NCBI RefSeq assembly: GCF_000211855.2
Contig: NC_015638.1
Span: forward strand, 2,391,001 to 2,455,000
Direction of reading: 5' to 3'
Origin: Lacinutrix sp. 5H-3-7-4
GTDB taxonomy: Bacteria > Bacteroidota > Bacteroidia > Flavobacteriales > Flavobacteriaceae
DNA: 64,000 nt
Position numbers and translations under genes: made by a program. How positions within the stretch are numbered: position 1 is the first letter of the stretch; each line of letters begins with the position of its first letter. This document shows, one piece after another, positions 1 to 64,000 of this stretch. The notes below the pieces were generated by a model. That model did no database searches, was not told the origin of the DNA, and saw nothing but the letters and a program-made list of their open reading frames with translations.

Positions 1-1041
1 CCTCAATTTGATGGAGATTTATTAAATTATATTTTAAGACATTATAGATTTTCAGGAAAGTTTATAGAAGTTGCACAACGATCTGTAAACCAATCTTCAA
101 TTAATCAAAAGAAATTAAAATCGTTTTTAGTTCCACTGCCGCCACTAGCAGAACAACAACGCATTGTTGCCAAGTTAGACGAGTTATTTGGACATCTAGA
201 CAGTCTTAAAACCCGTTTAAACCACATACCAGAAATACTTAAAAACTTTAGACAAGCAGTATTAAACCAAGCGGTAACCGGTAAACTTACTGAGGAATGG
301 CGTGTTGGGAAGGCGTTGGAGGAATGGGAGGAAGTTGAATTAGAAACTATAGCTAAGGTAGTAGATCCACAACCTAGTCATAGAACACCACCAATTCACG
401 AGGATGGGATACCATATGTTAGTATAAAAGATGTAAACAAAAAAGGAGAAGTAATATTAGAAAATGCTAGACCAGTTTCTAAAGTAGTTTTAGCAGAGCA
501 TATTAAAAGGTACGATCTACAAGAAGGTGATTTTGGTTTTGGTAAAATAGGAACATTAGGTAAACCTTTTTTATTGCCTATGTTTCCAGAAAGAAAATAT
601 ACTCTTTCTGCGAATATTATTTTAATTCAACCTAGGTCTAAAGGTAATCCAAAGTTTCTTTATTATTATTTAAACAGTTCAATTATAGAACAGAAATTGA
701 GAGAAGGAACAAATTCAACTTCTCAGCCTGCGTTTGGTATAAAAAAAGCTAGAAAGTTTCCTACACCAAATCCTTCGCCAGAAGAACAAACCGAAATCGT
801 AAAACGTGTAGAGCATTTATTTGACAAAGCAGATGCCATAGAAGCCCAATACCAAAGCCTAAAAACTAAAATAGACAGTTTACCACAAGCTATTTTAGCT
901 AAAGCCTTTAAAGGCGAGTTGGTGGCGCAGTTGGATAGTGATGGTAGTGCTGCCATTTTGTTGGAGGAGATAAAGAAGTTGAACGCGTCATTGCGAGGTA
1001 CGAAGCAATCTGTTAAAAAGAGTAAGAAAACAACTAAATAA
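1..1041 (+). CDS. hsdS: Type I restriction-modification specificity subunit HsdS, 5' end outside window
   Basis: The reading frame is open from base 1 through the stop at 1039-1041, so the gene starts before the window. HsdS selects the DNA target of a type I restriction enzyme by placing two target-recognition domains (TRDs) on the DNA within the HsdR/M/S complex. The visible protein has the end of TRD1, a first helical spacer (PLPPLAEQQRIVAKLDELF), a whole TRD2 and a second spacer (SPEEQTEIVKRVEHLFDKAD), the usual duplicated HsdS layout. An internal TTG at 316 is not the true start because homology runs through it. The last ~20 residues are encoded partly by a REP-like repeat (985-1010). 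HsdM/HsdR are not visible and presumably lie upstream. The next gene starts 5 bp later, suggesting one operon. Confidence 0.93.
   Translation, partial: PQFDGDLLNYILRHYRFSGKFIEVAQRSVNQSSINQKKLKSFLVPLPPLAEQQRIVAKLDELFGHLDSLKTRLNHIPEILKNFRQAVLNQAVTGKLTEEWRVGKALEEWEEVELETIAKVVDPQPSHRTPPIHEDGIPYVSIKDVNKKGEVILENARPVSKVVLAEHIKRYDLQEGDFGFGKIGTLGKPFLLPMFPERKYTLSANIILIQPRSKGNPKFLYYYLNSSIIEQKLREGTNSTSQPAFGIKKARKFPTPNPSPEEQTEIVKRVEHLFDKADAIEAQYQSLKTKIDSLPQAILAKAFKGELVAQLDSDGSAAILLEEIKKLNASLRGTKQSVKKSKKTTK
985..1010 (+). repeat. REP-like dispersed repeat inside the hsdS 3' end
   Basis: The sequence around CGTCATTGCGAGGTACGAAG followed by CAATC matches, from memory, a short palindromic element scattered in many bacterial genomes. 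ATTGC and GCAAT form its inverted ends. Here it is translated as NASLRGTKQS near the C terminus of HsdS. Only one copy was found in this window. Confidence 0.55.
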
Positions 1042-1046
1042 TTGTT

Positions 1047-3047
1047 ATGAGATTAGCTGCTATATATTTAGATTTTCATGATTATTTGTTTGAAAAAGCG
1101 CAGTATGTAAATCTAGGAGGAAAATATATTTATGAATTTGATAAAAATGGAGAATCAATTGATGTATCTAGGCGTATAAATAATGATTATTTAGAAGGTT
1201 TTTTTGATGTTACAAATCTTGATTCAAAACTGATTAATGTAAATGCAATTGTAGGTCAAAATGGTGCTGGCAAGTCCTCTCTTTTAGATTCTATTAGAAG
1301 CCTTTTTGTTGAAAACCCTTATGCCCTTCCAACAAATAACACATACTTGTTTTTTGAAACAGAAGATGATAAAACATTGAAATTTGTAAGTTCAATATAC
1401 GACGTAGGAATTTCCACAGTTAGTTTTAAACCAATTAAGGATGATTTTACAATTGAAACAGAAAGATCAAATAATCTATGTAAAACAATATATTATTCAC
1501 CACATTTCGATTTTAAATATAATCCAAATTTTGATGAAGTAGATAATTTTGATATATCATTTGATCAAATTCTTAATGAAGACTTAGCAGATTTACAAAA
1601 TAAAAACCTAGACCAATCTGGTTTTAATTTCTCAGCAAGTGAAGAATTGGTATTTAAAAATAGTATAAGACAAATACTTTTTTCTAATTCAGATTTAGTT
1701 AAAAAAGAAAAAATTTTTAAAGACTTATTCGATTTTCCAGAACATGGAGAGGCAAGGCTTACCATAAGAGGTCATAAAAATCAAAAAGAGTGGAATACAC
1801 CAGAAGCTTTTAGGCCAATTTTAAAAATTATTAAAGACAAGCTAAAAAAGGAACTAGATGACTGGACTAAAGTTAGAAAATTTAATAGTCCTGGTCGTGT
1901 TTCAAACCAAATAGAAGTTAACAAGTATATTTTAGAAAGAATAATTCTTCGAGATTTAATTTCTGTAATTGAAAGACAAATGGAAAAGGACAATACGTAT
2001 TTGTCTTCGGGTGTTTTTTTCTATGAAAATTTTGTTAGAGAAACCAATCGGTTAAATGCATTTGATTCATTTCTAGTTTTTGTAGACAACTGTTTTATTA
2101 AATTCGGGAAGGATGAAATTCCGGTTTTTGAAAAGGAAACAATTCGAGATTTATTATTGAAACTTTATTCAGAAATTGGATTAGTTAAAGACCTAAATAA
2201 GGTAGAAAATAATGTATTAATTATAGGTGGTGAGGCAGCAATAGAAATACTCAAACTTCAAAATCTTTTTTTAAATAATATAATTAATTATTATGCAAAA
2301 TATAGTCCAAAAAGAAAGGATAAGATAATAGAGAAAAGAAATTTAATAGATGGTTTTATAAACTATATGCCATCAAATAAAAAATTAAGTTCTGGTGAAA
2401 ATGCATTGTTAAACCTTTTTTCAAGACTACACCATTTCTTAGGTACTAAATTATCATCTGAAACCCGCATCCATGATGAAGTAGATAATTATGTCTTGTT
2501 ATTAGATGAAGCTGATTTAGGTTTTCATCCTGTTTGGAAAAGAAAGTTTGTTAATACAATAATTAATACAATTCCCTATTTTTTTAATAACCTTGATAGA
2601 AGCCCAAATGTTCAAATAATTTTCACTACCCATGATCCTCTTACTTTATCTGACTTACCAAATAAAAATATAATTTATTTAATGAGAGATGTAGCTCAAG
2701 GTGAAACAGAATTTTTGAAATATGAGAATTTAGATAGACCAAATAAATCCTTTGCAGCTAATATTACAGATTTACTAGCAGATTCTTTTTTTGTGGAAAA
2801 TGGGTTGGTTGGTGATTTTGCTCGTATTAAGATTATTGAAACAGTAAAATGGTTGAATAATAAAGACAGAGATGAAAACCTAAAAAGTTACTATTTTACT
2901 TTAATTAGTCTTATTGATGAACCACTTATTCAGAGAAAATTATCAGAAATGTTTGATAATATATTTAATTCTGATTTGGAGTTACAGAATTTAAATGAGC
3001 AAATAAGGATAATGGAGGAGCGAAAATCTAAATTAAAAAGAAAATGA
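1047..3047 (+). CDS. ABC/SMC-type ATPase, Septu PtuA-like
   Basis: This is a 666-aa P-loop ATPase of the RecF/SMC-like class. Walker A is GQNGAGKSS at residues 70-78, the ABC signature-like LSSGE at 447-451, Walker B LLLDEAD with D487/E488, and a switch His in FTTHDP. The middle (about 130-430) is helical and probably forms the coiled arms. It overlaps the next gene, an HNH nuclease, by 4 bp (ATGA), so the two are translationally coupled. ATPase plus HNH nuclease is the layout of the Septu anti-phage system (PtuA/PtuB), also seen as retron effectors; I infer a similar role here. It starts 5 bp after hsdS and probably shares its transcript. Alternative: an OLD-like ATPase, but no TOPRIM domain is present. 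Confidence 0.8.
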   Translation: MRLAAIYLDFHDYLFEKAQYVNLGGKYIYEFDKNGESIDVSRRINNDYLEGFFDVTNLDSKLINVNAIVGQNGAGKSSLLDSIRSLFVENPYALPTNNTYLFFETEDDKTLKFVSSIYDVGISTVSFKPIKDDFTIETERSNNLCKTIYYSPHFDFKYNPNFDEVDNFDISFDQILNEDLADLQNKNLDQSGFNFSASEELVFKNSIRQILFSNSDLVKKEKIFKDLFDFPEHGEARLTIRGHKNQKEWNTPEAFRPILKIIKDKLKKELDDWTKVRKFNSPGRVSNQIEVNKYILERIILRDLISVIERQMEKDNTYLSSGVFFYENFVRETNRLNAFDSFLVFVDNCFIKFGKDEIPVFEKETIRDLLLKLYSEIGLVKDLNKVENNVLIIGGEAAIEILKLQNLFLNNIINYYAKYSPKRKDKIIEKRNLIDGFINYMPSNKKLSSGENALLNLFSRLHHFLGTKLSSETRIHDEVDNYVLLLDEADLGFHPVWKRKFVNTIINTIPYFFNNLDRSPNVQIIFTTHDPLTLSDLPNKNIIYLMRDVAQGETEFLKYENLDRPNKSFAANITDLLADSFFVENGLVGDFARIKIIETVKWLNNKDRDENLKSYYFTLISLIDEPLIQRKLSEMFDNIFNSDLELQNLNEQIRIMEERKSKLKRK

Positions 3048-3958
3048 TTTTTTTAAATGCAAATAGTATTTCTGTCATTAAAGCAAAGAGATATCATAAA
3101 GATATGATGTTAGATTTGTTGTATGAAAGAATTGATGACATTGAAAATTTACTTCTAAAACAAATATTTGATAATGTAATAAATAATTATTTAGAGAGAA
3201 TAATAATTGGAGAGCCGAAAGAGTTAATTCAATTTAGCGAAAGTATATTAAGTATAATTGGTAAAAATGAAACCTTATTAAAGGATTTAAAAAAAGTATT
3301 TAATTATAAATGGTTTATTAGCAAGACTGTTAATCGTTATTCAGGATATGATTTAGCATCAAGATTAGATATTAGTACTTGTACATATTGCAATAGAAAT
3401 TATACTAATACAGTAATTACAAGACAGGGTAAAAAAATAATTCGTCCACAGTTTGACCATTATTTTGATAAAGATAGTCACCCAATTTTAGCCTTGTCTT
3501 TTTTTAATCTTATTCCTTCGTGTTCAATTTGTAACACTAGTGTAAAACATAAAAAGGAGTTTAAATTGAATACGCATCCTCATCCCTATTTCGATGACAT
3601 ATTGGGTGAGTTTGAGTTTAATTTTTCATTTACAAATGACCCTTATTATAAAAATGGGTTAAAAGTTTCTGTCGATGTAGAAAATGATTGGTTCGCTAAA
3701 AACTATTTAAATGATTTGGCAATTGAGGAGGTTTATTCTGCTCATACAGATATTCTCTATGACTTATTACTAACTAAACAAGCCTACTCTGATAGATATC
3801 TGAGTATTTTAGAAGATACAGTTTTAAAGGATTTTAATCTTTCTAGAAATGAAATTTATCGTCTTGTTTATGGAGTTTACTTATCGGAAAAAGACTTTCA
3901 AAAGAGACCATTCAGTAAATTTAAGAAAGATATACTTACTGAATTAGATATTATTTAA
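3044..3958 (+). CDS. HNH endonuclease, Septu PtuB-like
   Basis: This 304-aa protein carries an HNH/zinc-finger nuclease core in its middle: CTYCNRNYTN, then FDHYFDK with the catalytic-type DH, then NLIPSCSICN. The two CxxC pairs should bind a structural zinc, and the His after FD is the likely general base. The flanks are helical and were not assigned. Its start lies inside the stop of the ATPase gene (ATGA overlap), so the two products are probably made in fixed ratio and form a complex, as in Septu. Cleavage target (phage DNA, tRNA or other) cannot be read from sequence. Confidence 0.82.
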   Translation: MIFLNANSISVIKAKRYHKDMMLDLLYERIDDIENLLLKQIFDNVINNYLERIIIGEPKELIQFSESILSIIGKNETLLKDLKKVFNYKWFISKTVNRYSGYDLASRLDISTCTYCNRNYTNTVITRQGKKIIRPQFDHYFDKDSHPILALSFFNLIPSCSICNTSVKHKKEFKLNTHPHPYFDDILGEFEFNFSFTNDPYYKNGLKVSVDVENDWFAKNYLNDLAIEEVYSAHTDILYDLLLTKQAYSDRYLSILEDTVLKDFNLSRNEIYRLVYGVYLSEKDFQKRPFSKFKKDILTELDII

Positions 3959-3960
3959 AA

Positions 3961-4464
3961 ATGAACAACAATAGAAAACAACTATGCCTTAACTACTTAA
4001 AAGCAAGACAAGATTTTTTAGAAGTAGCAAATAAGGATGAAGTATTACATGGTAATGATAATATTATTGGAAGAATAGGAGAAGCTATTGCGCATTCCTT
4101 TTTAGAGCAAATGGGAAGACGACCTAAAGTGGTAAAAAACCAATCTAATAAAGGCTATGATATTATTTGTGAACATGACAACGCTAGAATATCAGTTAAA
4201 ATGATTACATCGGAAAACGAAGGTGGTTGCACCTCTAAAATTAATCATGAATGGGATGAACTTATTGGTATAGAGTTAGGAGACAATTTGAAAGTTAAAA
4301 ATTTTGGATTGATAACCAAAGATGCTTTTGTAGAAGAACAAAAAAGAAAAAAACAAAGTTTAGAACCAAGCTTTAGTAGAAATATGTTTAAAGAAAATGG
4401 TGTATTTGCTTTGGCTGGTAAATTGTTTCCAAAAGAGGCAATTAATAAATACGATTTATTATAA
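3961..4464 (+). CDS. Small PD-(D/E)xK-like protein of unknown function
   Basis: This 167-aa protein begins 2 bp after the HNH gene, so it belongs to the same operon. It has a pattern suggestive of the restriction-endonuclease fold: an early helix with Glu (GRIGEAIAHSFLEQMG), then NKGYDI with Asp, then ISVKMI with Lys. The usual Glu/Gln before the Lys (ExK/QxK) is Ser here, so catalysis is uncertain. It could be a third subunit of the ATPase/HNH module or a separate DNA-binding or anti-restriction protein. I do not recognise a named family with confidence. Confidence 0.6.
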   Translation: MNNNRKQLCLNYLKARQDFLEVANKDEVLHGNDNIIGRIGEAIAHSFLEQMGRRPKVVKNQSNKGYDIICEHDNARISVKMITSENEGGCTSKINHEWDELIGIELGDNLKVKNFGLITKDAFVEEQKRKKQSLEPSFSRNMFKENGVFALAGKLFPKEAINKYDLL

Positions 4465-4660
4465 TTATTCTATCAAATAATTGCTATTACAATTAATATG
4501 TAGGCAATTAGAGGGAAGTGAAGAGTTTTAATTAAATGATATAAAATTACGGTTATCCGTAAAAAAGGAATTGAATAAAAAACTAAGTTCGCCCTGTTTT
4601 AATAATTATTTTTAGAAATAGAAGAAATCTAATGTCGTATTAGAAGTAATAAAATAAAAA

Positions 4661-4668
4661 TAGATTTG
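4661..4668 (+). promoter_or_regulatory. Putative -7 element upstream of the Zorya-like operon
   Basis: TAGATTTG fits the Bacteroidota -7 consensus TAnnTTTG and lies 20 bp before the start codon at 4689. No clear TTG -33 element is present at the usual distance, so the call is tentative. The gene-free stretch 4465-4688 holds nothing else I recognise. Confidence 0.35.
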
Positions 4669-4688
4669 ATATAATCAATAATTAAATT

Positions 4689-5912
4689 ATGCACGAAATA
4701 GGAATATTTGAAATAGAAAATAATACTTTAATATTTATTTGTAAGAAATTACCTTGGTATATATTAATAGCTTGGTTTTTATACGCTACACTAGTAGTGA
4801 TATTTTCAAATAGGTTAAAAAAAATTAGTAACTATTATCTTATCGAGAGCATACCATCTATGTTCGTTACTTTAGGTTTATTAGGTACATTTTTAGGTAT
4901 AAGTTATGGCCTAATAAATTTTAATACAGATCCTGGTGCTATTAAGGATAGTATAAAAGATTTATTAGAAGGTTTAAAAACAGCTTTTTATACTTCGATA
5001 TTTGGTATTACATTTTCTCTAATTTTTAAAATGATAATAAATTATAAACTTAATTCGGGTAGTGTTGCGCATCCTGATGATTTGAAAGAACAGGATTTAT
5101 ACTCAAGTATGAACAATAATTTAATTGCTATCAGAGAGCAAACAAAAAGCTCCTTAATTTCTCTAAATGACATAAAAGACAATAAGCTTAAAAATATATC
5201 TGAAGGCACTGAAGGATTAGCTCTCAAATTAGATCAATTTTTTAATGATATGGCCACACAAAGTGCAGGAGCAATACAAGAAGCTTTAATGGAAATAATT
5301 GAAGATTTTAACGGTACATTTAAAAATTTTATTGGCGAATTAGTAGAGAAAAACTTCGATAAACTTACGCAGTCAATAGATCAATTAATTACTTGGCAAT
5401 CTGACTATAAAGAAGACATTACAAAAATTAAAGAAGCTTATGAGAGATTAGCTATTAACCATAAAGATTTTGTTGGTAATACAGAAGATTGGGTTTCAAA
5501 GCTTGATAAAATTGCAGGCAGCAGTAGTCAATTGCAATTAATTATAAATGATTTTCAATCTGCTTTTGATGATGAGTCTCGTTTTAGTGATGTAATTACT
5601 AAAATTAATGAATCTGTAATTAATTTACACAATACAAGTGAAGTTGTTAATAAACATACAAATCAATTAAATGATACAACTGTGGCTTTAACAGTTACAA
5701 AAGATGAAATAACAAAGTGGCTAAACAAAGAGGAAAGTGTACAAGCTATGGTTACTGCATTAGGCGATAGTTTAAAAGAGTTAAGACAATTTGATATTAC
5801 CCAAATAGAAAGTTTGGACAAAGCTTTTATTAAAAGATTAGAAAACACATTCAAAGGATTGGATGATATAATGGGAGCTCAACTAAGGCTAATTATTAAC
5901 AAGAGTAAATAA
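4689..5912 (+). CDS. zorA: ZorA-like MotA/TolQ/ExbB-family motor protein
   Basis: This 407-aa inner-membrane protein has three transmembrane segments near residues 16-38, 55-80 and 98-120. The middle one contains TLGLLGTFLGISYGL and the last LKTAFYTSIFGITFSL, the hallmark pattern of MotA/TolQ/ExbB proton-channel stators. The remaining ~280 residues are a long helical/coiled cytoplasmic tail. That architecture, and the MotB-like gene 2 bp downstream, match ZorA of the Zorya anti-phage system, in which the ZorAB motor is thought to sense envelope perturbation by phage and relay it through the ZorA tail to an effector. The tail is shorter than in many ZorA proteins. It begins a tight operon with the next two genes. 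Confidence 0.8.
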   Translation: MHEIGIFEIENNTLIFICKKLPWYILIAWFLYATLVVIFSNRLKKISNYYLIESIPSMFVTLGLLGTFLGISYGLINFNTDPGAIKDSIKDLLEGLKTAFYTSIFGITFSLIFKMIINYKLNSGSVAHPDDLKEQDLYSSMNNNLIAIREQTKSSLISLNDIKDNKLKNISEGTEGLALKLDQFFNDMATQSAGAIQEALMEIIEDFNGTFKNFIGELVEKNFDKLTQSIDQLITWQSDYKEDITKIKEAYERLAINHKDFVGNTEDWVSKLDKIAGSSSQLQLIINDFQSAFDDESRFSDVITKINESVINLHNTSEVVNKHTNQLNDTTVALTVTKDEITKWLNKEESVQAMVTALGDSLKELRQFDITQIESLDKAFIKRLENTFKGLDDIMGAQLRLIINKSK

Positions 5913-5914
5913 TT

Positions 5915-6619
5915 ATGTCAAGAAGAGGAACACAAGAGTCATATTGGATTTCATTTTCGGATATTATGACAGGCTTAATGGTCATTTTTATGTTTATTGC
6001 ATTAAACTATATAATCCAGATTATTGAATATAAATTTGTAGAACAAGATATTTATAACTCTCTAGAACTTAACCTTAAACAAGAGATTGAAAATGAGGTT
6101 ATAGAGTTGTCTCCAGATGGTACAGTAAAATTTAATTTGCAAACTAAAGATAAGGAGCTTTTTCCATCAGATCGATATACAATGACTTATGAGTTTGAAA
6201 AAACTTTAAACGAGTTTACTCCTAAATATCTTAAAATTATTACTGCTTCAAATTATCTAAATAATATTTCAGAAGTTAGAATAGAAGGTCATACAGATAC
6301 AATTCCTCCAAGAAGAAGTAGAAATAGGGATAGTTATGATTATAACCTAGAACTATCTTCAAATAGAGCAAGATCAGTGTTAAATTATATAAGAAATCAT
6401 GAATCTTATTTAAATTATCCAGATAGTATTAAAACTAGATTGGATTTTTTATTTACAGCTAATGGGTTGTCATACTCTAGGGCATTGAACAGTGGTAAGG
6501 AAGTGTCTTATTTATCATCAGACAAATCTGTGGATAATGATTTGTCTAGACGAGTAGAATTCAAAATTGTAACTTCAAATGAAGAGTTAGCTGAAAAAAT
6601 TATAAATAAAAAGGAGTAG
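5915..6619 (+). CDS. zorB: ZorB-like MotB/OmpA-family protein
   Basis: This 234-aa protein has one N-terminal transmembrane helix containing a membrane-embedded Asp (D16 in ISFSDIMTGLMVIFMFIAL), the position of the proton-binding Asp in MotB. The C-terminal half is an OmpA-like peptidoglycan-binding domain with RIEGHTDT (residues 122-129) and a helix LSSNRARSVLNYI. This is the layout of ZorB, which anchors the ZorA5B2 motor to the cell wall. It starts 2 bp after the ZorA-like gene and is followed 1 bp later by an HNH gene. Function in defence is inferred from this trio; an ordinary TolQ/ExbB-type partner is unlikely because no TolR/ExbD-type protein is present. Confidence 0.85.
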   Translation: MSRRGTQESYWISFSDIMTGLMVIFMFIALNYIIQIIEYKFVEQDIYNSLELNLKQEIENEVIELSPDGTVKFNLQTKDKELFPSDRYTMTYEFEKTLNEFTPKYLKIITASNYLNNISEVRIEGHTDTIPPRRSRNRDSYDYNLELSSNRARSVLNYIRNHESYLNYPDSIKTRLDFLFTANGLSYSRALNSGKEVSYLSSDKSVDNDLSRRVEFKIVTSNEELAEKIINKKE

Positions 6620-6620
6620 T

Positions 6621-7415
6621 ATGATTTATAATTTTTTAAAAGGCACAACGGCAAATAAAATAAAGGAAATTACTAAATCTGAAATAGAAAGAACTAGTCA
6701 GTATTTTATTGAACCAATTGAAAATATAAATTACAGTAAAATAGAATATACCGATAAACGTTTTTTCTTTACCAAAGGAGAAGATACGTTTTTAATGTTT
6801 GCATATAAAAGTACTTATCGAACGCTACATTACAACAGTTTGCCTAAATATCATGTTTGTCAATGTAAAACACGAGAAGAATATGCCGGTTTTACTTATG
6901 CATCAGCAATGCCAGTTGAAATTTATTGCCGAGATCAAAATCAAACTCTAGACAAATTTCAATATCTAGAGCTGTGCTCTAATTGCGCTACTGCCAGTCA
7001 GAATGCTTTTTATGGTTTTTTAGCAAAAGGAAAACCTTGGTATGATTATGTAATCCAATACGCTAACTCTAAAAATGAAATAGCGACCAAGACAAAACAA
7101 AATGGCTATGTTATAATGTGGAAGCAAATATCTCAAGCCATTAGAGAGCGTGTAGATTTTTGTTGTGAAAATTGTCACATCAATCTTGTTCAGGAAAGTT
7201 TTTTTTTAGAGGTTCACCATAAGGATTATAATAAAAAAAATAATTCCGATAACAACTTAATTGCGCTTTGTGTACTTTGTCATGCTACGGTTGATGATAA
7301 ACATTTAAGAAACTTTAAATCAGTACCATTAAAAGTAGAGACTTTTATAGATTCCTATCTATCTTATATAGATAATCATAACAAGCAACGTTTATTAATT
7401 TGGCAACAAAAATGA
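6621..7415 (+). CDS. HNH endonuclease, probable Zorya effector (ZorE-like position)
   Basis: This 264-aa protein has an HNH nuclease at about residues 180-235: CCENCH, then EVHHKDYNKKN with the HH pair, then NLIALCVLCHATVDD. A second cysteine group in the N-terminal half (CQC around residue 78 and CSNC near 116) could bind another zinc. It starts 1 bp after ZorB. Type II Zorya consists of ZorA, ZorB and the HNH protein ZorE, so I infer this is the DNA-cleaving effector. Sequence identity to known ZorE could not be tested; it may be a distinct HNH effector on a Zorya motor. Confidence 0.75.
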   Translation: MIYNFLKGTTANKIKEITKSEIERTSQYFIEPIENINYSKIEYTDKRFFFTKGEDTFLMFAYKSTYRTLHYNSLPKYHVCQCKTREEYAGFTYASAMPVEIYCRDQNQTLDKFQYLELCSNCATASQNAFYGFLAKGKPWYDYVIQYANSKNEIATKTKQNGYVIMWKQISQAIRERVDFCCENCHINLVQESFFLEVHHKDYNKKNNSDNNLIALCVLCHATVDDKHLRNFKSVPLKVETFIDSYLSYIDNHNKQRLLIWQQK

Positions 7416-7510
7416 TTAAAATATTAATAATATTTTTTTTGAATCAGGGATTTTTAGTACGTGTTTATGTTTTAATGAGCAAGAATAAAATTTAATAAAA
7501 GAATAGATAA

Positions 7511-7810
7511 ATGATAGCACGTGTAAAAATAGATGGTAATTATTTAGAGACATTAGATTCTGAGGGTCGTAAAATAGCACGTACTTATTGTAAATCAATT
7601 CTATTAGGCAACTCTAGCAATATAGTAATAGTACAAGATAGTAACTATATAGAAGTGTTAGACCAGGACTTAAAAAAAGTAGCACGTAAGTATTTAAAAA
7701 TAGATAGGTTCTTAGGAGCTTCAGGTGATACTTTTTCCGTTCAATCAGGTAACTACGCTGAAACTTACGATATGAAGTGTAAACAAATCAGTAGAAATTA
7801 TTCAAAGTAA
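7511..7810 (+). CDS. Small three-repeat beta-rich protein
   Basis: This 99-aa protein consists of three units of about 30-35 residues sharing the pattern NYxExxDxxxKxxxRxY: NYLETLDSEGRKIARTY, NYIEVLDQDLKKVARKY and NYAETYDMKCKQISRNY. Each unit looks like a beta-meander, as in a partial beta-propeller or a small multimeric barrel. There is no signal peptide or membrane segment. The stop is 2 bp before the KAP NTPase start, so the two are almost certainly coupled. I do not know its function; a partner or regulator of the NTPase is a reasonable guess. Confidence 0.7.
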   Translation: MIARVKIDGNYLETLDSEGRKIARTYCKSILLGNSSNIVIVQDSNYIEVLDQDLKKVARKYLKIDRFLGASGDTFSVQSGNYAETYDMKCKQISRNYSK

Positions 7811-7812
7811 AT

Positions 7813-9759
7813 ATGAGCACATCTAGTATAATAGATATTCCTAAAAAAGCAGGAGATAAAGATCAATTAGGTATAGATGCCTATAAAAATGGCTTAACTA
7901 ATTTTATAGATTCTGCGCAAACACCTTTAACTATTGCTATTCAGGGAGAATGGGGATCTGGTAAAACATCCCTTATGAATGCTATTAGACATGATTTGTG
8001 CGAGAGTAACAGTAAGTTTCATGGCATTTGGATTAACACTTGGGAATACTCACTGCTTACAGATGAGTACACCACTATGACCAATATTATTCAAGGTATA
8101 ATAGCTTCAGTAATAAGTGAATTGTCTAAAGATAAAAATCAAAATTTAGAAGCTCTTAAAAGCAAAGCTGTTAACTTTTTTAAAGCTGCAACACGTGGTG
8201 CAACAAAATTTGGAGCCAACGCATTAACAGCAGGTGTAGCGGGCGATGCAACAGATGCTTTTTTTGAATCTACAGAAAAACAATCTTCTTTACACGATTT
8301 ACATGCAGAATTACAGGAGCAAATTAATATTAGTGTAGAAAAAAGCAATGGGATTAAGGGTTTCTTGTTTTTTATTGACGATTTAGATCGTATAAATCCG
8401 CCAGTAGCAGTTCAAATACTAGAGTTGCTAAAAAATATCTTTGATTTAGAAAATTGTATTTTTTTACTAGCAATAGATTACGAAGTAGTAGTAAAAGGAT
8501 TAGAGCCAAAATTTGGTAAAAAAACAACCGAAAATGAACGTGAGTTCCGTTCATTTTTCGAGAAAATTATTCAATTACCTTTTACTATGCCAATTGGGCA
8601 ATATCGGGTTAACGACTTAATAATAGATAATCTAACAAAGTTACAATACTTTAATACTGGTGAATTAACACCCGAAATATCAGATGTTATTGTAGATATA
8701 AGTAATCTTACAGTTGGTTCTAATCCAAGAGCTATTAAGCGCTTGTTAAACAGTTTGTCTTTAGTAAGAAGTATTATGCTTGCAGTAGAGAACGAAAGTA
8801 AACCTACAGCTTTTGAACAGCTTATAAATATTGGTGTGTTTAGTATTCAAATAGCCTATCCATTACTATTTAGAGTTTTAGAACGCTATCCAGATTTTAC
8901 CGCTTGGAATGATGAGGTTATAGAAACCTTTAAACTAAAAGCTATAGATGCAGACTTAAAAGACAAATTGTCTAAAAACGAATATTTTGATGAAGAATGG
9001 GAGCAAGTATTGTATCAATTATGCCAACGAGAGAACTTTTTAAGTAATCGTGCTATGCAAATTTCTAGGTTGTTTAATACTTTGAAAATAAGAATAGAAT
9101 GTAATGCAAGCAATGAGACTAATGATTCACAGGATGTAACGTTATTAGACGTGATGACAAATGCTATACAAATAGCATCTGTAACAAGTTATGATACTAA
9201 TAGTGAAGAGCAAAAAGTTAAAGAAATACATAAGTCAGGCTTTTTAAAAGGTTTAAGAGATCGCATATATTTAAAATTAATAAATCAAGCTAAGGCTAAG
9301 AATATTGAAATTCTTTATGAGCAAAAGGCTGTGAGATCTAATCTTACTTTTTTAATTAAAAAGGGAGTACATAAATACCGGTTTGATATAAGTATTGGTA
9401 GCGGATCAAAGGAATACACTTTATTAGCACGTTATGAATGCTGGTATTATGTTAAAGCAATACACAATGACTTTAATCGTAATTTAGAAGAGCCTGATGC
9501 AAAAGCTATAAAAGCTAAAGATAGGTTTGACCAAATGATTATAAAAATGGAACACTTGTCAAATAAGCTACCAGATAATTATAAAATAAATCATAGAGTG
9601 CTAACTAACGACAAGCATAATACAGTCGCAGCTGCAATAGCTGTAACTACTCCAAATGCTTGGGCTTTTATTAAAGATGAAGATAGTCTTCAAATGTTTC
9701 TAGATAATTTAATTAATCTTTTAGAAGTTGTGGAGGATATTAAAATTGTTGGTATCTAA
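7813..9759 (+). CDS. KAP family P-loop NTPase
   Basis: This 648-aa STAND-like NTPase has Walker A GEWGSGKTS at residues 45-53, the KAP-typical WINTWEYS shortly after, and Walker B FFIDDLDRI with D189, D190 and D192. The segment after it (PPVAVQILELLKNIFDLEN, then FLLAIDYEVV) is diagnostic of the KAP family. A short apolar stretch near residues 130-150 (small residues, AATRGATKFGANALTAGVAG) may be the family's membrane-associated insertion, although it is weak. KAP NTPases occur in phage-exclusion and defence loci (for example PifA-related). The gene follows the three-repeat protein by 2 bp and the Zorya-like trio by 400 bp. It may be part of that system or a separate one. Confidence 0.88.
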   Translation: MSTSSIIDIPKKAGDKDQLGIDAYKNGLTNFIDSAQTPLTIAIQGEWGSGKTSLMNAIRHDLCESNSKFHGIWINTWEYSLLTDEYTTMTNIIQGIIASVISELSKDKNQNLEALKSKAVNFFKAATRGATKFGANALTAGVAGDATDAFFESTEKQSSLHDLHAELQEQINISVEKSNGIKGFLFFIDDLDRINPPVAVQILELLKNIFDLENCIFLLAIDYEVVVKGLEPKFGKKTTENEREFRSFFEKIIQLPFTMPIGQYRVNDLIIDNLTKLQYFNTGELTPEISDVIVDISNLTVGSNPRAIKRLLNSLSLVRSIMLAVENESKPTAFEQLINIGVFSIQIAYPLLFRVLERYPDFTAWNDEVIETFKLKAIDADLKDKLSKNEYFDEEWEQVLYQLCQRENFLSNRAMQISRLFNTLKIRIECNASNETNDSQDVTLLDVMTNAIQIASVTSYDTNSEEQKVKEIHKSGFLKGLRDRIYLKLINQAKAKNIEILYEQKAVRSNLTFLIKKGVHKYRFDISIGSGSKEYTLLARYECWYYVKAIHNDFNRNLEEPDAKAIKAKDRFDQMIIKMEHLSNKLPDNYKINHRVLTNDKHNTVAAAIAVTTPNAWAFIKDEDSLQMFLDNLINLLEVVEDIKIVGI

Positions 9760-9775
9760 GTTAATTATAATCACT

Positions 9776-9795
9776 TTTAAAATTTAAAATTAGCT
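9776..9795 (+). repeat. Left copy of a 20-bp direct repeat
   Basis: TTTAAAATTTAAAATTAGCT is identical to 13091-13110 in the same orientation. The right copy is the 3' end of the response-regulator gene (codons A-N-F-K-F-stop on the minus strand). The pair brackets five genes. AT-richness makes chance possible. Confidence 0.6.
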
Positions 9796-10059
9796 ATGAA
9801 AAATGACGAAGTAATATTGATGGGTTATGTTATTCAAGATTATTTAATAAATGAAAATTTGCAAGATGTGAAACCTAAAAATTTAATGTCTTTACTTATT
9901 GAAAAAGGTTTTTTTAATAAAGATCACAGAGATGGTTTGCCTCTACGAAATGTGTTAAGAGAACTCTATGATAAAAACCTACTTTATTTAATACCACAAG
10001 TAAGCTTTGAGCAAAAATCAAAAAATAGATTTTGGTATTTTAATCCATTACAACTGTAA
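9796..10059 (+). CDS. Small winged-helix-like protein of unknown function
   Basis: This 87-aa protein is predicted mostly helical with a C-terminal aromatic strand pair (KNRFWYFNPLQL). The arrangement helix-helix-RNVLRELYDKNLLYLIP-strand resembles a winged helix, but no DNA-binding motif is certain. It starts immediately after the left 20-bp repeat and 36 bp after the KAP gene. It could belong to either the KAP module or the downstream nuclease cassette. No known family recognised. Confidence 0.55.
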   Translation: MKNDEVILMGYVIQDYLINENLQDVKPKNLMSLLIEKGFFNKDHRDGLPLRNVLRELYDKNLLYLIPQVSFEQKSKNRFWYFNPLQL

Positions 10060-10186
10060 CATTTTTTTTTAAATGTATTTATGAGTTAAAACTGTTTGTG
10101 CAGTTAATTAATTCATGTTTTTTACAACAGCGACATGTTTTGTCATAGTTATCACATAATATTTGTATTCATTAAAAAATAAAACA

Positions 10187-10477
10187 ATGGATAACGTATT
10201 AAAAGAATTTACAGACTATTTAGAAGTATATGAAAATATGACTTTTAATGAAGCTGAATCAAGTACAAACAACCTTAAACAATTTGTAGCGAATTGTTTA
10301 AAGACAGTAAATATTAATATTTTACAATTAAAGACACATCAAGAGTTAAAACTAACGATGAGAGCATATCAATTTATAAACAGAAATAAAAATAAACAAG
10401 AACGACTTGCTTTTCATGAGGTAAGTGAGCAATTTAATCAGTATTTGTTACACAAAACGGTTATGGAATGGCTTTAA
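10187..10477 (+). CDS. Hypothetical small helical protein
   Basis: This 96-aa protein is read from the ATG at 10187; a TTG at 10163 in frame would add eight residues but is less likely. It is almost entirely helical (FTDYLEVYENMTFNEAESST, then LTMRAYQFINRNKNKQERLA) with no membrane segment or cysteines. No family recognised. The gap on the left (10060-10186) contains a short imperfect inverted repeat, GACATGTTTTGTC, and no clear promoter. It stands alone between the wHTH-like gene and the nuclease gene. Confidence 0.5.
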   Translation: MDNVLKEFTDYLEVYENMTFNEAESSTNNLKQFVANCLKTVNINILQLKTHQELKLTMRAYQFINRNKNKQERLAFHEVSEQFNQYLLHKTVMEWL

Positions 10478-10550
10478 TTAGTTCTCATGAATAAGTTTTA
10501 CGAGTAGATTAACTCAATTAAAATAATTTTTTTAAAAAACAGACAAATAA

Positions 10551-11510
10551 ATGAACATATTTAAAATTCTTGCAAACGGCCACGGCTCAATTAATGAAAA
10601 TAACATATCTGCCTTTTTAGGTTACTTGTTAGATCCTAAGGCAGATCATTCTTTAGGTTATACTTTTTTAGAGAAATTTTTAGAACCTGTAATTTCAAAA
10701 GATGAAAACTTTAATATCTATAAGTATGATTATAAAGTGTTTTTTGAACAAGGAAAAGAGCAAAGAGTGGATATAGTAATTGTATGTTATACAGATGAAA
10801 ACTATAGTGGTAAAAATTCGCAAATGATAAATTTTTTAACGGCAAAAAAATCTATCCATAAAGTATTTTTAATCGAAAATAAAATCACGCTTACCTCGAG
10901 AACTGTAGATCAGCTAGAAAAACAAATTAAATCAACAACATCTGAATTATCAAAACTCAAGGATTTTGAAATAGATAATGTTGATATTTATTCTATATAT
11001 ACTACACCAGAAGATGATAAATTTGATTTAGAGTTTAAAAATTTGACTACTAATAACAATAAAACTCATATATACTGGGATAATAAAGATGACGAAAAAT
11101 CGAATACTACAATTAGAAGTATTTTAGAAAGATTGCTTAAAGATGAAAATAACGCGAAAATAGAAACAATCAATACATACACTAAAGATACAATCAAATC
11201 ATTTATTCAATTTATCGACAATGGATTTAAATCAGAAATTGCCGAGGAAGAAGTAATGAAAGAAAATTTAACTATCCCTGTTGAGTTAGTGCCTTCAAAT
11301 GCAGATGATTTTAAGACAGCATTTTTAAAAAAAGGAGTAGCTACGGAGCGTTACCATTATGATGATGGTAGAATAGAAGAAAAATTATGGAAGGTTACTA
11401 AATTTAATGAAGATTCTAATTTGATGAGAAATATTTACAGTAAAAATATTAGTAGAAAAGGAAAATGGATTGATTTAGGTATTACAAAGCTTGAAATTGT
11501 AGTGTATTAA
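10551..11510 (+). CDS. PD-(D/E)xK nuclease superfamily protein
   Basis: This 319-aa protein opens with NIFKILANGHGSINENNISAF, typical of PD-(D/E)xK proteins in defence loci, where the N-terminal helix supplies an acidic residue. The catalytic core is QRVDIVIV (Asp) followed, after a long loop, by VFLIENKIT (Glu-x-Lys). The C-terminal third (about 235-319) is a separate alpha/beta region of unknown role. Its stop is 16 bp before the ATG of the next gene, so the two are likely an operon and a functional pair. DNA is the expected substrate, but the target is unknown. Confidence 0.82.
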   Translation: MNIFKILANGHGSINENNISAFLGYLLDPKADHSLGYTFLEKFLEPVISKDENFNIYKYDYKVFFEQGKEQRVDIVIVCYTDENYSGKNSQMINFLTAKKSIHKVFLIENKITLTSRTVDQLEKQIKSTTSELSKLKDFEIDNVDIYSIYTTPEDDKFDLEFKNLTTNNNKTHIYWDNKDDEKSNTTIRSILERLLKDENNAKIETINTYTKDTIKSFIQFIDNGFKSEIAEEEVMKENLTIPVELVPSNADDFKTAFLKKGVATERYHYDDGRIEEKLWKVTKFNEDSNLMRNIYSKNISRKGKWIDLGITKLEIVVY

Positions 11511-11526
11511 TTTATTGCTGTGTTCT

Positions 11527-12132
11527 ATGTATTACCAACTAGAAACCAAATACTGGAGAAGACAAGTACCCTATATTCACGATGAATCTCATAATGAAAC
11601 ACCTGCTAAAGCCGATTTGGTAGAAACAAAAAAAGAGTTTCGTCATGAGTCACCAATTGAAGCGAGAAAAGAAGCGTTCCAGCACTTTTCAAGTATATTA
11701 GATGTTTTGTATAGTGGTTTGGGGATTCCTCAAACCACAGACAAACAAGCAAGAGTAGATTTACAAAAGTATTTAGATTCTGGAAATGGTATAGAATATC
11801 TTAGTAAATACCCAGATAAAAAACATAAAATAAATAGTATCGATATGCATAATGGTTTTGTGATTTATATGGTTGTTAATGAAGTTAAAACACCTATTCA
11901 TGGAATAAGATATCTAGATTATGTAGATCGTTTAGATTATGATCTTTTAGAAGATTTACAAGGATTAATTTTAGAGTATAATTATTACTTAGAAAATAAT
12001 CATTCAGCAACAGGTTATAAAATGAATGTGGATTTTACCACTATTGGCGGAGTTAAAGAAACATTTATTAAGACACCTGTAAACTGGAATGAATTAGTTA
12101 ATGATTATGCTGGCTTAGAGTTAATTTCTTAA
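11527..12132 (+). CDS. Unknown protein, partner of the PD-(D/E)xK nuclease
   Basis: The likely start is the ATG at 11527 (201 aa); a TTG at 11515 is also in frame. I recognise no family. The N-terminal 50 residues are charged (RRQVPYIHDESHNE, KADLVETKKEFRHE), followed by a helix EARKEAFQHFSSILDVLY and an alternating alpha/beta C-terminal half ending NELVNDYAGLELIS. It could be an immunity-like, adaptor or modification subunit. It sits between the nuclease (16 bp upstream) and the WYL regulator (9 bp downstream), so all three probably form one transcript. Confidence 0.55.
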   Translation: MYYQLETKYWRRQVPYIHDESHNETPAKADLVETKKEFRHESPIEARKEAFQHFSSILDVLYSGLGIPQTTDKQARVDLQKYLDSGNGIEYLSKYPDKKHKINSIDMHNGFVIYMVVNEVKTPIHGIRYLDYVDRLDYDLLEDLQGLILEYNYYLENNHSATGYKMNVDFTTIGGVKETFIKTPVNWNELVNDYAGLELIS

Positions 12133-12141
12133 ATATTACAA

Positions 12142-13041
12142 ATGTCTGTACAGGGTAAAATAAAACGTTATTCTTTAATCATTGAAAAGATTAAAAATGG
12201 TAAAAACACTTCTTTTGAAGCTATAAAAAGTTTTTTGTTTGATAATGGATTTGAGCATACTAAACGGACTATCCAACGTGATTTTGATAATTTAAGAAAT
12301 GAATTTGGTGTTGAAATTCTTTACAACAGTTCTAAAAACAATTATTTTATAGATTATGAAAATAGCCCAAATTTTGAAAGCTTTATTCGCTTTTTAGAAT
12401 TGGTAAACACAGCAGATTTACTTAAAGAAAGTTTTAAAAGTAAAAGTAAATCTTTAGAGCATATTGTTTTCGATAATAGCGAAGGCCTTCAAGGAATACA
12501 ATATTTAGAGTTGTTTTTAACAGCAATAAAACAACACAGAGAAATTAGTTTTACACATTATAATTTTCAGAAAAATACAACTACTAAACGATTATTAAAA
12601 CCATACTTATTAAAAGAATATGCTAATCGTTGGTATATTGTTGGAGAACAAGAAGGAATAAAGGAATTTAGGAATTTTGGAATTGATAGAGTGTCTAATG
12701 TACAATTAACAGAAAATACGTTTGTTCCAAATACAGAAGTAGATATTAATTATTTGTATAATGATGTTATTGGTATGGTCTATTCTGAAGATACTAAACA
12801 GAGAGTTGTTTTATCTTTTACGCCAGAACAAGGACAGTATATAAAAACATTACCATTACATCATTCTCAACAAATAATTATAGACTCAGATGTTGAGTTA
12901 CAAATTTCATTAGATGTAATTCCAAATCGATCACTCGTGGAAAGAATTTTAATGTATGGCAATTCGGTCAAAGTAATCGAGCCAAATACTTTAGTTGATA
13001 AAGTAAAAGAAATCTTGGAACTTGCACTTTCAAAATATTAA
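12142..13041 (+). CDS. HTH/WYL-domain transcriptional regulator
   Basis: This 299-aa protein has an N-terminal winged helix-turn-helix of the DeoR type (residues ~5-60, TKRTIQRDFDNLRNEFG) and a WYL domain (~140-215) in which the name-giving triad reads WYI in ANRWYIVGEQ, followed by a C-terminal WCX-like extension. WYL proteins sense ligands, often nucleic acids, and control defence operons (for example BrxR/CapW) by repression. As last gene of the nuclease cassette it most likely represses that cassette and releases it upon infection. Operators were not identified. Confidence 0.85.
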   Translation: MSVQGKIKRYSLIIEKIKNGKNTSFEAIKSFLFDNGFEHTKRTIQRDFDNLRNEFGVEILYNSSKNNYFIDYENSPNFESFIRFLELVNTADLLKESFKSKSKSLEHIVFDNSEGLQGIQYLELFLTAIKQHREISFTHYNFQKNTTTKRLLKPYLLKEYANRWYIVGEQEGIKEFRNFGIDRVSNVQLTENTFVPNTEVDINYLYNDVIGMVYSEDTKQRVVLSFTPEQGQYIKTLPLHHSQQIIIDSDVELQISLDVIPNRSLVERILMYGNSVKVIEPNTLVDKVKEILELALSKY

Positions 13042-13090
13042 ATAAAAATATAATCTACGTAGATATATAGTTTTATTATTATAGATAGCA

Positions 13091-13110
13091 TTTAAAATTT
13101 AAAATTAGCT
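13091..13110 (+). repeat. Right copy of the 20-bp direct repeat
   Basis: Identical to 9776-9795. It overlaps the last codons and stop of the minus-strand response-regulator gene. Together the copies bracket positions 9796-13090, as expected if a cassette inserted at the 3' end of that gene. Confidence 0.6.
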
Positions 13111-13847
13111 CTTAACCTAGCTATAAAACCAGATTTCTCTTTAGAGGTAATTTCAAATGTTTCTTTAGTATCAAATAGAGAAATATTTGTGTTATCTCTT
13201 TCTTTTATATGTTCTAAATTAACTATTGTGTTCTTACTAATTTTTTCAAACTCGAAATTTTTTAATTCTTTAGAGAGGTTTTGAATAGTTTTTCTTACAT
13301 TTTTATATAATAATTCATCATTCCTACCATAGATATTAACACAGTTCTTTCCTACTGGATCTACATTGTTGAAACTTGATGTACTAATATAGTAAACCTG
13401 TTCAGGTTTAAACCTTACATCTCTATTTGCTCCAATATGTAAAGTAATTAAATCTTTATTAGCTAAATTGGATGAGACATTTATTTTACCAATTACCTTA
13501 TGCTTTAAAACGTCTTCAAATTCTTCTAATTCAAAAGGTTTACTTAAATATCCTGAAATATCAAGAGTATTAATAACTAATTTTTCATTATTTGATGTTG
13601 AGGTTAAAAAAATAATTTTTTTATTACCAGCAATTTTTTGTGCTAATTCAATACCATTATAAACAGGCATTTCAAAATCAACAATTAATAAGTCGAAATC
13701 ATCTTCATTAATTTCTTGAAAGGCTGTTTTAGAATTAGAATAGCTTTTTACGTGGTGTAAATCGTACGCTTTTGGTAATTTATCAATATCATTTTTAACG
13801 TTGTTTAAAACATTTTGGTTATCGTCTACAAGTATATAACGTATCAT
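13092..13847 (-). CDS. LytTR-family response regulator
   Basis: This 251-aa protein has a receiver domain (1-120) with D8/D9 acidic pocket, phospho-acceptor D57 (LLIVDFEMP), switch Thr/Ser in FLTSTS and the conserved Lys in YLSKPFE. A LytTR DNA-binding domain follows (~145-250, with VYYISTSSFNN and FEKISKNTIVNLEHI). LytTR proteins bind pairs of ~9-bp direct repeats spaced about two helical turns apart. Phased repeats are found at 14925-14974, upstream of its operon. It directly follows the kinase gene with no gap, so the two form a two-component system. Confidence 0.9.
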   Translation of the reverse strand: MIRYILVDDNQNVLNNVKNDIDKLPKAYDLHHVKSYSNSKTAFQEINEDDFDLLIVDFEMPVYNGIELAQKIAGNKKIIFLTSTSNNEKLVINTLDISGYLSKPFELEEFEDVLKHKVIGKINVSSNLANKDLITLHIGANRDVRFKPEQVYYISTSSFNNVDPVGKNCVNIYGRNDELLYKNVRKTIQNLSKELKNFEFEKISKNTIVNLEHIKERDNTNISLFDTKETFEITSKEKSGFIARLRANFKF

Positions 13848-14897
13848 TTAATTTAAGCTCAAAGTTAATTCTGCTAAGTATTGATTGTTTGGTAAAGTTT
13901 TATGTTCCAATTTACTTTTAGGATAGTAAGCATTAAGTAATTGTTGTAAAGCGTTTAAGCCAAAATTTGATGGTGTATTTATTTTATTTTCATAATCTAA
14001 ACGTTGTTCCGCACTATTTACTAAGCAATAACTTAATTGTTTTGCTTCATTTTCTTTTAAAATGATACTTATAAAAGAATCTTCAGTATTAAGATTACCA
14101 TGTTTTAATGCATTTTCAACAAATGGGAAGAACAATGTAGGTTTTATTTTAATACTATTATTTTGATCTTTATTTAATTTATTATCAAATTGTATTTTTG
14201 TGTTTGGTTTTAAATACTGAATTAAATCTAAAAACATAGTTATGTGTTTTAGTTCTTCTTCTATAGATGTGTTTTCTTTATTTAAAGCAGATACATTATA
14301 ATCTAAAAGCTTAAAAATATTTTTTAATGCCTTAATAGGAGGTACTGTATTCTGTTTTTTTCCAACTTTGTAATTAACGCCTAAAAAAGATTTATAATTA
14401 TTATCTGCTCTTTCAATGTCATCATAAATCTGGCTAATAACATTTTTTATAAAATGTGCTCCAAGTCTTGTATTATTAGCTTCAACATTTTTAAAATTAA
14501 CATAACGTTCGTATGCTTTTTGTTGATGATTAATTTTTTCCTTATGCTCAGCAATTTCTTTTTCTTTATCACTTAAAAAAGAATGGAATTTTTGTTTGTA
14601 GTCTTCTCTTTCTTGCTCTAGTTGAAAAATTTCATTCACTTTCTTAGTTAGTTTTCTTTCCAGAGATTCTGTTTTTTTTCGCTCCAAATAATATTTAGAA
14701 GCGTCAATTTTAGACTTTTCTATATCATTTAATAATGATTTATTTTTTTTTCTAAAAGAGCGTTTTTTATAAACATTATACCAATTTCTAATTACAAGTA
14801 ATAAGAATAAGCTTAATAATATTAAAAAGCCACTTCTAAGTATTTCAATTTGATCATATAACTCCGTTCGAGTATAGAATTCTGAATAGCGATTCAT
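13848..14897 (-). CDS. LytS/YehU-type sensor histidine kinase
   Basis: This 349-aa kinase has one transmembrane helix near residues 23-40, a long coiled coil (about 45-130), and a His_kinase (PF06580-like) dimerisation segment with phospho-acceptor H148 in RLGAHFIKNVISQ. The ATPase domain carries the N-box FFPFVENALKHGN and a G-box NFGLNALQQLLNAYYP. No periplasmic sensor domain is present, so the signal may come from the membrane or the coiled coil. In these kinases the usual motif is NPHFLFN; here NP is replaced by GA. It is transcribed with the downstream response regulator. Confidence 0.88.
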   Translation of the reverse strand: MNRYSEFYTRTELYDQIEILRSGFLILLSLFLLLVIRNWYNVYKKRSFRKKNKSLLNDIEKSKIDASKYYLERKKTESLERKLTKKVNEIFQLEQEREDYKQKFHSFLSDKEKEIAEHKEKINHQQKAYERYVNFKNVEANNTRLGAHFIKNVISQIYDDIERADNNYKSFLGVNYKVGKKQNTVPPIKALKNIFKLLDYNVSALNKENTSIEEELKHITMFLDLIQYLKPNTKIQFDNKLNKDQNNSIKIKPTLFFPFVENALKHGNLNTEDSFISIILKENEAKQLSYCLVNSAEQRLDYENKINTPSNFGLNALQQLLNAYYPKSKLEHKTLPNNQYLAELTLSLN

Positions 14898-14924
14898 CTA
14901 GTTTAAGTAGGTTAGTTAATTTTT

Positions 14925-14974
14925 TATCCCAAAAATTGAGGTCTATATCCCAAATATAGTTGGTCTATCCCAAA
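14925..14974. promoter_or_regulatory. Three phased direct repeats, candidate LytTR operator
   Basis: TATCCCAAA occurs at 14925-14933, 14946-14954 and 14966-14974, with 21 and 20 bp between starts. This lies between the kinase gene (minus) and the small gene/viperin region (plus). Helically phased short direct repeats of this period are what LytTR regulators bind, so this is a candidate site for the neighbouring regulator. Confidence 0.55.
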
Positions 14975-15023
14975 CCTGAAAATTTAAATCTAATGATTAG
15001 TTCATTTGTATTGTTAACAAGGA

Positions 15024-15042
15024 GTTTAGCATGGTGCTAAGC
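15024..15042. repeat. Short inverted repeat (hairpin) upstream of small gene
   Basis: GTTTAGCA-TGG-TGCTAAGC forms an 8-bp stem with one G-T pair and a 3-nt loop. There is no T-run, so it is not an obvious terminator; it may lie in the 5' untranslated region of the small gene at 15073. Confidence 0.35.
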
Positions 15043-15072
15043 TTTAAAAACAAATAATTAATACTATAAATC

Positions 15073-15213
15073 ATGAGTAATTTAAAACAAAAAAATCACA
15101 AAGCTAATCAAGCAAATGCTAACAAAGGTACACCAGGAAGTAACAAGGCTTACAGTAAAGTACATGGTAACAGAGGTAAACAGTTAAACCCAAATCAGAA
15201 TTTTAAAAAGTAA
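15073..15213 (+). CDS. 46-aa basic hydrophilic protein
   Basis: An ATG at 15073 opens a 46-codon frame rich in Asn, Lys and Gly, including NKGTPGSNKAYSKVHGNRGK and QLNPNQNFKK. I recall very similar short proteins as conserved hypotheticals across Flavobacteriaceae, which supports its being real. It has no hydrophobic core and is probably disordered, perhaps nucleic-acid or stress associated. It lies between the phased LytTR-like repeats and the viperin gene, with a hairpin after its stop. Confidence 0.65.
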   Translation: MSNLKQKNHKANQANANKGTPGSNKAYSKVHGNRGKQLNPNQNFKK

Positions 15214-15229
15214 TTATTAAAAAACACCA

Positions 15230-15248
15230 CGCCTTTAGTGTAAAGGCG
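15230..15248 (+). other. GC-containing hairpin between small gene and viperin gene
   Basis: CGCCTTT-AGTGT-AAAGGCG is a perfect 7-bp stem with a 5-nt loop. It lies 17 bp after the 46-aa gene and 30 bp before the viperin start. No T-run follows, so it is either a weak terminator/attenuator or a 5'-UTR stem for the viperin message. Confidence 0.4.
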
Positions 15249-15277
15249 AGGATTAGTTAACCATTAAACTTAAACCA

Positions 15278-16693
15278 ATGATAAATAAAATAACATTAAG
15301 CGGATTTGCAGGAACAGGGAAATCTACAGTAGGAGAAATATTAAAAGAACAATTAAACTTTGAATTTATATCTGTTGGAAATTATTCTAGAGGTTTTGCA
15401 ATGGAAAAATATGGCATGACTATTAATCAATTTCAAAAGCATTGTGTGGATCATCCTGAATTAGATAATTTAATAGACGATAAGTTTAAATCTGTTTGCA
15501 ATACTAAAAGTAATATAGTTGTAGATTATAGACTTGGATTTCATTTTATTAAAAATGCTTTTAATGTATTATTAAAAGTATCAGACGAAAAGGCATCTGA
15601 AAGAATACGTTTAGGAAATAGGCAAAATGAAGCTACAAGTCCAAAGGAAATTAAATTAAGAAACGACACAATGAGAATGCGTTTTTTAAAACAGTATAAT
15701 GTAGATTTTACTAACGATAATAATTATGATTTGGTTATTAATACAGGTAATTTAACACCAAATGAAGTAGCACAAAAAATTATTAAACATTATCAAGAAT
15801 CTAAGGCTTTAATAGAAATTCCTAGTATTAATTTTCACTTATGGGAACCATGCAACATGCGTTGTAAATTTTGTTTTGCAACCTTTCAAGATGTAAAACA
15901 AACCATTTTGCCAAAAGGACATTTACCAGAAAGTGAAGCTTTAAAAGTAGTGGAACAAATTGCAAATGCAGGCTTTGAAAAAATAACCTTTGCAGGTGGA
16001 GAGCCTTTATTATGTAAATGGTTACCAAACTTAATTAAAAGGGCAAAACAATTAGGCATGACTACTATGATTGTAACTAATGGAAGTAAATTAACAGATG
16101 CCTTTTTAAAAGAAAATACAGCCTATTTAGATTGGATTGCGGTAAGTATAGATAGTTTAGAGGGTGAAAATAATATTGAAATTGGAAGAGCAATTACAGG
16201 AAAGAAACCTTTAAGTAAAACATATTATTATGATTTAGTAAAAGCTATTAAAAATTATGGTTATGGCTTAAAAATTAATACAGTAGTTAATAAAGTAAAC
16301 TATAAAGACAACTTAACAGAATTTATAGAATACGCCAAACCTAAACGTTGGAAAGTATTACAAGTATTACCAATAAAAGGACAAAATGATATTAAAATTG
16401 ATGATTTTAAAATTACAGATACTGAGTATACTCATTTTTTAAATACACATAAAAATGTAGAAACTATAGTACCAGAATCAAATGATGAAATTAAAGGCAG
16501 CTATGTAATGGTTGATCCTGCAGGACGCTTTTTTGATAATGCTCAAGGTACGCATAATTACAGTAAACCAATTTTAGAAGTTGGAATAAAAGAGGCCTTA
16601 AAAACGATGAACTATGATTTAGATAAGTTTTTAAATAGAGGAGGAATTTATAACTGGAATAATGATAAGCATGTAGATTTAATATCGGAATAG
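15278..16693 (+). CDS. Cytidylate kinase-viperin fusion (prokaryotic viperin, pVip)
   Basis: This 471-aa protein is two enzymes. Residues 1-170 are an archaeal-type CMP kinase with P-loop GFAGTGKST (9-17), ISVGNYSRGFA as in the NMP-binding region, VDYRLG, and the family-typical YDLVINTGN end. Residues ~180-471 are viperin: the 4Fe-4S cysteines C192, C196 and C199 in CNMRCKFCFATF, GGEP at 240-243, and a C-terminal part (GSYVMVDPAGRFFDN, SKPILEVGIKEA, DKFLNRGGIYNW) that matches the viperin-specific end, not other radical SAM families. Viperins dehydrate NTPs, e.g. CTP to ddhCTP, a chain terminator of viral RNA polymerases. I infer that the kinase domain feeds CTP synthesis, echoing the CMPK2-viperin gene pair of vertebrates. 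It is followed by two genes at 8- and 5-bp gaps. Confidence 0.93.
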   Translation: MINKITLSGFAGTGKSTVGEILKEQLNFEFISVGNYSRGFAMEKYGMTINQFQKHCVDHPELDNLIDDKFKSVCNTKSNIVVDYRLGFHFIKNAFNVLLKVSDEKASERIRLGNRQNEATSPKEIKLRNDTMRMRFLKQYNVDFTNDNNYDLVINTGNLTPNEVAQKIIKHYQESKALIEIPSINFHLWEPCNMRCKFCFATFQDVKQTILPKGHLPESEALKVVEQIANAGFEKITFAGGEPLLCKWLPNLIKRAKQLGMTTMIVTNGSKLTDAFLKENTAYLDWIAVSIDSLEGENNIEIGRAITGKKPLSKTYYYDLVKAIKNYGYGLKINTVVNKVNYKDNLTEFIEYAKPKRWKVLQVLPIKGQNDIKIDDFKITDTEYTHFLNTHKNVETIVPESNDEIKGSYVMVDPAGRFFDNAQGTHNYSKPILEVGIKEALKTMNYDLDKFLNRGGIYNWNNDKHVDLISE

Positions 16694-16701
16694 TTGAAAT
16701 T

Positions 16702-16995
16702 ATGAGACATTTTGTAGCAGGTTTTTTAAAATCAGAGCATTTTACTTACAGACAATGGGACAGAACTATTAACGATAAAGCATTGAGATCTATATTAAAA
16801 AATGTAGACACAAATAGAAGTAATACTTTACTTATAGTGAGTAGAAAAGTTTTGAAAAAAATAAATATTAAAATAAACAAAGAGTTATTTATTAAAATAG
16901 ATAACAACACCTTGATTACATGTTTTTATTGTGAGTTTCAAGAGTATTGTGCAAATAACAGAGAACAAAATTATTTAATAATAGATAAAATTTAA
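16702..16995 (+). CDS. 97-aa protein, possibly DUF4258/toxin-like, in the viperin operon
   Basis: The N-terminal segment EHFTYRQWDRTINDKALRSI resembles DUF4258 and related small beta-alpha proteins (pattern H-x-R, R-x-I then a helix), and LLIVSRKVL with LITCFYCEFQEYC completes a strand pattern. The cysteines at the C-terminal end (CxxC and a third six residues on) could bind metal. The assignment is weak. It lies 8 bp after the viperin fusion and 5 bp before the nucleotidase-like gene, so the three are almost certainly one operon. Confidence 0.6.
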   Translation: MRHFVAGFLKSEHFTYRQWDRTINDKALRSILKNVDTNRSNTLLIVSRKVLKKINIKINKELFIKIDNNTLITCFYCEFQEYCANNREQNYLIIDKI

Positions 16996-17000
16996 CAAGT

Positions 17001-17414
17001 ATGAAGAAAATAATATTAATTGATATGGACGGTGTTTTAGTTGAATTAGGAGATGGACCGTTTAGTGAAAACAAACATAAAAAAGGTTTTTTTCTGAATA
17101 ATAAACCTATAAAAGGAGCTGTAGAAGCATTTAAGGTTTTAAGTAAGAAATACGATTGTTACATTGTTACAGCACCAGTGTGGAGTAATCCAAACTGTTG
17201 GAAGGAAAAACGATTATGGGTAGAAAAACATTTAGGAGATGATGCTAACAAAAGACTTATTCTAACTCATAATAAAAATTTAGTTAAAGGTGATTATATT
17301 ATTGATGATACTAAAAATTATGGAGTTGATAAATTTGAAGGAAAGCATATTATGTTTGGTAATGATTTATACCCAAACTGGAAAAAAGTTTTAGAATATT
17401 TTATAGATAAATAG
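17001..17414 (+). CDS. 5'(3')-deoxyribonucleotidase-like HAD phosphatase
   Basis: This 137-aa HAD protein has motif I DMDGVL (D8, D10), motif II in the strand IVTAP, the LILTHNKNLVKGDYIIDD segment that in NT5C enzymes holds the motif III Lys and the motif IV acidic pair, and an NWKKVLEYF end. The order and spacing match the 5'(3')-deoxyribonucleotidase family, but it is shorter than the human enzyme (about 200 aa), chiefly from a reduced cap. It would dephosphorylate (d)NMPs. In this operon it may balance nucleotide pools or act on ddh-nucleotide products; that is inference. Confidence 0.78.
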   Translation: MKKIILIDMDGVLVELGDGPFSENKHKKGFFLNNKPIKGAVEAFKVLSKKYDCYIVTAPVWSNPNCWKEKRLWVEKHLGDDANKRLILTHNKNLVKGDYIIDDTKNYGVDKFEGKHIMFGNDLYPNWKKVLEYFIDK

Positions 17415-17450
17415 CGTGCTTATATTTTTATATTACCACCAAAATAGATA

Positions 17451-17502
17451 CTCCATACCAACGGTATAGATACAGTATGGATAGTGTATGGGTAGTGTAT
17501 GC
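17451..17502. repeat. Cluster of short direct and inverted repeats
   Basis: Downstream of the viperin operon, agTRTATGG-like units occur at 17474, 17484 and 17495 (about 11-bp period), preceded by CTCCATACC in inverted orientation and GGTATAGATAC. No gene overlaps. It could be protein-binding sites or a remnant of a mobile element end. Confidence 0.4.
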
Positions 17503-17579
17503 TTTTTAACATTTAGTTTTAAGCCCAAAAACCATAAAAATGCAACACAATAATTAAAAAATCATACACACATATAACA

Positions 17580-17621
17580 AGAGCGTTTTACTAATTAAAA
17601 ATAAAATTAGTAAAACGCTCT
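17580..17621. repeat. 17-bp perfect inverted repeat with 8-nt loop
   Basis: AGAGCGTTTTACTAATT and its exact complement are separated by AAAAATAA. The stem is long but no clean T-run follows on either strand. It lies between the convergent viperin operon and the small minus-strand gene, so a two-way terminator is the simplest reading. Confidence 0.55.
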
Positions 17622-17674
17622 ATAAATTTGTAAGCTAACTTTTAATTAGAGAATTAAAAAATAATTAATACCAT

Positions 17675-17824
17675 TTAATTACTAGCACCACGCTTTGTCC
17701 TATCATCACCTTGCTTACCATATTGGTTATAATGCTCTTTTTTCTGGGCACCTTTCTCATCAGTAGCATTTTGGTATAATGTTTTTTCGTGTTCAGTTTT
17801 AGGTTCTTCTCTATCTTTTGCCAT
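17675..17824 (-). CDS. 49-aa hydrophilic protein
   Basis: A 49-codon frame on the minus strand begins MAKDREEPKTEHEKTLYQNA and ends GDDRTKRGASN. It is very rich in Lys, Glu, Asp and Gln with no hydrophobic segment and is likely disordered. I recall similar short proteins in Flavobacteriaceae but know no function. It lies 178 bp downstream of the tRNA-Met 3' end on the same strand, beyond a terminator. The rest of 17415-18002 holds only the repeats and terminator described separately. Confidence 0.6.
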   Translation of the reverse strand: MAKDREEPKTEHEKTLYQNATDEKGAQKKEHYNQYGKQGDDRTKRGASN

Positions 17825-17959
17825 AATATTTAGTTTTAAAGTTTAAATGAGTAATAATTATAAATCGCTTATAAATTAAAATTAAACAGAATGTAGCAAA
17901 AAGCTTAATGCATTTACAAAACACATTAACACAAAAAAAAGAAAATAAAAAAAGTAGAG

Positions 17960-17993
17960 CAAAAAAAAACGGTTTAGTAAAATACTAAACCGT
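17960..17993 (-). terminator. Intrinsic terminator of tRNA-Met
   Basis: On the minus strand an 11-bp perfect stem (ACGGTTTAGTA, loop 3 nt) is followed by nine T residues. It lies 10 bp beyond the tRNA-Met 3' end. Confidence 0.85.
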
Positions 17994-18002
17994 CTAATCT
18001 TG

Positions 18003-18076
18003 TAGCGAGAGCGGGGCACGATCCCGCGGCCTCCGGGTTATGAATCCGACGCTCTAACCAACTGAGCTACCTCGCC
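18003..18076 (-). tRNA. tRNA-Met (anticodon CAT)
   Basis: The cloverleaf has D stem GCTC/GAGC, anticodon loop TTCATAA and T stem GCGGG/CCCGC. The acceptor pairs GGCGAGG with TCTCGCT (two G-T pairs). No CCA is encoded. The T loop reads ATCGTGC rather than TTCRANY, and pair 31-39 is A-C; both are unusual. The D-arm and lack of initiator features fit elongator Met, although a CAT tRNA could also be the lysidine-modified Ile type. Its 3' end faces the defence island. Confidence 0.9.
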
Positions 18077-18091
18077 ATTTATTTGTGGCTG

Positions 18092-18121
18092 CAAATATAT
18101 AAACAAATTAGTAGTACGCAA
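18092..18121 (-). promoter_or_regulatory. Promoter of tRNA-Met
   Basis: On the minus strand TTG (-33), exactly 19 nt, then TATATTTG (-7, consensus TAnnTTTG), followed by CAGCC as at tRNA-Ser. This is the standard Bacteroidota vegetative promoter. Confidence 0.8.
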
Positions 18122-18215
18122 ACATTATTATCAAATAAAATATTTATTTAAAAATTTCTCAACTTATTAATTAATGTATATATTGAGCAAAATAATATTT
18201 CACACAACCAATCAA

Positions 18216-18602
18216 ATGAACGAAAAAATCAAATACGAACTAGAATTTCCTATACACGCTTCACCTTCATTGCTTTATCAATACATCTCAACACCTTCAG
18301 GATTGTCTGAATGGTATGCAGATAATGTAAACTCTCGTGGTGAGCTGTTTAAATTCATTTGGGATGGAGCAGAGGAACAAGCTAAATTATTAACTAAAAA
18401 AAGTGGTGAACGCATTAAGTTTAGATGGATTGATGATGAAGATGAACCATATTATTTCGAGATTAGAATTCAAGTAGACGAAATTACTAAAGATGTTTCT
18501 ATAATGATTACAGATTTTGCAGAAGAAGATGAAGTAGAAGAAAGTAAAATGTTATGGGAAAATCAAATTTCAGATTTAAAACAAGTTTTAGGTTCTGCCT
18601 AA
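18216..18602 (+). CDS. START/AHSA1-like domain protein
   Basis: This 128-aa protein is read from ATG 18216 (NEKIKYELEFPIHASPSLLY); an in-frame ATG at 18174 adds 14 residues of poor quality. It has the START-like helix-grip pattern with FPIHASPSLLYQYISTPSGL, SEWYADNV and a C-terminal helix LWENQISDLKQVLGS. Proteins of this type bind hydrophobic ligands or act as cochaperones; this flavobacterial version has no assigned role. It is followed by a strong terminator. Confidence 0.82.
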   Translation: MNEKIKYELEFPIHASPSLLYQYISTPSGLSEWYADNVNSRGELFKFIWDGAEEQAKLLTKKSGERIKFRWIDDEDEPYYFEIRIQVDEITKDVSIMITDFAEEDEVEESKMLWENQISDLKQVLGSA

Positions 18603-18622
18603 ACAAATACATTTATAAAACT

Positions 18623-18630
18623 TATATTTG
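18623..18630 (+). promoter_or_regulatory. Putative -7 element preceding the class IV aminotransferase
   Basis: TATATTTG (TAnnTTTG) ends exactly where the upstream terminator stem begins, so the next transcript would start inside the hairpin. No matching TTG -33 was found, so this is tentative. Confidence 0.35.
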
Positions 18631-18656
18631 CGCTGAAGAAATTCAGCGCTTTTTTT
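18630..18656 (+). terminator. Intrinsic terminator directly before the aminotransferase start
   Basis: GCGCTGAA-GAAA-TTCAGCGC followed by seven T residues. The ATG of the next gene is the first base after the T-run. Confidence 0.9.
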
Positions 18657-19499
18657 ATGATAAATGTTAACGGAAATATTACAGAAAACAATCAAATTCT
18701 AACTCCAGAAAATCGAGGGTATAGCTATGGCGATGCACTTTTTGAAACGATAAAGGTTTCTCATGGCAAAATATTATTTCTTGAAGACCACTATTTTAGG
18801 TTAATGGCATCAATGCGTATTATGCGTATGGAGATTCCTATGCATTACACCATGGAGTTTTTTGAAGAAGAGCTAAATAAAACAGTTAGCGCAAATAGTT
18901 TAGAAAATGCTTCGGCCAGAGCAAAAATACAAGTGCATAGAAACACAGGTGGTTTATATTTACCAACAAATAAAGAGGTGAGTTTTATAATTTCGGTTAA
19001 AAAATTAGAAGCAGATTTTTATTTATTAGATGAAAAACATTATGAAGTAGATTTATTTAAAGACTTTTACGTTGCACCAGGATTGCTTTCTACTTTAAAA
19101 TCTAATAATAAAGCAATAAATGTAGTTGGTAATATTTACGCTCAGGAAAACGATTTAGATAATTGTTTACTTCTAAATACCAATAAAAGTGTTGTTGAAG
19201 CGCTTAACGGTAACTTGTTTTTAGTAAAAGGAAAAACCATAAAAACGCCACCTTTGACAGATGGTTGTTTAAAAGGTATTATGAGGCTTCAAATACTTAA
19301 TATTTTAGAGCTCTTACCAGAGTATACTTTAGAAGAAACCTCAATTTCGCCATTTGAGTTACAAAAGGCAGATGAGTTGTTTATAACAAATGTAATTACA
19401 GGAATCCAGCCAATAACAAAATACAGAAAAAAGAAATTTGATAATGAAGTTGCAAAACTGTTACTTCAAAAATTAAATGTAAAGGTAAGATTAAGTTAA
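18657..19499 (+). CDS. Class IV (branched-chain/ADC-lyase-type) aminotransferase family protein
   Basis: This 280-aa PLP protein shows the fold-type IV pattern: NRGYSYGDALFETIKV, FLEDHYFRL, the Schiff-base Lys in STLKSNNK, the VVEALNGNLFLVKG segment and DELFITNVITGIQPI. Members include branched-chain aminotransferase, D-amino acid aminotransferase and 4-amino-4-deoxychorismate lyase (PabC). Length and the short C-terminal end favour PabC-type lyase (folate p-aminobenzoate branch), but substrate cannot be fixed. It lies 1 bp after a terminator and converges with yqgE. Confidence 0.82.
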   Translation: MINVNGNITENNQILTPENRGYSYGDALFETIKVSHGKILFLEDHYFRLMASMRIMRMEIPMHYTMEFFEEELNKTVSANSLENASARAKIQVHRNTGGLYLPTNKEVSFIISVKKLEADFYLLDEKHYEVDLFKDFYVAPGLLSTLKSNNKAINVVGNIYAQENDLDNCLLLNTNKSVVEALNGNLFLVKGKTIKTPPLTDGCLKGIMRLQILNILELLPEYTLEETSISPFELQKADELFITNVITGIQPITKYRKKKFDNEVAKLLLQKLNVKVRLS

Positions 19500-19503
19500 G
19501 TGC

Positions 19504-20064
19504 TTAATTGTAACTTGGGTTTTCTGGAGCGTTAGACCAGATACTATAATTACCGCCAAGTTCAACCATTTTTTCTTTCCAGAAAAACTCGTAATCCTTT
19601 TCAATTATAGCTTTTTTATGGATGTTTTTAGTAACTACCCAAGCATTAGATTTTAATTCTTCTTCTAATTGATTGTATTCCCAACCAGAATAACCTAAAA
19701 AGAATTTTATATCTTTTTCACTTATTTTATTTTCGGTAATTAATTTTGAAACTTCACTAAAATCGCCACCCCAATAAATCCCTAAAGAAATTTCTATACT
19801 GTTGGGTATTAAATGCGGCACTTTGTGTATAAAGTATAAATTGTCTTGTTCAACTGGACCACCATTATATACCTTAAACGGAGTTTCAATCTCGGGAATA
19901 AGGTCACTAATAGTGTAGTCTAAAGGCTTATTTAATATAAAACCTATAGAGCCTTCATTGGAGTGATCTGTTAATAAAACAATAGAGCGGTTAAACGATA
20001 AATCTCCTATTATTGATGGTTCTGCGACTAACAAATCTCCTTTAGTTGGTTTAGTTAAAATCAT
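19504..20064 (-). CDS. YqgE/AlgH family protein (UPF0301)
   Basis: This 186-aa protein matches UPF0301: GDLLVAEPSIIGDLSFNRSI, VLLTDHSNEGSIGFILNKPL, YNGGPVEQDNLYFIH and FFLGYSGWEYNQLEEEL are its diagnostic blocks. The family has a solved fold but no established biochemical activity; AlgH was named for a regulatory effect in Pseudomonas. It is transcribed alone, 4 bp from the convergent aminotransferase end. Confidence 0.92.
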   Translation of the reverse strand: MILTKPTKGDLLVAEPSIIGDLSFNRSIVLLTDHSNEGSIGFILNKPLDYTISDLIPEIETPFKVYNGGPVEQDNLYFIHKVPHLIPNSIEISLGIYWGGDFSEVSKLITENKISEKDIKFFLGYSGWEYNQLEEELKSNAWVVTKNIHKKAIIEKDYEFFWKEKMVELGGNYSIWSNAPENPSYN

Positions 20065-20147
20065 AAAAAAAGAAATTTACTTAATAAATGTATACTTTAT
20101 TTTTATAAAAAACAACAGTTTTCATGGTTTATAATTATTTTAAAAAT

Positions 20148-20178
20148 AAAAAAACCTTCTTAAAAAGAAGGCTTTTTT
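20148..20178 (-). terminator. Intrinsic terminator of the HU gene, bidirectional form
   Basis: CCTTCTT-AAA-AAGAAGG has A-runs on one side and T-runs on the other. On the minus strand it follows the HU gene stop by 22 bp and ends in a U-run. Confidence 0.85.
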
Positions 20179-20199
20179 GTATTTATGATGAAGTAAATA

Positions 20200-20472
20200 T
20201 TAGTTTACTGCATTTGCTAAATCAGATCCAGCTTTAAACTTTACAACGTTTTTTGCTTTGATTTTGATTGTTTTTCCAGTTTGAGGGTTTCTTCCATCTC
20301 TAGCAGCTCTTTTTGATACTGACCAAGATCCAAAACCTACTAATGAAACTCTGTCACCTTTTTGTAAAGCGCCTTCAATTTCAATTAACGCACATTCTAA
20401 AGCTTTCTTAGAAGCTGCTTTAGTAATTCCTGCGTGTTCTGCCATAGCATCGATTAAATCTGTTTTGTTCAT
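20200..20472 (-). CDS. hup: HU family DNA-binding protein
   Basis: This 90-aa nucleoid protein is a complete HU: helical dimerisation half (NKTDLIDAMAEHAGITKAAS, KKALECALIEIEGALQKG), the VSLVGFGSWSV strand, and the DNA-binding beta arm with GRNPQTGKTIKI including the DNA-intercalating Pro. It binds and bends DNA without sequence specificity. It is monocistronic, with a clear promoter (20531-20560) and terminator. Confidence 0.96.
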   Translation of the reverse strand: MNKTDLIDAMAEHAGITKAASKKALECALIEIEGALQKGDRVSLVGFGSWSVSKRAARDGRNPQTGKTIKIKAKNVVKFKAGSDLANAVN

Positions 20473-20530
20473 AATTTTAATTTTAATTATTAATAAATAG
20501 TTGGTAACAATTTTTTTGTTAAATCCTCTA

Positions 20531-20560
20531 CAAATTTATACGGATTATGCTACTATGCAA
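20531..20560 (-). promoter_or_regulatory. Promoter of the HU gene
   Basis: On the minus strand TTG, 19 nt, TAAATTTG: a full match to the Bacteroidota consensus. The start codon lies about 60 bp downstream. Confidence 0.8.
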
Positions 20561-20664
20561 GTAATAGCAAGGGAAAAACCCTAATTTGTTAATAACTTCA
20601 CCCATTTGTTAATAAAGCTTGTGTATTTTATTAAATATTTAACTTTATCAGTAATCACAAGGCT

Positions 20665-21621
20665 TTAGAGCATTTTTGCATCTGCATTAAAAGTATATCC
20701 GTTTAAAAGTGACTTTACTTCCATTGTTCTTTTTCCAGGAAGTTTAATATCTAAAATTTTTATATAACCTTCTTTTACGGCTACTTTTACTTCTTTTTTT
20801 GTTGAAATTATTAATCCTGTTTCAAATTCATGTATTGCAATTTCTTTTTCTGCCCTATAAATTTTAACGTCTAAAAGGTCATCTCCATTATGTAATTTAC
20901 TCCATGCGGCAGGATATGGACTTAAACCTCTAATTTTATTATATATGGTATTAATATTGTCTTCCCAATTAATTTTGCAATTGTCTTTGTTTAATTTATA
21001 AGCTGTTTTAGAAATGGCATCTTCTGGTTGTGGTGTAGTTTCTACTGTACCATTTTCAATATGGTTTACGGTTTTTATTACTAAATCACTTCCTATATGC
21101 ATTAATTTATCATGAAGACTACCAGCGTTTTCATCACTTTCAATTTTAACTTCTTCTTGAAGTATCATTGCTCCTGTGTCTATCTTTTCATCAATAAAAA
21201 ATGTAGATACACCTGTTTTTGTTTCACCATTAATTATTGCCCAATTTATTGGTGCTGCACCACGATAATTTGGCAATAAAGAGGCATGAAGATTAAATGT
21301 ACCGTATTTTGGCATTTGCCATACCACTTTTGGTAACATTCTAAATGCAACTACAATTTGTAAATTAGCATTTAGTATTTTTAATGTTTTAGTAAACGCT
21401 TCACTTTTTAAATTTGTAGGTTGTAAAATGTTTAGATTTTTAGTTTCTGCAAATTCTTTTACAGCACTTTTATTTAACTTTCTTCCTCGACCAGCAGGTT
21501 TGTCTGGAGCTGTTATAACGCCAACAATATTGTAGTCATGCTCTAATAGTTTACTTAAAATGGTCACTGCAAAATCTGGAGTGCCCATAAATACAATTCT
21601 TAATTCCTTATTATTACTCAT
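20665..21621 (-). CDS. fmt: Methionyl-tRNA formyltransferase
   Basis: This 318-aa enzyme transfers formyl from 10-formyl-THF to Met-tRNAi. The formyltransferase domain carries N110, H112 and the signature SLLPNYRG (114-121), with the catalytic Asp in IDEKIDTGAMI; MGTPDFAV near the N terminus is the family start. The C-terminal OB-like domain (about 210-318) binds tRNA. The start codon overlaps the recQ stop by one base, so it is cotranscribed with recQ. Def is not in the window. Confidence 0.97.
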   Translation of the reverse strand: MSNNKELRIVFMGTPDFAVTILSKLLEHDYNIVGVITAPDKPAGRGRKLNKSAVKEFAETKNLNILQPTNLKSEAFTKTLKILNANLQIVVAFRMLPKVVWQMPKYGTFNLHASLLPNYRGAAPINWAIINGETKTGVSTFFIDEKIDTGAMILQEEVKIESDENAGSLHDKLMHIGSDLVIKTVNHIENGTVETTPQPEDAISKTAYKLNKDNCKINWEDNINTIYNKIRGLSPYPAAWSKLHNGDDLLDVKIYRAEKEIAIHEFETGLIISTKKEVKVAVKEGYIKILDIKLPGKRTMEVKSLLNGYTFNADAKML

Positions 21622-23522
21622 TATATGTGTGCTAATTTATAGGTGTTTGTGTCTGTTAATTTTATAATATTATGCTCTAGGAGTTGTTTTAAAATTATTT
21701 GTATTTGATTTTCTGGTATGTTTAATTTTGTAAATAAAGCTCTGGAAGATAATTCTCCTTGCTCTAACGCCTTTATTATTAGCAGTTGTGCGTTTTTTAA
21801 ATCTACGCTCTTTTGTGGTTTTTTTGTAATACAAACAGAGCATATGCCACATGGTTCTATTTCGGTTTCTCCAAAATAACTTAATAATTGTGTGCTTTTA
21901 CAAAGATCATCATTATTAATATAGTTTAATACCGATTGTATTTGGTGCTCTTTTAACTGATTTTGTTGTCTTATAATTGTGGCTATTCGGTTTATAGTTT
22001 TATCGTCTTCTCTAGGTTGTAAGTAAGTAACCTGTGCATCAGTTTTCGAATTTTTAAACGTAATAATTTGTGCCTTTTCTAACAGTTGTAATACTGCAAA
22101 TACGGCATCTTCTTTAATAGATGCTTTTTCGGCAATTAATACTGTATTTATTTTGGTTTCTTGCTCAAAAATACCGCCATATGTTCTTAAAATAGATTTT
22201 ACTACAGTGCTTACTTCTTTATGCGTTTCTAAAAAATTAAATAAAGCAGTGTTACTAACTATAAATTGTACTAATACTTTTTGATTAAATTGTTTAGATA
22301 GGTTTATTACACTTGTTCTATCTAGTAACAATAATGCATTATAGGTTAATAAGGTATTAAAATTATAGGCTTTACAAAAGGCATTAAAATTAAAATCGAA
22401 AGTTAAATCGAATCCTTCACCATAAGAAACTTGAAAGTAACTGCTTAATTTTCTATAGACTATTTTTATAAAGTCTACTTTAGGCAATACATTTAAAAAC
22501 TGATTTTTTACAAGTGTTTCGTCGCTATTATTTTTTAAAATTACAGCAAAGGCTTTATTACCGTTTCTACCGGCTCTACCGGCTTCTTGAAAGTAACTTT
22601 CTAAACTTTCTGGTAAATTTAAATGTATTACAGTTTTGACATCTGCTTTGTCAATACCCATACCAAAGGCATTGGTTGCAACCATTACTTGTTTTCGGTT
22701 TTGCATCCAATTGTCAAGAGCATTATCTTTCTCATTATTTGTTAATCCGCCGTGATAATGTGTTGTACTAAAACCTCTATTATTTAAAAAAGAACTTATT
22801 TCTAAAGTTGCTTTTCGGTTTCTAACATAAACAATTGATGATTCTGGATTTTTTTTTAAAATAGTTTCTAGTCTGTAATATTTATCATCTTCATGAAAAA
22901 CCATATAAGATAGGTTGCTTCGTAAAAACGATTGTTTAAATATTTTAGGACTTATAAAATCTAATTCTTTTACAATATCTTCAACCACATTTGGTGTTGC
23001 ACTAGCTGTTAAAGCAATAACGTTTACTGTAGGTTGTAACTCTCTAAGTTTAGTAATGTTTTTATAACTTGGTCTAAAGTCATTTCCCCATTGGCTAATG
23101 CAATGTGCTTCATCTACAGCAATAAGATTAACATTCATTTGTCTTATACGAGCTTGAACAATGTCTTGTTGTAAACGTTCTGGCGAGAGGTACAAAAATT
23201 TATAATTTCCGTAGATGCAATTATCTAAAAGCGTATCTAATTGGTTGTAATTTATACCACTGGTTAGTGCCATTGCTTTAATACCTTTAGCTTGCAAGGC
23301 TTGTACTTGATCTTTCATTAATGCAACTAAAGGAGAAACAACAATACAAATACCATCTTTTACTAAAGCAGGAACTTGAAAACATACAGATTTTCCGCCG
23401 CCTGTTGGTAATAAAGCAAAAGTGTCATCGCCTTGTAAAACAGCATTTATAATATCTTCTTGTAGCGGTCTAAATGAAGTAAAATTCCAATAGCGTTCTA
23501 ATATGTCTATTGGATGTTGCAT
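21621..23522 (-). CDS. recQ: ATP-dependent DNA helicase RecQ
   Basis: This 633-aa superfamily 2 helicase unwinds DNA 3'-5' in recombination and repair. It has motif 0 FRPLQ, motif I TGGGKS (40-45), motif II DEAH (137-140), motif III TASA, motif VI QEAGRAGRNG, and the zinc-binding RQC cysteines in CEPCGICSVC-type spacing (EIEPCGICSVC) near the C terminus. No full HRDC domain is evident. Flavobacteria often carry a longer RecQ elsewhere, so this may be the second paralogue. Its start overlaps the preceding kinase-like gene by one base. Confidence 0.95.
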   Translation of the reverse strand: MQHPIDILERYWNFTSFRPLQEDIINAVLQGDDTFALLPTGGGKSVCFQVPALVKDGICIVVSPLVALMKDQVQALQAKGIKAMALTSGINYNQLDTLLDNCIYGNYKFLYLSPERLQQDIVQARIRQMNVNLIAVDEAHCISQWGNDFRPSYKNITKLRELQPTVNVIALTASATPNVVEDIVKELDFISPKIFKQSFLRSNLSYMVFHEDDKYYRLETILKKNPESSIVYVRNRKATLEISSFLNNRGFSTTHYHGGLTNNEKDNALDNWMQNRKQVMVATNAFGMGIDKADVKTVIHLNLPESLESYFQEAGRAGRNGNKAFAVILKNNSDETLVKNQFLNVLPKVDFIKIVYRKLSSYFQVSYGEGFDLTFDFNFNAFCKAYNFNTLLTYNALLLLDRTSVINLSKQFNQKVLVQFIVSNTALFNFLETHKEVSTVVKSILRTYGGIFEQETKINTVLIAEKASIKEDAVFAVLQLLEKAQIITFKNSKTDAQVTYLQPREDDKTINRIATIIRQQNQLKEHQIQSVLNYINNDDLCKSTQLLSYFGETEIEPCGICSVCITKKPQKSVDLKNAQLLIIKALEQGELSSRALFTKLNIPENQIQIILKQLLEHNIIKLTDTNTYKLAHI

Positions 23523-24064
23523 TACAACGCTTTTACTATATTAATAATATGCTCTGTTCTAGCTTCAATAGAGCCAAAAGGAACATCAATTAAATCGTAA
23601 CCACAATTAGTATAAGTTTCAACTAATTTTTCATGAATCTCAATAGCTTGATCAAAATTTTCATAGCGTTCACTATCGCTAGTAAAAATTTCTTGCCAAG
23701 GAGCTAAAATAAATACAGCGTTATATTTATTTTTTAAACAAGCATCATTAAATACATCAGGATACTCATCACCTTTAAAATCCATATAAGCAGGAATATC
23801 TGGAATACCACGATCTAAAAAAACAAACTCATTATTGCTTTCAATAGCTTCGTTGTATTGTTTTATGCGTCCATCTAGCAGTAACTCGCTAAATTGTAAA
23901 GGGTTGGTTAAAAATAACTGCTCTATACCATCTTCTCTGGCTTTAAGAGTTATTTGTCTAGAAATTTCTTCGAAGCAGGTAAAATGCCTATTCGTTAATT
24001 CATTAATAACAGAAGTTTTTCCGCTTCCAGGACCGCCGGTAATTACTATTGTCTTTGTATTCAA
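23522..24064 (-). CDS. AAA_28-type P-loop nucleotide-binding protein
   Basis: This 180-aa protein has Walker A GGPGSGKT (10-17), a FLDRGIPD segment acting as Walker B/lid region, and FILAPWQEIFTSDSERYENF, which fits the NadR/thymidylate-kinase-like AAA_28 group. These are putative phosphotransferases of unknown substrate. It begins the three-gene operon with recQ and fmt (one-base overlaps). The downstream divergent gene lies 92 bp away. Confidence 0.85.
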   Translation of the reverse strand: MNTKTIVITGGPGSGKTSVINELTNRHFTCFEEISRQITLKAREDGIEQLFLTNPLQFSELLLDGRIKQYNEAIESNNEFVFLDRGIPDIPAYMDFKGDEYPDVFNDACLKNKYNAVFILAPWQEIFTSDSERYENFDQAIEIHEKLVETYTNCGYDLIDVPFGSIEARTEHIINIVKAL

Positions 24065-24130
24065 TTAAGGTATAGTTTAGATTGTAAAATTCGCAATAAA
24101 ATTGATATAAAAAAAATCGAAAGTATAACT

Positions 24131-24138
24131 TATCTTTG
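24131..24138 (+). promoter_or_regulatory. Putative -7 element of the DUF493-DUF4290-murA unit
   Basis: TATCTTTG fits TAnnTTTG, 18 bp before the ATG at 24157. The nearest TTG is 26 nt upstream, slightly too far. Confidence 0.45.
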
Positions 24139-24156
24139 TAGCATATAAATAATACT

Positions 24157-24450
24157 ATGAGTAAAGAACAAAATCCAGAAGCGTTTTATACAAAGTTAAA
24201 ATCACAATTGCAGGATACTACGCTATGGCCAGCAGAATATCTCTATAAATTTATTATTAAATCTGAATTAAATAAAATAGCAGAAATTGAAGCTATATTT
24301 AATCATTTAGGAGCGGTAATAAAAACAAAAGAATCTAGTAACGGCAAGTATACCAGCGTATCAATAAACGTTAGAATGAAAAACCCAGACCAGGTTATTG
24401 AGAAATATAAAGAAGTAGCCAAAAAAATTGAAGGTGTAATTTCTCTATAA
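24157..24450 (+). CDS. DUF493 (YbeD-like) family protein
   Basis: This 97-aa protein has the ferredoxin-like DUF493 pattern: FYTKLKSQLQDTTLWPAEYL, YKFIIKSELNKIAEIEAIF, then KYTSVSINVRMKNPDQVIEKY and a final helix. YbeD-type proteins resemble ACT-like regulatory domains, but the role is unknown. It is first in a plus-strand group with DUF4290 and murA. Confidence 0.9.
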   Translation: MSKEQNPEAFYTKLKSQLQDTTLWPAEYLYKFIIKSELNKIAEIEAIFNHLGAVIKTKESSNGKYTSVSINVRMKNPDQVIEKYKEVAKKIEGVISL

Positions 24451-24548
24451 TTTTCAATTTTATTTACTATAAACTCTAAATTCTTTTGTATTTTGCGAAA
24501 GCAATATAAACTACAATTGCAACTTATAATTACTACACAATTTTTATT

Positions 24549-25196
24549 TTGATAGACGATATAGAATACAATACAGAGCGTGAGCATTTAATAATTCCAG
24601 AATATGGACGCCACGTTCAAAAAATGGTAAACTACGCGATAGCGCAAGAAACAAAAGAAGAACGCAATAAAGTTGCTAAAGCCATTATTTCTGTAATGGG
24701 TAATTTACAACCGCACTTACGCGACGTTCCAGATTTTCAACACAAGCTTTGGGATCAACTTTTTATCATGTCTAAATTTGAATTAGATGTCGATTCTCCT
24801 TACGAAAAACCATCTAAAGAACTTTTAGAAGAACGCCCGAAACCTTTAGAGTATCCTCAAAATTTTCCAAAATATCGTTTCTACGGAAATAATATTAAAA
24901 CAATGATTGATGTTGCCATTTCATGGGAAGAAGGAGAATTAAAAGAAGCTCTAATTTTTACCATTGCAAACCACATGAAAAAGTGTTTTTTAAATTGGAA
25001 TAAAGACACTGTAGAAGATGAAGTGATTTTTAATCACCTATACGAATTATCTAAAGGTGAAATAAACTTAAAAGGCTCTAAGGAAGACTTAACAGATGCT
25101 GCAAGTTTATTAAAATCTAACTCTAAAAAGAAGTATTCAAATAACAAAAAGGGTACAAAGAAAAATAATAACAACCGAGGAAAAAAAAGATACTAA
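24549..25196 (+). CDS. DUF4290 family protein
   Basis: This 215-aa protein is known only from Bacteroidota. Diagnostic parts are EYNTEREHLIIPEYGRHVQK, a NLQPHLRDVPDFQHKLWDQL block, and KNIKTMID-like helices in the middle. The last 30 residues are nearly all Lys, Asn and Gly (low complexity). The start is TTG at 24549; no ATG fits. Its stop is 8 bp before murA, so they are cotranscribed, hinting at a cell-envelope role. Function unknown. Confidence 0.88.
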   Translation: MIDDIEYNTEREHLIIPEYGRHVQKMVNYAIAQETKEERNKVAKAIISVMGNLQPHLRDVPDFQHKLWDQLFIMSKFELDVDSPYEKPSKELLEERPKPLEYPQNFPKYRFYGNNIKTMIDVAISWEEGELKEALIFTIANHMKKCFLNWNKDTVEDEVIFNHLYELSKGEINLKGSKEDLTDAASLLKSNSKKKYSNNKKGTKKNNNNRGKKRY

Positions 25197-25204
25197 AATA
25201 GCAA

Positions 25205-26518
25205 ATGGGTACATTTATTATTGAAGGTGGTCACCAACTACAAGGCGAAATACAACCACAAGGCGCAAAAAATGAAGCATTACAAATACTATGCGCAGTT
25301 TTATTAACTCCAGAAAAAGTTACTATAAACAATATTCCAAATATAATTGACATTAATAAGTTAATTGTATTATTAAGTAACTTAGGTGTAAAAGTAGAAA
25401 AACTTAATGAAGGTTCTTACTCTTTTCAAGCAGATGATTTAAATTTAGAATACTTAGAATCTGCAAAATTTAAAGAAGAAGGTCGCGGTTTAAGAGGTTC
25501 TATAATGATTGTTGGACCATTATTGGCAAGATTTGGTAAAGGTTATATACCAAAACCAGGAGGTGATAAAATAGGAAGAAGACGTTTAGACACCCATTTT
25601 GAAGGCTTTATTAGCCTTGGAGCTAAATTTAGATATAATCGTGAAGATTATTTTTATGGAGTAGAAGCAGAGCAATTAGTTGGTACAGATATGTTGCTTG
25701 ACGAAGCTTCTGTAACAGGAACAGCAAACATAGTAATGGCTGCTGTTTTAGCAAAAGGAACCACTACTATATATAATGCAGCCTGCGAGCCATACTTACA
25801 ACAATTATGTAAGATGTTAAACCGTATGGGAGCAAAAATCTCTGGTGTTGGTTCTAATTTATTAACCATTGAAGGTGTTGATACTTTAGGCGGAACAGAG
25901 CATACCATGCTTCCAGATATGATAGAAATAGGAAGCTGGATAGGTTTAGCTGCTATGACTAAAAGTGAATTAACAATAAAAAATGTTAGCTGGGATGATT
26001 TAGGACAAATACCAAACGTATTTAGAAAATTAGGAATTACTGTTGAAAGACGTGGTGACGATATTTTTATACCTAAACATACAGATGGTTACGAAATACA
26101 AAATTACATTGATGGTTCTATTTTAACCATAGCCGATGCACCTTGGCCAGGATTTACACCAGATTTATTAAGTATAGTACTGGTAGTAGCAACACAAGCA
26201 AAAGGAGAAGTTTTAGTACACCAAAAAATGTTTGAAAGCCGTTTATTTTTTGTAGATAAAGTAATTGATATGGGTGCAAAAATTATACTTTGTGATCCAC
26301 ATAGAGCAACAATAATTGGTCATGATTTTAAATCTCAATTAAAAGCAACAACCATGACGTCGCCAGATATTCGTGCAGGTATTTCTCTTTTAATTGCTGC
26401 ATTATCTGCCAAAGGAACATCTACAATACATAATATTGAACAAATAGATAGAGGTTACCAACATATTGTAAAACGATTACAGCGTATTGGCGCTAAAATT
26501 ACAAGAGTTGATAGTTAA
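25205..26518 (+). CDS. murA: UDP-N-acetylglucosamine 1-carboxyvinyltransferase MurA
   Basis: This 437-aa enzyme adds enolpyruvate from PEP to UDP-GlcNAc, the first committed step of peptidoglycan. Two inverse alpha/beta domains are complete, with GAKNEAL (Lys of KN pair) near residue 21, GLRGS (95-99), and SVTGTANIVMAAVL. In the active-site loop PGGDKIGRRRLDTH the usual fosfomycin-target Cys is Asp (D121), as in mycobacterial and chlamydial enzymes, predicting natural fosfomycin resistance. It follows DUF4290 by 8 bp and ends at a strong terminator. Confidence 0.97.
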   Translation: MGTFIIEGGHQLQGEIQPQGAKNEALQILCAVLLTPEKVTINNIPNIIDINKLIVLLSNLGVKVEKLNEGSYSFQADDLNLEYLESAKFKEEGRGLRGSIMIVGPLLARFGKGYIPKPGGDKIGRRRLDTHFEGFISLGAKFRYNREDYFYGVEAEQLVGTDMLLDEASVTGTANIVMAAVLAKGTTTIYNAACEPYLQQLCKMLNRMGAKISGVGSNLLTIEGVDTLGGTEHTMLPDMIEIGSWIGLAAMTKSELTIKNVSWDDLGQIPNVFRKLGITVERRGDDIFIPKHTDGYEIQNYIDGSILTIADAPWPGFTPDLLSIVLVVATQAKGEVLVHQKMFESRLFFVDKVIDMGAKIILCDPHRATIIGHDFKSQLKATTMTSPDIRAGISLLIAALSAKGTSTIHNIEQIDRGYQHIVKRLQRIGAKITRVDS

Positions 26519-26538
26519 TAATTTTAAATAATTATATA

Positions 26539-26570
26539 AAAAAAGCTTCAGTTTAAACTGAAGCTTTTTT
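26539..26570. terminator. Bidirectional intrinsic terminator
   Basis: AAAGCTTCAGTTT and its complement form a perfect 16-bp palindrome with A/T runs on both sides. It serves murA (plus) and the SnoaL-like gene (minus), whose stop is at 26572. Confidence 0.92.
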
Positions 26571-26571
26571 A

Positions 26572-26934
26572 TTATGGCATACTATAAAAATATTGTTCAC
26601 TGGTAATTTTACCATCTTTTACCTCATAAACACAAACTTCTTCCATTTTCTGTCTACCGCCTTCTTTAAAAGTACAGTCAAAACCCATTTTGGCAGTAAA
26701 AAAATTACCTGCAACTACAGGTTCTCCAATTTCACTAGCGTGAACACTTTCTACGCTATCTTCCCATGCTTTACTTTTATTCCAAACATTTTGTTTACCA
26801 GTAGTAACTTCGTTTGGCATTCCAGGCATTTCTCTGCTTACGATATTCTCTGCATATAATTGTTCAATACATTCAAGGTTTTTACCTTGTTCGCACATAG
26901 TTTTCCATTGGTTAGCAACATCTTGTGTATTCAT
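26572..26934 (-). CDS. SnoaL-like/NTF2-fold protein
   Basis: This 120-aa protein shows the NTF2-like layout: helix VANQWKTMCEQGKNLECIEQ, LYAENIVSRE, an EVTTGKQNVWNKSKAWEDSV block, then beta strands with CVYEVKDGKITSEQYFYS. SnoaL-type domains include isomerases, hydrolases and many non-enzymatic binders. No signal peptide. It stands alone between murA and the photolyase cluster; whether it belongs to that cluster is unclear (69 bp gap). Confidence 0.8.
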   Translation of the reverse strand: MNTQDVANQWKTMCEQGKNLECIEQLYAENIVSREMPGMPNEVTTGKQNVWNKSKAWEDSVESVHASEIGEPVVAGNFFTAKMGFDCTFKEGGRQKMEEVCVYEVKDGKITSEQYFYSMP

Positions 26935-27003
26935 ACTATTTGTTTTTTGGTTGGTTTATAAATATACAAAAAACTAATAATGAATAAGTTAAGAAATTAT
27001 TAT

Positions 27004-28308
27004 TTATGCTACAGCGTCTTTGTAAACTTTTAAACAGCGTTCTCTAGCTTCTTTATGGTCTACAATTTTTTCTGGGTATTTATCTGTACCAAATTCTGGA
27101 ATCCATTGTTTTATATATTTTTTGTCCTTATCAAACTTATCTATTTGCGTAGTAGGATTAAATATTCTAAAATATGGAGATGCATCTACTCCAGATCCAG
27201 CAACCCATTGCCAATTACCTACATTACTAGCCATATCGTAATCATGAAGTTTTTGGGCAAAATAAGCTTCGCCTTTTCTCCAATCTATAAGTAAGTGTTT
27301 ACATAAAAAACTGCCAACTAGCATGCGCACACGATTATGCATAAAGCCGGTTTGATTTAATTGTCTCATTCCAGCATCTACTAAAGGATAGCCAGTTTTT
27401 CCATCGCACCAAGCTTTAAATTCTTTATTATTGTTTCGCCATTTAATATTATCGTATTTTGCTTTAAATGCATCTTTATGTGTGTCTGGAAAATGCCATA
27501 AAATTTGCATGAAAAATTCTCTCCATATAAGTTCCTGCCAGAAAATCTCGTTATTTTCTGCAGTTGCTTTTTTTACCATTTTTCTAACGCTTACAGTGCC
27601 AAATCTTAAATGCGGACCTAAACGTGAAGTGGTATCTTTGGCTGGAAAATTTCTTGTAGCTTCATATTCTTGTATCAAAGTAGGAGTTACAGTATAGTCT
27701 TTAATATCTTGACTAGATTTTTTAAAACCTATATCGCTTAAACTTAAATTAGGTAGCCTTGTATTTTCAATTAAATTATTTAAAAATGTATTGGTATAGT
27801 AAATTTTTAAATCATAATCTTTAAATTTAGCTTTCCATTTTTTCATGTATGGAGTGTATACTACGTAAGGTTTACCGTCGTCTTTTACTACTTCGTTTTT
27901 TTCAAAAATTACCTGATCTTTATAAGTTTTAAAGTTAATTTTATTTTCTTCTAAAAACGATTGTATTTCACTATCTCTTTCTTTTGCGTATGGCTCATAA
28001 TCATGATTGGTGTAAACAGTATTAATGTTATAATCTTTAATTAAAGACTTATAAATATCTATTGGTTTACCGTAAAACATTGCTAGACTGCTATTATTTT
28101 CATCTTGTAATGTTTGCCTCATGTTTTGCAATGTTTCAAAAATAAAACTTACACGAGCATCGTTTTCTGGTAATTCATCTAATATTTCAGAATCAAAAAT
28201 AAAAATTGGCAGTACGGGATGTTCGGCTTTTAGTGCTTCAAAAAAACCAACATTATCATCTAATCTTAAATCTCTACGAAACCAAAAAATGTTTACAGTT
28301 TTACTCAT
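27004..28308 (-). CDS. phrB: Class I CPD photolyase
   Basis: This 434-aa deoxyribodipyrimidine photolyase uses FAD and light to split cyclobutane pyrimidine dimers. The N-terminal alpha/beta antenna domain starts NIFWFRRDLRLDDN. The FAD domain has TSRLGPHLRFGTVSVR, WQELIWREFFMQIL, and the core DAGMRQLNQTGFMHNRVRM, VGSFLCKHLLIDWR, and GNWQWVAGSGVDASPYFRIF blocks. The length is usual for the class. It is last in the transcription unit beginning near 30234. It differs from the DASH protein at 31878-33191 in the C-terminal FAD-site wording. Confidence 0.95.
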   Translation of the reverse strand: MSKTVNIFWFRRDLRLDDNVGFFEALKAEHPVLPIFIFDSEILDELPENDARVSFIFETLQNMRQTLQDENNSSLAMFYGKPIDIYKSLIKDYNINTVYTNHDYEPYAKERDSEIQSFLEENKINFKTYKDQVIFEKNEVVKDDGKPYVVYTPYMKKWKAKFKDYDLKIYYTNTFLNNLIENTRLPNLSLSDIGFKKSSQDIKDYTVTPTLIQEYEATRNFPAKDTTSRLGPHLRFGTVSVRKMVKKATAENNEIFWQELIWREFFMQILWHFPDTHKDAFKAKYDNIKWRNNNKEFKAWCDGKTGYPLVDAGMRQLNQTGFMHNRVRMLVGSFLCKHLLIDWRKGEAYFAQKLHDYDMASNVGNWQWVAGSGVDASPYFRIFNPTTQIDKFDKDKKYIKQWIPEFGTDKYPEKIVDHKEARERCLKVYKDAVA

Positions 28309-28311
28309 AGT

Positions 28312-28773
28312 TTAATATTTGCCAAATAATTCTTCTAGCTTATTTGTTCTATAATTAAATATTTCTTCTAATTTAGGTTTTACTAAAATAGGATGAACTA
28401 ATTGACCTAGAAAACCCATAGGTAATTTGTAATCTATTATATCTTCCATTTCAACGCCACCATCTATTTCTTTAATAAAATGTTTGTGATGCCATAAAGC
28501 ATATGGACCAAAACGTTGTTCGTCTACAAAATATTCGCCGTCTACAACATGTGCAATTTCTGTTACCCATTTTGTTTTAATACCTAAAACTGGTGTTACT
28601 ATATATTGTATTATTTGTCCTGCAAACATTGGTTTGTCTCCGCCAGAAAGAATATTGAAACCCATATAATCTGGAGTTATTGTTTTTAAGTTTTTAGGAC
28701 TTGATAAAAACTCCCAGGCTTGAGATTTGCTTATTGGTAAGTTTTGTTTTTTATGTAAACGGTATATTTTCAT
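28312..28773 (-). CDS. SRPBCC family ligand-binding protein
   Basis: This 153-aa protein has a START/SRPBCC pattern: LPISKSQAWEFLSSPKNLKT ITPDYMG, a strand-rich centre with HVVDGEYFVDEQRFGPYALW, and a C-terminal helix VHPILVKPKLEEIFNYRTN. Proteins of this kind are often found next to photolyases and are sometimes called cell-division inhibitor-like. Its stop is 4 bp from the photolyase start, so they are coupled. The ligand is unknown. Confidence 0.82.
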   Translation of the reverse strand: MKIYRLHKKQNLPISKSQAWEFLSSPKNLKTITPDYMGFNILSGGDKPMFAGQIIQYIVTPVLGIKTKWVTEIAHVVDGEYFVDEQRFGPYALWHHKHFIKEIDGGVEMEDIIDYKLPMGFLGQLVHPILVKPKLEEIFNYRTNKLEELFGKY

Positions 28774-28812
28774 ATTAATATTTTGAGAACTATTTAAAAG
28801 ATTGTTGTTTTA

Positions 28813-29496
28813 TTAAATTTTAAAACTAACAATACCACAATCCATTTTAAAAATTTGACCAGAAATTGATGCAGCTTTGTTTGATATTAAAAAACTTGCC
28901 ATTTCTGCTATTTCGTCTGGTTGCAAGAATTTTTTTAATGGGTGACGTTCATTCATATTGTCAATCATTTTTTCATTGCGCAATAATTTTGAAGCTAAAT
29001 CTGTATCTGTAACTGTTGGTGCAATGGCATTAACTCTTATAGTTGGTGCTAACTCTGCGCCAAGAGATTTTGTTAAACCTTCTACAGCAGCTTTAGAAGC
29101 AGCAACACTGGCATGATAAGGCATACCTAATGCCGTTGCTACGGTACTAAATAGTAGTATTGATGGTTTATTTCCTTTTTTTAAAATTGGTAGATAATGT
29201 TGTATGCTTTTTACAGCGCCTAAAACATTAATGTCAAAATCTGCTTTAAAATCATCTAAGCTTAACCTAGAAATTGGTTTTAAATTTATACTTCCAGGAC
29301 AATAAATTAAGGTGTCTATGGCTTCAATTTCTGGAAGTTCATCTTCTAAAACATCTGCACTTATATGTCTTAAATTTTTATGAGATAAAGCAGGAGTAGA
29401 GCGACTAATATTTATAATATTATTGGCTTCTATTAGTTGTTTTATTATGGCGTTTCCAATGCCTTTGCTTCCGCCAATTATAAGTATATTTTTCAT
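28813..29496 (-). CDS. Short-chain dehydrogenase/reductase
   Basis: This 227-aa SDR has the Rossmann glycine motif GGSKGIG (8-14), the NAG-equivalent CPGS, catalytic Ser in LLFSTVA with the YHASVAASKAAVE block (Tyr-x-x-x-Lys arrangement reads YHASVAASK, in which the Tyr-to-Lys spacing is altered), and a C-terminal FLISNKAASISGQIFKMDCG. The altered spacing suggests a non-canonical member. It sits in the light/UV cluster; no substrate can be assigned. Confidence 0.83.
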   Translation of the reverse strand: MKNILIIGGSKGIGNAIIKQLIEANNIINISRSTPALSHKNLRHISADVLEDELPEIEAIDTLIYCPGSINLKPISRLSLDDFKADFDINVLGAVKSIQHYLPILKKGNKPSILLFSTVATALGMPYHASVAASKAAVEGLTKSLGAELAPTIRVNAIAPTVTDTDLASKLLRNEKMIDNMNERHPLKKFLQPDEIAEMASFLISNKAASISGQIFKMDCGIVSFKI

Positions 29497-29534
29497 TTTA
29501 AATTTATTTATTTAATGTAATACAAAAGCAGTAG

Positions 29535-29834
29535 TTACCTTTTACTTATTTTATTATGCGTAATTTGTTTTTGTCTAGAACATTTAAATCTTCCTTCCTG
29601 AAAATTTCTATTTTTTGCGTGTTTGGTTTTTCTACCTTGAACTCTAGAACGCCATAACCTAAAACTACTAGGTTTCATTTCTTGCCTCATTAACTCAATA
29701 ATTTCTTGCTCTTTTATGCCAAATTGAAATGTAATAGCATCAAAAGGTGTTCTATCTTCCCAAGCCATTTCTATAATTCTATCTATATCTTCTATAGTAA
29801 AAACAGCATTAGGTTTGGAAATTATATTGTTCAT
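29535..29834 (-). CDS. TIGR03643 family protein
   Basis: This 99-aa protein carries the family core: FTIEDIDRIIEMAWEDRTPF, FGIKEQEIIELMRQEMKP and SSFRLWRSRVQGRKTKHAKN. It looks like a small helix-turn-helix followed by a basic tail, so DNA binding is possible, but no function is established. The family is frequently found near photolyase/cryptochrome genes. It overlaps the end of the upstream gene by 26 bp in a different frame. Confidence 0.88.
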   Translation of the reverse strand: MNNIISKPNAVFTIEDIDRIIEMAWEDRTPFDAITFQFGIKEQEIIELMRQEMKPSSFRLWRSRVQGRKTKHAKNRNFQEGRFKCSRQKQITHNKISKR

Positions 29835-30234
29835 CGAATTTTATTTTTTGATTCATTAATTTATTAAAAAAACCTTTGTTTTCCTTTAAAGTTTTATTGT
29901 TTCTAAAATGAATAAATTTTCCTTGGGTATGAATGCTAGAACCATTTGTTTTATAAATAACAAGTTGGTAATATGGTATTGCCCAAGTAAAGTTTTTTAG
30001 TCCTTTATTTATATGAATTAAAATTCCTTTTGGTCTTAATTCTATATTAGCATAATTTACATCTGAAATTTTATTGAGATATTGTGCAATATTTGGACTA
30101 ACATTTTCTATTATCATTCGTTTAGAACCTACACCTTTTAATTTTATAATTTGCCTGAAACTAAAAGGTTTACCAACAACATCTATTAAAAGTCTTTTGT
30201 TTTCTTTGTTAGTGTGTGTTGTATTTAAAATCAT
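29809..30234 (-). CDS. Hypothetical protein of the photolyase cluster
   Basis: This 141-aa protein has no family I recognise. It is basic and beta-rich (IELRPKGILIHINKGLKNFT, WAIPYYQLVIYKTN), with no signal peptide or membrane helix; the shape recalls a PH-like or small ligand-binding domain. It is the first gene of the transcription unit leading to the CPD photolyase, directly after the shared promoter motif (30265-30311), which makes light- or UV-responsive expression likely. Confidence 0.62.
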   Translation of the reverse strand: MILNTTHTNKENKRLLIDVVGKPFSFRQIIKLKGVGSKRMIIENVSPNIAQYLNKISDVNYANIELRPKGILIHINKGLKNFTWAIPYYQLVIYKTNGSSIHTQGKFIHFRNNKTLKENKGFFNKLMNQKIKFDEQYNFQT

Positions 30235-30264
30235 ATAATAAAGGTTTGCTCTATGATTTCAAAA

Positions 30265-30311
30265 ATACAAAATGTTTAATGTTTTTGAGTTGTGATTAAA
30301 CAAAAATTAAC
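30265..30311 (-). promoter_or_regulatory. Shared promoter/operator of the photolyase cluster, copy 2
   Basis: ATACAAAATGTTTAAT (30265-30280) is identical to 37361-37376. TGTTTAA (30273-30279), 16 nt, TTAAACA (30296-30302) form an inverted repeat with the same spacing as at the TetR gene. On the minus strand the last half-site lies 5 nt before TATTTTTG, a consensus -7 element. Confidence 0.7.
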
Positions 30312-30338
30312 AAAAATATTTGTTACTAGAGATTTGTT

Positions 30339-31871
30339 TTAAAAGCTATCTGGATTACTAATTATTTTTGAAGCTCTTTTTTTTATTTTGTTTAAATCTT
30401 CGGGCTTCATTTTATCGAGCAAGCTATACATCATTTTCATTCTAAAATTTGCGCTAAGCATTTCTCTTTTGTCGTCTAAAAAATTCCAATACAAACTATT
30501 AAATGGGCAAGCATTATCACTTATTTTTTCTTTATTATTATAGGTGCAATTTTTACAATAGTTACTCATTTTGTTTATGTAACTACCGCTAGAAACATAA
30601 GGTTTTGTTGCTATTTTTCCGCCATCGGCAAATTGACTCATGCCTCTAGTATTTGGTAATTGAACCCATTCTATAGCATCTACATATATCCCTAAATACC
30701 AAGCATCGACTTCGTCTGGATTTATTTGCGTTAATAAGGCAAAATTTCCAGTAATCATTAAACGTTGAATATGGTGAGCATACCCATTATTTAAAGAATT
30801 TTCTATAGAAGTTTTAAGGCAATTCATTTTTGTTTTTCCTGTCCAAAAAAACTCAGGAAGTTTGTTATGGTTTTCTAAAGTATTTAACAATTTATAATCT
30901 GGCATTAAAGCCCAATACATACCACGCATATATTCTCTCCAGCCAATAATTTGCCTAATAAAACCTTCAACTTGAGAAATGCTTATATGCTTACCGTGAG
31001 TTCTCCAATAGTTTAAAACGGTTGTTATTACAGCATTTGGAGAGATAATTTTACAATTTAAAGAAAAGGATAACCTAGAATGGTATAAGTAAACTTGCGT
31101 GGTATGCATTGCATCTTGGTAATCGCCAAAGTGTTCTAGTAAATGCTCGCAAAAGTATTTTAGTTGATTTAAAGCTTGAGATCTATTTATGGGATATTCA
31201 AAATACTCGGTATTAAAATTACCAATGGTTTCTATGTTTTGAGACGCTATTAAATTTACAATATCTGCTACGTTGTTTTTGTAAGATTTATACTTAGGAA
31301 TACTTGTGTTTTCATTCCATTTATTTCTATTGCTTTTATCATAATTCCATTTGCCGCCTTCTGGTTGGTTAGCGACTAATAAAATGTTACGTTTTTTTCG
31401 CATATCTCTATAAAAACTTTCCATTAACCATTGTTTTTTACCTTTAAAAAATAATGCTAAGTCTTTACGGTTGGTATAAAAATGTTCTGTACTAAAAGCT
31501 TTAGTATTTATATTTAATTCTTCACAAAATTCTACTAATTGTTTATCAAGTCTATATTCATCTGGTTCTTGATATTCAAAAGCTTTTATATTGTGTTTTT
31601 TAATTAAATATTTTAAATTTTCAACAAGATTTTGAGTATTGTTTTTATGGTCTAATGTGTAATAAATTACCTTACAGTTATTTTGTTTTAAAACTGTTTT
31701 AAAGTCTCGCATGGCTGCAAAAAAACCTATTATTTTTTGTATGTGATGCTTTACATAATTTGTTTCTTGGCGCATTTCGAATAAACAATATATGTAATTA
31801 GATTGGTCTTCTTTGTACCAAGAGTGTTTGCTGTTTAATTGATCGCCAAGTATGAGTCTAAGTGTTTTCAA
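30339..31871 (-). CDS. FeS-type bacterial cryptochrome/photolyase (PhrB-like, 6-4 photolyase group)
   Basis: This 510-aa flavoprotein belongs to the FeS-BCP lineage, whose characterised members repair (6-4) photoproducts with FAD, a lumazine antenna and a 4Fe-4S cluster. It starts LRLILGDQLNSKHSWYKE, typical of that lineage only. The four cluster cysteines are visible: one in TKMNCLKTS, and CKNCTYNNKEKISDNAC-PF near the C terminus. RQIIGWREYMRGMYW and GDYQDAMHT are FAD-domain blocks. It lies 6 bp after the DASH gene on the minus strand, in the unit led by the TetR gene. Confidence 0.95.
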   Translation of the reverse strand: MKTLRLILGDQLNSKHSWYKEDQSNYIYCLFEMRQETNYVKHHIQKIIGFFAAMRDFKTVLKQNNCKVIYYTLDHKNNTQNLVENLKYLIKKHNIKAFEYQEPDEYRLDKQLVEFCEELNINTKAFSTEHFYTNRKDLALFFKGKKQWLMESFYRDMRKKRNILLVANQPEGGKWNYDKSNRNKWNENTSIPKYKSYKNNVADIVNLIASQNIETIGNFNTEYFEYPINRSQALNQLKYFCEHLLEHFGDYQDAMHTTQVYLYHSRLSFSLNCKIISPNAVITTVLNYWRTHGKHISISQVEGFIRQIIGWREYMRGMYWALMPDYKLLNTLENHNKLPEFFWTGKTKMNCLKTSIENSLNNGYAHHIQRLMITGNFALLTQINPDEVDAWYLGIYVDAIEWVQLPNTRGMSQFADGGKIATKPYVSSGSYINKMSNYCKNCTYNNKEKISDNACPFNSLYWNFLDDKREMLSANFRMKMMYSLLDKMKPEDLNKIKKRASKIISNPDSF

Positions 31872-31877
31872 AATAAT

Positions 31878-33191
31878 TTAAAATAAAGTGTTTTGTAGCC
31901 ACATGCTTTGGTATTTACCATTAGCATCGTAGCGTTCTGCTTGTAATTTTATATTAAATTTTCTATTTCTTGGATCATTACCAACGCCAGAAACATACAT
32001 CCAGTTACCGTAATTACTATGCACATCGTAATCTATTAATAAAGACTCAAAATAAGCAGCACCAATGCGCCAGTCGAGTAGGAGTTCTTTTGCAAAATAA
32101 CTAGCAACATTTTGTCTGCCACGATTACTCATCCAGCCAGTTTTATTTAATTCGTTCATGTTTGCATTTATAAAAGGCTCGTTTGTTTCACTATTAATCC
32201 ATTTATTTACGGCATCTTTATTATCTTTCCATTGATAAGTTTTATCTAAAATGCCGCCAATTTTAAATATTTTATTGTTGTTTTTTTTAGATACATACTT
32301 AAAATAATCTCTCCAAATGAGTTCGAAAATTAACCAATATGTAGATTGGTTTTTAAAATGAAGTGTTTCGAATTCTTTTACTTTCCAATAAATGGTTTTT
32401 GCACTAATACTTCCATTTGCCAGCCAGGCAGAAAGTTTAGAGCTATAATCTGTGCCAATTAATCCGTTTCTTGTTTTTTTATAAAAGCCAAGTTTTTTTT
32501 CTTGAAAAAAATAGTTTTCTAACCTTTTAAAAGCTTCGGTTTCACCACCTTTAAAAGGAAAGGCAGATTGATTATGAATTTTAAAATCACTAAAACCTAA
32601 ATCTTTTAATGTAGGTACTCTTGTTTCGTTTTTAAATGTATAACTACTGTTTGCCGGATTTGCAGTAGGAAGTAAAGTTCTAACTAAAATATTTTTTTCA
32701 AGATTTTTTCTAAACTCGGTAAAAACTGAAGGTAAAGATTCAATATTAAAATTTAAATCTTCAGGGTGAAATAAAAACTGATTGTATTCTTCATGAATTT
32801 TTACATTTGGGTTTAGTTTCTTTTTAACTAAATCTAAGATGTTATTTTCTTCTGTAGTCCATTCTTTTTGAAGGTACAAAGCATCAAATCCATGAGTATT
32901 TTGGAGATTTTCAATACTGTTTTCAGTATAATCACAATAAACAAATAAAGGTATGTTTAATGCTTGTAATTGGAATTTTAAATCGGTTATTGTTTCTATT
33001 AAAAATCGGGCTCTAAATTTTTCCGTTTTTTTAAAGCCGAATTTATCTTTTTTAAAATACCTGTTATCAAAACAGTAGATAGCGATAACGGTTTCACTTT
33101 CGTTTACAGCGTTTAAAAGTGTTGCGTTATCATTAATCCTTAAGTCGTTTTTAAACCAGACTAAACTGGTTTTATTTTGTTTGTTCGGCAT
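31878..33191 (-). CDS. DASH-family cryptochrome
   Basis: This 437-aa photolyase-family protein begins [20 protein letters not shown]. The FAD domain has [59 protein letters not shown] and [20 protein letters not shown], wording characteristic of Cry-DASH (for example RGRQN and VGNDPR). DASH proteins repair CPDs in single-stranded DNA and may signal light. Its start codon lies inside the DUF2256 gene (31-bp overlap), implying coupling. Confidence 0.94.
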
Positions 33192-33313
33192 TTTTCACTG
33201 CAGTATTTTACATTGTTCCAATTTCTTTTCCATTTTTTTCGCCAGCTAAAGGGAAGCTTGCAGGTTTTACAAATTTTTGAAGGTAGATTTTGTTTTTTTA
33301 TTGATTTAGGCAT
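33161..33313 (-). CDS. DUF2256 small zinc-finger-like protein
   Basis: This 50-aa frame begins at ATG 33313: [20 protein letters not shown], then [20 protein letters not shown] with a final KC. CxxC and CxxxC pairs with the intervening WRKKW are the DUF2256 signature. The family is typically encoded beside cryptochromes/photolyases, as here. It overlaps the SDR gene before it by 8 bp and the DASH gene after it by 31 bp. Function unknown; a zinc-binding partner of the photolyase is possible. Confidence 0.88.
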
Positions 33314-34730
33314 TGGCAATTTTATTAATCATGCCATTAAAAATTAAGCCATGAAATGGTAATACGCTATACCAGTATAGTCTTCCAGCTAATCCTTTTG
33401 GTCTAAAAATAGCTCTTTGGTAGACTTTTCCGTTTTCAACTTTAAACTCTAACCAAGCTTCTCCAGGAAGTTTCATTTCGGCAAAAAGAAGTAATCTTTT
33501 ATGTTTTGGATCTGCGAGTAATACACGCCAAAAGTCTAAAGCATCACCAGTTTTTATTGTATGTTTATTTGTGCGACCACGTCTTAGTCCAATTCCTCCA
33601 AAAAGCTTATCTAGATAGCCTCTAATTTTCCATAAGGTATTACCATAATACCAACCATTTTCGCCGCCAATAGCACAAATTTTGGCAAAAGTTCTTTCTT
33701 CATTTTTAACTTTTCGCTCTTTAATATCTTTAAAGCAACCATACTCTGGAACATTAATGTACTTTGTAGAAACGCGTTTTTTTTGGCGACTACTTACCAA
33801 AGCATCTTTCCAGCTTGAGAGAATACTATTTTGCTCTATTTTTTTGAATGCTAACTTTATGGCTTGATCATAATTTATTGGTTTTATGTCTAGTAAGGTA
33901 TTAATATTACTAGGCTTACCAATAATTTCTACACCCATACTATTAACCAATGTTCTTGCTAATTTATATGATGTAGAGGTTACAAAATACAACCAGTAGC
34001 TTGATAAATTTGGAGTCATCACAGGAACTGTAATAATGCTTCTTTTTAAGTTTCTTGCTTTAGCAAAACGAAGTAATAGCGCTTTATAGGTTAAAATTTC
34101 TGGCCCAAAAATATCATGAGATGTATTATATAAACGTTGGTCTCCAAGACTTTTTGTTAAAAATGAAAGTACATCTCTAATGGCAATAGGTTGCGTTTTT
34201 GTGTTAAGCCATTTTGGAGCAATCATTACAGGAAGTTTTTCTACTAAATCTCTAATAATTTCAAAAGATGAGCTTCCAGAACCTACAATAATTCCGGCTT
34301 TAAAAACCGTTAATGCATATGTACTAGATTGTAATGCTTTTTCTACATTTTGTCTAGATAATAAGTGTTTTGATAATTTTGTGTCGTTTGTAATGCCACT
34401 TAGGTAAATTACTTGTTTACACTGGGTTTGTTGTACAGCAAATTTAAAATTTACAGCACATTCTTTTTCCATTTCTTGAAACTTAGAAACAGAGTTAGAC
34501 ATGGAGTGAATTAAATAATATGCTGCATCAATATCTTTAGGGATATTTTTAAGAGTGTTTTTATTTAAAAAATCTACTTCAATGACTTGTACATTATGCT
34601 CGTCGTTGTATTTTTTTTCGGTTCTAAGTTTGCCTCGTACCGCACAAACTACAGTATGACCTTGCTCTATTAATAAAGGTATAATACGTTTCCCAATGTA
34701 ACCAGTAGCACCTGTAACTAATATTTTCAT
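33306..34730 (-). CDS. NAD(P)-binding SDR protein with DUF2867 C-terminal domain
   Basis: This 474-aa protein has an atypical SDR N-terminal domain ([30 protein letters not shown]) followed by a DUF2867 domain (about 330-474) with [48 protein letters not shown] and [20 protein letters not shown]. Proteins of this two-domain type are conserved in Bacteroidota light-response clusters but have no proven reaction. It is in the middle of the TetR-led unit. Confidence 0.88.
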
Positions 34731-34733
34731 GTT

Positions 34734-35351
34734 TTATTTTTTAGGTCGTTGGTACGGTAGTCGTTCTTTTAATTCTGGAAAAGTATAAGCATCTAAACCA
34801 TTTATAGCTGCAATATTCGCTTTAGATAAATTAATAAAACCGTCTGTCTCTAAAATACTATTATTAATGTACATTTCTTGTATTTCTCCTAGAATTAATA
34901 TGGTGTCGTTTTGCGAAATATTGTATTTACCTATATATTTCATTTTAAGTTGAACAGGAGCGTTTTTTACAAATGGTGCGAAACTATTATTTTTATATTC
35001 TGGAGTAAGATTTGTTTTATCGAACTCTGAAATTGTTTCATCATATTTAGCTGAAGTATGATGAGCATCTTTAAAATTTAAATCATAAATATGATTTATA
35101 GTGTATTCCTTTGTTTCTTGTATGTTATTAAACGTATTTCTTAAAACAGTTGTTGGCCTGCAAAAGAAACCTAAAATTGGCGGATTTGAGCCTACATGAG
35201 TCACAGAGCTAAATACTGCAACATTTTCAATACCATCTTTAGATTTTGTGGCAATAAGGTTTGCAGATTTAAATCCAGAGCAACTATTAATAAGGTTTAT
35301 TTTATATAAATGCTCTAATGCGTTAATGTCTTTTAAGCTAAAATACTGCAT
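34734..35351 (-). CDS. Flavin reductase family protein
   Basis: This 205-aa protein has the FMN-binding split-barrel pattern: NSCSGFKSANLIATKSKDGI, ENVAVFSSVTHVGSNPPILG and TVLRNTFNNIQETKEYTINH. Family members reduce or bind FMN. Within a cluster rich in FAD photolyases it could supply reduced flavin, which is inference. Its end is 4 bp from the SDR start and its start abuts the ABC1 gene stop. Confidence 0.88.
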   Translation of the reverse strand: MQYFSLKDINALEHLYKINLINSCSGFKSANLIATKSKDGIENVAVFSSVTHVGSNPPILGFFCRPTTVLRNTFNNIQETKEYTINHIYDLNFKDAHHTSAKYDETISEFDKTNLTPEYKNNSFAPFVKNAPVQLKMKYIGKYNISQNDTILILGEIQEMYINNSILETDGFINLSKANIAAINGLDAYTFPELKERLPYQRPKK

Positions 35352-36662
35352 TTATAAATTTTGAAAATTATTAATTTTAATGTTTTTTGCTTTTAAGTCG
35401 AACATTAAATTATATAGCCCAAAGAACGTACGGTTGATGTATATAAAGTGTTTAGAACCACGATTACCATTCATTTTACGTAACTCTGTACTTTTACTAT
35501 ATTTTTGACCTAAGGCTGTTATTTTTCCAAAAAAAGCTTCATCTGAAAAATCAAAAGTATCAACATGAAATGGTTGAGTAAAAAGACTTAACATTTCGTG
35601 AAATAACGCTGAAAAGAATTTTAGTTCTTCGGGAGAATCGTCTTCACGAAGTATTTCTAACTGAAACATTTTCTCGTTAAAAATCTTAGGGTTATTTATG
35701 CTTTCTTTTTTAGCAAGCTCAAAATATGGTGTGTAAAAATCTTCTGGTATAGTTTTCATACAACCAAAATCTAAAGCAATTAATTTGCCTTTTTTAGAAA
35801 TTAAAAAATTACCAGGATGTGGATCTGCATGTACTTTTTTTAATTTATGCATTTGAAACATATAAAAATCCCATAAAGCTTGGCCAATGTTATTTGCTTT
35901 TTCTTGGTTGGTATTATACGCTGTAAATTCACTTAAATGTTCGCCTTCCATCCAATCCATTGTTATTATTCTTTCAGATGAAAGTGCTTCATAATAATCT
36001 GGGAATTTTAAATTTGGAATATGTTTACATGCAGCAGCAATTTCTTTACTCTGCTTAACTTCAAGAATATAGTTTGTTTCTTCAACCAATTTAGTTTCTA
36101 CTTCTTTAAAGTATTTGTCACTATCTTTGCCTTTAATATTAAACATTTGAATAGCAATAGGCTTAACCATTGCTAAATCGCTAGAAATACTTTCTGCAAC
36201 ACCAGGATATTGAATTTTTACAGCTAGTTTTTTACCGTTTTTTTCGGCTAAATGTACTTGACCAATACTTGCAGCATTTACAGATGTTGCATTAAATTTA
36301 TCAAAGATTTCGCTAGGTAACTTTCCAAAATATTTTTTAAATGTTTTTGTAACTAGTGGAGCAGATAATGGTGGTACAGAAAACTGTGAAAGTGAAAATT
36401 TTTCTACATAAGCTTGTGGTAAAATACTTTTTTCCATGCTTAGCATTTGTGCAACTTTTAATGCGCTACCTTTCATTTTTTTTAATCCATCATAAATATC
36501 TTCGGCATTATTTTCATTAAGTCGAGACTTTGCTTCATCTTCGGTCTTGGTTAATTTGTCACCGTAGTATTTAAGATAATTAACACCAACTTTAGCACCT
36601 GTTTGTACAAGTTTAGAAGCGCGTTGAATTTTAGATGTAGGTATTTTGTCTATCGTTTTCAA
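35352..36662 (-). CDS. ABC1/AarF (UbiB-type) atypical kinase
   Basis: This 436-aa protein has the KxGQ-like region (GSALKVAQMLSMEKSILPQ), the VAIK-equivalent KLAVKIQYPGV, the catalytic HADPHPGNFLIS and metal-binding LDFGCMKTIP. These are the UbiB/ABC1 hallmarks; such proteins are ATPases that support isoprenoid-lipid (quinone) metabolism. No transmembrane hairpin is evident at the C terminus. It lies between the regulator and flavin reductase in the light cluster, where its role is unknown. Confidence 0.92.
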   Translation of the reverse strand: MKTIDKIPTSKIQRASKLVQTGAKVGVNYLKYYGDKLTKTEDEAKSRLNENNAEDIYDGLKKMKGSALKVAQMLSMEKSILPQAYVEKFSLSQFSVPPLSAPLVTKTFKKYFGKLPSEIFDKFNATSVNAASIGQVHLAEKNGKKLAVKIQYPGVAESISSDLAMVKPIAIQMFNIKGKDSDKYFKEVETKLVEETNYILEVKQSKEIAAACKHIPNLKFPDYYEALSSERIITMDWMEGEHLSEFTAYNTNQEKANNIGQALWDFYMFQMHKLKKVHADPHPGNFLISKKGKLIALDFGCMKTIPEDFYTPYFELAKKESINNPKIFNEKMFQLEILREDDSPEELKFFSALFHEMLSLFTQPFHVDTFDFSDEAFFGKITALGQKYSKSTELRKMNGNRGSKHFIYINRTFFGLYNLMFDLKAKNIKINNFQNL

Positions 36663-36678
36663 TAGTGTATTGTTTTAA

Positions 36679-37335
36679 TTAATTCATTTTTACTTTCTCT
36701 TTGAAAATAAATTTGCCAAAGTCTATTAAACTTTTAAGTGGCGCAACGTTAAGCACGTCAAAACTGGTATTAACAGATTTTTCTATAAATACATCTGTTT
36801 TTTCAAAACTTGAAGAAGTATCATCCATCCAAAACTTCATTGTTAGTAAAAGTTGTACCCAAGCACTTTCTTTTAATCCGCGATTTTGAATTTTATCTAG
36901 ACGTTCTTGTTTTATATCTATTAACTCAATACCTAAGTTTGAAATGTAAGCAGTAAAACTGTGCTTTAATTCTTTTAAAACACTGTAATTTTTAAGGTTA
37001 TTTTTATGTTTGTTTAATGCATAAACAACATAACTTCTGTTTGCTGTTAAGTTTTCGAAAAAAGTAAAGTAATAACTCAATAACTTGTTTCTTGGTTCGA
37101 AATCATGATAATCTTCACTTTTATTTAGTACGGCAATTGTATTATCATGAAAAGCTTTAAAAACATGTTTCTCTATGGCTTCAAATGATGTGAAATGTTC
37201 GTAAAATTTAGATTCATCAAAATTATTATGCTTTGCAAAAATGTATACAGATTTAGGTTTCTCGTCATGTTCTAATACATAATCCATATAAAATGATGTA
37301 ATATTGTTTTGCGTAATGTTTTTCTTTTTTGCCAT
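36679..37335 (-). CDS. TetR-family regulator of the photolyase cluster
   Basis: This protein is read from ATG 37335 (218 aa, starting MAKKKNITQNNITSFYMDYV); an upstream in-frame ATG at 37356 would lie in the promoter region. The N-terminal ~60 residues have a three-helix HTH-like region with SVYIFAKHNNFDESKFYEHF matching the recognition-helix region of TetR proteins, followed by an all-helical ligand-binding half. It leads the seven-gene unit to 30339 and its own promoter carries the shared inverted repeat, so it is the obvious candidate to bind both copies. Confidence 0.8.
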   Translation of the reverse strand: MAKKKNITQNNITSFYMDYVLEHDEKPKSVYIFAKHNNFDESKFYEHFTSFEAIEKHVFKAFHDNTIAVLNKSEDYHDFEPRNKLLSYYFTFFENLTANRSYVVYALNKHKNNLKNYSVLKELKHSFTAYISNLGIELIDIKQERLDKIQNRGLKESAWVQLLLTMKFWMDDTSSSFEKTDVFIEKSVNTSFDVLNVAPLKSLIDFGKFIFKEKVKMN

Positions 37336-37360
37336 AATTTTCTCTATTAGTTGCATAAAG

Positions 37361-37406
37361 ATACAAAATGTTTAATCATTTTTTAAAATAGTTAAACAAA
37401 ATTAAC
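37361..37406 (-). promoter_or_regulatory. Shared promoter/operator of the photolyase cluster, copy 1
   Basis: ATACAAAATGTTTAAT (37361-37376) is identical to 30265-30280. TGTTTAA (37369-37375), 16 nt, TTAAACA (37392-37398) form an inverted repeat, and TTAAACAAAATTAAC continues the similarity. On the minus strand TATCTTTA follows as -7-like element 26 bp before the TetR start at 37335. Confidence 0.7.
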
Positions 37407-37526
37407 TTTCATTTAATAGTTAAGTAATTATCTTCAAACTTATTTTAAGTTTTTCTTAACGTTTTAAAGATTTTCTAATTTGTAAATTTACTTTCGAAAA
37501 TTTAACACTAACACATTAAAAATATT

Positions 37527-38375
37527 ATGAAAAAATTATTGATGATTGCTTTAGTATTTGTAGCCTCTTTTGCTGGAAATGCACAAATAGAAACACCACA
37601 ACCTAGTCCGTTTTCTAAGGTTGAACAAAAAGTAGGTTTAACAGATATTACAGTAGAATACTCAAGACCAGGAATGAGAGGACGTACTATTTTTGGTGAT
37701 TTAGTACCTTACGATAAAATGTGGAGAACAGGAGCTAATGCTAATACTAAAATCACTTTTAGTGATGATGTTATGATAGGAGGAAAAACTGTTAAAGCAG
37801 GTTCTTACGCAATTTTTACAAAGCCAGGAGCTAAAACATGGGAAGTTATTTTTTATGCCAATACAGATAATTGGGGAACACCACAAAATTGGGATGAAAA
37901 ATTAGTAGCAGCTAAAGTAAATGTTGATGTTATTGATGTGCCTATGAATATTGAAACATTTACTATAACTTTTGATGATTTAACTAACGACTCTGCTTTG
38001 TTAGGTTTATTATGGGAAAAAGTATATGTAGGTGTTAAAATTGAAGTACCAACTGCTAAAAAAGTATCTGCTAGTATAGATAAAGTAATGAATGGTCCTG
38101 GAGCTGCAGATTATTTTGCTGCTGCACGTTATAACTTAGAATCTGGTGGAGATATTAATAAAGCTGTTACTTGGATTGATAAAGCTATTGATATGACAAA
38201 AGATAATCCTCGTTTTTGGTATTTACGTCAGCAGTCATTAATTCATGCAAAAGCAGGAAATAAAGCAAAAGCTATTGCGGCTGCAAAAGCATCATTAGCT
38301 GGAGCTGAAAAAGCTAAAAATGCAGATTATGTAAAAATGAATAAAGACTCATTAAAAGAATGGGGAGCGATGTAG
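37527..38375 (+). CDS. DUF2911 secreted protein with TPR-like C terminus
   Basis: This 282-aa protein begins with a signal peptide (KKLLMIALVFVASFAGNAQ). The DUF2911 domain (about 30-175) has VGLTDITVEYSRPGMRGRTI, YDKMWRTGANANTKITFS and AGSYAIFTKPGAKTWEVIFY. The last ~100 residues form two or three TPR-like helical hairpins (AARYNLESGGDINKAVTWID). DUF2911 proteins are common exported proteins in Bacteroidota without known function. It is monocistronic and ends at a strong terminator. Confidence 0.92.
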   Translation: MKKLLMIALVFVASFAGNAQIETPQPSPFSKVEQKVGLTDITVEYSRPGMRGRTIFGDLVPYDKMWRTGANANTKITFSDDVMIGGKTVKAGSYAIFTKPGAKTWEVIFYANTDNWGTPQNWDEKLVAAKVNVDVIDVPMNIETFTITFDDLTNDSALLGLLWEKVYVGVKIEVPTAKKVSASIDKVMNGPGAADYFAAARYNLESGGDINKAVTWIDKAIDMTKDNPRFWYLRQQSLIHAKAGNKAKAIAAAKASLAGAEKAKNADYVKMNKDSLKEWGAM

Positions 38376-38411
38376 AATTTGCTACAACAATTTTTATATT
38401 TTAAAACAAAA

Positions 38412-38442
38412 AAAAGCGCAATTTATAGATTGCGCTTTTTTT
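38412..38442. terminator. Bidirectional intrinsic terminator
   Basis: GCGCAAT-TTATAG-ATTGCGC with A-runs before and a seven-base T-run after. It ends the DUF2911 gene (plus) and also faces the VOC gene end (minus, 38458). Confidence 0.92.
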
Positions 38443-38457
38443 GTTAATATATTTATT

Positions 38458-38829
38458 TTAAATATGTTGGTCTACTAAAATGGCATTACCATCTGGATCC
38501 ATAACAACAAAACTTGCAGGTCCAGACGTGTTTTCGTCTGCTTCTTTAGTTATTGCAATACCTTTAGATTTTAAATGTTTTTGTATGGTTCTAACATCAT
38601 CAAAATCCTTTAACGTTTTTGCATTCTCGTCCCAACCAGGATTAAAGGTTAGAATATTATTTTCAAACATACCTTGAAACAAACCTATTAAGGTGTTTTC
38701 ATTTTTCATGATTAGGTAATTGTTTTCTAAGTTACCGGCAAATACTTTAAAACCTAAAGTTTCGTAAAATGCTTTGGATGCTACTATGTCTTTAACGGCT
38801 AGACTTGCAGAAAATGCGCCTAATTTCAT
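38458..38829 (-). CDS. VOC (glyoxalase/bleomycin-resistance fold) protein
   Basis: This 123-aa protein has the paired beta-alpha-beta-beta-beta VOC pattern: FSASLAVKDIVASKAFYETL, GFKVFAGNLENNYLIMKNEN and ASFVMDPDG-like SFVVMDPDGNAILVDQH. VOC proteins bind metal and include glyoxalases, dioxygenases and resistance proteins. Substrate unknown. It forms its own unit, 28 bp after the DUF1697 gene. Confidence 0.86.
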   Translation of the reverse strand: MKLGAFSASLAVKDIVASKAFYETLGFKVFAGNLENNYLIMKNENTLIGLFQGMFENNILTFNPGWDENAKTLKDFDDVRTIQKHLKSKGIAITKEADENTSGPASFVVMDPDGNAILVDQHI

Positions 38830-38857
38830 AAGTGTAAAATTTTAGTTTTTTTACAAG

Positions 38858-39418
38858 TTACGTATTTAATTTTTTTTCAATTTTTAAAATTGTATTCCAA
38901 TTTCGGGTGGTTATATTTTTGCTGAATTCTTTTTCTAAAACAGCCATAGCTTTTGGTGTTTTAGATTTTGAAACATCAATCAAACTTATAATAGCATTAG
39001 CTTTTAAACTTAAAATTTGAAACGATTGGTCTTCACTTTGCCATGGTAATTGAAATGGAGCGTTTGTTTTAGTTTTTAAAAATGAAATATAAAACCTTAA
39101 ATCTTTGGTTAATGTTTCGTTTTTAAAAGGATTTGCTTCAACTATTTCTATAATACTTTTAGCAGTTCTAATTATTGTTGGTATTGCAAAGCCAAATGCA
39201 CGCTCTAAGTGATTTGCCATTTTTTCTTCAAGATTTTCAATACTATCTTTTGGTGCTTCAAAAATAATATTGCCAGAATTTAAAAGTGTTTCAATATTAT
39301 TAAAACCAATAGTTTTTAAGCTTTCTTTTAAAATAGCCATTGGCACTTTTTTATTGCCACCAACATTTATTCCTCTTAAAAATGCGACATAACGTATTGT
39401 TTTAGTTTTATTTATCAT
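38858..39418 (-). CDS. DUF1697 family protein
   Basis: This 186-aa protein is read from ATG 39418 (MINKTKTIRYVAFLRGINVG); an upstream ATG would overlap the symporter end. The blocks YVAFLRGINVGGNKKVPM, IETLLNSGNIIFEAPKD and ITTRNWNTILKI at the end are diagnostic of DUF1697. The family is widespread in bacteria, with a solved fold but no assigned activity. Its start is 1 bp from the symporter stop. Confidence 0.9.
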   Translation of the reverse strand: MINKTKTIRYVAFLRGINVGGNKKVPMAILKESLKTIGFNNIETLLNSGNIIFEAPKDSIENLEEKMANHLERAFGFAIPTIIRTAKSIIEIVEANPFKNETLTKDLRFYISFLKTKTNAPFQLPWQSEDQSFQILSLKANAIISLIDVSKSKTPKAMAVLEKEFSKNITTRNWNTILKIEKKLNT

Positions 39419-39419
39419 T

Positions 39420-41132
39420 TTATGAAGATTGTACACTCAAATCTTTTCCTTGAGTTGGTTTTAAACCTTGTATTAAACAAGCAATTGTAATAACAATGAC
39501 GCAGCCAATAAAATTAAGCCATAAAAATGGTAGGTTTATATATTCAAATTCATTTAATAAAAATAGAGCGATAACAATAAACTGTGTTATAAATGCAGCT
39601 ATAAATACAGCATTTGCTCTTACAAATTTGAAGAAAAAAGCAAGTAAAAATATACCTAAAACATTTCCATAAAATATAGAACCAATAATGTTTACAAGTT
39701 GTATTAAATTTTCGGCTAAGTTGGCAATACAGGCAACACATATTGCTAGAATTCCCCAAATAAGGGTAAACCATTTAGAGGTTTTTACCATTTGAGTTTC
39801 GGTTTTTTTACCAACTCTGTGTTTGTATAAATCTATAGTTGTTGTACTTGCTAACGCATTAAGTTCACTGGCTGTACTTGACATTGCTGCCGATAATATA
39901 ACGGCTAACAGTAAGCCTATTAGTCCTTTAGGTAAATTATTAAGTATAAAATGGATAAAAACATAATCTTTATCGTTACTCTCAACTTTTAGGTTTTTGG
40001 CTTCGCCAGCTTTCTCTATTAAAACTCTAGCTTTTTCACGTAGCGCATCATTTTTAGAATTTAATGCAGCGATAGTTGCTGTATTTCTATCTGGATTTGA
40101 AGAAAAGGCATTTATAGCATTTTTCTTTTCTGTAAATAATAGTGTTTGCTCTTCTTGAATGGCTTTATACTCGTCGGCAAATTGTGAGTTTAAAACCACT
40201 TCTGTAGCTGTTGGATTAAAGTTTACTGGTGCTTGATTAAACTGGTAAAACACAAAAACCATTACACCAACAAACAGTATAAAAAATTGCATTGGTACTT
40301 TTAAGAGCCCATTAAACATTAAGCCTAATTGCATTTCTTTTGCAGATTTTCCTGATAAATAACGTTGTACTTGGCTTTGGTCTGTACCAAAATATGAAAG
40401 CATTAAAAAAGTGCCGCCAATAATACCACTCCAAAAGGTGTAACGATTATTTAAATCGAAAGAAAAATCAAGCACTTCCATTTTGCCACTAGCACCTGCA
40501 ATTTCTACAGCTTTAGTGAATGAAATATCGTCTGGTAATTTGTTAAAAATTAAAACAAAGGCAATAATCATTCCTGTAAAAATTACAACCATTTGGTGTT
40601 TTTGGGTAACATTTACAGCTTTAGTTCCGCCAGAAACGGTATAAATTATAACAAGAACACCAATAATAACATTAAGTAATAATAAATTCCAGCCAAGTAC
40701 AGCAGAGAGTATTATTGCAGGAGCAAAAATAGTTATTCCTGCTGCTAGACCACGTTGTATTAAAAATAGAATTGCGGTTAAGGTTCTTGTTTTTCTATCG
40801 AATCTATTTTCTAAAAACTCGTAAGCTGTATATACCTTTAAACGGTGATATAATGGTATAAAAACCATGCAAATTACAATCATGGCAATAGGAAGTCCAA
40901 AATAAAATTGAACAAATCCCATACCATCATTAAATGCTTGACCAGGTGTAGATAAAAAGGTTATAGCACTGGCTTGTGTTGCCATTACAGATAAACCAAT
41001 AGTCCACCATTTTGATGTATTGCCGCCTTTTAAATAGTCTTGTACATTTTTACTACCTCTAGTTTGTATAGTACCATAAATAACTATAGTTAATAAAGTA
41101 CCTATTAAAACAATCCAATCTAATGTCTGCAT
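39420..41132 (-). CDS. Sodium:solute symporter (SLC5 family)
   Basis: This 570-aa membrane protein has about 13 transmembrane segments with family motifs: TIGLSVMATQASAITFLSTP, TAYEFLENRFDRKTRTLTAI, YTVSGGTKAVNVTQ and LLLAVILSAAMSSTASELNA. It is a Na+-coupled transporter of a sugar, amino acid or organic acid; the substrate is not evident. A soluble loop lies near residues 310-385. It starts 2 bp after the stop of the 34-aa membrane protein and 164 bp after the PIG-L gene. Confidence 0.93.
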   Translation of the reverse strand: MQTLDWIVLIGTLLTIVIYGTIQTRGSKNVQDYLKGGNTSKWWTIGLSVMATQASAITFLSTPGQAFNDGMGFVQFYFGLPIAMIVICMVFIPLYHRLKVYTAYEFLENRFDRKTRTLTAILFLIQRGLAAGITIFAPAIILSAVLGWNLLLLNVIIGVLVIIYTVSGGTKAVNVTQKHQMVVIFTGMIIAFVLIFNKLPDDISFTKAVEIAGASGKMEVLDFSFDLNNRYTFWSGIIGGTFLMLSYFGTDQSQVQRYLSGKSAKEMQLGLMFNGLLKVPMQFFILFVGVMVFVFYQFNQAPVNFNPTATEVVLNSQFADEYKAIQEEQTLLFTEKKNAINAFSSNPDRNTATIAALNSKNDALREKARVLIEKAGEAKNLKVESNDKDYVFIHFILNNLPKGLIGLLLAVILSAAMSSTASELNALASTTTIDLYKHRVGKKTETQMVKTSKWFTLIWGILAICVACIANLAENLIQLVNIIGSIFYGNVLGIFLLAFFFKFVRANAVFIAAFITQFIVIALFLLNEFEYINLPFLWLNFIGCVIVITIACLIQGLKPTQGKDLSVQSS

Positions 41133-41134
41133 GC

Positions 41135-41239
41135 TTAAAAAGTGTTAGTAATTATATAGAATGCAATAATGTAAGCTGTATTAGCAACTAATATTAGTGT
41201 GTAAAGTTTATTCCACTTGTATTTTGGTTGGTCTTTCAT
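41135..41239 (-). CDS. 34-aa single-pass membrane protein upstream of the symporter
   Basis: An ATG at 41239 opens a 34-codon frame: a basic start (MKDQPKYKWNKLYT), then a single hydrophobic helix (LILVANTAYIIAFYIITNTF). The stop is 2 bp before the symporter ATG, a spacing typical of coupled translation. Tiny accessory membrane proteins are known with other SLC5 carriers (YhdT with PanF, YjcH with ActP), so an accessory subunit is plausible. Confidence 0.65.
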   Translation of the reverse strand: MKDQPKYKWNKLYTLILVANTAYIIAFYIITNTF

Positions 41240-41296
41240 AGTAAAATTGTATTTAAACTTAGTATTGTTAGTTATACTAAATTAAATTTTAGTGTT

Positions 41297-43825
41297 TTAG
41301 TTTTTAATATCTAAGGTATTAGAAATGTCTCCTTTACCAATACTTAACATATTTGCAAATAGGCGATAAGCACCAGAAACACCAGCAGGAAATTCTCTAA
41401 AAAAACTTAATCCAGTATAGATATAATGGCCTTTTCCATGTTTTGCTACTAGTAAGCTTCCTTTTTTTGTAGATTCTCCTTTATCACTCATAGCAAGCAT
41501 AGGTGTAAATTCTTTTGCCCATTTGTTAGGAAAATATAAACCACGCTCTTGAGTCCAACCATTAAAATCTTTAGTAGTGATTTTGTTAGGATAGTTCATT
41601 AACTCGTGCTTTGGTTCTAATAATTTAACTTCGGCAAACTCATCGGTTACACGATCGCGAGAAAGAGTTAAACTGTAAGGCGCGATGTTTTTTACTTTTA
41701 CACGATGGCTTGTATTATACTGCACAATCATGTTACCTCCATTAGCAACAAAATCGAACAAAATATCTTGCTTAAATTTTAATGCTTCAACAGTATTGTA
41801 AGCACGAATTCCAACAACTACTGCATCAAAATTACTTAGTTTTTCTGTTGTAATATCTTCTGGTTTTAATGTTATTACATTATAACCAATTTGCTCTAAA
41901 CTTTCTGGAACAACATCTCCGGCACCTTCAATGTATGCAATGTTTTCACCTTTCTTTTTAATATCTAAACGTACAATTTTACTTTCGCTTGGTAGTAAAA
42001 CGGTTTGAAATGGGATGTGTTCGTAATCTATTTCAATTAATTCTTTGTTGTAGTCTTTATCGCCAATAGTTACAATTGGAGATAAAATGCCTTCACTTTG
42101 ATTTTTTGGTGGAATTACAGTAAAAATTACAGTTTGTTCTTGGCCTTTATTTGCAATTTCTATTTTTTGTTGTTTTGGGTAAACATTCCAATCTTTTGGG
42201 TAATCCATTTTTATAACACCTTCAACATTATCACGACCTGCGCGAACTATTACAGGAATTTCCTTTTGTTGGTCGTTTTCAAAAATGATTACTTTTTTAG
42301 ATACTTTTGCAGAGACTTCTGGAATAATTTCAAAAGGTCTGTACAATTCGCCTTTATCTGGTTTAGAATATCTGTACACTACATTTTTTGTAATGGTAAG
42401 TGGTTTGTCGTTTATTTTTAAGTTAAAATCTACAGTTAAAGCTCTTGGTGTTTCTGGCTTACCAATTAAGCTTTTGTCTTCTACAGTATACATGCCTAAA
42501 CTTCCTTTTTGTTCTAACCAATAAGGAGTTGTTGGTTTTGTTTCTTCGGAAATACTAACAGTTTCGTTAAAATTAAATTTTTCGTTAGTATTTAATTTTT
42601 GTGCTTTTAAATTTGCTGTTTTGTTTGTTGAAATTAAATATGAAGTTAATTCTATATTTGAAGCACTTCGGTTTAAAACCTCTAAATCAATTTCAATTTG
42701 TTCTCCTGGACTAGATGTTGGAGCAGAGGCAGAAGCTTCTAGATATAAACCAGCACAAGCTTCAATTATTGCGTCTATTTCTTTAGTTTTAATTGTTTTC
42801 CAATGCTCGTTATCTAAAGTTTGTATTAACTCACGAGCAGACATTAATTCGCTTAAATGTGCTGCAGGATTTTGAAAATTAAACTCTGTCTCAACTTTAT
42901 TTAATACGCTATAGATAAAGTTTCCGTTTTTAACGCGATTCCAAGTTGTATCTATACCATCAAAAATATTAGACTTATCTTTTGGTAAATCTCCTTTTAA
43001 TAATTCTACATATTCTGTTTGCGATCCACGTTGTGTTAAACGACCAAATCCTTGGCATAAATGTTTACTACTTGCTAATGCTGCAACTTCGTTGTTTGAA
43101 AGACCTTTTGATGGGTAATATACACCAACATCGAAGCTTAATAAGTTTGATTTATCTGCTGCGTCAAATTTTTCTTGACTACCATAAAACCACCACGATG
43201 TATTAAAAAATTCTCGTTTTGGTTGCCAAGCACCATACTTTTTAACTTGTTCTGGGTATATGTTTTTATTGTTTGCAAGGTCAAAAGCTTCTACGCTTAA
43301 CATTGCAGAAGTGGTGTGATGACCGTGTGTGGTTCCAGGACTTCTATGGTCAAAACGATTAATAATAATATCTGGTTTAAATTGGCGTATGGCTAAAATA
43401 ACATCACTTAAAACTTGTTCTTTATTCCAAATGGCTAAGGTTTCGTCTGGATGTTTAGAGTAACCAAAATCGTTGGCTCTTGTAAAGCGTTGCTCGCCAC
43501 CATCGGTTTTTCTAGCGGCTAATAATTCTTGTGTTCTAATAACACCTAAAAGTTCTCTTATCTCTGGTCCAATTAAATTTTGGCCACCATCACCACGCGT
43601 TAAAGACAAGTATGCTGTTCTGGCTTTTACTTGGTTAGACATGTAAGAAATTAATCTTGTGTTTTCATCATCTGGATGCGCTGCTACATATAAAACAGAG
43701 CCTAAAAAGTTAAGTTTTTGTACAGCATCGTGTATTTGAGATGCGTTTAATTTTTCTGGTTGTTGAGCAAAACTATTTATAAAAAAAGCGAATATAAATA
43801 GGAGAGAAGCGGTAATTTTATACAT
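41297..43825 (-). CDS. PIG-L family deacetylase, large secreted form
   Basis: This 842-aa protein is read from ATG 43825, which begins a signal peptide (MYKITASLLFIFAFFINSFA); a start at 43867 would lie at the promoter. The PIG-L LmbE-like domain has zinc motif AHPDDE (49-54), RGDGGQN and TTHGHHTTSAML. The C-terminal two thirds contain Ig-like and GATase-like (VVVGIRAYN, PYSLTLSRDRVTDE) parts. Such enzymes remove acetyl groups from GlcNAc-type substrates. This large form is frequent in Bacteroidota, substrate unknown. It lies 57 bp upstream of the small membrane-protein gene. Confidence 0.92.
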   Translation of the reverse strand: MYKITASLLFIFAFFINSFAQQPEKLNASQIHDAVQKLNFLGSVLYVAAHPDDENTRLISYMSNQVKARTAYLSLTRGDGGQNLIGPEIRELLGVIRTQELLAARKTDGGEQRFTRANDFGYSKHPDETLAIWNKEQVLSDVILAIRQFKPDIIINRFDHRSPGTTHGHHTTSAMLSVEAFDLANNKNIYPEQVKKYGAWQPKREFFNTSWWFYGSQEKFDAADKSNLLSFDVGVYYPSKGLSNNEVAALASSKHLCQGFGRLTQRGSQTEYVELLKGDLPKDKSNIFDGIDTTWNRVKNGNFIYSVLNKVETEFNFQNPAAHLSELMSARELIQTLDNEHWKTIKTKEIDAIIEACAGLYLEASASAPTSSPGEQIEIDLEVLNRSASNIELTSYLISTNKTANLKAQKLNTNEKFNFNETVSISEETKPTTPYWLEQKGSLGMYTVEDKSLIGKPETPRALTVDFNLKINDKPLTITKNVVYRYSKPDKGELYRPFEIIPEVSAKVSKKVIIFENDQQKEIPVIVRAGRDNVEGVIKMDYPKDWNVYPKQQKIEIANKGQEQTVIFTVIPPKNQSEGILSPIVTIGDKDYNKELIEIDYEHIPFQTVLLPSESKIVRLDIKKKGENIAYIEGAGDVVPESLEQIGYNVITLKPEDITTEKLSNFDAVVVGIRAYNTVEALKFKQDILFDFVANGGNMIVQYNTSHRVKVKNIAPYSLTLSRDRVTDEFAEVKLLEPKHELMNYPNKITTKDFNGWTQERGLYFPNKWAKEFTPMLAMSDKGESTKKGSLLVAKHGKGHYIYTGLSFFREFPAGVSGAYRLFANMLSIGKGDISNTLDIKN

Positions 43826-43864
43826 TGTTTTTATTGAGTTTACCTCGAAAAATTGACGAGTACC

Positions 43865-43872
43865 CAAATATA
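43865..43872 (-). promoter_or_regulatory. -7 element that decides the PIG-L start
   Basis: On the minus strand TATATTTG fits TAnnTTTG. Transcription would begin around 43858, downstream of the alternative ATG at 43867, which supports the start at 43825. No TTG is found at the standard distance. Confidence 0.5.
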
Positions 43873-43938
43873 AACAATCACTTTTTTAATAACGGATTTT
43901 AGGTTTTCTTTAACTTTTTATTAAAAATTACTGGTGAT

Positions 43939-45018
43939 TTAAAGCCATTTTTTACGTTTAAAATAATACATCATGGCTATAAAAATAACAATCATTACTA
44001 ACCAAACAATATGGTAGCCGTATTTGTAATCTAGTTCAGGAATGTTTTGAAAATTCATACCGTAAATACCAGCAATAAATGTTAGTGGAATAAATATGGT
44101 AGAAATTATGGTTAGTACTTTCATGACCTCGTTCATTCTATTACTTATGGTTGTCATGTACATATCCATAAGTCCCCAAATCATTTCACGATAAATATCT
44201 ATAGTATCTGACACTTGGATGATGTGATCGTAAACATCACCAAAATAATGTAGTGTTTTATTGTCTATAAGTTTACTTTCGCTTTTATCTACACGATTTA
44301 TTATTTCGCGAAGAGGAAAAATAGCACGCCTTATTTTTAAAACTTCTCTTTTAAGTTCTTGAATATCTGAGGTTATTTCTTCTTTAGTTAAACCTTCAAA
44401 TAAATTATCTTCTAAATCTTCAATTTTATTACCCATTGTTTCAATAATGGCATAATAGTGATCTACAATAGAATCTATTAAAGCATACAGTAAATAATCT
44501 GGACCTAAACCTCTAATTCGACCTTTAGATTGCCTTATGCGTTCTCTTAAAGCATCGAAAACATCACCTTCTGCTTCTTGTAAAGAGAGTACATAGTTTT
44601 CTCCAAGTATTAAACTTACTTGTTCAGAAACTATAGTTTCAGACTCATCATAATACATCATTTTTAATACTATAAAAATGTAGTCTTCAAATTCATCTAT
44701 TTTTGGTCGTTGTCCTGTATTAACAATATCTTCTAATACTAATGGATGTAAATCGTAATGCTGACCAAGTTTTTCAATTTCATCGATATGGTTTAAGCCA
44801 TTTAAATTTATCCAAGTCACTGTATTAGACGATTTAAATTTAAAAGCTTCTTCTATATTTACTAATTCCTTTTCGATAATGGAATCTATATTATAATCAA
44901 AAGTTTCAATAAAAAGCTTTTGTGTTTCCTTTTTACCTGTATAAACAAGAGCTCCAGGTACTTGGCCAACTTGTTTTTTATAGTTTTGAGTTCTTTTTTT
45001 AGATTTACGTCTTGCCAT
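43939..45018 (-). CDS. corA: CorA-family Mg2+/Co2+ transporter
   Basis: This 359-aa protein has a soluble N-terminal domain and two C-terminal transmembrane helices with the pore motif YGMNF (GMN) and a short periplasmic loop (QNIPELDYKYG). IFIPLTFIAGIYGMNF is the signature. CorA forms pentamers that import Mg2+ and sometimes Co2+ or Ni2+. The N-terminal 20 residues are strongly basic. Its start lies 10 bp from the MscS-like gene end. Confidence 0.95.
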   Translation of the reverse strand: MARRKSKKRTQNYKKQVGQVPGALVYTGKKETQKLFIETFDYNIDSIIEKELVNIEEAFKFKSSNTVTWINLNGLNHIDEIEKLGQHYDLHPLVLEDIVNTGQRPKIDEFEDYIFIVLKMMYYDESETIVSEQVSLILGENYVLSLQEAEGDVFDALRERIRQSKGRIRGLGPDYLLYALIDSIVDHYYAIIETMGNKIEDLEDNLFEGLTKEEITSDIQELKREVLKIRRAIFPLREIINRVDKSESKLIDNKTLHYFGDVYDHIIQVSDTIDIYREMIWGLMDMYMTTISNRMNEVMKVLTIISTIFIPLTFIAGIYGMNFQNIPELDYKYGYHIVWLVMIVIFIAMMYYFKRKKWL

Positions 45019-45028
45019 AAATAATTAG

Positions 45029-45553
45029 TTAATGAAAGTCTCCAAAATCTTCTATGGCATCTTTCTCGACTAAAGTTACTGCTTTTTGAAGAATTAAATT
45101 ATTTGGATAAGTTACCAAGTCGCCATTATCTAACCTTAAATGAAGCTGAAACGCTCTAATGTCTTCAATTATAGCTTCTATTGGATAGTCTTTGTCATGA
45201 ATTTTAATTTTGTCGCCCACTTTATATGGGAATGAAAAAAACATGATAATACCTGAAGTTACATTGCTTAATATAGACCAAATAGCGAAAAGACCAATAC
45301 CAATTACAGCAAAAACGGAAGAAAATATAAGCGAAATATCTCTTGCTTCAAGTCCAAAAATAAAGGCTTCAACCAATATAAAAATTAATAATAGCGTGAC
45401 AGTAAAGTAGCGTGAAATTAATTTTACACGTGCATCGTTAATTGCACTTTTTTGACCAATTTTTCTTATGGTCATTTTACCTAAAGTTCGAATAACTATA
45501 AAAATAGCGAGTACTATTAAGGTGTTAATTAAAGGTGTTTGGTATGTTTCCAA
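45029..45553 (-). CDS. Small mechanosensitive channel (MscS family)
   Basis: This 174-aa protein has three hydrophobic segments (LINTLIVLAIFIVIRTLG, YFTVTLLLIFILVEAF, LIFSSVFAVIGIGLFAIWSI) and the MscS beta domain (FFSFPYKVGDKIKIHDKDYP, DNGDLVTYPNNLILQ). It lacks the C-terminal alpha/beta vestibule, so it is at the short end of the family. It would release solutes on osmotic downshift. It is cotranscribed with corA. Confidence 0.9.
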   Translation of the reverse strand: METYQTPLINTLIVLAIFIVIRTLGKMTIRKIGQKSAINDARVKLISRYFTVTLLLIFILVEAFIFGLEARDISLIFSSVFAVIGIGLFAIWSILSNVTSGIIMFFSFPYKVGDKIKIHDKDYPIEAIIEDIRAFQLHLRLDNGDLVTYPNNLILQKAVTLVEKDAIEDFGDFH

Positions 45554-45567
45554 TGGATTTTTAAAAA

Positions 45568-46479
45568 TTATTTTAATTGAAGCTTTTTGCGTAAAGTGGT
45601 ATCCTTATTCGTTTTTTTATTCCAGTAAGCAGATTTAATTGTTTTTAATTTTGTTGCTTTAGTAACTTGATTGTTTATAGTTTCTTGCCAAGAAATTATT
45701 TCGAATGGGAAATTTTTATTGAAAGTAATACTTAAATTTCTATTTAAATCTGGAAAATTTAATGAATACTTATTTTCTTTTAGCTTAGCAATTACATTAT
45801 ATGCTTTAATGGGTTTGTGGTTTAAAGTAGTGAACTCTAAAGACGGAATAACTTTAATGTCACCAACGGGTAGGGATTTTGGGTTTATACGAAGTTTAGC
45901 CCATAATTCGTTCTCTAAAATGGCTTTATCAATATTGTAAGATTTGTCTCCTGTAGTTTCAAAATAGGAATGCTGTTTGAGTTCAAAGTTATTTCTATTA
46001 TTTAATTGCACGTATTGTTGGCCACACCATTCTTGTACAGAACTTGAAACTTTTATTGCGTGTTGGTTATTGGGTATAGGATAAAATGTACTTTGCATTA
46101 TAGAATATGGGTAAACACCGGTAACAAAATTTTTAGTTGCATTAAGTTTTAATACCGAAACATTTGAAGCATTATTTTGGTCTGCTTTTACTTGTTTGTC
46201 TTTTAAAAAAGGTTCTGTAACATAAACCAAAACAGCTGTACCTTCGCGTATTTCGCCATATCTGGATTGCGATAATTTAAATGATGTAATCTCGGCTTCT
46301 CCACTATACCAGTAATCTTTAAAACTTTGATTTGGTTTAAATGCCTTAGCTTTAGAAGTTGTTTCAGTTTTTATATTTTTTGGAATTTGTACTGTTGTAT
46401 TTTTTTCATTTTTACAAGAAAAAAAAGTACATAAAAAAAGAAAACTTAATATTAGTTTAAAGGCATTCAAGTTGTTCAT
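45568..46479 (-). CDS. Predicted lipoprotein of unknown function
   Basis: This 303-aa protein begins with a lipoprotein signal peptide ending FLCTFFSC (lipobox Cys 22). The mature part is rich in strands and includes KDYWYSGEAEITSFKLSQSR, VQEWCGQQYVQLNNRNNFEL and FPFEIISWQETINNQ. I recall homologues next to maf in Flavobacteria, sometimes wrongly named septum-formation inhibitors because of that neighbour; nothing supports that name here. It lies 31 bp after maf in the same direction. Confidence 0.75.
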   Translation of the reverse strand: MNNLNAFKLILSFLFLCTFFSCKNEKNTTVQIPKNIKTETTSKAKAFKPNQSFKDYWYSGEAEITSFKLSQSRYGEIREGTAVLVYVTEPFLKDKQVKADQNNASNVSVLKLNATKNFVTGVYPYSIMQSTFYPIPNNQHAIKVSSSVQEWCGQQYVQLNNRNNFELKQHSYFETTGDKSYNIDKAILENELWAKLRINPKSLPVGDIKVIPSLEFTTLNHKPIKAYNVIAKLKENKYSLNFPDLNRNLSITFNKNFPFEIISWQETINNQVTKATKLKTIKSAYWNKKTNKDTTLRKKLQLK

Positions 46480-46510
46480 TATTAGCTGTTTTAGATGTAA
46501 ATTTAACTAT

Positions 46511-47104
46511 CTAAAAGTGATCTGCAATATAGTTTAACGTTTCGTAAACTAAATGCGTAGGCATTCCCATTACATTAAAATAGGAACCTTCTATTTTAAC
46601 CACACCTATTTGTCCTATCCATTCTTGAATACCATATGCTCCAGCTTTATCTAATGGCGCGCAAGTATTTATGTAATGCCATATTTCTTTATTTGTAAAG
46701 GCTTTAAAAGTAACTTTTGTTACTGCGTTTACAGTTTTTTGAAACGTTTTTGTTCTAATACAAACCGAAGTAATAACCTCATGTGTGGCATCACTAAGAG
46801 ATTTAATTATTGCAAAAGCTTCGTCGTTGTCTTTTGGTTTTCCTAAAGCAATATTGTTGTGCCAAACAATGGTATCACTGGTTACTAAAATATCATTATC
46901 CTTTAACTCATTTAAATAAGGTAAAGATTTTAATTGTGCTAAATAGTCGCTTATTTCAAAATGAACTAATCTTTTTGGGTAATCTTCTTTTATGGTTTTA
47001 AGTCTAACTTCAAAATCTAAACCTAAATCTTTAAAAAATTGATGCCTTCTTGGAGATCCTGAGGCTAATATTATATTATGATTTTTAAGTTTAGCGTTAA
47101 GCAT
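46511..47104 (-). CDS. maf: Maf family nucleotide pyrophosphatase
   Basis: This 197-aa protein has the Maf motif ILASGSPRRHQFFKDL (S15, R19, R20), VTSDTIVWHNNIALGKPKDN, and GAYGIQEWIGQIGVVKIEGSYFNVMGMP. Maf enzymes hydrolyse modified or canonical nucleotides (dTTP/UTP or m7GTP) to the monophosphate. The catalytic DT pair is the Asp and Thr in TSDT. It follows the prenyltransferase by 7 bp. Confidence 0.95.
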   Translation of the reverse strand: MLNAKLKNHNIILASGSPRRHQFFKDLGLDFEVRLKTIKEDYPKRLVHFEISDYLAQLKSLPYLNELKDNDILVTSDTIVWHNNIALGKPKDNDEAFAIIKSLSDATHEVITSVCIRTKTFQKTVNAVTKVTFKAFTNKEIWHYINTCAPLDKAGAYGIQEWIGQIGVVKIEGSYFNVMGMPTHLVYETLNYIADHF

Positions 47105-47111
47105 AATTTAA

Positions 47112-48020
47112 TTATAAAATAAAGTAGTATAATGCCATTGCAAACATGCCGGTTATCATTACCAATTTAAGCATTAAACTAATATGTTTAAAATCTTTAT
47201 TATTTTCTGCCATAAATAATTTTATAGCAATATAAATTAAAGGCGCAATAACTAATATTAAAAAGTAGATAATTGCTTCTACATGCATGTAAACAAACGT
47301 ACCTATATAATAAGCAATTATAAGTATTAAAAGACACGTAAGAGCAAAGGCTATTTTAGCTGTTCTAGTTTTGCCAAATAAAATTGGTAAAGTTTGCATA
47401 CCAGATTTATGGTCGCCATCTACATCTTGAATATCTTTTACAATTTCTCTAATAAAATTAATTGAAAAGGCAAGTATGGCAAAGTCTGTTAAAACCTCAA
47501 ACATACTAGATTGTACTACTTGATTGCCTGAGTTAATTGCAGGAATTAGTTCAAAAATCCCAACAATTAATAAACTTAAAGCAACTATTGCAGATACTAC
47601 AATATTACCAACTACAGCAATTTGCTTTAAGTAAGTAGCATAAATATAAAGTAGACCAGATGTGGCTAGAAAAACAATAAAAAACGGAGGTCTGCCAACA
47701 GAGTTTGATAGGTAATAGCCTAGACCAACACCTATAACAGTAAATAAAATATAGAGTTTGTTGGCTGTATCTTCGCTTAAAGTTTTACCTACAATTAATT
47801 TATTTGGTTTGTTTACAGCATCAGTCTCTATGTCGTAAATATCGTTAATAACATATCCGCCAGCAGCAATAAAAATAGTAGCAAAAACCAATACAGCAAA
47901 GCCAATACCATTTAATGTAATATCTACAGCAAATGCTGGAAATAAAGCATATTTAATTAAGAGTTGCACTACAGCAATCATAATTAAATTTTTATATCTA
48001 ATAAGGTTTAATATTTTCAA
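47112..48020 (-). CDS. UbiA-type prenyltransferase (GGGP synthase-downstream type)
   Basis: This 302-aa membrane protein has about eight to nine helices and the two Asp-rich prenyl-diphosphate sites: NDIYDIETD (59-67) and EIVKDIQDVDGD. Its closest known group in Bacteroidota is annotated as geranylgeranylglycerol-phosphate geranylgeranyltransferase; other UbiA enzymes make menaquinone or heme O. I favour a lipid prenyltransferase and cannot fix the acceptor. It is in one run with the HAD, DUF2520 and maf genes. Confidence 0.85.
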   Translation of the reverse strand: MKILNLIRYKNLIMIAVVQLLIKYALFPAFAVDITLNGIGFAVLVFATIFIAAGGYVINDIYDIETDAVNKPNKLIVGKTLSEDTANKLYILFTVIGVGLGYYLSNSVGRPPFFIVFLATSGLLYIYATYLKQIAVVGNIVVSAIVALSLLIVGIFELIPAINSGNQVVQSSMFEVLTDFAILAFSINFIREIVKDIQDVDGDHKSGMQTLPILFGKTRTAKIAFALTCLLILIIAYYIGTFVYMHVEAIIYFLILVIAPLIYIAIKLFMAENNKDFKHISLMLKLVMITGMFAMALYYFIL

Positions 48021-48056
48021 TGGTTTAAGTTTTTAAATTTTTTATGTAGTGATTAT

Positions 48057-48584
48057 CTATAAAGAAGCATCAAAAAAACCTTCCCAGTTTTTACGGACTT
48101 TTAAAACTTGCTCTATAACATCTCGAACACTACCGTTACCACCTTTTTTATGTGAAATATATTTTGAAACTGCTTTAACTTCTTTTACAGCATCTTGCGG
48201 GCAAGTAGCTAAACCAACTAATTGCATAACTGGAATATCTGGTATGTCATCTCCCATATATAAAACATTTTTAGCTTCAACATTTTTTTTAGCTATATAA
48301 TCTTCAAATTGTTCTATTTTATTGTGTGCGCCTAAATAGACATCTGCTACGCCTAAGTGTTCTAATCTTTTACGAACACCTTCATTCGTTCCGCCAGAAA
48401 TAATGCAAACATTGTAACCATTATTTAAAGCATGTTTTATTGCATAACCATCTTTAACATTCATGGTGCGAAGCATTTCTCCAGTTGTTGTAATTGTTAA
48501 TGAACCATCTGTTAATACGCCATCAACATCAAATATAAATGTGTTAATGTCGCTTAAATATTCTTTATAGCTTTTATCAGTCAT
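48057..48584 (-). CDS. KdsC-like HAD phosphatase
   Basis: This 175-aa protein is read from ATG 48584 (a TTG three codons earlier is possible). It has the C0-type HAD pattern of KdsC: FIFDVDGVLTDG (D19, D21), IISGG, GAHNKIEQFEDY and YMGDDIPDIPVM. KdsC removes phosphate from KDO 8-phosphate in lipopolysaccharide synthesis; close relatives act on other sugar phosphates. The GNGSVRDVIEQVLK end is typical. It is 3-12 bp from the DUF2520 gene. Confidence 0.9.
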   Translation of the reverse strand: MTDKSYKEYLSDINTFIFDVDGVLTDGSLTITTTGEMLRTMNVKDGYAIKHALNNGYNVCIISGGTNEGVRKRLEHLGVADVYLGAHNKIEQFEDYIAKKNVEAKNVLYMGDDIPDIPVMQLVGLATCPQDAVKEVKAVSKYISHKKGGNGSVRDVIEQVLKVRKNWEGFFDASL

Positions 48585-48596
48585 AATATGCAATTC

Positions 48597-49373
48597 TTAT
48601 TTTTTTGGTTTTCTAGAAAACCCATGAGTTTTCTGTATAGATTTTGTTAACAAATCGTAAACTGCAATATGGTGATCGCTGTCTAATTGTTTTAGATGCC
48701 TGCGAATGGTTTTTTTATCATTTCGTTTGGCAGGTCCTGTTTGTGCCATAAATGGAGACAAACTTTCAACTTTATTGGCTGTTTCTTTAATTAAAGGTTT
48801 TAAAATATCAAATTCTGCACCATTAGCTTCAGTAATTTCATGCGCAATGCGATATAACTGATTTGTAAAATTGTTTACAAATACAGCAGCTAAATGTAAA
48901 GCTTGCCTTTGGTCGCTATTTACTTTATGACTTTTACTGCCTATAGCCTTAGCTAACTGTTTTAAAACAGGTAAATCCTTTTTGTTTAAAGCTTCGACAC
49001 AAATAGGTACTTCACTAAAATCTACATCTGCATCTTTAGAGAATGTTTGTAAAGGATAAAAAACACCGCGTTTTTGTTTCATATCTACAGCATATAAACT
49101 TGTGCTTCCAGAAGTATGAACCACCAAACGGTCTGCAAATGGCAAGGCTTTAGATAAATCTTCAATAGCATCATCGCTAACTGCTAAAATATAAATATCG
49201 GCTAAAGTTAATTCATTTAAATTATTTGTAATCTCAACATCGTTTTTATACGATTCAATAGCTTTTAAACTACGGTTATACCATTGTTTTACAGTAACTT
49301 CATCTGTATTTTTAAAAGCTTTATATAAATGTGACGCTACATTTCCAGCGCCTAATAGTACTACTGTTATCAT
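48597..49373 (-). CDS. Rossmann-fold DUF2520 protein
   Basis: This 258-aa protein has an N-terminal NADP-binding domain with GAGNVASHL (8-16) and ILAVSDDAIEDL, and a C-terminal helical DUF2520 domain (HLAAVFVNNFTNQLYRIAHE, LIKETANKVESLSPF, AQTGPAKRND). It resembles F420-dependent NADP reductases and ketopantoate/6-phosphogluconate-type enzymes, but the reaction is unknown. It is first in the operon with the HAD, UbiA and maf genes. Confidence 0.9.
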   Translation of the reverse strand: MITVVLLGAGNVASHLYKAFKNTDEVTVKQWYNRSLKAIESYKNDVEITNNLNELTLADIYILAVSDDAIEDLSKALPFADRLVVHTSGSTSLYAVDMKQKRGVFYPLQTFSKDADVDFSEVPICVEALNKKDLPVLKQLAKAIGSKSHKVNSDQRQALHLAAVFVNNFTNQLYRIAHEITEANGAEFDILKPLIKETANKVESLSPFMAQTGPAKRNDKKTIRRHLKQLDSDHHIAVYDLLTKSIQKTHGFSRKPKK

Positions 49374-49419
49374 AGCGCTAAAATAAGTATCTATTTAATG
49401 ATATAAAAGGTGTTTAAAC

Positions 49420-49427
49420 TATCTTTG
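49420..49427 (+). promoter_or_regulatory. Putative -7 element of the globin gene
   Basis: TATCTTTG ends only 6 bp before the ATG at 49434, so the message would be leaderless or nearly so. Confidence 0.45.
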
Positions 49428-49433
49428 TAAACA

Positions 49434-49844
49434 ATGTGCAAAATTGATATTAATTCTCGAGAAGATATTTACTTATTAGTTTCTAGTTTTTATTCTAAAG
49501 TTAGAAAAGATAATCTCTTAGGTCCTGTTTTTAATAATATAATAGAAGATTGGGAGTCACATTTAGAACACCTTACAACGTTTTGGGAGTCAAGTTTGTT
49601 TATGTCTCGTAAATTAGAAACTAAATACCAAGGAAATCCTTTGCAGGTACATATAGATGTAGATAAAGCTAGTAATAGTAAAATAACCCAAACCCATTTT
49701 GGTATATGGCTACAATACTGGCTTCAAACTATAGACGAATTATTTACAGGAGAAATTGCCGAAAACGCTAAACGCCGTGCTCAAAAAATGAGCACATTTA
49801 TGTACATGAAAATATTTGAAGATCGCACAAAAAAGAACTTATAA
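49434..49844 (+). CDS. Group III truncated hemoglobin
   Basis: This 136-aa globin has the 2-over-2 group III pattern. H73 in QGNPLQVHIDV is the expected proximal heme ligand, with F20/Y21-type residues in LVSSFYSKVR near helix B and FGIWLQYW on helix G. Truncated hemoglobins bind O2 and detoxify NO or reactive oxygen. Its start is very near the -7 element. The ResB-CcsA gene follows 87 bp later. Confidence 0.92.
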   Translation: MCKIDINSREDIYLLVSSFYSKVRKDNLLGPVFNNIIEDWESHLEHLTTFWESSLFMSRKLETKYQGNPLQVHIDVDKASNSKITQTHFGIWLQYWLQTIDELFTGEIAENAKRRAQKMSTFMYMKIFEDRTKKNL

Positions 49845-49896
49845 TTTTAACAGTTTTTAACGGTATTTTCAATAAAGAGAAACAACCAAAAACCCT

Positions 49897-49904
49897 TATC
49901 TTTG
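49897..49904 (+). promoter_or_regulatory. -7 element that decides the ResB-CcsA start
   Basis: TATCTTTG fits the consensus and lies within the longest open frame (from TTG 49902). Transcription would begin near 49911, so the ATG at 49932 is the real start. Confidence 0.5.
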
Positions 49905-49931
49905 CACGAGCTAAATATAGCCTTGATTCTT

Positions 49932-52900
49932 ATGCAAAATAAACTCGCAAAAATTCTCTTCTCTACTCGTTTAACTGCTATTTTATTTGTTGCTTTTGCC
50001 CTAGCTATGGGTATTGGTACTTTTATGGACGCAGGACAAGATACATCTCCAACTCCATATTCTCGATATTGGATATATAATACCTTATGGTTTGAAGCTA
50101 TAATGGCATTTTTTGTAATCAATTTTATTGGAAATATTTTTAGATTTAGATTGCATAAAAAAGAAAAGTGGGCAACTTTAGTATTGCACTTATCATTTAT
50201 ATTTATTCTTTTAGGCGCTTTTGTAACACGATATATTGGTTACGAAGGTAAAATGCCAATTTTTGAAGGCGAAACAGAAAACACTTTTTTATCTGAAAAA
50301 ACCTATGTTTCGGCACTTGTAAATGGTGATTACAAGATAGGTGATGTGCCACAACGTTTGCGTATAGAAGAAAAAGTAGATTTTTCTGAAAGATTAAATA
50401 ATTCTTTAAGCATTAATACAACTTATGGTAACACACCAATAGAAATTACTTTAGATAAATTTATTGAAAATGCCGAAGAAGATATTATTCCTAACGAAAC
50501 AGGAGAAGAATATCTAAAATTAGTTGAAGCTGGAGAAGGTACACCACACAATCACTTTTTAAAAGCTGGAGAAGATCAATTAGTACACAACGTAATTTTT
50601 ACATTAAACAACCCTAAAAAAGGAGCGATTAATATTTATAACGATGAAAGAGGTTTGCGAATAGAATCTCCTTTCGAAGGTGAGTACCTTCAAATGGCAA
50701 CCATGAATGAAGGTAAACTTATAAAAGATAGCATACAACCACTAATGTTACGTTCTCGTTATGTTATTGGTAACATGCAAATGGTGTTTCCAAAGCCAGT
50801 AATAAAAGGAGAGTTTGATGTAGTTAAAAAATCTAAACTTCTTAAAAGCGATGAAGATGGAGTGGTTTTAAATGTAACCGCAAACGGAGAAACTAAAAAA
50901 GTAAACCTTTTAGGTGGAGTAGGCACTAATAACCAATGGAAAAAAGTAAATGTTGGCGGTCTAGATTTCGATTTAAAATTTGGATCTAAAGTATTAGAAC
51001 TTCCCTTTAAAGTAAAACTAAATGACTTTGTAGCAGATAAATATCCAGGAACAGAAAATAGCTATTCTGCCTTCTCTAGTCAGGTTACTATTTTAGATGA
51101 AGAAAAAGGTGATTTTGATTATAAAATTTATATGAACCACGTACTAGATCATCGTGGATATCGTTTTTTTCAATCTGGTTTCGATAATAACGAACAACGT
51201 ACCATACTATCTGTAAATCATGACCGTTGGGGAACCTGGTTAACCTATTTGGGTTACATGTTATTATATTTTGGCTTAATGGCTATTTTATTTGATAAAA
51301 ACACACGTTTTGCCGATTTAAAAAAAATGTTAGAAAAGGTAAAAGCCAAAAAAAGTAAGTTTACAACAATACTCGTATTATGTTTTGCATTGTCAGGATT
51401 TGCACAAGATCAAGAGCATAACGAACATGATGGGCACGACCATAGCGCTCATAGTATTACGACAGAGCAAACTATAGAGCAGCAAGTAGAAACTACTAAT
51501 ATAAAAGAAGAACCAGCCCAAAGCATCTCTTTTGCAGAAAGTAAAGCACAAGTAGATTCTATTTTAAAAGCAAATGTTGTTAATAAAGCTGAAGCTGAAA
51601 ATTTTGGAAAACTAGTAATACAGGATATAGGCGGTAGAATGATGCCTGTAAATACTTATGCTTCAGAATTTTTAAGAAAATTAAGCAAAAGTGATACTTA
51701 CGAAGGCTTTTCTGCAGATCAAGTATTTTTATCAATACAAGAAAGTCCTTTATTATGGTATAACGTACCAATTATCTATTTAAAACCTAAAAAGGGAGAT
51801 TCTATTAGAAAAATAATAGGTTTAGATAAATCTGAAAATTATGCAACATTAGCACACTTTTTTACAAACCGTGGAGATTACAAACTATCTCCATATTTAG
51901 AAGAAGCTTATAGAGCGCAAATACCTAGCGGATTTCAAAAAGAATTTAAAGAAACAGACTCTAGAGTAAATTTATTATATAATACAATAGATGGTAAGTC
52001 TTTAAGAATTTTTCCTGTTCCAAATGATGAAAATAACAAATGGATATCTCAACCAGAATATAGAAAAGAAGGTTATAGAGAACAAATAAAAGATTCTACT
52101 TACCGTGGTTTTATAGATAATAGTTTTGGCTTGTATTTGTATAGACTAAATCAGGCAAAGCAAACAGGAGATTATACCGAAACAAACAAATTATTAGAGG
52201 CTTTCAAGAAAAATCAAAGAAAGTTAGGAGCAGAAGTTATGCTTAGTGATGAGAAAATTAATACAGAAATTCTTTATAATAAGTATGACATTTTTAAAAA
52301 ACTTTTTAGTTGGTATATGTACGCTGGCTCATTACTATTTGTAATATTAATAGTCCAAATTTTTAAAGATAAAAGCAAAGCCCTAACAATAGCTGTAAAA
52401 GTTTTAATTTGGATTATTGTAGGTTTATTTTTGTTACACACCTTAGGTCTTATAGCACGTTGGTATATTTCTGGTCATGCACCGTGGAGTGATGCTTACG
52501 AGTCTATGATTTATGTAGCTTGGGCTACAATGCTTTTTGGTTTAATTACAGGTATTAGTAAGAAAAAAGAACCAAAAACAGCAGTTAAAGAGAATAAGAC
52601 ATCAGGAATATTAAAGTTAATTTCTGGAAAACGAGAAACTAGTGATTTAACAATAGCAGCAGGTGCTTTTGTAACATCTATGATTTTAATGATTGCGCAC
52701 TGGAACTGGATGGATCCTGCAATTGCAAACTTACAACCTGTTTTAGATAGCTATTGGTTAATGATTCATGTTGCTGTAATTGTAGCTAGTTATGGTCCAT
52801 TTACATTAGGAATGATTTTAGGTGTTGTAGTCATGCTTTTAATGATTTTAACAAATGCCAAGAATAAAGATAAAATGCTACTAAGTATAAAAGAACTTAC

Positions 52901-53297
52901 TATAATTAACGAAATGGCTTTAACCGTAGGTTTAGTAATGCTTACTATTGGAAACTTTTTAGGAGGTATGTGGGCAAACGAAAGTTGGGGACGTTATTGG
53001 GGTTGGGACCCTAAAGAAACTTGGGCGTTAATTAGTATAATGATTTATGCCTTTGTTATTCACATGAGACTAGTACCAGGATTACGTGGTCGATGGTTTT
53101 TTAACCTAATGTCTATTGTAGCGTTTGCAAGTATAATGATGACGTATTTTGGAGTAAACTTCTATCTAGCAGGTTTACACTCTTATGCTAGTGGAGACCA
53201 AATAATAAGTGTTAAATTTATAGCCATTGCTGTTGGTATTGTAGCTGCATTAGGATTTTTTGCTTATTTAAAGTATAATAAGTATTACAAAAAATAG
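49932..53297 (+). CDS. ResB-CcsA fusion, cytochrome c biogenesis (system II)
   Basis: This 1121-aa protein joins both halves of the system II heme-handling complex. Residues 1-455 are ResB (CcsB): four transmembrane helices and a large periplasmic domain. Residues ~478-496 form a second, signal-peptide-like helix (TTILVLCFALSGFAQ), followed by a His-rich segment (EHNEHDGHDHSAHS). The C-terminal part is CcsA, with conserved WGWDPKETWALI (around 1023) and multiple helices. It moves heme out and attaches it to apocytochrome c. Fusion of both parts is common in Bacteroidota. No c-type cytochrome is encoded nearby. Confidence 0.93.
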   Translation: MQNKLAKILFSTRLTAILFVAFALAMGIGTFMDAGQDTSPTPYSRYWIYNTLWFEAIMAFFVINFIGNIFRFRLHKKEKWATLVLHLSFIFILLGAFVTRYIGYEGKMPIFEGETENTFLSEKTYVSALVNGDYKIGDVPQRLRIEEKVDFSERLNNSLSINTTYGNTPIEITLDKFIENAEEDIIPNETGEEYLKLVEAGEGTPHNHFLKAGEDQLVHNVIFTLNNPKKGAINIYNDERGLRIESPFEGEYLQMATMNEGKLIKDSIQPLMLRSRYVIGNMQMVFPKPVIKGEFDVVKKSKLLKSDEDGVVLNVTANGETKKVNLLGGVGTNNQWKKVNVGGLDFDLKFGSKVLELPFKVKLNDFVADKYPGTENSYSAFSSQVTILDEEKGDFDYKIYMNHVLDHRGYRFFQSGFDNNEQRTILSVNHDRWGTWLTYLGYMLLYFGLMAILFDKNTRFADLKKMLEKVKAKKSKFTTILVLCFALSGFAQDQEHNEHDGHDHSAHSITTEQTIEQQVETTNIKEEPAQSISFAESKAQVDSILKANVVNKAEAENFGKLVIQDIGGRMMPVNTYASEFLRKLSKSDTYEGFSADQVFLSIQESPLLWYNVPIIYLKPKKGDSIRKIIGLDKSENYATLAHFFTNRGDYKLSPYLEEAYRAQIPSGFQKEFKETDSRVNLLYNTIDGKSLRIFPVPNDENNKWISQPEYRKEGYREQIKDSTYRGFIDNSFGLYLYRLNQAKQTGDYTETNKLLEAFKKNQRKLGAEVMLSDEKINTEILYNKYDIFKKLFSWYMYAGSLLFVILIVQIFKDKSKALTIAVKVLIWIIVGLFLLHTLGLIARWYISGHAPWSDAYESMIYVAWATMLFGLITGISKKKEPKTAVKENKTSGILKLISGKRETSDLTIAAGAFVTSMILMIAHWNWMDPAIANLQPVLDSYWLMIHVAVIVASYGPFTLGMILGVVVMLLMILTNAKNKDKMLLSIKELTIINEMALTVGLVMLTIGNFLGGMWANESWGRYWGWDPKETWALISIMIYAFVIHMRLVPGLRGRWFFNLMSIVAFASIMMTYFGVNFYLAGLHSYASGDQIISVKFIAIAVGIVAALGFFAYLKYNKYYKK

Positions 53298-53310
53298 ACT
53301 TAAATATTAC

Positions 53311-53766
53311 ATGATGGGTTTTTTTAAAGAGTTTAAAGAGTTTGCCGTAAAAGGTAATATGATGGATATGGCCATTGGTATTATAATTGGAGCATCTTTT
53401 AATAAAGTAATAGATGTTTTAGTAAAAAAAGTACTAATGCCACCATTATCTCTAATGAGTGATGGTATAAATCTTGAAGATAAAAAAATCATTCTTAGAG
53501 AATCTAATATAGACACATCTGGTACTGTTTTGGCAGAAGAAGTCGCTATACAATATGGTGCTTTATTAGAAGCATTTATAGATTTTTTAGTAATAGGTAT
53601 AACAGTGTTTCTTGTGGTAAAAGCTATGAACCGTTTGAGAGATAAATCCCATGACACAAAAAATAAAACAGTTAAAACGCCTAAAGATATAGAGTTACTT
53701 ACAAACTTAAACGAGTTAATGCAAGAGCAAAATAAGCTTTTAAAAACAAAAACTAATTCTAAGTAA
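53311..53766 (+). CDS. mscL: Large-conductance mechanosensitive channel MscL
   Basis: This 151-aa channel has the MscL pattern: FKEFAVKGNMMDMAIGIIIG, ASFNKVIDVLVKKVLMPPLS, a periplasmic loop, FIDFLVIGITVFLVVKAMNR and a charged C-terminal helix. The loop includes a LREs/NIDTSG region of slightly above-average length. MscL opens near lytic tension. It starts 13 bp after the ResB-CcsA stop, and an intrinsic terminator follows. Confidence 0.96.
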   Translation: MMGFFKEFKEFAVKGNMMDMAIGIIIGASFNKVIDVLVKKVLMPPLSLMSDGINLEDKKIILRESNIDTSGTVLAEEVAIQYGALLEAFIDFLVIGITVFLVVKAMNRLRDKSHDTKNKTVKTPKDIELLTNLNELMQEQNKLLKTKTNSK

Positions 53767-53770
53767 AATA

Positions 53771-53806
53771 AAAAAAGCAACAAATAGTGGATTTTGCTGC
53801 TTTTAT
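53771..53806 (+). terminator. Intrinsic terminator of mscL
   Basis: AAAAGCAACAAA and TTTTGCTGCTTTT form an imperfect stem of about 11 bp with one mismatch, followed by a short T-run. It also faces the minus-strand gene ending at 53830. Confidence 0.7.
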
Positions 53807-53829
53807 TATAATCAACTATAAGTAATATT

Positions 53830-54201
53830 TTATAGCTTGATTAAAGTTTTATTTAAATTTAAATCGTTTAACATATCATTGGTAAATTTGTAATGTCCAC
53901 GTTTAGTAATAATTCTAAAACGGTTATCATTCATTCTACTTAGCACATCAAGAAAACGCCATTTTGTTTTTAGTAAACGTTGTTTTTCGCTTTTTAAACC
54001 AATTTCAAAATAATATTTTTTACTACGTCTAGTTGCTGTAATATCGGGTGTTATTTTAATATCACCTTCTTGCTTAACGTAAGATTTTGGAGACTCAAAA
54101 CCTTCTACATCTGCTTTAATATTTTCAAAACCTAACTTTTCGAGGTATTGAACAGATTCTTTTATAAATGCTTCGTTTTCTTTCTTGTCAGTGTGTATCA
54201 T
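53830..54201 (-). CDS. Hypothetical PD-(D/E)xK-like protein
   Basis: This 123-aa protein has a possible nuclease-like core: ITPDITATRRSKKYYFEIGL, in which Asp and a later Glu could be the D and E of the fold, but the Lys of ExK is not placed as expected. The rest is helical (ESVQYLEKLGFENIKADVEG) and ends with NRFRIITKRGHYKFTNDML. Homologues seem to be common conserved hypotheticals in the family. No activity can be claimed. Confidence 0.6.
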   Translation of the reverse strand: MIHTDKKENEAFIKESVQYLEKLGFENIKADVEGFESPKSYVKQEGDIKITPDITATRRSKKYYFEIGLKSEKQRLLKTKWRFLDVLSRMNDNRFRIITKRGHYKFTNDMLNDLNLNKTLIKL

Positions 54202-54295
54202 AGTAGTTCTAAATTACAATAAATCAATATTTCTTGGTGTTAATAGCATGTTAAACCAATATATTTTTAACTTATTTTAAGAAAAATTCTGTCGT

Positions 54296-54303
54296 ATATT
54301 TGT
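54296..54303 (+). promoter_or_regulatory. Putative -7 element of the Cys/Met PLP gene
   Basis: TATATTTG fits TAnnTTTG, 27 bp before the ATG at 54331. No standard TTG at the right distance. Confidence 0.4.
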
Positions 54304-54330
54304 TCAAATACAATTTAAATATTTTAAAGA

Positions 54331-55479
54331 ATGAGTAAAACTAAATTAGGTTTAAACACTATATGTGCTCACGTTGGCGAGATTAAAGATGAGCAGTTTA
54401 AAGGCGCGGTATCACCAATATATTTATCTTCTTCTTACGAGTATTTAGATGTCGATATTAAACGTTACCCACGCTATTTTAATACACCTAATCAAGAATA
54501 TTTAGCAAAAAAAATCGCAGCTCTTGAACATAAAGAAACAGCAATGATTTTTGGTTCTGGTATGGCAGCAATAAGCCACATGTTTTTAGCATTTTTAAAA
54601 GCAGGAGATCATATTGTAGTACAAAATACCATATATGGAGGCACAACAAATTTTATAAGAGAAGAGTTTCCAAAACTTGATATAGAATTTACATTTACAA
54701 ATGGGTATAGTAAAGCAGATTTTGAGGCTGCAATACAACCTAATACAAAACTTATACATATAGAAACGCCATCTAATCCTTTACTAACAGTAACAGATAT
54801 TAAAGCAGTAGCTAAATTAGCAAAACGTAAAAAAATAATAACAAGTATAGATAATACTTTTGCAAGTTCTGTAAACCAAACTCCAGCAGATTTTGGTATA
54901 GATTTAATTATGCACTCTGCTACAAAATATTATGGTGGACATAGTGATATTTGTGCAGGAGCTGTTGCTGGTTCTAAGGAGCATATGGATAAAATCTGGA
55001 ACGTTTCTAAAAACTTAGGAGGCAGTTTAAGCGACTTTACTATTTGGATGTTAGAGCGTAGTATGAAAACGCTAGGTTTACGTGTTAAAGCACAAACAAA
55101 AAATGCTTTAAAAATGGCAAAATGGCTGCAAAAACAAGATTTTGTAAAACACGTTTATTATCCAGGTTTAAAAAGCCATCCAGAATATGAATTAGCAAAA
55201 ATGCAAATGAAAGGTTTTGGAGCTATGCTATCCTTTGAATTACAAGATGAATTAGATGCAGTGATATTTCAAAAAAAATTAAAACTAATTAAAGCATCCA
55301 TGAGTTTAGCAGGTGTAGAAAGCACAGTTTTAAACCCAGCACAAACATCACACTCATTATTAACTCAAGCCCAACGCGATGCTTTAGGAATAAGCGATGG
55401 ACTAATACGTTTCTCGGTAGGCATTGAAGCTGTAAAAGATTTAAAACAAGACATTAAGCAAGCCATTAAATCTCTATAA
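54331..55479 (+). CDS. Cys/Met metabolism PLP-dependent enzyme (cystathionine gamma-synthase/lyase type)
   Basis: This 382-aa enzyme has the fold-type I signature: FGSGMAAISHMFLAFLKAGD, DNTFASSVNQTPADFGIDLI and the Schiff-base Lys in MHSATKYYGGHSDICAGAV. It belongs with cystathionine gamma-synthase, gamma-lyase, beta-lyase and methionine gamma-lyase, which sequence alone does not separate. The end is complete. The rlmF start codon follows the stop by 3 bp. Confidence 0.92.
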   Translation: MSKTKLGLNTICAHVGEIKDEQFKGAVSPIYLSSSYEYLDVDIKRYPRYFNTPNQEYLAKKIAALEHKETAMIFGSGMAAISHMFLAFLKAGDHIVVQNTIYGGTTNFIREEFPKLDIEFTFTNGYSKADFEAAIQPNTKLIHIETPSNPLLTVTDIKAVAKLAKRKKIITSIDNTFASSVNQTPADFGIDLIMHSATKYYGGHSDICAGAVAGSKEHMDKIWNVSKNLGGSLSDFTIWMLERSMKTLGLRVKAQTKNALKMAKWLQKQDFVKHVYYPGLKSHPEYELAKMQMKGFGAMLSFELQDELDAVIFQKKLKLIKASMSLAGVESTVLNPAQTSHSLLTQAQRDALGISDGLIRFSVGIEAVKDLKQDIKQAIKSL

Positions 55480-55482
55480 GCT

Positions 55483-56376
55483 TTGCATAAAAATAATAAA
55501 CACAACGCACAGTACGATTTAGAAAAACTTGTAAAAGTACTTCCTGAATTACAACCACATATTTTTGTAAATAAACACGGCAATAGCACTATAGATTTTG
55601 CTAACCTAGAGAGTGTAAAATTGTTAAATACGAGCCTTTTAAAGGCATATTATAATATAGACTATTGGCAATTTCCAGAAGGTAATTTATGTCCGCCAAT
55701 ACCAGGAAGAGTAGACTATATTCATTATTTAAACGATTTAATAAAAACACTAAATATAACAGGTGCACCAAAAATTTTAGATGTGGGCACAGGTGCCAAT
55801 TGCATTTATCCGTTACTTGGTAATGCCGAGTATAATTGGCGTTTTTTAGCTTCAGATTGTAATGAGAAAGCAATCGCTTCCGCAGAAAACATAATTGCTA
55901 AAAATAATTTAAAAGAAGAAATTAAATTAATTTTACAAGAGGATGAAAATTTAATTTTTAAAGGCATTTTAAAACCTGAAGATACATTTGAAGCCACGTT
56001 GTGTAATCCTCCTTTTTATAAAAATGAAGCTGAAGCAATAGCGGCAACAACTAGAAAATTAAAAGGCTTAGGGAAAAGTACAGATACCGTAACAAGAAAT
56101 TTTGCAGGACAAGCTAATGAGCTTTGGTATAAAGGAGGAGAAAAAGCTTTTTTACATAATTATTTATACGAAAGTTCTCTGTTTAAAACACAGTGTTTTT
56201 GGTACACCATTTTAGTGTCTAATAAAGATCATGTTAAAACAATGAAAACATCTTTAACAAAATTAGGAGCAACCACTATAAAAGTAATAAATATGAGTCT
56301 AGGTAATAAGCAAAGTAGAGTAGTAGCCTGGACTTTTTTAAATAATAAAGAACAAGAACTATGGCAAAGTAAATAG
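55483..56376 (+). CDS. rlmF: 23S rRNA (adenine(1618)-N6)-methyltransferase RlmF
   Basis: This 297-aa SAM-dependent enzyme starts at TTG (55483). The SAM-binding region ILDVGTGANCIYPLLG and the catalytic NPPF motif (TLCNPPFYKNEAEA) identify it as N6-adenine methyltransferase RlmF. LVKVLPELQPHIFVNKHGNS, DYWQFPEGNLCPPIPGRVDY are family blocks. It methylates A1618 of 23S rRNA. It is 3 bp after the PLP gene and 26 bp before bshB1. Confidence 0.95.
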   Translation: MHKNNKHNAQYDLEKLVKVLPELQPHIFVNKHGNSTIDFANLESVKLLNTSLLKAYYNIDYWQFPEGNLCPPIPGRVDYIHYLNDLIKTLNITGAPKILDVGTGANCIYPLLGNAEYNWRFLASDCNEKAIASAENIIAKNNLKEEIKLILQEDENLIFKGILKPEDTFEATLCNPPFYKNEAEAIAATTRKLKGLGKSTDTVTRNFAGQANELWYKGGEKAFLHNYLYESSLFKTQCFWYTILVSNKDHVKTMKTSLTKLGATTIKVINMSLGNKQSRVVAWTFLNNKEQELWQSK

Positions 56377-56402
56377 CCAATGTTTTAAAATGTAATAACA
56401 AT

Positions 56403-57119
56403 ATGAAATTAGATATATTAGCTTTTGGTGCACATCCAGACGATGTAGAATTAGGAGCTGGAGGAACACTTTGTAAAGCAATTGCCCAAGGTAAAAAAGT
56501 AGGTGTTGTAGATTTAACACGTGGCGAATTAGGAACTCGTGGTACGGCAGAAACAAGAGATCAAGAAGCAGCAGATGCTGCTAAAATTATGGGAGTTGCA
56601 GTTAGAGAGAATCTTAATTTTGCTGATGGTTTTTTTATAAATGATAAAACACACCAACTAGAAATTATAAAAATGATACGAAAGTATCAACCAGAAATAG
56701 TACTGTGTAATGCTATAGATGATAGACATATAGATCATGGTAAAGGCAGTAGGCTAGTAAGTGATGCTTGTTTTTTAAGTGGACTAATTAAAATAGAAAC
56801 ATTTATTAATGATGAGTTACAGGAAAAATGGAGACCTAAGTTAGTTTACCATTATATACAGTGGAAAAATATAGAGCCAGATTTTGTTGTTGATATTTCT
56901 AACTTTATAGAACAAAAGCAAGAAGCTGTAAATGCTTATGGTACACAGTTTTTTAATAGCAAAAGTAATGAGCCAGAAACGCCAATTACAAGCAAATCTT
57001 TTATAGATAGTGTAAATTATAGAGCCAGAGATTTAGGCAGATTGGTAGGAGTAGAGTATGCAGAAGGTTTTACGGTTGAGCGTTACGTAACTGTTGATAG
57101 TCTATTTGATTTAAAGTAA
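56403..57119 (+). CDS. bshB1: Bacillithiol biosynthesis deacetylase BshB1
   Basis: This 238-aa LmbE/PIG-L enzyme deacetylates GlcNAc-malate in bacillithiol synthesis. Zinc ligands are in FGAHPDDVEL (H11, D13, D14) and IDHGKGSRLV; LTRGELGTRGTAETRDQEA and NAIDDRHIDH are specific to BshB1. Its presence indicates bacillithiol as the main low-mass thiol. It is last in a plus-strand run from 54331. The other members of the pathway (BshA, BshC) are outside the window. Confidence 0.96.
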   Translation: MKLDILAFGAHPDDVELGAGGTLCKAIAQGKKVGVVDLTRGELGTRGTAETRDQEAADAAKIMGVAVRENLNFADGFFINDKTHQLEIIKMIRKYQPEIVLCNAIDDRHIDHGKGSRLVSDACFLSGLIKIETFINDELQEKWRPKLVYHYIQWKNIEPDFVVDISNFIEQKQEAVNAYGTQFFNSKSNEPETPITSKSFIDSVNYRARDLGRLVGVEYAEGFTVERYVTVDSLFDLK

Positions 57120-57159
57120 GGGAGTTAAAAAAAATATTTTAAAATGTTTGAAAAAGTTT

Positions 57160-57189
57160 TTGTAGTAAAAAGGATTTCAATTACATTTG
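57160..57189 (+). promoter_or_regulatory. Promoter of tRNA-His
   Basis: TTG (57160-57162), 19 nt, TACATTTG (57182-57189): a full Bacteroidota vegetative promoter about 30 bp upstream of the tRNA. Confidence 0.8.
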
Positions 57190-57218
57190 CACACGCATTG
57201 TAAAAATGCACACAAATG

Positions 57219-57292
57219 GTGGTTGTAGCTCAGCTGGTTAGAGCGTCGGTTTGTGGTACCGAAAGTCGCCGGTTCGAACCCGGTCTTCCACC
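57219..57292 (+). tRNA. tRNA-His (anticodon GTG)
   Basis: The sequence folds with D stem GCTC/GAGC, anticodon stem TCGGT/ACCGA, loop TTGTGGT, and T arm GCCGG-TTCGAAC-CCGGT. G at 57218 is the extra -1 residue typical of tRNA-His, opposite C73. Acceptor positions 5-68 and 6-67 are both T-T, which is odd. No CCA is encoded. A promoter precedes and a terminator follows. Confidence 0.92.
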
Positions 57293-57300
57293 CAAAAGCA

Positions 57301-57331
57301 AAAAGCCTTCAATTTATTGAAGGCTTTTTTC
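57301..57331 (+). terminator. Intrinsic terminator of tRNA-His
   Basis: GCCTTCAAT-TT-ATTGAAGGC followed by T6 and a further T-run. Confidence 0.92.
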
Positions 57332-57337
57332 TTTTTT

Positions 57338-57414
57338 TTGCGTTAGCGATAGAACGTTTTGTTTGAGCTCCTCGCAGAGAGCGAGTAGTGATAGCGCGAC
57401 CTTTAGGTAACGCC
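57338..57414. repeat. GC-rich multi-hairpin element, candidate dispersed repeat
   Basis: This stretch is much richer in GC than its surroundings and contains CTCGC-AGAGA-GCGAG and ACCT-TT-AGGT stems. It reads GCGATAGAACG, GAGCTCCTCGC, GCGAGTAGTG, GCGCGACC, AACGCCC. It has the look of a family-specific intergenic repeat, which I recall from flavobacterial genomes near tRNA genes. It lies between the tRNA-His terminator and the peptidase stop. Confidence 0.5.
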
Positions 57415-57425
57415 CAAATACTGTT

Positions 57426-58982
57426 TTACTCGGTTGCTTTGTCTACAATTATTCTATTTTCTCTATTGGCTAATTCCCATGCTGTATAGAATACTAAGCG
57501 TGTACGGTTTTCTAATAAATCGAATTCTATTTTTTCTACTGTGTCACTTGGTTTGTGATAATCTGCATGTGTACCATTAAAATAGAATATTACTGGTATG
57601 TTGTTTTTTGCAAAGTTGTAATGGTCGCTTCTATAATAAAAACGGTTTGGGTCGTTTTCGTCGTTGTATTTGTAGTCTAGGTCAATATTCATGTACTTGG
57701 TGTTTACAGCTTCTGAGATTTCGTGTAATTCTGTACTTAACTTATCACTACCAATTAGGTAAACATAATTTCTGTTTTTCTTTTCACGGTTTGGATCTGT
57801 ACGTCCAATCATGTCTATATTTAAATCTGCAACTGTGTTTGCTAATGGAAATATTGGGTCGTTGTCTGTATAGTGTCTTGAGCCTAATAGGCCTTTTTCT
57901 TCTCCTGTTACGTTTAAAAATACTATTGAGCGCTTTGGGCCATTACCATCTTTTTTGGCTTTAGCGAAGGCTTCTGCTATTTCTAATACGGCTACTGTTC
58001 CAGATCCATCATCATCTGCACCGTTATATATTTTACCATCTTTTATTCCTTCGTGGTCTAAGTGTGCAGAGATTATTATGTACTCGTCTGGTTTTTGGGT
58101 TCCTTTTATTACTGCTGCTACATTTTCTGATGAGACTTCTTGTGATTTGTTTGTAAAATCTAAGCTCATATTTGTTGCTACTGCTTGTGTTGTAGTGTTT
58201 TTGCTTATGTCTGGAACTAGACTTGTTGCTAGGTTTTCGTTTATCATAAAATAATAAAACGAATCGTTGTTTTGGGCTAATGATAGTCTACCAGATGATG
58301 CTCCATATCTAAAAGCAATCATTTTATAAACATCTGGATAGTAAAAGAATACTGCTGCTGCACCACGTTTTTGTGCTGCGTCTTTTTTTGCTGCAAATTG
58401 TTGCCTGAAGTTAGACCATTTAGATTCTTCGTTTGTTCCTGAGATTACAAAAGTTCCGTCTTCGTTTTTTGGTTCACCGTTTTTTATTAAAACTATTTTA
58501 CCAGTTAAATCTTCCATGTTTGTATAGCTAGAGTAGTTCTCATCGTCTATACCGTAACCTGCATAAATAATTTCGGATGTGTTTATTTTATTTGTATCTC
58601 CATTACCTACAGATACTATGTCGTCTACTTGTTTAAAAGTTTTACCATTTACTGTTACCGTAATATCTGGCGCACTCATTAATTTTAATGGTACGTTTTG
58701 AAAATAATCTCCATCTTGTTTTGCTGCTGGAACACCGTATTTAATATAGTGATTTTTTAAAAATTCTACTGCTAATTTTTGTCCTGGTTGTCCTGTTTCA
58801 CGACCTTGAAACTCATCTGACGCATATTTGTAAAGCGCTGTTTTTAAATCTTGAGCTGTAATTGTGTTTGCGTAGGTTGTTGGGTTAGCTTCAACTTTTT
58901 TGTTTACAGTTTTAGTGTTATTGGTTGTTCCGCATGCTATAAGAAGTGTTGCAATTGAAAACAGAGAAATTACTTTTTTCAT
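57426..58982 (-). CDS. M28-family peptidase lipoprotein with PA-like insert
   Basis: This 518-aa zinc aminopeptidase has a lipoprotein signal (lipobox LIAC, Cys 17). Metal and catalytic residues are in ISAHLDHEG, YNGADDDGSGT, TGEEKGLLGS, NIDMIGR and RSDHYNFAK. Residues ~100-290, before the catalytic region, form a PA-type insert (IYAGYGIDDENYSSYTNMED). It would trim peptides in the periplasm or outer membrane. The neighbour at 59059-60081 is a shorter paralogue with almost identical blocks. Confidence 0.92.
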   Translation of the reverse strand: MKKVISLFSIATLLIACGTTNNTKTVNKKVEANPTTYANTITAQDLKTALYKYASDEFQGRETGQPGQKLAVEFLKNHYIKYGVPAAKQDGDYFQNVPLKLMSAPDITVTVNGKTFKQVDDIVSVGNGDTNKINTSEIIYAGYGIDDENYSSYTNMEDLTGKIVLIKNGEPKNEDGTFVISGTNEESKWSNFRQQFAAKKDAAQKRGAAAVFFYYPDVYKMIAFRYGASSGRLSLAQNNDSFYYFMINENLATSLVPDISKNTTTQAVATNMSLDFTNKSQEVSSENVAAVIKGTQKPDEYIIISAHLDHEGIKDGKIYNGADDDGSGTVAVLEIAEAFAKAKKDGNGPKRSIVFLNVTGEEKGLLGSRHYTDNDPIFPLANTVADLNIDMIGRTDPNREKKNRNYVYLIGSDKLSTELHEISEAVNTKYMNIDLDYKYNDENDPNRFYYRSDHYNFAKNNIPVIFYFNGTHADYHKPSDTVEKIEFDLLENRTRLVFYTAWELANRENRIIVDKATE

Positions 58983-59058
58983 ATAATTTAAACATTATTA
59001 TTAAAGGTCTAAAATACGAGAAAAAAATAGAAAAAACGTGTCTTGTTTTTTTTTAGCT

Positions 59059-60081
59059 TTAAAGTGCTGTATTGTGTAATAGCATTTTATCTCTATTTGC
59101 TAGTTGCCACGCTGTAGCAAAAATTAATTTTGAACGTTTTGCTAATAAGGGATAGTTTATTTTTTCTGGTGTATCTGTAGGTTTATGGTAATCGTCATGA
59201 GTACCATTAAAATAGAATATTACTGGTATGTTGTGCTTTGCAAAATTATAATGATCGCTTCTAAAATAGTATCTGTTTCTATCGTTTTCTGCATTATATT
59301 TATAATCTAACTCTAGGTTAGTAAATGCATTATTTGTTTTTTCGTTAATAAAGTTAAGCTCTTTACTAATGCGGTCTGCACCTATAACATATATATAATT
59401 AGGGTTGTTGTTATGATGTTTATCTACACGGCCAATCATATCTATATTTAAATTAGCGATGGTTTTGCTTAGTTCGAATTTGGGATTTTGGGTATAATAT
59501 AGTGAGCCTTGTAGTCCAATTTCTTCGGCTGTTAAATGTAAAAAGAGTATACTTCTTTTTGGTCTATAGCCATCGTTTTCTGCCATTTTAAAGGCTTGTG
59601 CTATTTCTAGTATTGCCATTGAGCCAGAGCCATTGTCATCTGCTCCAAAATATATTTCTTCATTTTCTATGCCTAAATGGTCTAAGTGTCCAGAAACTAT
59701 TATTACTTCGTCTGGTTTTTCCTCACCTTTTATAAATGCAATAACATTTTCGGAATCTGTTGTTATTTTTTCTGGCAAAAAATTTGCAGGAACGGTTTGA
59801 AAACTTACGTCTATATTATTTTGGATATAAAAATCTTTTAAAAAATGCGATGCTTTTTTTTGTCCAGGTGTACTTATACCACGACCTTGAAATGCTTTAG
59901 AAGAAAACTTATAAAGATTTTGCTCTAATTCTTTTTCGGTTATTGTTTTTGAATACTTAACAATTAGTGTACTATCTGTAACTATAACGCTATTGTTTAG
60001 GTTTTCAATTTTTGTAGAATATTTAGTTTCTGCACAAGAACCAACAACGGCTAGTATACTGAGAATAAAAAAGGATTTCAT
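59059..60081 (-). CDS. M28-family peptidase lipoprotein, short paralogue
   Basis: This 340-aa peptidase has a lipobox VGSC (Cys 16) and the M28 ligands in VSGHLDHLG, YFGADDNGSGS, LTAEEIGLQGS, NIDMIGR and RSDHYNFAK. It matches the neighbouring 518-aa protein along its length but jumps from the N-terminal helical region (KDFYIQNNIDVSF) straight to the catalytic domain, so the PA-like insert is missing. It looks like a tandem duplication with later loss or gain of that domain. Function as for its neighbour. Confidence 0.92.
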   Translation of the reverse strand: MKSFFILSILAVVGSCAETKYSTKIENLNNSVIVTDSTLIVKYSKTITEKELEQNLYKFSSKAFQGRGISTPGQKKASHFLKDFYIQNNIDVSFQTVPANFLPEKITTDSENVIAFIKGEEKPDEVIIVSGHLDHLGIENEEIYFGADDNGSGSMAILEIAQAFKMAENDGYRPKRSILFLHLTAEEIGLQGSLYYTQNPKFELSKTIANLNIDMIGRVDKHHNNNPNYIYVIGADRISKELNFINEKTNNAFTNLELDYKYNAENDRNRYYFRSDHYNFAKHNIPVIFYFNGTHDDYHKPTDTPEKINYPLLAKRSKLIFATAWQLANRDKMLLHNTAL

Positions 60082-60099
60082 TTATAATAAATTGAGGTT

Positions 60100-60107
60100 C
60101 AAATATA
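60100..60107 (-). promoter_or_regulatory. Putative -7 element of the short M28 peptidase
   Basis: On the minus strand TATATTTG fits TAnnTTTG, 18 bp before the start at 60081. A -33 TTG is not clear. Confidence 0.4.
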
Positions 60108-60137
60108 TATAAATTGTTTTAAAATGAAGCTATTTTC

Positions 60138-60467
60138 CTACTCAGAAATATCGATATCTTCTAATTCCTCAATTGACTCTTCTAAAGAGTTGTCTTCTCT
60201 TTGTTCTAATTGTTGTGTATCACCTACTTCTGTAACTGTATAAATTGATTTGTAAGTTGCTAATGCAAGTGAAATTATTGTTAGTAAAAATATAAGTTGT
60301 ATTGTAGATTTTTTATGGATTCCGGTTTTAGATTTAAAAAACGCTATAAGTCCAAAAACAAATGCTAATACAGCAGGTAAAAAAGCAAAATTTGAGAATG
60401 GTAATGCTGCTAAAACTACTGCAATTATTGAAAATATTAAACCTAAATATATTGCTGTTTTTCTCAT
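60138..60467 (-). CDS. Small integral membrane protein
   Basis: This 109-aa protein has three hydrophobic segments (AIYLGLIFSIIAVVLAALPF, LPAVLAFVFGLIAFF, LIFLLTIISLALATY) and an acidic C-terminal tail (EESIEELEDIDISE). No family named. It is 6 bp after the DUF3108 gene and probably cotranscribed. Confidence 0.7.
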   Translation of the reverse strand: MRKTAIYLGLIFSIIAVVLAALPFSNFAFLPAVLAFVFGLIAFFKSKTGIHKKSTIQLIFLLTIISLALATYKSIYTVTEVGDTQQLEQREDNSLEESIEELEDIDISE

Positions 60468-60473
60468 AAATTA

Positions 60474-61250
60474 TTAATTTTTTAAGCCAGTTGCACTTTT
60501 AATTTTTAACTCACCACTACCTACGGCAACTTTAAATTTGGCATATACTGGTATTTTGTTTTCGTCTGCAGTTAACCATAATAGGTTTCCGTTTCCTTTT
60601 AATACGTCGCTATTTAAAAGACTAATTTTAAGTTTAAAACATTCTTTTTTACCTAAGGCTGTGTTTATTGTTTCTTTTCCTAATAATGTGAATCTAAATT
60701 TTTTTTCTTCATTATCAAAAAGCACTGTAAATGTATCACTGTCTCCAATTGAAGCTTTTTTAATGTCTAAACTTCGTAAGTGGTAAATTGTTGTTACAAT
60801 ATCTTTTGTGTTTCCAGAAATGCCATAGTTTTTATTGACTTCCCAAATTGTTCCATCTCCACGTCTTTTTTTCATTTGACTTTTTACACTTCTAGATTTT
60901 GGACTGAAATTATATTTCATGAACTTGTAGTGCCCACCTTCATCTATTTCTCTTTTGTATAAATATGGTGTAAGTGTTTTAGGGTTTACATAACTTTCGT
61001 AAAGGTCTCTAATTTTAAAAAAACCATCCCATTTTGAATATGTTGTAGCTTTGCATTTTAAGCGAAGTAGCGTAGCTTTACTAGTCTTTACATTGCTGGT
61101 TTCCATGGTGACTTGTGCAAAATCCGTCATTAAACCAGACATATTATAGCCTGCTGTGAAGGTTAGTTTTTCTCCAGCTTGAAATGCGTTGTTTTGTGCA
61201 TTTGTTAATAATGAAAAGCTAATTGCTAAAAATAAAAAAAGGTGTTTCAT
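60474..61250 (-). CDS. DUF3108 secreted protein
   Basis: This 258-aa protein is read from ATG 61250, beginning a signal peptide (KHLFLFLAISFSLLTNAQ). DUF3108 blocks are FQAGEKLTFTAGYNMSGLM, SYVNPKTLTPYLYKREIDEG and LLWLTADENKIPVYAKFKV. DUF3108 is a beta-rich periplasmic/envelope domain of unknown role in Bacteroidota. An ATG two codons earlier is also possible. A -7 element is seen at 61267-61274. Confidence 0.9.
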   Translation of the reverse strand: MKHLFLFLAISFSLLTNAQNNAFQAGEKLTFTAGYNMSGLMTDFAQVTMETSNVKTSKATLLRLKCKATTYSKWDGFFKIRDLYESYVNPKTLTPYLYKREIDEGGHYKFMKYNFSPKSRSVKSQMKKRRGDGTIWEVNKNYGISGNTKDIVTTIYHLRSLDIKKASIGDSDTFTVLFDNEEKKFRFTLLGKETINTALGKKECFKLKISLLNSDVLKGNGNLLWLTADENKIPVYAKFKVAVGSGELKIKSATGLKN

Positions 61251-61266
61251 AAACAATATTTTAGTT

Positions 61267-61274
61267 CAAATATA
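61267..61274 (-). promoter_or_regulatory. Putative -7 element of the DUF3108 gene
   Basis: On the minus strand TATATTTG fits TAnnTTTG, 16 bp before the start at 61250. No standard TTG. Confidence 0.4.
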
Positions 61275-61317
61275 AATAATGTTAACACTAATTATGCCGA
61301 AGTATTGTGTTTATATT

Positions 61318-62685
61318 TTATTTTAATAACTTTTTTCTTAGTATACTTTGTATATCGCTATTGTCTTTTTGTTTAATTAAGAAATGCTCTAATTGGCTTT
61401 CATGTGTAATTTGTTCGCTTTTGTCTACGAATCCATAGCCTAGATAATTTCCGTTTTTAACCATTACAAAAGCTTCTTCATTTTCTTGTCTACCTTTTTC
61501 TTTTAATATGGCATCTTTACTATTATTTACAATATCTATAATTGCGTTTGTAACGCGCTCATTATAAATGTTTACGGTTTCTTCTCCTTTACAAATACCA
61601 TTACAATTTTTAATTAAATAATGAGAACAAGTAGAAACGTTTTCTTGCAAATGGCAAAATTTTGGGCATAGATTAAATTCATCACAAATTTGTTCTAAAT
61701 ATAGCCTAGCTTCTCTTAAACTATAAAAGGTAATTATTGGTTTTGGAGTTGCTTTACTATTATTAATAGCTATATGCATAATGTCATTTCTATCTTGATA
61801 ACTAAATAACGAAAAGCCTTTTGGTGACTTTTTAGCAACTTTATTATATTGTGGGTAGTGGTGTTTTATTGCAGCATCTTCCATTAGCAAAGCAATAAAT
61901 TCACTTCCTGATAGCTCGAAATCTATATGTGCAGTCTCTCTAACCATATCTAGAGATTTTTGTGCTTTACTATAAAAATGACTTAATACTCTTTTTTTTA
62001 TATCTTTTGCTTTACCAACATAGACTACTTTCCCTTTTTTATTTTTAAAAAAATAAATACCTGTACTATTTGGTAAATTGTTAAAAACTTCACTTGGTAA
62101 GTTAGGCGGTAAGGTTGCTTGTTTACTATTTTTATTTAAAAATTTTAAAAATATTTCTTTTGCGTTTTCTTGTGCTTGAAGTTTTTTAAATAGTATAACT
62201 GTTGCTTCTGCGTCACCACGAGCTCTATGTCTACCATTAATACAAATATTTAAGTCTTTGCAAAGTTTACCTAAACTATAGCTGCGGTGTCCAGGAAGGA
62301 GTTTACGGCTAAGCCTTACGGTGCATAATTTTTTTCTAGTAAAATCTATTTCTAATCTTTTAAATTCTTTTCTAATTACATTGTAATCAAAATTAACATT
62401 ATGAGCTACAAAAATACAGTCTTTGGTAATCTCTAATACTTTGTTTGCTATTTCACTAAATTCAGGCGCATTTGCAACTGTATTATTATCAATACCAGTT
62501 AGTGCAGTAATATGTTCAGGAATGTAACAGTTAGGGTTTACTAGAGATGTAAACTCATCAATTATTTTATTTTCGTGGTATTTAAAAATTGAGATTTCTG
62601 TAATGCGGTTAGTACGTCCAGAAGTTTCAACATCTATTATAGTGTAGAACAAATTAATTTTTTTTAGAGGTATAAAGATAGTCAA
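61318..62685 (-). CDS. DEDDh exonuclease-GIY-YIG nuclease fusion
   Basis: This 455-aa protein joins an N-terminal DnaQ-like 3'-5' exonuclease (DVETSG with D18 and E20, HNVNFDYNV, HRARGDAEATV) to a UvrC/Cho-like GIY-YIG nuclease (about 210-290, TGIYFFKNKKGKVVYVGKA, LSHFYSK) with a C-terminal cysteine-containing tail (CPKFCHLQENVSTCSHYL). This fusion is widespread and is thought to act in DNA repair. It is annotated in some genomes as a DNA polymerase III epsilon-like protein. The start codon choice is uncertain; ATG 62685 is used. Confidence 0.9.
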   Translation of the reverse strand: MTIFIPLKKINLFYTIIDVETSGRTNRITEISIFKYHENKIIDEFTSLVNPNCYIPEHITALTGIDNNTVANAPEFSEIANKVLEITKDCIFVAHNVNFDYNVIRKEFKRLEIDFTRKKLCTVRLSRKLLPGHRSYSLGKLCKDLNICINGRHRARGDAEATVILFKKLQAQENAKEIFLKFLNKNSKQATLPPNLPSEVFNNLPNSTGIYFFKNKKGKVVYVGKAKDIKKRVLSHFYSKAQKSLDMVRETAHIDFELSGSEFIALLMEDAAIKHHYPQYNKVAKKSPKGFSLFSYQDRNDIMHIAINNSKATPKPIITFYSLREARLYLEQICDEFNLCPKFCHLQENVSTCSHYLIKNCNGICKGEETVNIYNERVTNAIIDIVNNSKDAILKEKGRQENEEAFVMVKNGNYLGYGFVDKSEQITHESQLEHFLIKQKDNSDIQSILRKKLLK

Positions 62686-62711
62686 TTGTCTACTTTTAAA
62701 ATAGATGTAAT

Positions 62712-62750
62712 AAAAAACCCTTGAAAATCATAATGATTAACAAGGGTTTT
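62712..62750 (-). terminator. Intrinsic terminator of tRNA-Ser
   Basis: On the minus strand AAAACCCTTG pairs with CAAGGGTTTT around a loop of about 17 nt that holds a small inner stem (ATCAT/ATGAT); a T-run follows. Confidence 0.85.
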
Positions 62751-62751
62751 G

Positions 62752-62836
62752 CGGAGAAAGAGGGATTCGAACCCCCGGAGGTGTGACCCTCAACAGTTTT
62801 CAAGACTGCCGCATTCGACCACTCTGCCATTTCTCC
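62752..62836 (-). tRNA. tRNA-Ser (anticodon TGA)
   Basis: The acceptor stem GGAGAAA pairs with TTTCTCC, discriminator G73; anticodon loop CTTGAAA; a long variable arm (class II) and T loop TTCGAAT. No CCA encoded. A promoter (62875-62905) and terminator flank it. Confidence 0.95.
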
Positions 62837-62874
62837 TTGAGTGCCTCATAAAGCTATTTGCCTTAATGCGGCTG

Positions 62875-62905
62875 CAAATATAGTGTCCTTTTTCTTTCTT
62901 TTCAA
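62875..62905 (-). promoter_or_regulatory. Promoter of tRNA-Ser
   Basis: On the minus strand TTG, 20 nt, TATATTTG, followed by CAGCC as at tRNA-Met. Confidence 0.8.
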
Positions 62906-62932
62906 ATAATTTTCGAGATTTTTTTTAAAAAA

Positions 62933-63322
62933 TTAATTTAAAATTGGAATAGGTTTCATTTGTGCGTTGACTGCCACGAACTTAAAGTATCCTGTGACAG
63001 TTAATTCTCTTTCGTAATTATACATGTTTTCCATAAAAATATCTACTTTTACTGTACAACTTGTATTTCCTACCTTGTGAATTCTTGCAACTAATTCTAC
63101 AATTGTACCTTCTGGAATAGGTTTTTCAAAATCTATTTTATCTGTAGATATAGTTACTACTTTTTTTCTACTAAACCGTGTTGCACAAATAAAAGATGCT
63201 TCATCCATCATTAATAAAGCAGTGCCTCCAAATAAAGTATTGTAATGATTTGTTGTATTAGGAAAAATAGCTTTAAAAATTCTAGTTTCAGATTTATTAA
63301 TTAACTCTGTAATTGTTTTCAT
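62933..63322 (-). CDS. Acyl-CoA thioesterase (hotdog fold, YciA-like)
   Basis: This 129-aa single-hotdog protein has FGGTALLMMDEASFICATRF with the catalytic-type Asp, KIDFEKPIPEGTIVELVARI and a final strand YFKFVAVN. YciA-type enzymes hydrolyse acyl-CoA esters. It is monocistronic between tRNA-Ser and the divergent nitroreductase-family gene. Confidence 0.9.
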   Translation of the reverse strand: MKTITELINKSETRIFKAIFPNTTNHYNTLFGGTALLMMDEASFICATRFSRKKVVTISTDKIDFEKPIPEGTIVELVARIHKVGNTSCTVKVDIFMENMYNYERELTVTGYFKFVAVNAQMKPIPILN

Positions 63323-63369
63323 TTACTTATTTTATGGAAAAAATTTATAGTTTATAACGAATGTAATTC

Positions 63370-63377
63370 TATTTTTG
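63370..63377 (+). promoter_or_regulatory. Putative -7 element of the nitroreductase-family gene
   Basis: TATTTTTG fits TAnnTTTG, 19 bp before the ATG at 63397. No clear -33. Confidence 0.4.
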
Positions 63378-63396
63378 TAAAAAGTATAATAATTAT

Positions 63397-64000
63397 ATGA
63401 ATGTTATTGATGCATTAAAATGGCGTTATGCTACTAAAGCTTTTGATTCCTCTAAGACTTTGTCTAAAGAAAAATTAGAAATTATTTTAGAAGCTTTTAA
63501 TTTAACTGCTACTTCTTATGGATTACAACCTATAAAATTAATTGTAATAGAAGATAAAGTTTTACAAAAACAATTGGTTGAATTATCAATGAACCAAGAA
63601 CAAGTTTCTCAAGCATCTCATGTTTTAGTTTTTTGCATAGATACTTTAATCGATAAAAAATATATTGAAAGTTATTTTAATCTTGTTAAAAAAATAAGAA
63701 ATACTCCTGATGCAATTTTAGATCCTTTTAAACACTTTTTAATTGAAGATTTTGAAAAGAAAGAGGAGCAGGAAATTATTAATTGGGCTGTAAAGCAAGC
63801 TTATTTAGCGATGGGAAACTTATTAACTGTATGTGCGTTAGAAGGTATCGATGCTTGCCCAATGGAAGGATTTACAAATAAAGATTACGATGAAATTTTG
63901 AATTTGGGATCTAAAAATCTAAAATCTGTTTTAGTTATGCCAATAGGTTATAGAGCAGAAAATGATTATATGTCGAAACTTAAAAAAGTGCGTAAAGGAC
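63397..64000 (+). CDS. NAD(P)H-dependent oxidoreductase (nitroreductase family), 3' end outside window
   Basis: The reading frame starts at ATG 63397 (MNVIDALKWRYATKAFDSSK) and is still open at the window end, giving 201 residues. RYATKAFD, ATSYGLQPIKLIVIED (FMN-phosphate region) and KQAYLAMGNLLTVCALEGID with ACPMEGF are nitroreductase/NfsB blocks. It would be a flavin-dependent oxidoreductase. Few residues are missing at the C terminus, as NfsB-type proteins have about 210-220. Confidence 0.92.
   Translation, partial: MNVIDALKWRYATKAFDSSKTLSKEKLEIILEAFNLTATSYGLQPIKLIVIEDKVLQKQLVELSMNQEQVSQASHVLVFCIDTLIDKKYIESYFNLVKKIRNTPDAILDPFKHFLIEDFEKKEEQEIINWAVKQAYLAMGNLLTVCALEGIDACPMEGFTNKDYDEILNLGSKNLKSVLVMPIGYRAENDYMSKLKKVRKG

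Follow-up and report, generated by a model that had tools for sequence, protein, structure and literature searches.

Three identical direct repeats in the chromosome of Lacinutrix sp. 5H-3-7-4 lie between a kinase-regulator gene pair, whose regulator carries a LytTR DNA-binding domain, and a divergent operon that encodes a viperin. The survival of these repeats in related bacteria suggests that they are a switch through which a sensor controls viperin. From the comparisons described below, we consider it fairly probable that the repeats, a candidate site of the adjacent LytTR regulator, would be used by it to activate the viperin operon upon a signal from the kinase. Computed here are the repeats with their conservation and register, the assignment of the proteins to families, and the linkage of the genes.

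The word TATCCCAAA occurs three times, without mismatch, on the plus strand, at 14925-14933 (R1; cross-locus consensus TRTCMCAAA), 14946-14954 (R2), and 14966-14974 (R3), and nowhere else in the 64-kb stretch of DNA that was analyzed (the window). The start-to-start steps of 21 and 20 bp leave gaps of 12 and 11 bp between the 9-bp repeats, and the array lies in an intergenic region of 175 bp, with the kinase-regulator pair to its left and the viperin operon to its right. In a survey of exact 9-mer triples with steps of 18-24 bp, from which words of fewer than three different letters were excluded, TATCCCAAA formed the sole triple on the plus strand of the 64 kb. The initial annotation had reported three repeats at 21- and 20-bp spacing; the copies proved exact, and dinucleotide shuffles of the 175-bp region produced a triple in 0 of 20,000 cases and at least a pair in 362. 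The pattern TATCCCAAA-N9..14-TATCCCAAA has matches only here in the 3.30-Mb genome (3,296,168 bp, one contig). With one mismatch, the word has 31 matches in the window against a shuffle mean of 23, and 5 of 100 shuffles get there. The single word is unremarkable; it is the phased triple that is remarkable. In passages of PMC4847170, LytTR sites consist of repeats 9-11 nt long with 11-13 nt between them. Repeats of 9 nt with gaps of 12 and 11 nt are within this rule, as had been supposed at the outset from their geometry, and make the array a candidate LytTR site. The same passages (PMC4847170) describe such sites with two repeats, not three.

The genes of the pair are back to back on the minus strand. 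The sensor histidine kinase (13848-14897; 349 aa) has one N-terminal membrane helix, a long helix, and a kinase core, and the response regulator (13092-13847; 251 aa) has a receiver and a LytTR DNA-binding domain. The regulator scores above the cut-offs of PF00072 (59.9 bits, cut-off 30.2) and PF04397 (24.8 bits, cut-off 22.6), which places it among the LytTR response regulators. Both domains were matched in all nine regulators scanned from the orthologous loci introduced below (E up to 0.01), the scan leaving out the regulator of genome G109, whose contig ends after residue 134, within the receiver part. The receiver aspartate of the motif VDFEMP, D57, is invariant in 9/9 and is the predicted phosphorylation site. 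When a model of the regulator (pLDDT 76.5) was compared with known structures by Foldseek, full-length ComE (4cbv) took ranks 1-5 (261-266 columns, E 6e-11 to 2e-9), at low TM scores (0.37-0.41). VIA-align also returned ComE (Z 14.7, 228 residues, rmsd 14.7), most of the other rows being receiver domains, and the LytTR half alone is barely covered by structure matches. Since the second aligner returned mostly receiver domains, the assignment of the LytTR half rests on Pfam.

The kinase scores 19.5 bits with PF06580 (His_kinase, LytS/AgrC-like), under the cut-off of 25.2, and is therefore not filed in that family; a sequence-profile search found no PDB chain at E 0.01. Its orthologues have H148 and PFVENALKHG invariant in 10/10, corresponding to the H and N boxes of a kinase core, and its model (pLDDT 72.8) matches the kinase cores of HK853 and AgrC in Foldseek (E about 1e-7 to 4e-7, TM 0.29-0.33). 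On account of these invariant motifs and of the model match, we treat the protein as a putative histidine kinase outside the Pfam His_kinase family. About 10-25 residues precede its one membrane helix, as read from the alignment rather than from a topology program, so it would have almost no outside domain. Pattern-based scans found neither kinase nor regulator in viral contigs, and a search of plasmids did not find the kinase.

Downstream of the repeats, on the plus strand, the first gene encodes a small hydrophilic protein of 46 aa (15073-15213). It is followed by a nucleotide kinase-viperin fusion (pVip-kinase; 15278-16693), a conserved 97-aa protein (16702-16995) that has no family above cut-off in Pfam and NCBIfam profile searches, and an NT5C-like 5' nucleotidase (17001-17414; PF06941, E 4e-16), the last gene of the conserved run. 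The last two were each found by tblastn in six other loci. The fusion matches the PADLOC model PDLC02905 (1008.7 bits, E 1.2e-304) and the NCBIfam model NF038283 (334.1 bits, cut-off 180), and thus belongs by both to the kinase-fused prokaryotic viperins (pVip). The leader of the operon has an inverted repeat, a potential hairpin (15023-15043, plus strand), centered at offset 108 from R1. In 6/10 orthologous loci it has 8-9 of 9 pairs, in one register and with letters that differ, and in the remaining four it has 3-6 of 9; RNAalifold found no pairs on the MAFFT alignment of the leaders, the hairpin being visible in the ungapped register only. Plasmids of Arcobacter/Aliarcobacter encode relatives of the small hydrophilic protein immediately upstream of a Thg1-like gene (L082/L083 4995-5123), and a 24-residue match lies within a longer Vibrio plasmid protein (L084 4001-4072). 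The protein is perhaps a small companion of nucleotide-acting enzymes.

The locus is set in a defense island. In the window at 316-13041, PADLOC matches comprise a type I specificity subunit, a PDC-M62 pair, ZorA/ZorB/ZorE of Zorya II, a P-loop NTPase, a PDC-S26-like gene, and a WYL regulator (12142-13041), the neighbor of the response regulator. On its other side (region 18002-20472) the island has its end close to a tRNA-Met gene. The chromosomal genes found there also flank the G109 locus (L022 666-4543), where a phage-type integrase (PF00589) is present in addition. The common neighbors, the tRNA-Met gene, and the integrase make it likely that the boundary region is an insertion hotspot.

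A search with the kinase matched 15 of 299 genomes of the family, where the orthologues besides that of the window are those of G168 (76% identity) and G109 (60%) only, the remaining matches being 28-35% identical. A scan of genome contigs gave nine loci: eight orthologues, among them L030, which was merged with G109 since both are on one contig, and a distant relative (L032, 30% identity), which was dropped as non-orthologous before counting. The resulting ten loci are the window, G168 (L021), G109 (L022/L030), an uncultured Flavobacteriaceae (L024), Lacinutrix sp. (L025), a 5.3-kb contig labeled Saprospiraceae (L026), Lacinutrix mariniflava (L027), Winogradskyella psychrotolerans (L028), Xanthomarina sp. 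(L029), and Aequorivita xiaoshiensis (L031). They are related and do not amount to ten independent observations. The kinases of the other loci are 56-76% identical to that of the window, and the regulator adjoins the kinase in 10/10, that of G109 being cut by the contig end. The array had been placed by the initial annotation between the LytTR pair and the small gene and viperin genes, an arrangement that recurs, viperin being divergent from the kinase in 9/10 orthologous loci.

The exception is W. psychrotolerans, with no viperin in the 1.5 kb of sequence available; on its downstream side a small protein is followed by one of 120 aa, which in G168 and L025 comes after the nucleotidase. This protein of 119-120 aa (L028 557-919, L021 5473-5832, L025 3924-4283) comes after the viperin operon and stays by the pair where viperin is missing; its L021 and L028 copies have no Pfam match. 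The first gene of the operon also varies. The 46-aa protein was found by tblastn in five other loci (G109, L024, L025, L027, L031), the first gene of G168 and L028 encodes another small protein (L021 8175-8318, L028 1214-1390), and L026 and L029 have none. The small first protein of G168 scores 25.6 bits with Pfam Ifi-6-16, below the cut-off of 29.1. In A. xiaoshiensis (L031 6137-6489) the match to the nucleotide kinase part that precedes viperin is broken into two separate fragments, and an intact fused kinase may thus be missing there.

An ungapped alignment of the ten intergenic regions has TRTCMCAAA-like words at offsets 0, 21, and 41. Conservation of the repeats had been named as a check: in 9/10 orthologous loci all three are present in one register and none departs from TRTCMCAAA by more than one mismatch, and A. 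xiaoshiensis keeps two of the three. The three words together match in 27/27 positions in the window, L021, L024, L026, L027, and L029, in 26 in L025 and L028, in 24 in G109, and in 23 in A. xiaoshiensis, where the first word has decayed (6 of 9). Between loci, mean pairwise identity is 0.87 for the repeats (0.83, 0.94, and 0.84); the spacers have 0.52 and 0.70, the flank that precedes R1 has 0.39, and the sequence beyond R3 has 0.45-0.64. R2, the best conserved repeat (94% pairwise), runs on as CAAATATA in 10/10 loci. Triples of 20-21 matches occur by chance three times elsewhere in these loci at the same loose threshold, and A. xiaoshiensis, little above them, is the weakest case.

Among the 299 family genomes, six have a triple with at most three mismatches: the window genome (G000) and G168 at none, G109 at three, and three kinase-less genomes at three. 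In the first three the triple is found at the kinase-viperin locus only. A reversed control pattern has matches in five genomes at the same threshold, and the triples of G044, G057, and G075, in none of which the kinase search had a match, are for that reason taken as background; those of G044 and G075 sit among unrelated genes. The G109 triple, with its three mismatches, is no better than these background matches and, like that of A. xiaoshiensis, is counted because of its position. A match to the repeat pair in G059 was set aside as chance; by reading, it is inside a coding frame. In seven further kinase-bearing genomes the triple was found in six, at this locus only, and not in that of A. 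xiaoshiensis (at most three mismatches).

The distribution of viperin allows one to ask which partner the repeats follow. Viperin was found in 6/299 genomes of the family (E 1e-40), 3/296 of the order, and 2/392 of the phylum (E 1e-30), samples that overlap and together yield eight distinct genomes; the phylum sample has no viperin genome besides G000 and G498. The orthologous pair and the triple are both present in G000, G168, and G109. The viperin loci of G113, G002, and G498 have no triple, and beside viperin tblastn, reading, and Pfam found no receiver, LytTR, or kinase family. The Pfam recheck covered most of the larger neighboring frames and was made because the distant LytTR regulators of G033 and G476 escape a tblastn search with the window regulator. 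In these three genomes viperin is preceded by a protein of 634-827 aa (L046 5832-7760, L047 5735-8218, L071 2193-4097), two of the three being without a Pfam family above cut-off and one having TPR repeats.

In G033, a different kinase and LytTR regulator are in one operon with a 45%-identical viperin (kinase-regulator-viperin), and in G476 a LytTR regulator is directly upstream of viperin, with no kinase recognized. Neither has a TRTCMCAAA triple. This kind of regulator therefore adjoins viperin in 5/8 genomes, in three arrangements, the LytTR domain having been seen in four and that of G109 being cut off. The regulator-viperin gap of G033 (L048 5045-5155) has the words TTCATTACA, TTGATTACA, and TTCACTACA at 21+21 bp, a different word in the same geometry, which 10/2000 Markov samples equal. 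These words are only suggestive, since they were found after viewing eight regions and the one other genome of the genus examined has no such viperin.

Distant kinases (about 28-37% identical; 13 loci, L006-L018) have no viperin within up to 1.5 kb per side and no triple. Among the orthologous pairs, only that of W. psychrotolerans was found to have no viperin beside it; all three repeats are present there, and control of viperin is therefore not the sole reason for the repeats. Because viperin loci without a recognized two-component neighbor lack the triple, the repeats, on these comparisons, track the regulator, and the exact triple accompanies a single lineage of it. The initial annotation had staked its claim on the fate of the repeats where pair and viperin are apart, and the claim came through: the locus with the pair and no viperin keeps the triple, and the viperin loci without a recognized pair (G113, G002, G498) lack it.

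Flavobacterial promoters have TAnnTTTG at -12 to -5, according to passages of PMC9723704. When 11 sites were scored for this motif on the plus strand, it fitted best at offset 76 from R1 (mean 4.27 of 6, against 3.45 for the second-best position), a result reached by 0/2000 independent Markov sets but by 68/2000 column permutations. In the window it corresponds to TTCATTTG (15001-15008; 5/6), the proposed -7 box of the small gene/viperin promoter, with R3 ending 26 bp upstream of it and a predicted transcription start near 15013. The box is weak, with 3-5 of 6 in most loci and a conservation of 0.58 vs 0.64 just upstream. On the minus strand, a possible -7 box of the kinase-regulator operon, TATATTTG (14951-14958), lies inside R2 and matches TAnnTTTG 6/6 in 10/10 loci; the predicted transcription start of that operon would be near 14946.

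Lacinutrix mariniflava has a second perfect 21/20 triple (L027 4359-4310), beyond the nucleotidase gene and 2.5 kb from the other copy, with no kinase gene alongside. At exactly offset 76 this copy has TACATTTG, which is 6/6 to TAnnTTTG. It also has TATATTTG, in a place with no divergent kinase gene, so TATATTTG may belong to the protein site; alternatively, it may act as a promoter for the kinase. The second triple and the two small open frames after it, of 50 aa and about 34 aa, are at L027 4359-3900, and the regulator may have a further target in this small-gene operon. Counted from R1, the first downstream frame of 40 aa or more begins after 138-160 bp in 10/10 loci, and after 158 bp in the second L. 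mariniflava copy; the kinase start is 28-70 bp away from R1, and 64-70 bp in 7/10. As the distance to the kinase is also fairly constant, spacing alone cannot tell the target side. The second L. mariniflava copy with its box at offset 76, together with L026 and L029, where no other frame stands between the repeats and the kinase-viperin gene, favors the viperin-side promoter as the probable target. Activating LytTR repeats are placed 4-11 bp upstream of -35 boxes in passages of PMC6193735, and repeats ending 26 bp before the proposed -7 box would be in a similar, activator-like position.

The repeats could also be explained if the regulator bound them for its own operon only, the viperin operon being merely adjacent. 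The triple without viperin in W. psychrotolerans, the invariance of the kinase-facing TATATTTG in R2, and the kinase start at 64-70 bp from R1 in seven loci would all fit. Such an explanation is nevertheless unlikely, as the second L. mariniflava copy has no kinase and yet is followed by a small-gene operon with a perfect -7 box, and linkage to viperin is kept in nine of the ten loci though the kinases differ by up to 44%. A different possibility is that the regulator represses the viperin operon until the signal releases it. LytTR regulators are able to act either way, and the sequence data would fit either sign of the effect. The repeats, however, end upstream of the proposed -7 box and not over the box or the start, like the activating repeats in passages of PMC6193735, which leaves repression quite unlikely.

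It is very improbable that another regulator, such as the neighboring WYL protein (12142-13041), binds the repeats. WYL proteins co-localize with defense systems (PMC9122601), and both the window and G168 have a WYL gene adjoining the regulator. However, it was found in these two of the ten loci only, and the repeats persist elsewhere, so WYL control was rejected: tblastn within about 6 kb of the regulator found no match in L024, L025, L027, L028, L029, and L031, the search being inapplicable to L026 and G109, where the contigs end. That the array is neutral or structural, a product of duplicated DNA or of chance with no regulator involved, is the least credible. AT-rich intergenic DNA does yield word pairs at times, as in 362 of the shuffles, but none of the 20,000 gave a triple, and the selective conservation in register is maintained in loci whose kinases are only 56-76% identical to that of the window.

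For activation of viperin through the repeats, the reading we prefer, we infer binding, activation, signal, and feedback as follows. The membrane-anchored kinase, with almost no outside domain, would sense a change in the cell envelope or membrane and phosphorylate the LytTR regulator. The regulator would then occupy R1-R2-R3 as tandem LytTR sites on one helix face and switch on the divergent promoter, whose -7 box is 26 bp beyond R3. The genes under this promoter would be the four from that of the small protein, through the fusion and the 97-aa protein, to that of the NT5C nucleotidase. Binding may also feed back on the kinase-regulator operon. Such feedback is probable in that R2 overlaps the TATATTTG box facing the kinase, and doubtful in that TATATTTG is also in the second L. 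mariniflava copy, where a kinase promoter is unneeded; its sign could be either, repression being the simpler guess. So small an outside part of the kinase points to the membrane, or to a partner protein, as the source of the signal, and the setting of the locus in a defense island makes phage-caused stress a natural guess.

The system resembles AgrA, ComE, YpdB, PlnC, and VirR in having a receiver and a LytTR domain in the regulator and a partner kinase adjacent, and its array resembles the AgrA/ComE-type sites, which are 9-bp direct repeats with gaps of 11-12 bp, upstream of the target promoter. It differs from them in having three repeats rather than two and a word of its own, TRTCMCAAA, and in that the proposed target is an antiviral operon, whereas regulators of the AgrA/ComE type control virulence, competence, bacteriocin, or transport genes. 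LytTR Regulatory Systems pair a LytTR protein with a membrane inhibitor and have no kinase; here a receiver domain and a kinase core are present, which sets the pair apart from them. WYL-type defense regulators are one-component repressors, unlike the kinase-dependent two-component system described here. The LytTR Regulatory Systems HdrRM/BrsRM share with the present pair, as far as passages of PMC6193735 describe them, a LytTR regulator with a membrane partner, direct repeats mostly 11-13 bp apart, and autoregulation. A regulator encoded inside a defense island is common to the present locus and to the WYL-type regulators (PMC9122601).

HicA/RelE neighbors of prokaryotic viperins are described in passages of PMC10865869, and passages of PMC12839542 mention neither viperin nor LytTR. 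The literature searched contained nothing that joins viperin and LytTR, or viperin, histidine kinase, and phage, and described no two-component control of pVip; the original pVip paper, which was outside its scope, may mention such neighbors. The array follows the known rule of repeat length and gap and differs from known LytTR sites in the number of repeats, three and not two, and in its proposed antiviral target.

How prokaryotic viperins are kept off or turned on is not described in the literature searched, and a dedicated sensor kinase together with a mapped, conserved candidate site makes the control of viperin directly testable. If the proposed control is true, bacteria would express an antiviral nucleotide enzyme in response to a signal. 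More tentatively, the locus might provide an inducible antiviral state, in which phage attack or envelope damage, sensed by a membrane kinase, would turn on viperin through the three-repeat LytTR switch, in parallel to the interferon-induced viperin of animals, and LytTR regulators might have been recruited to viperin more than once, as a divergent pair, as a pair in the same operon, and as a regulator alone.
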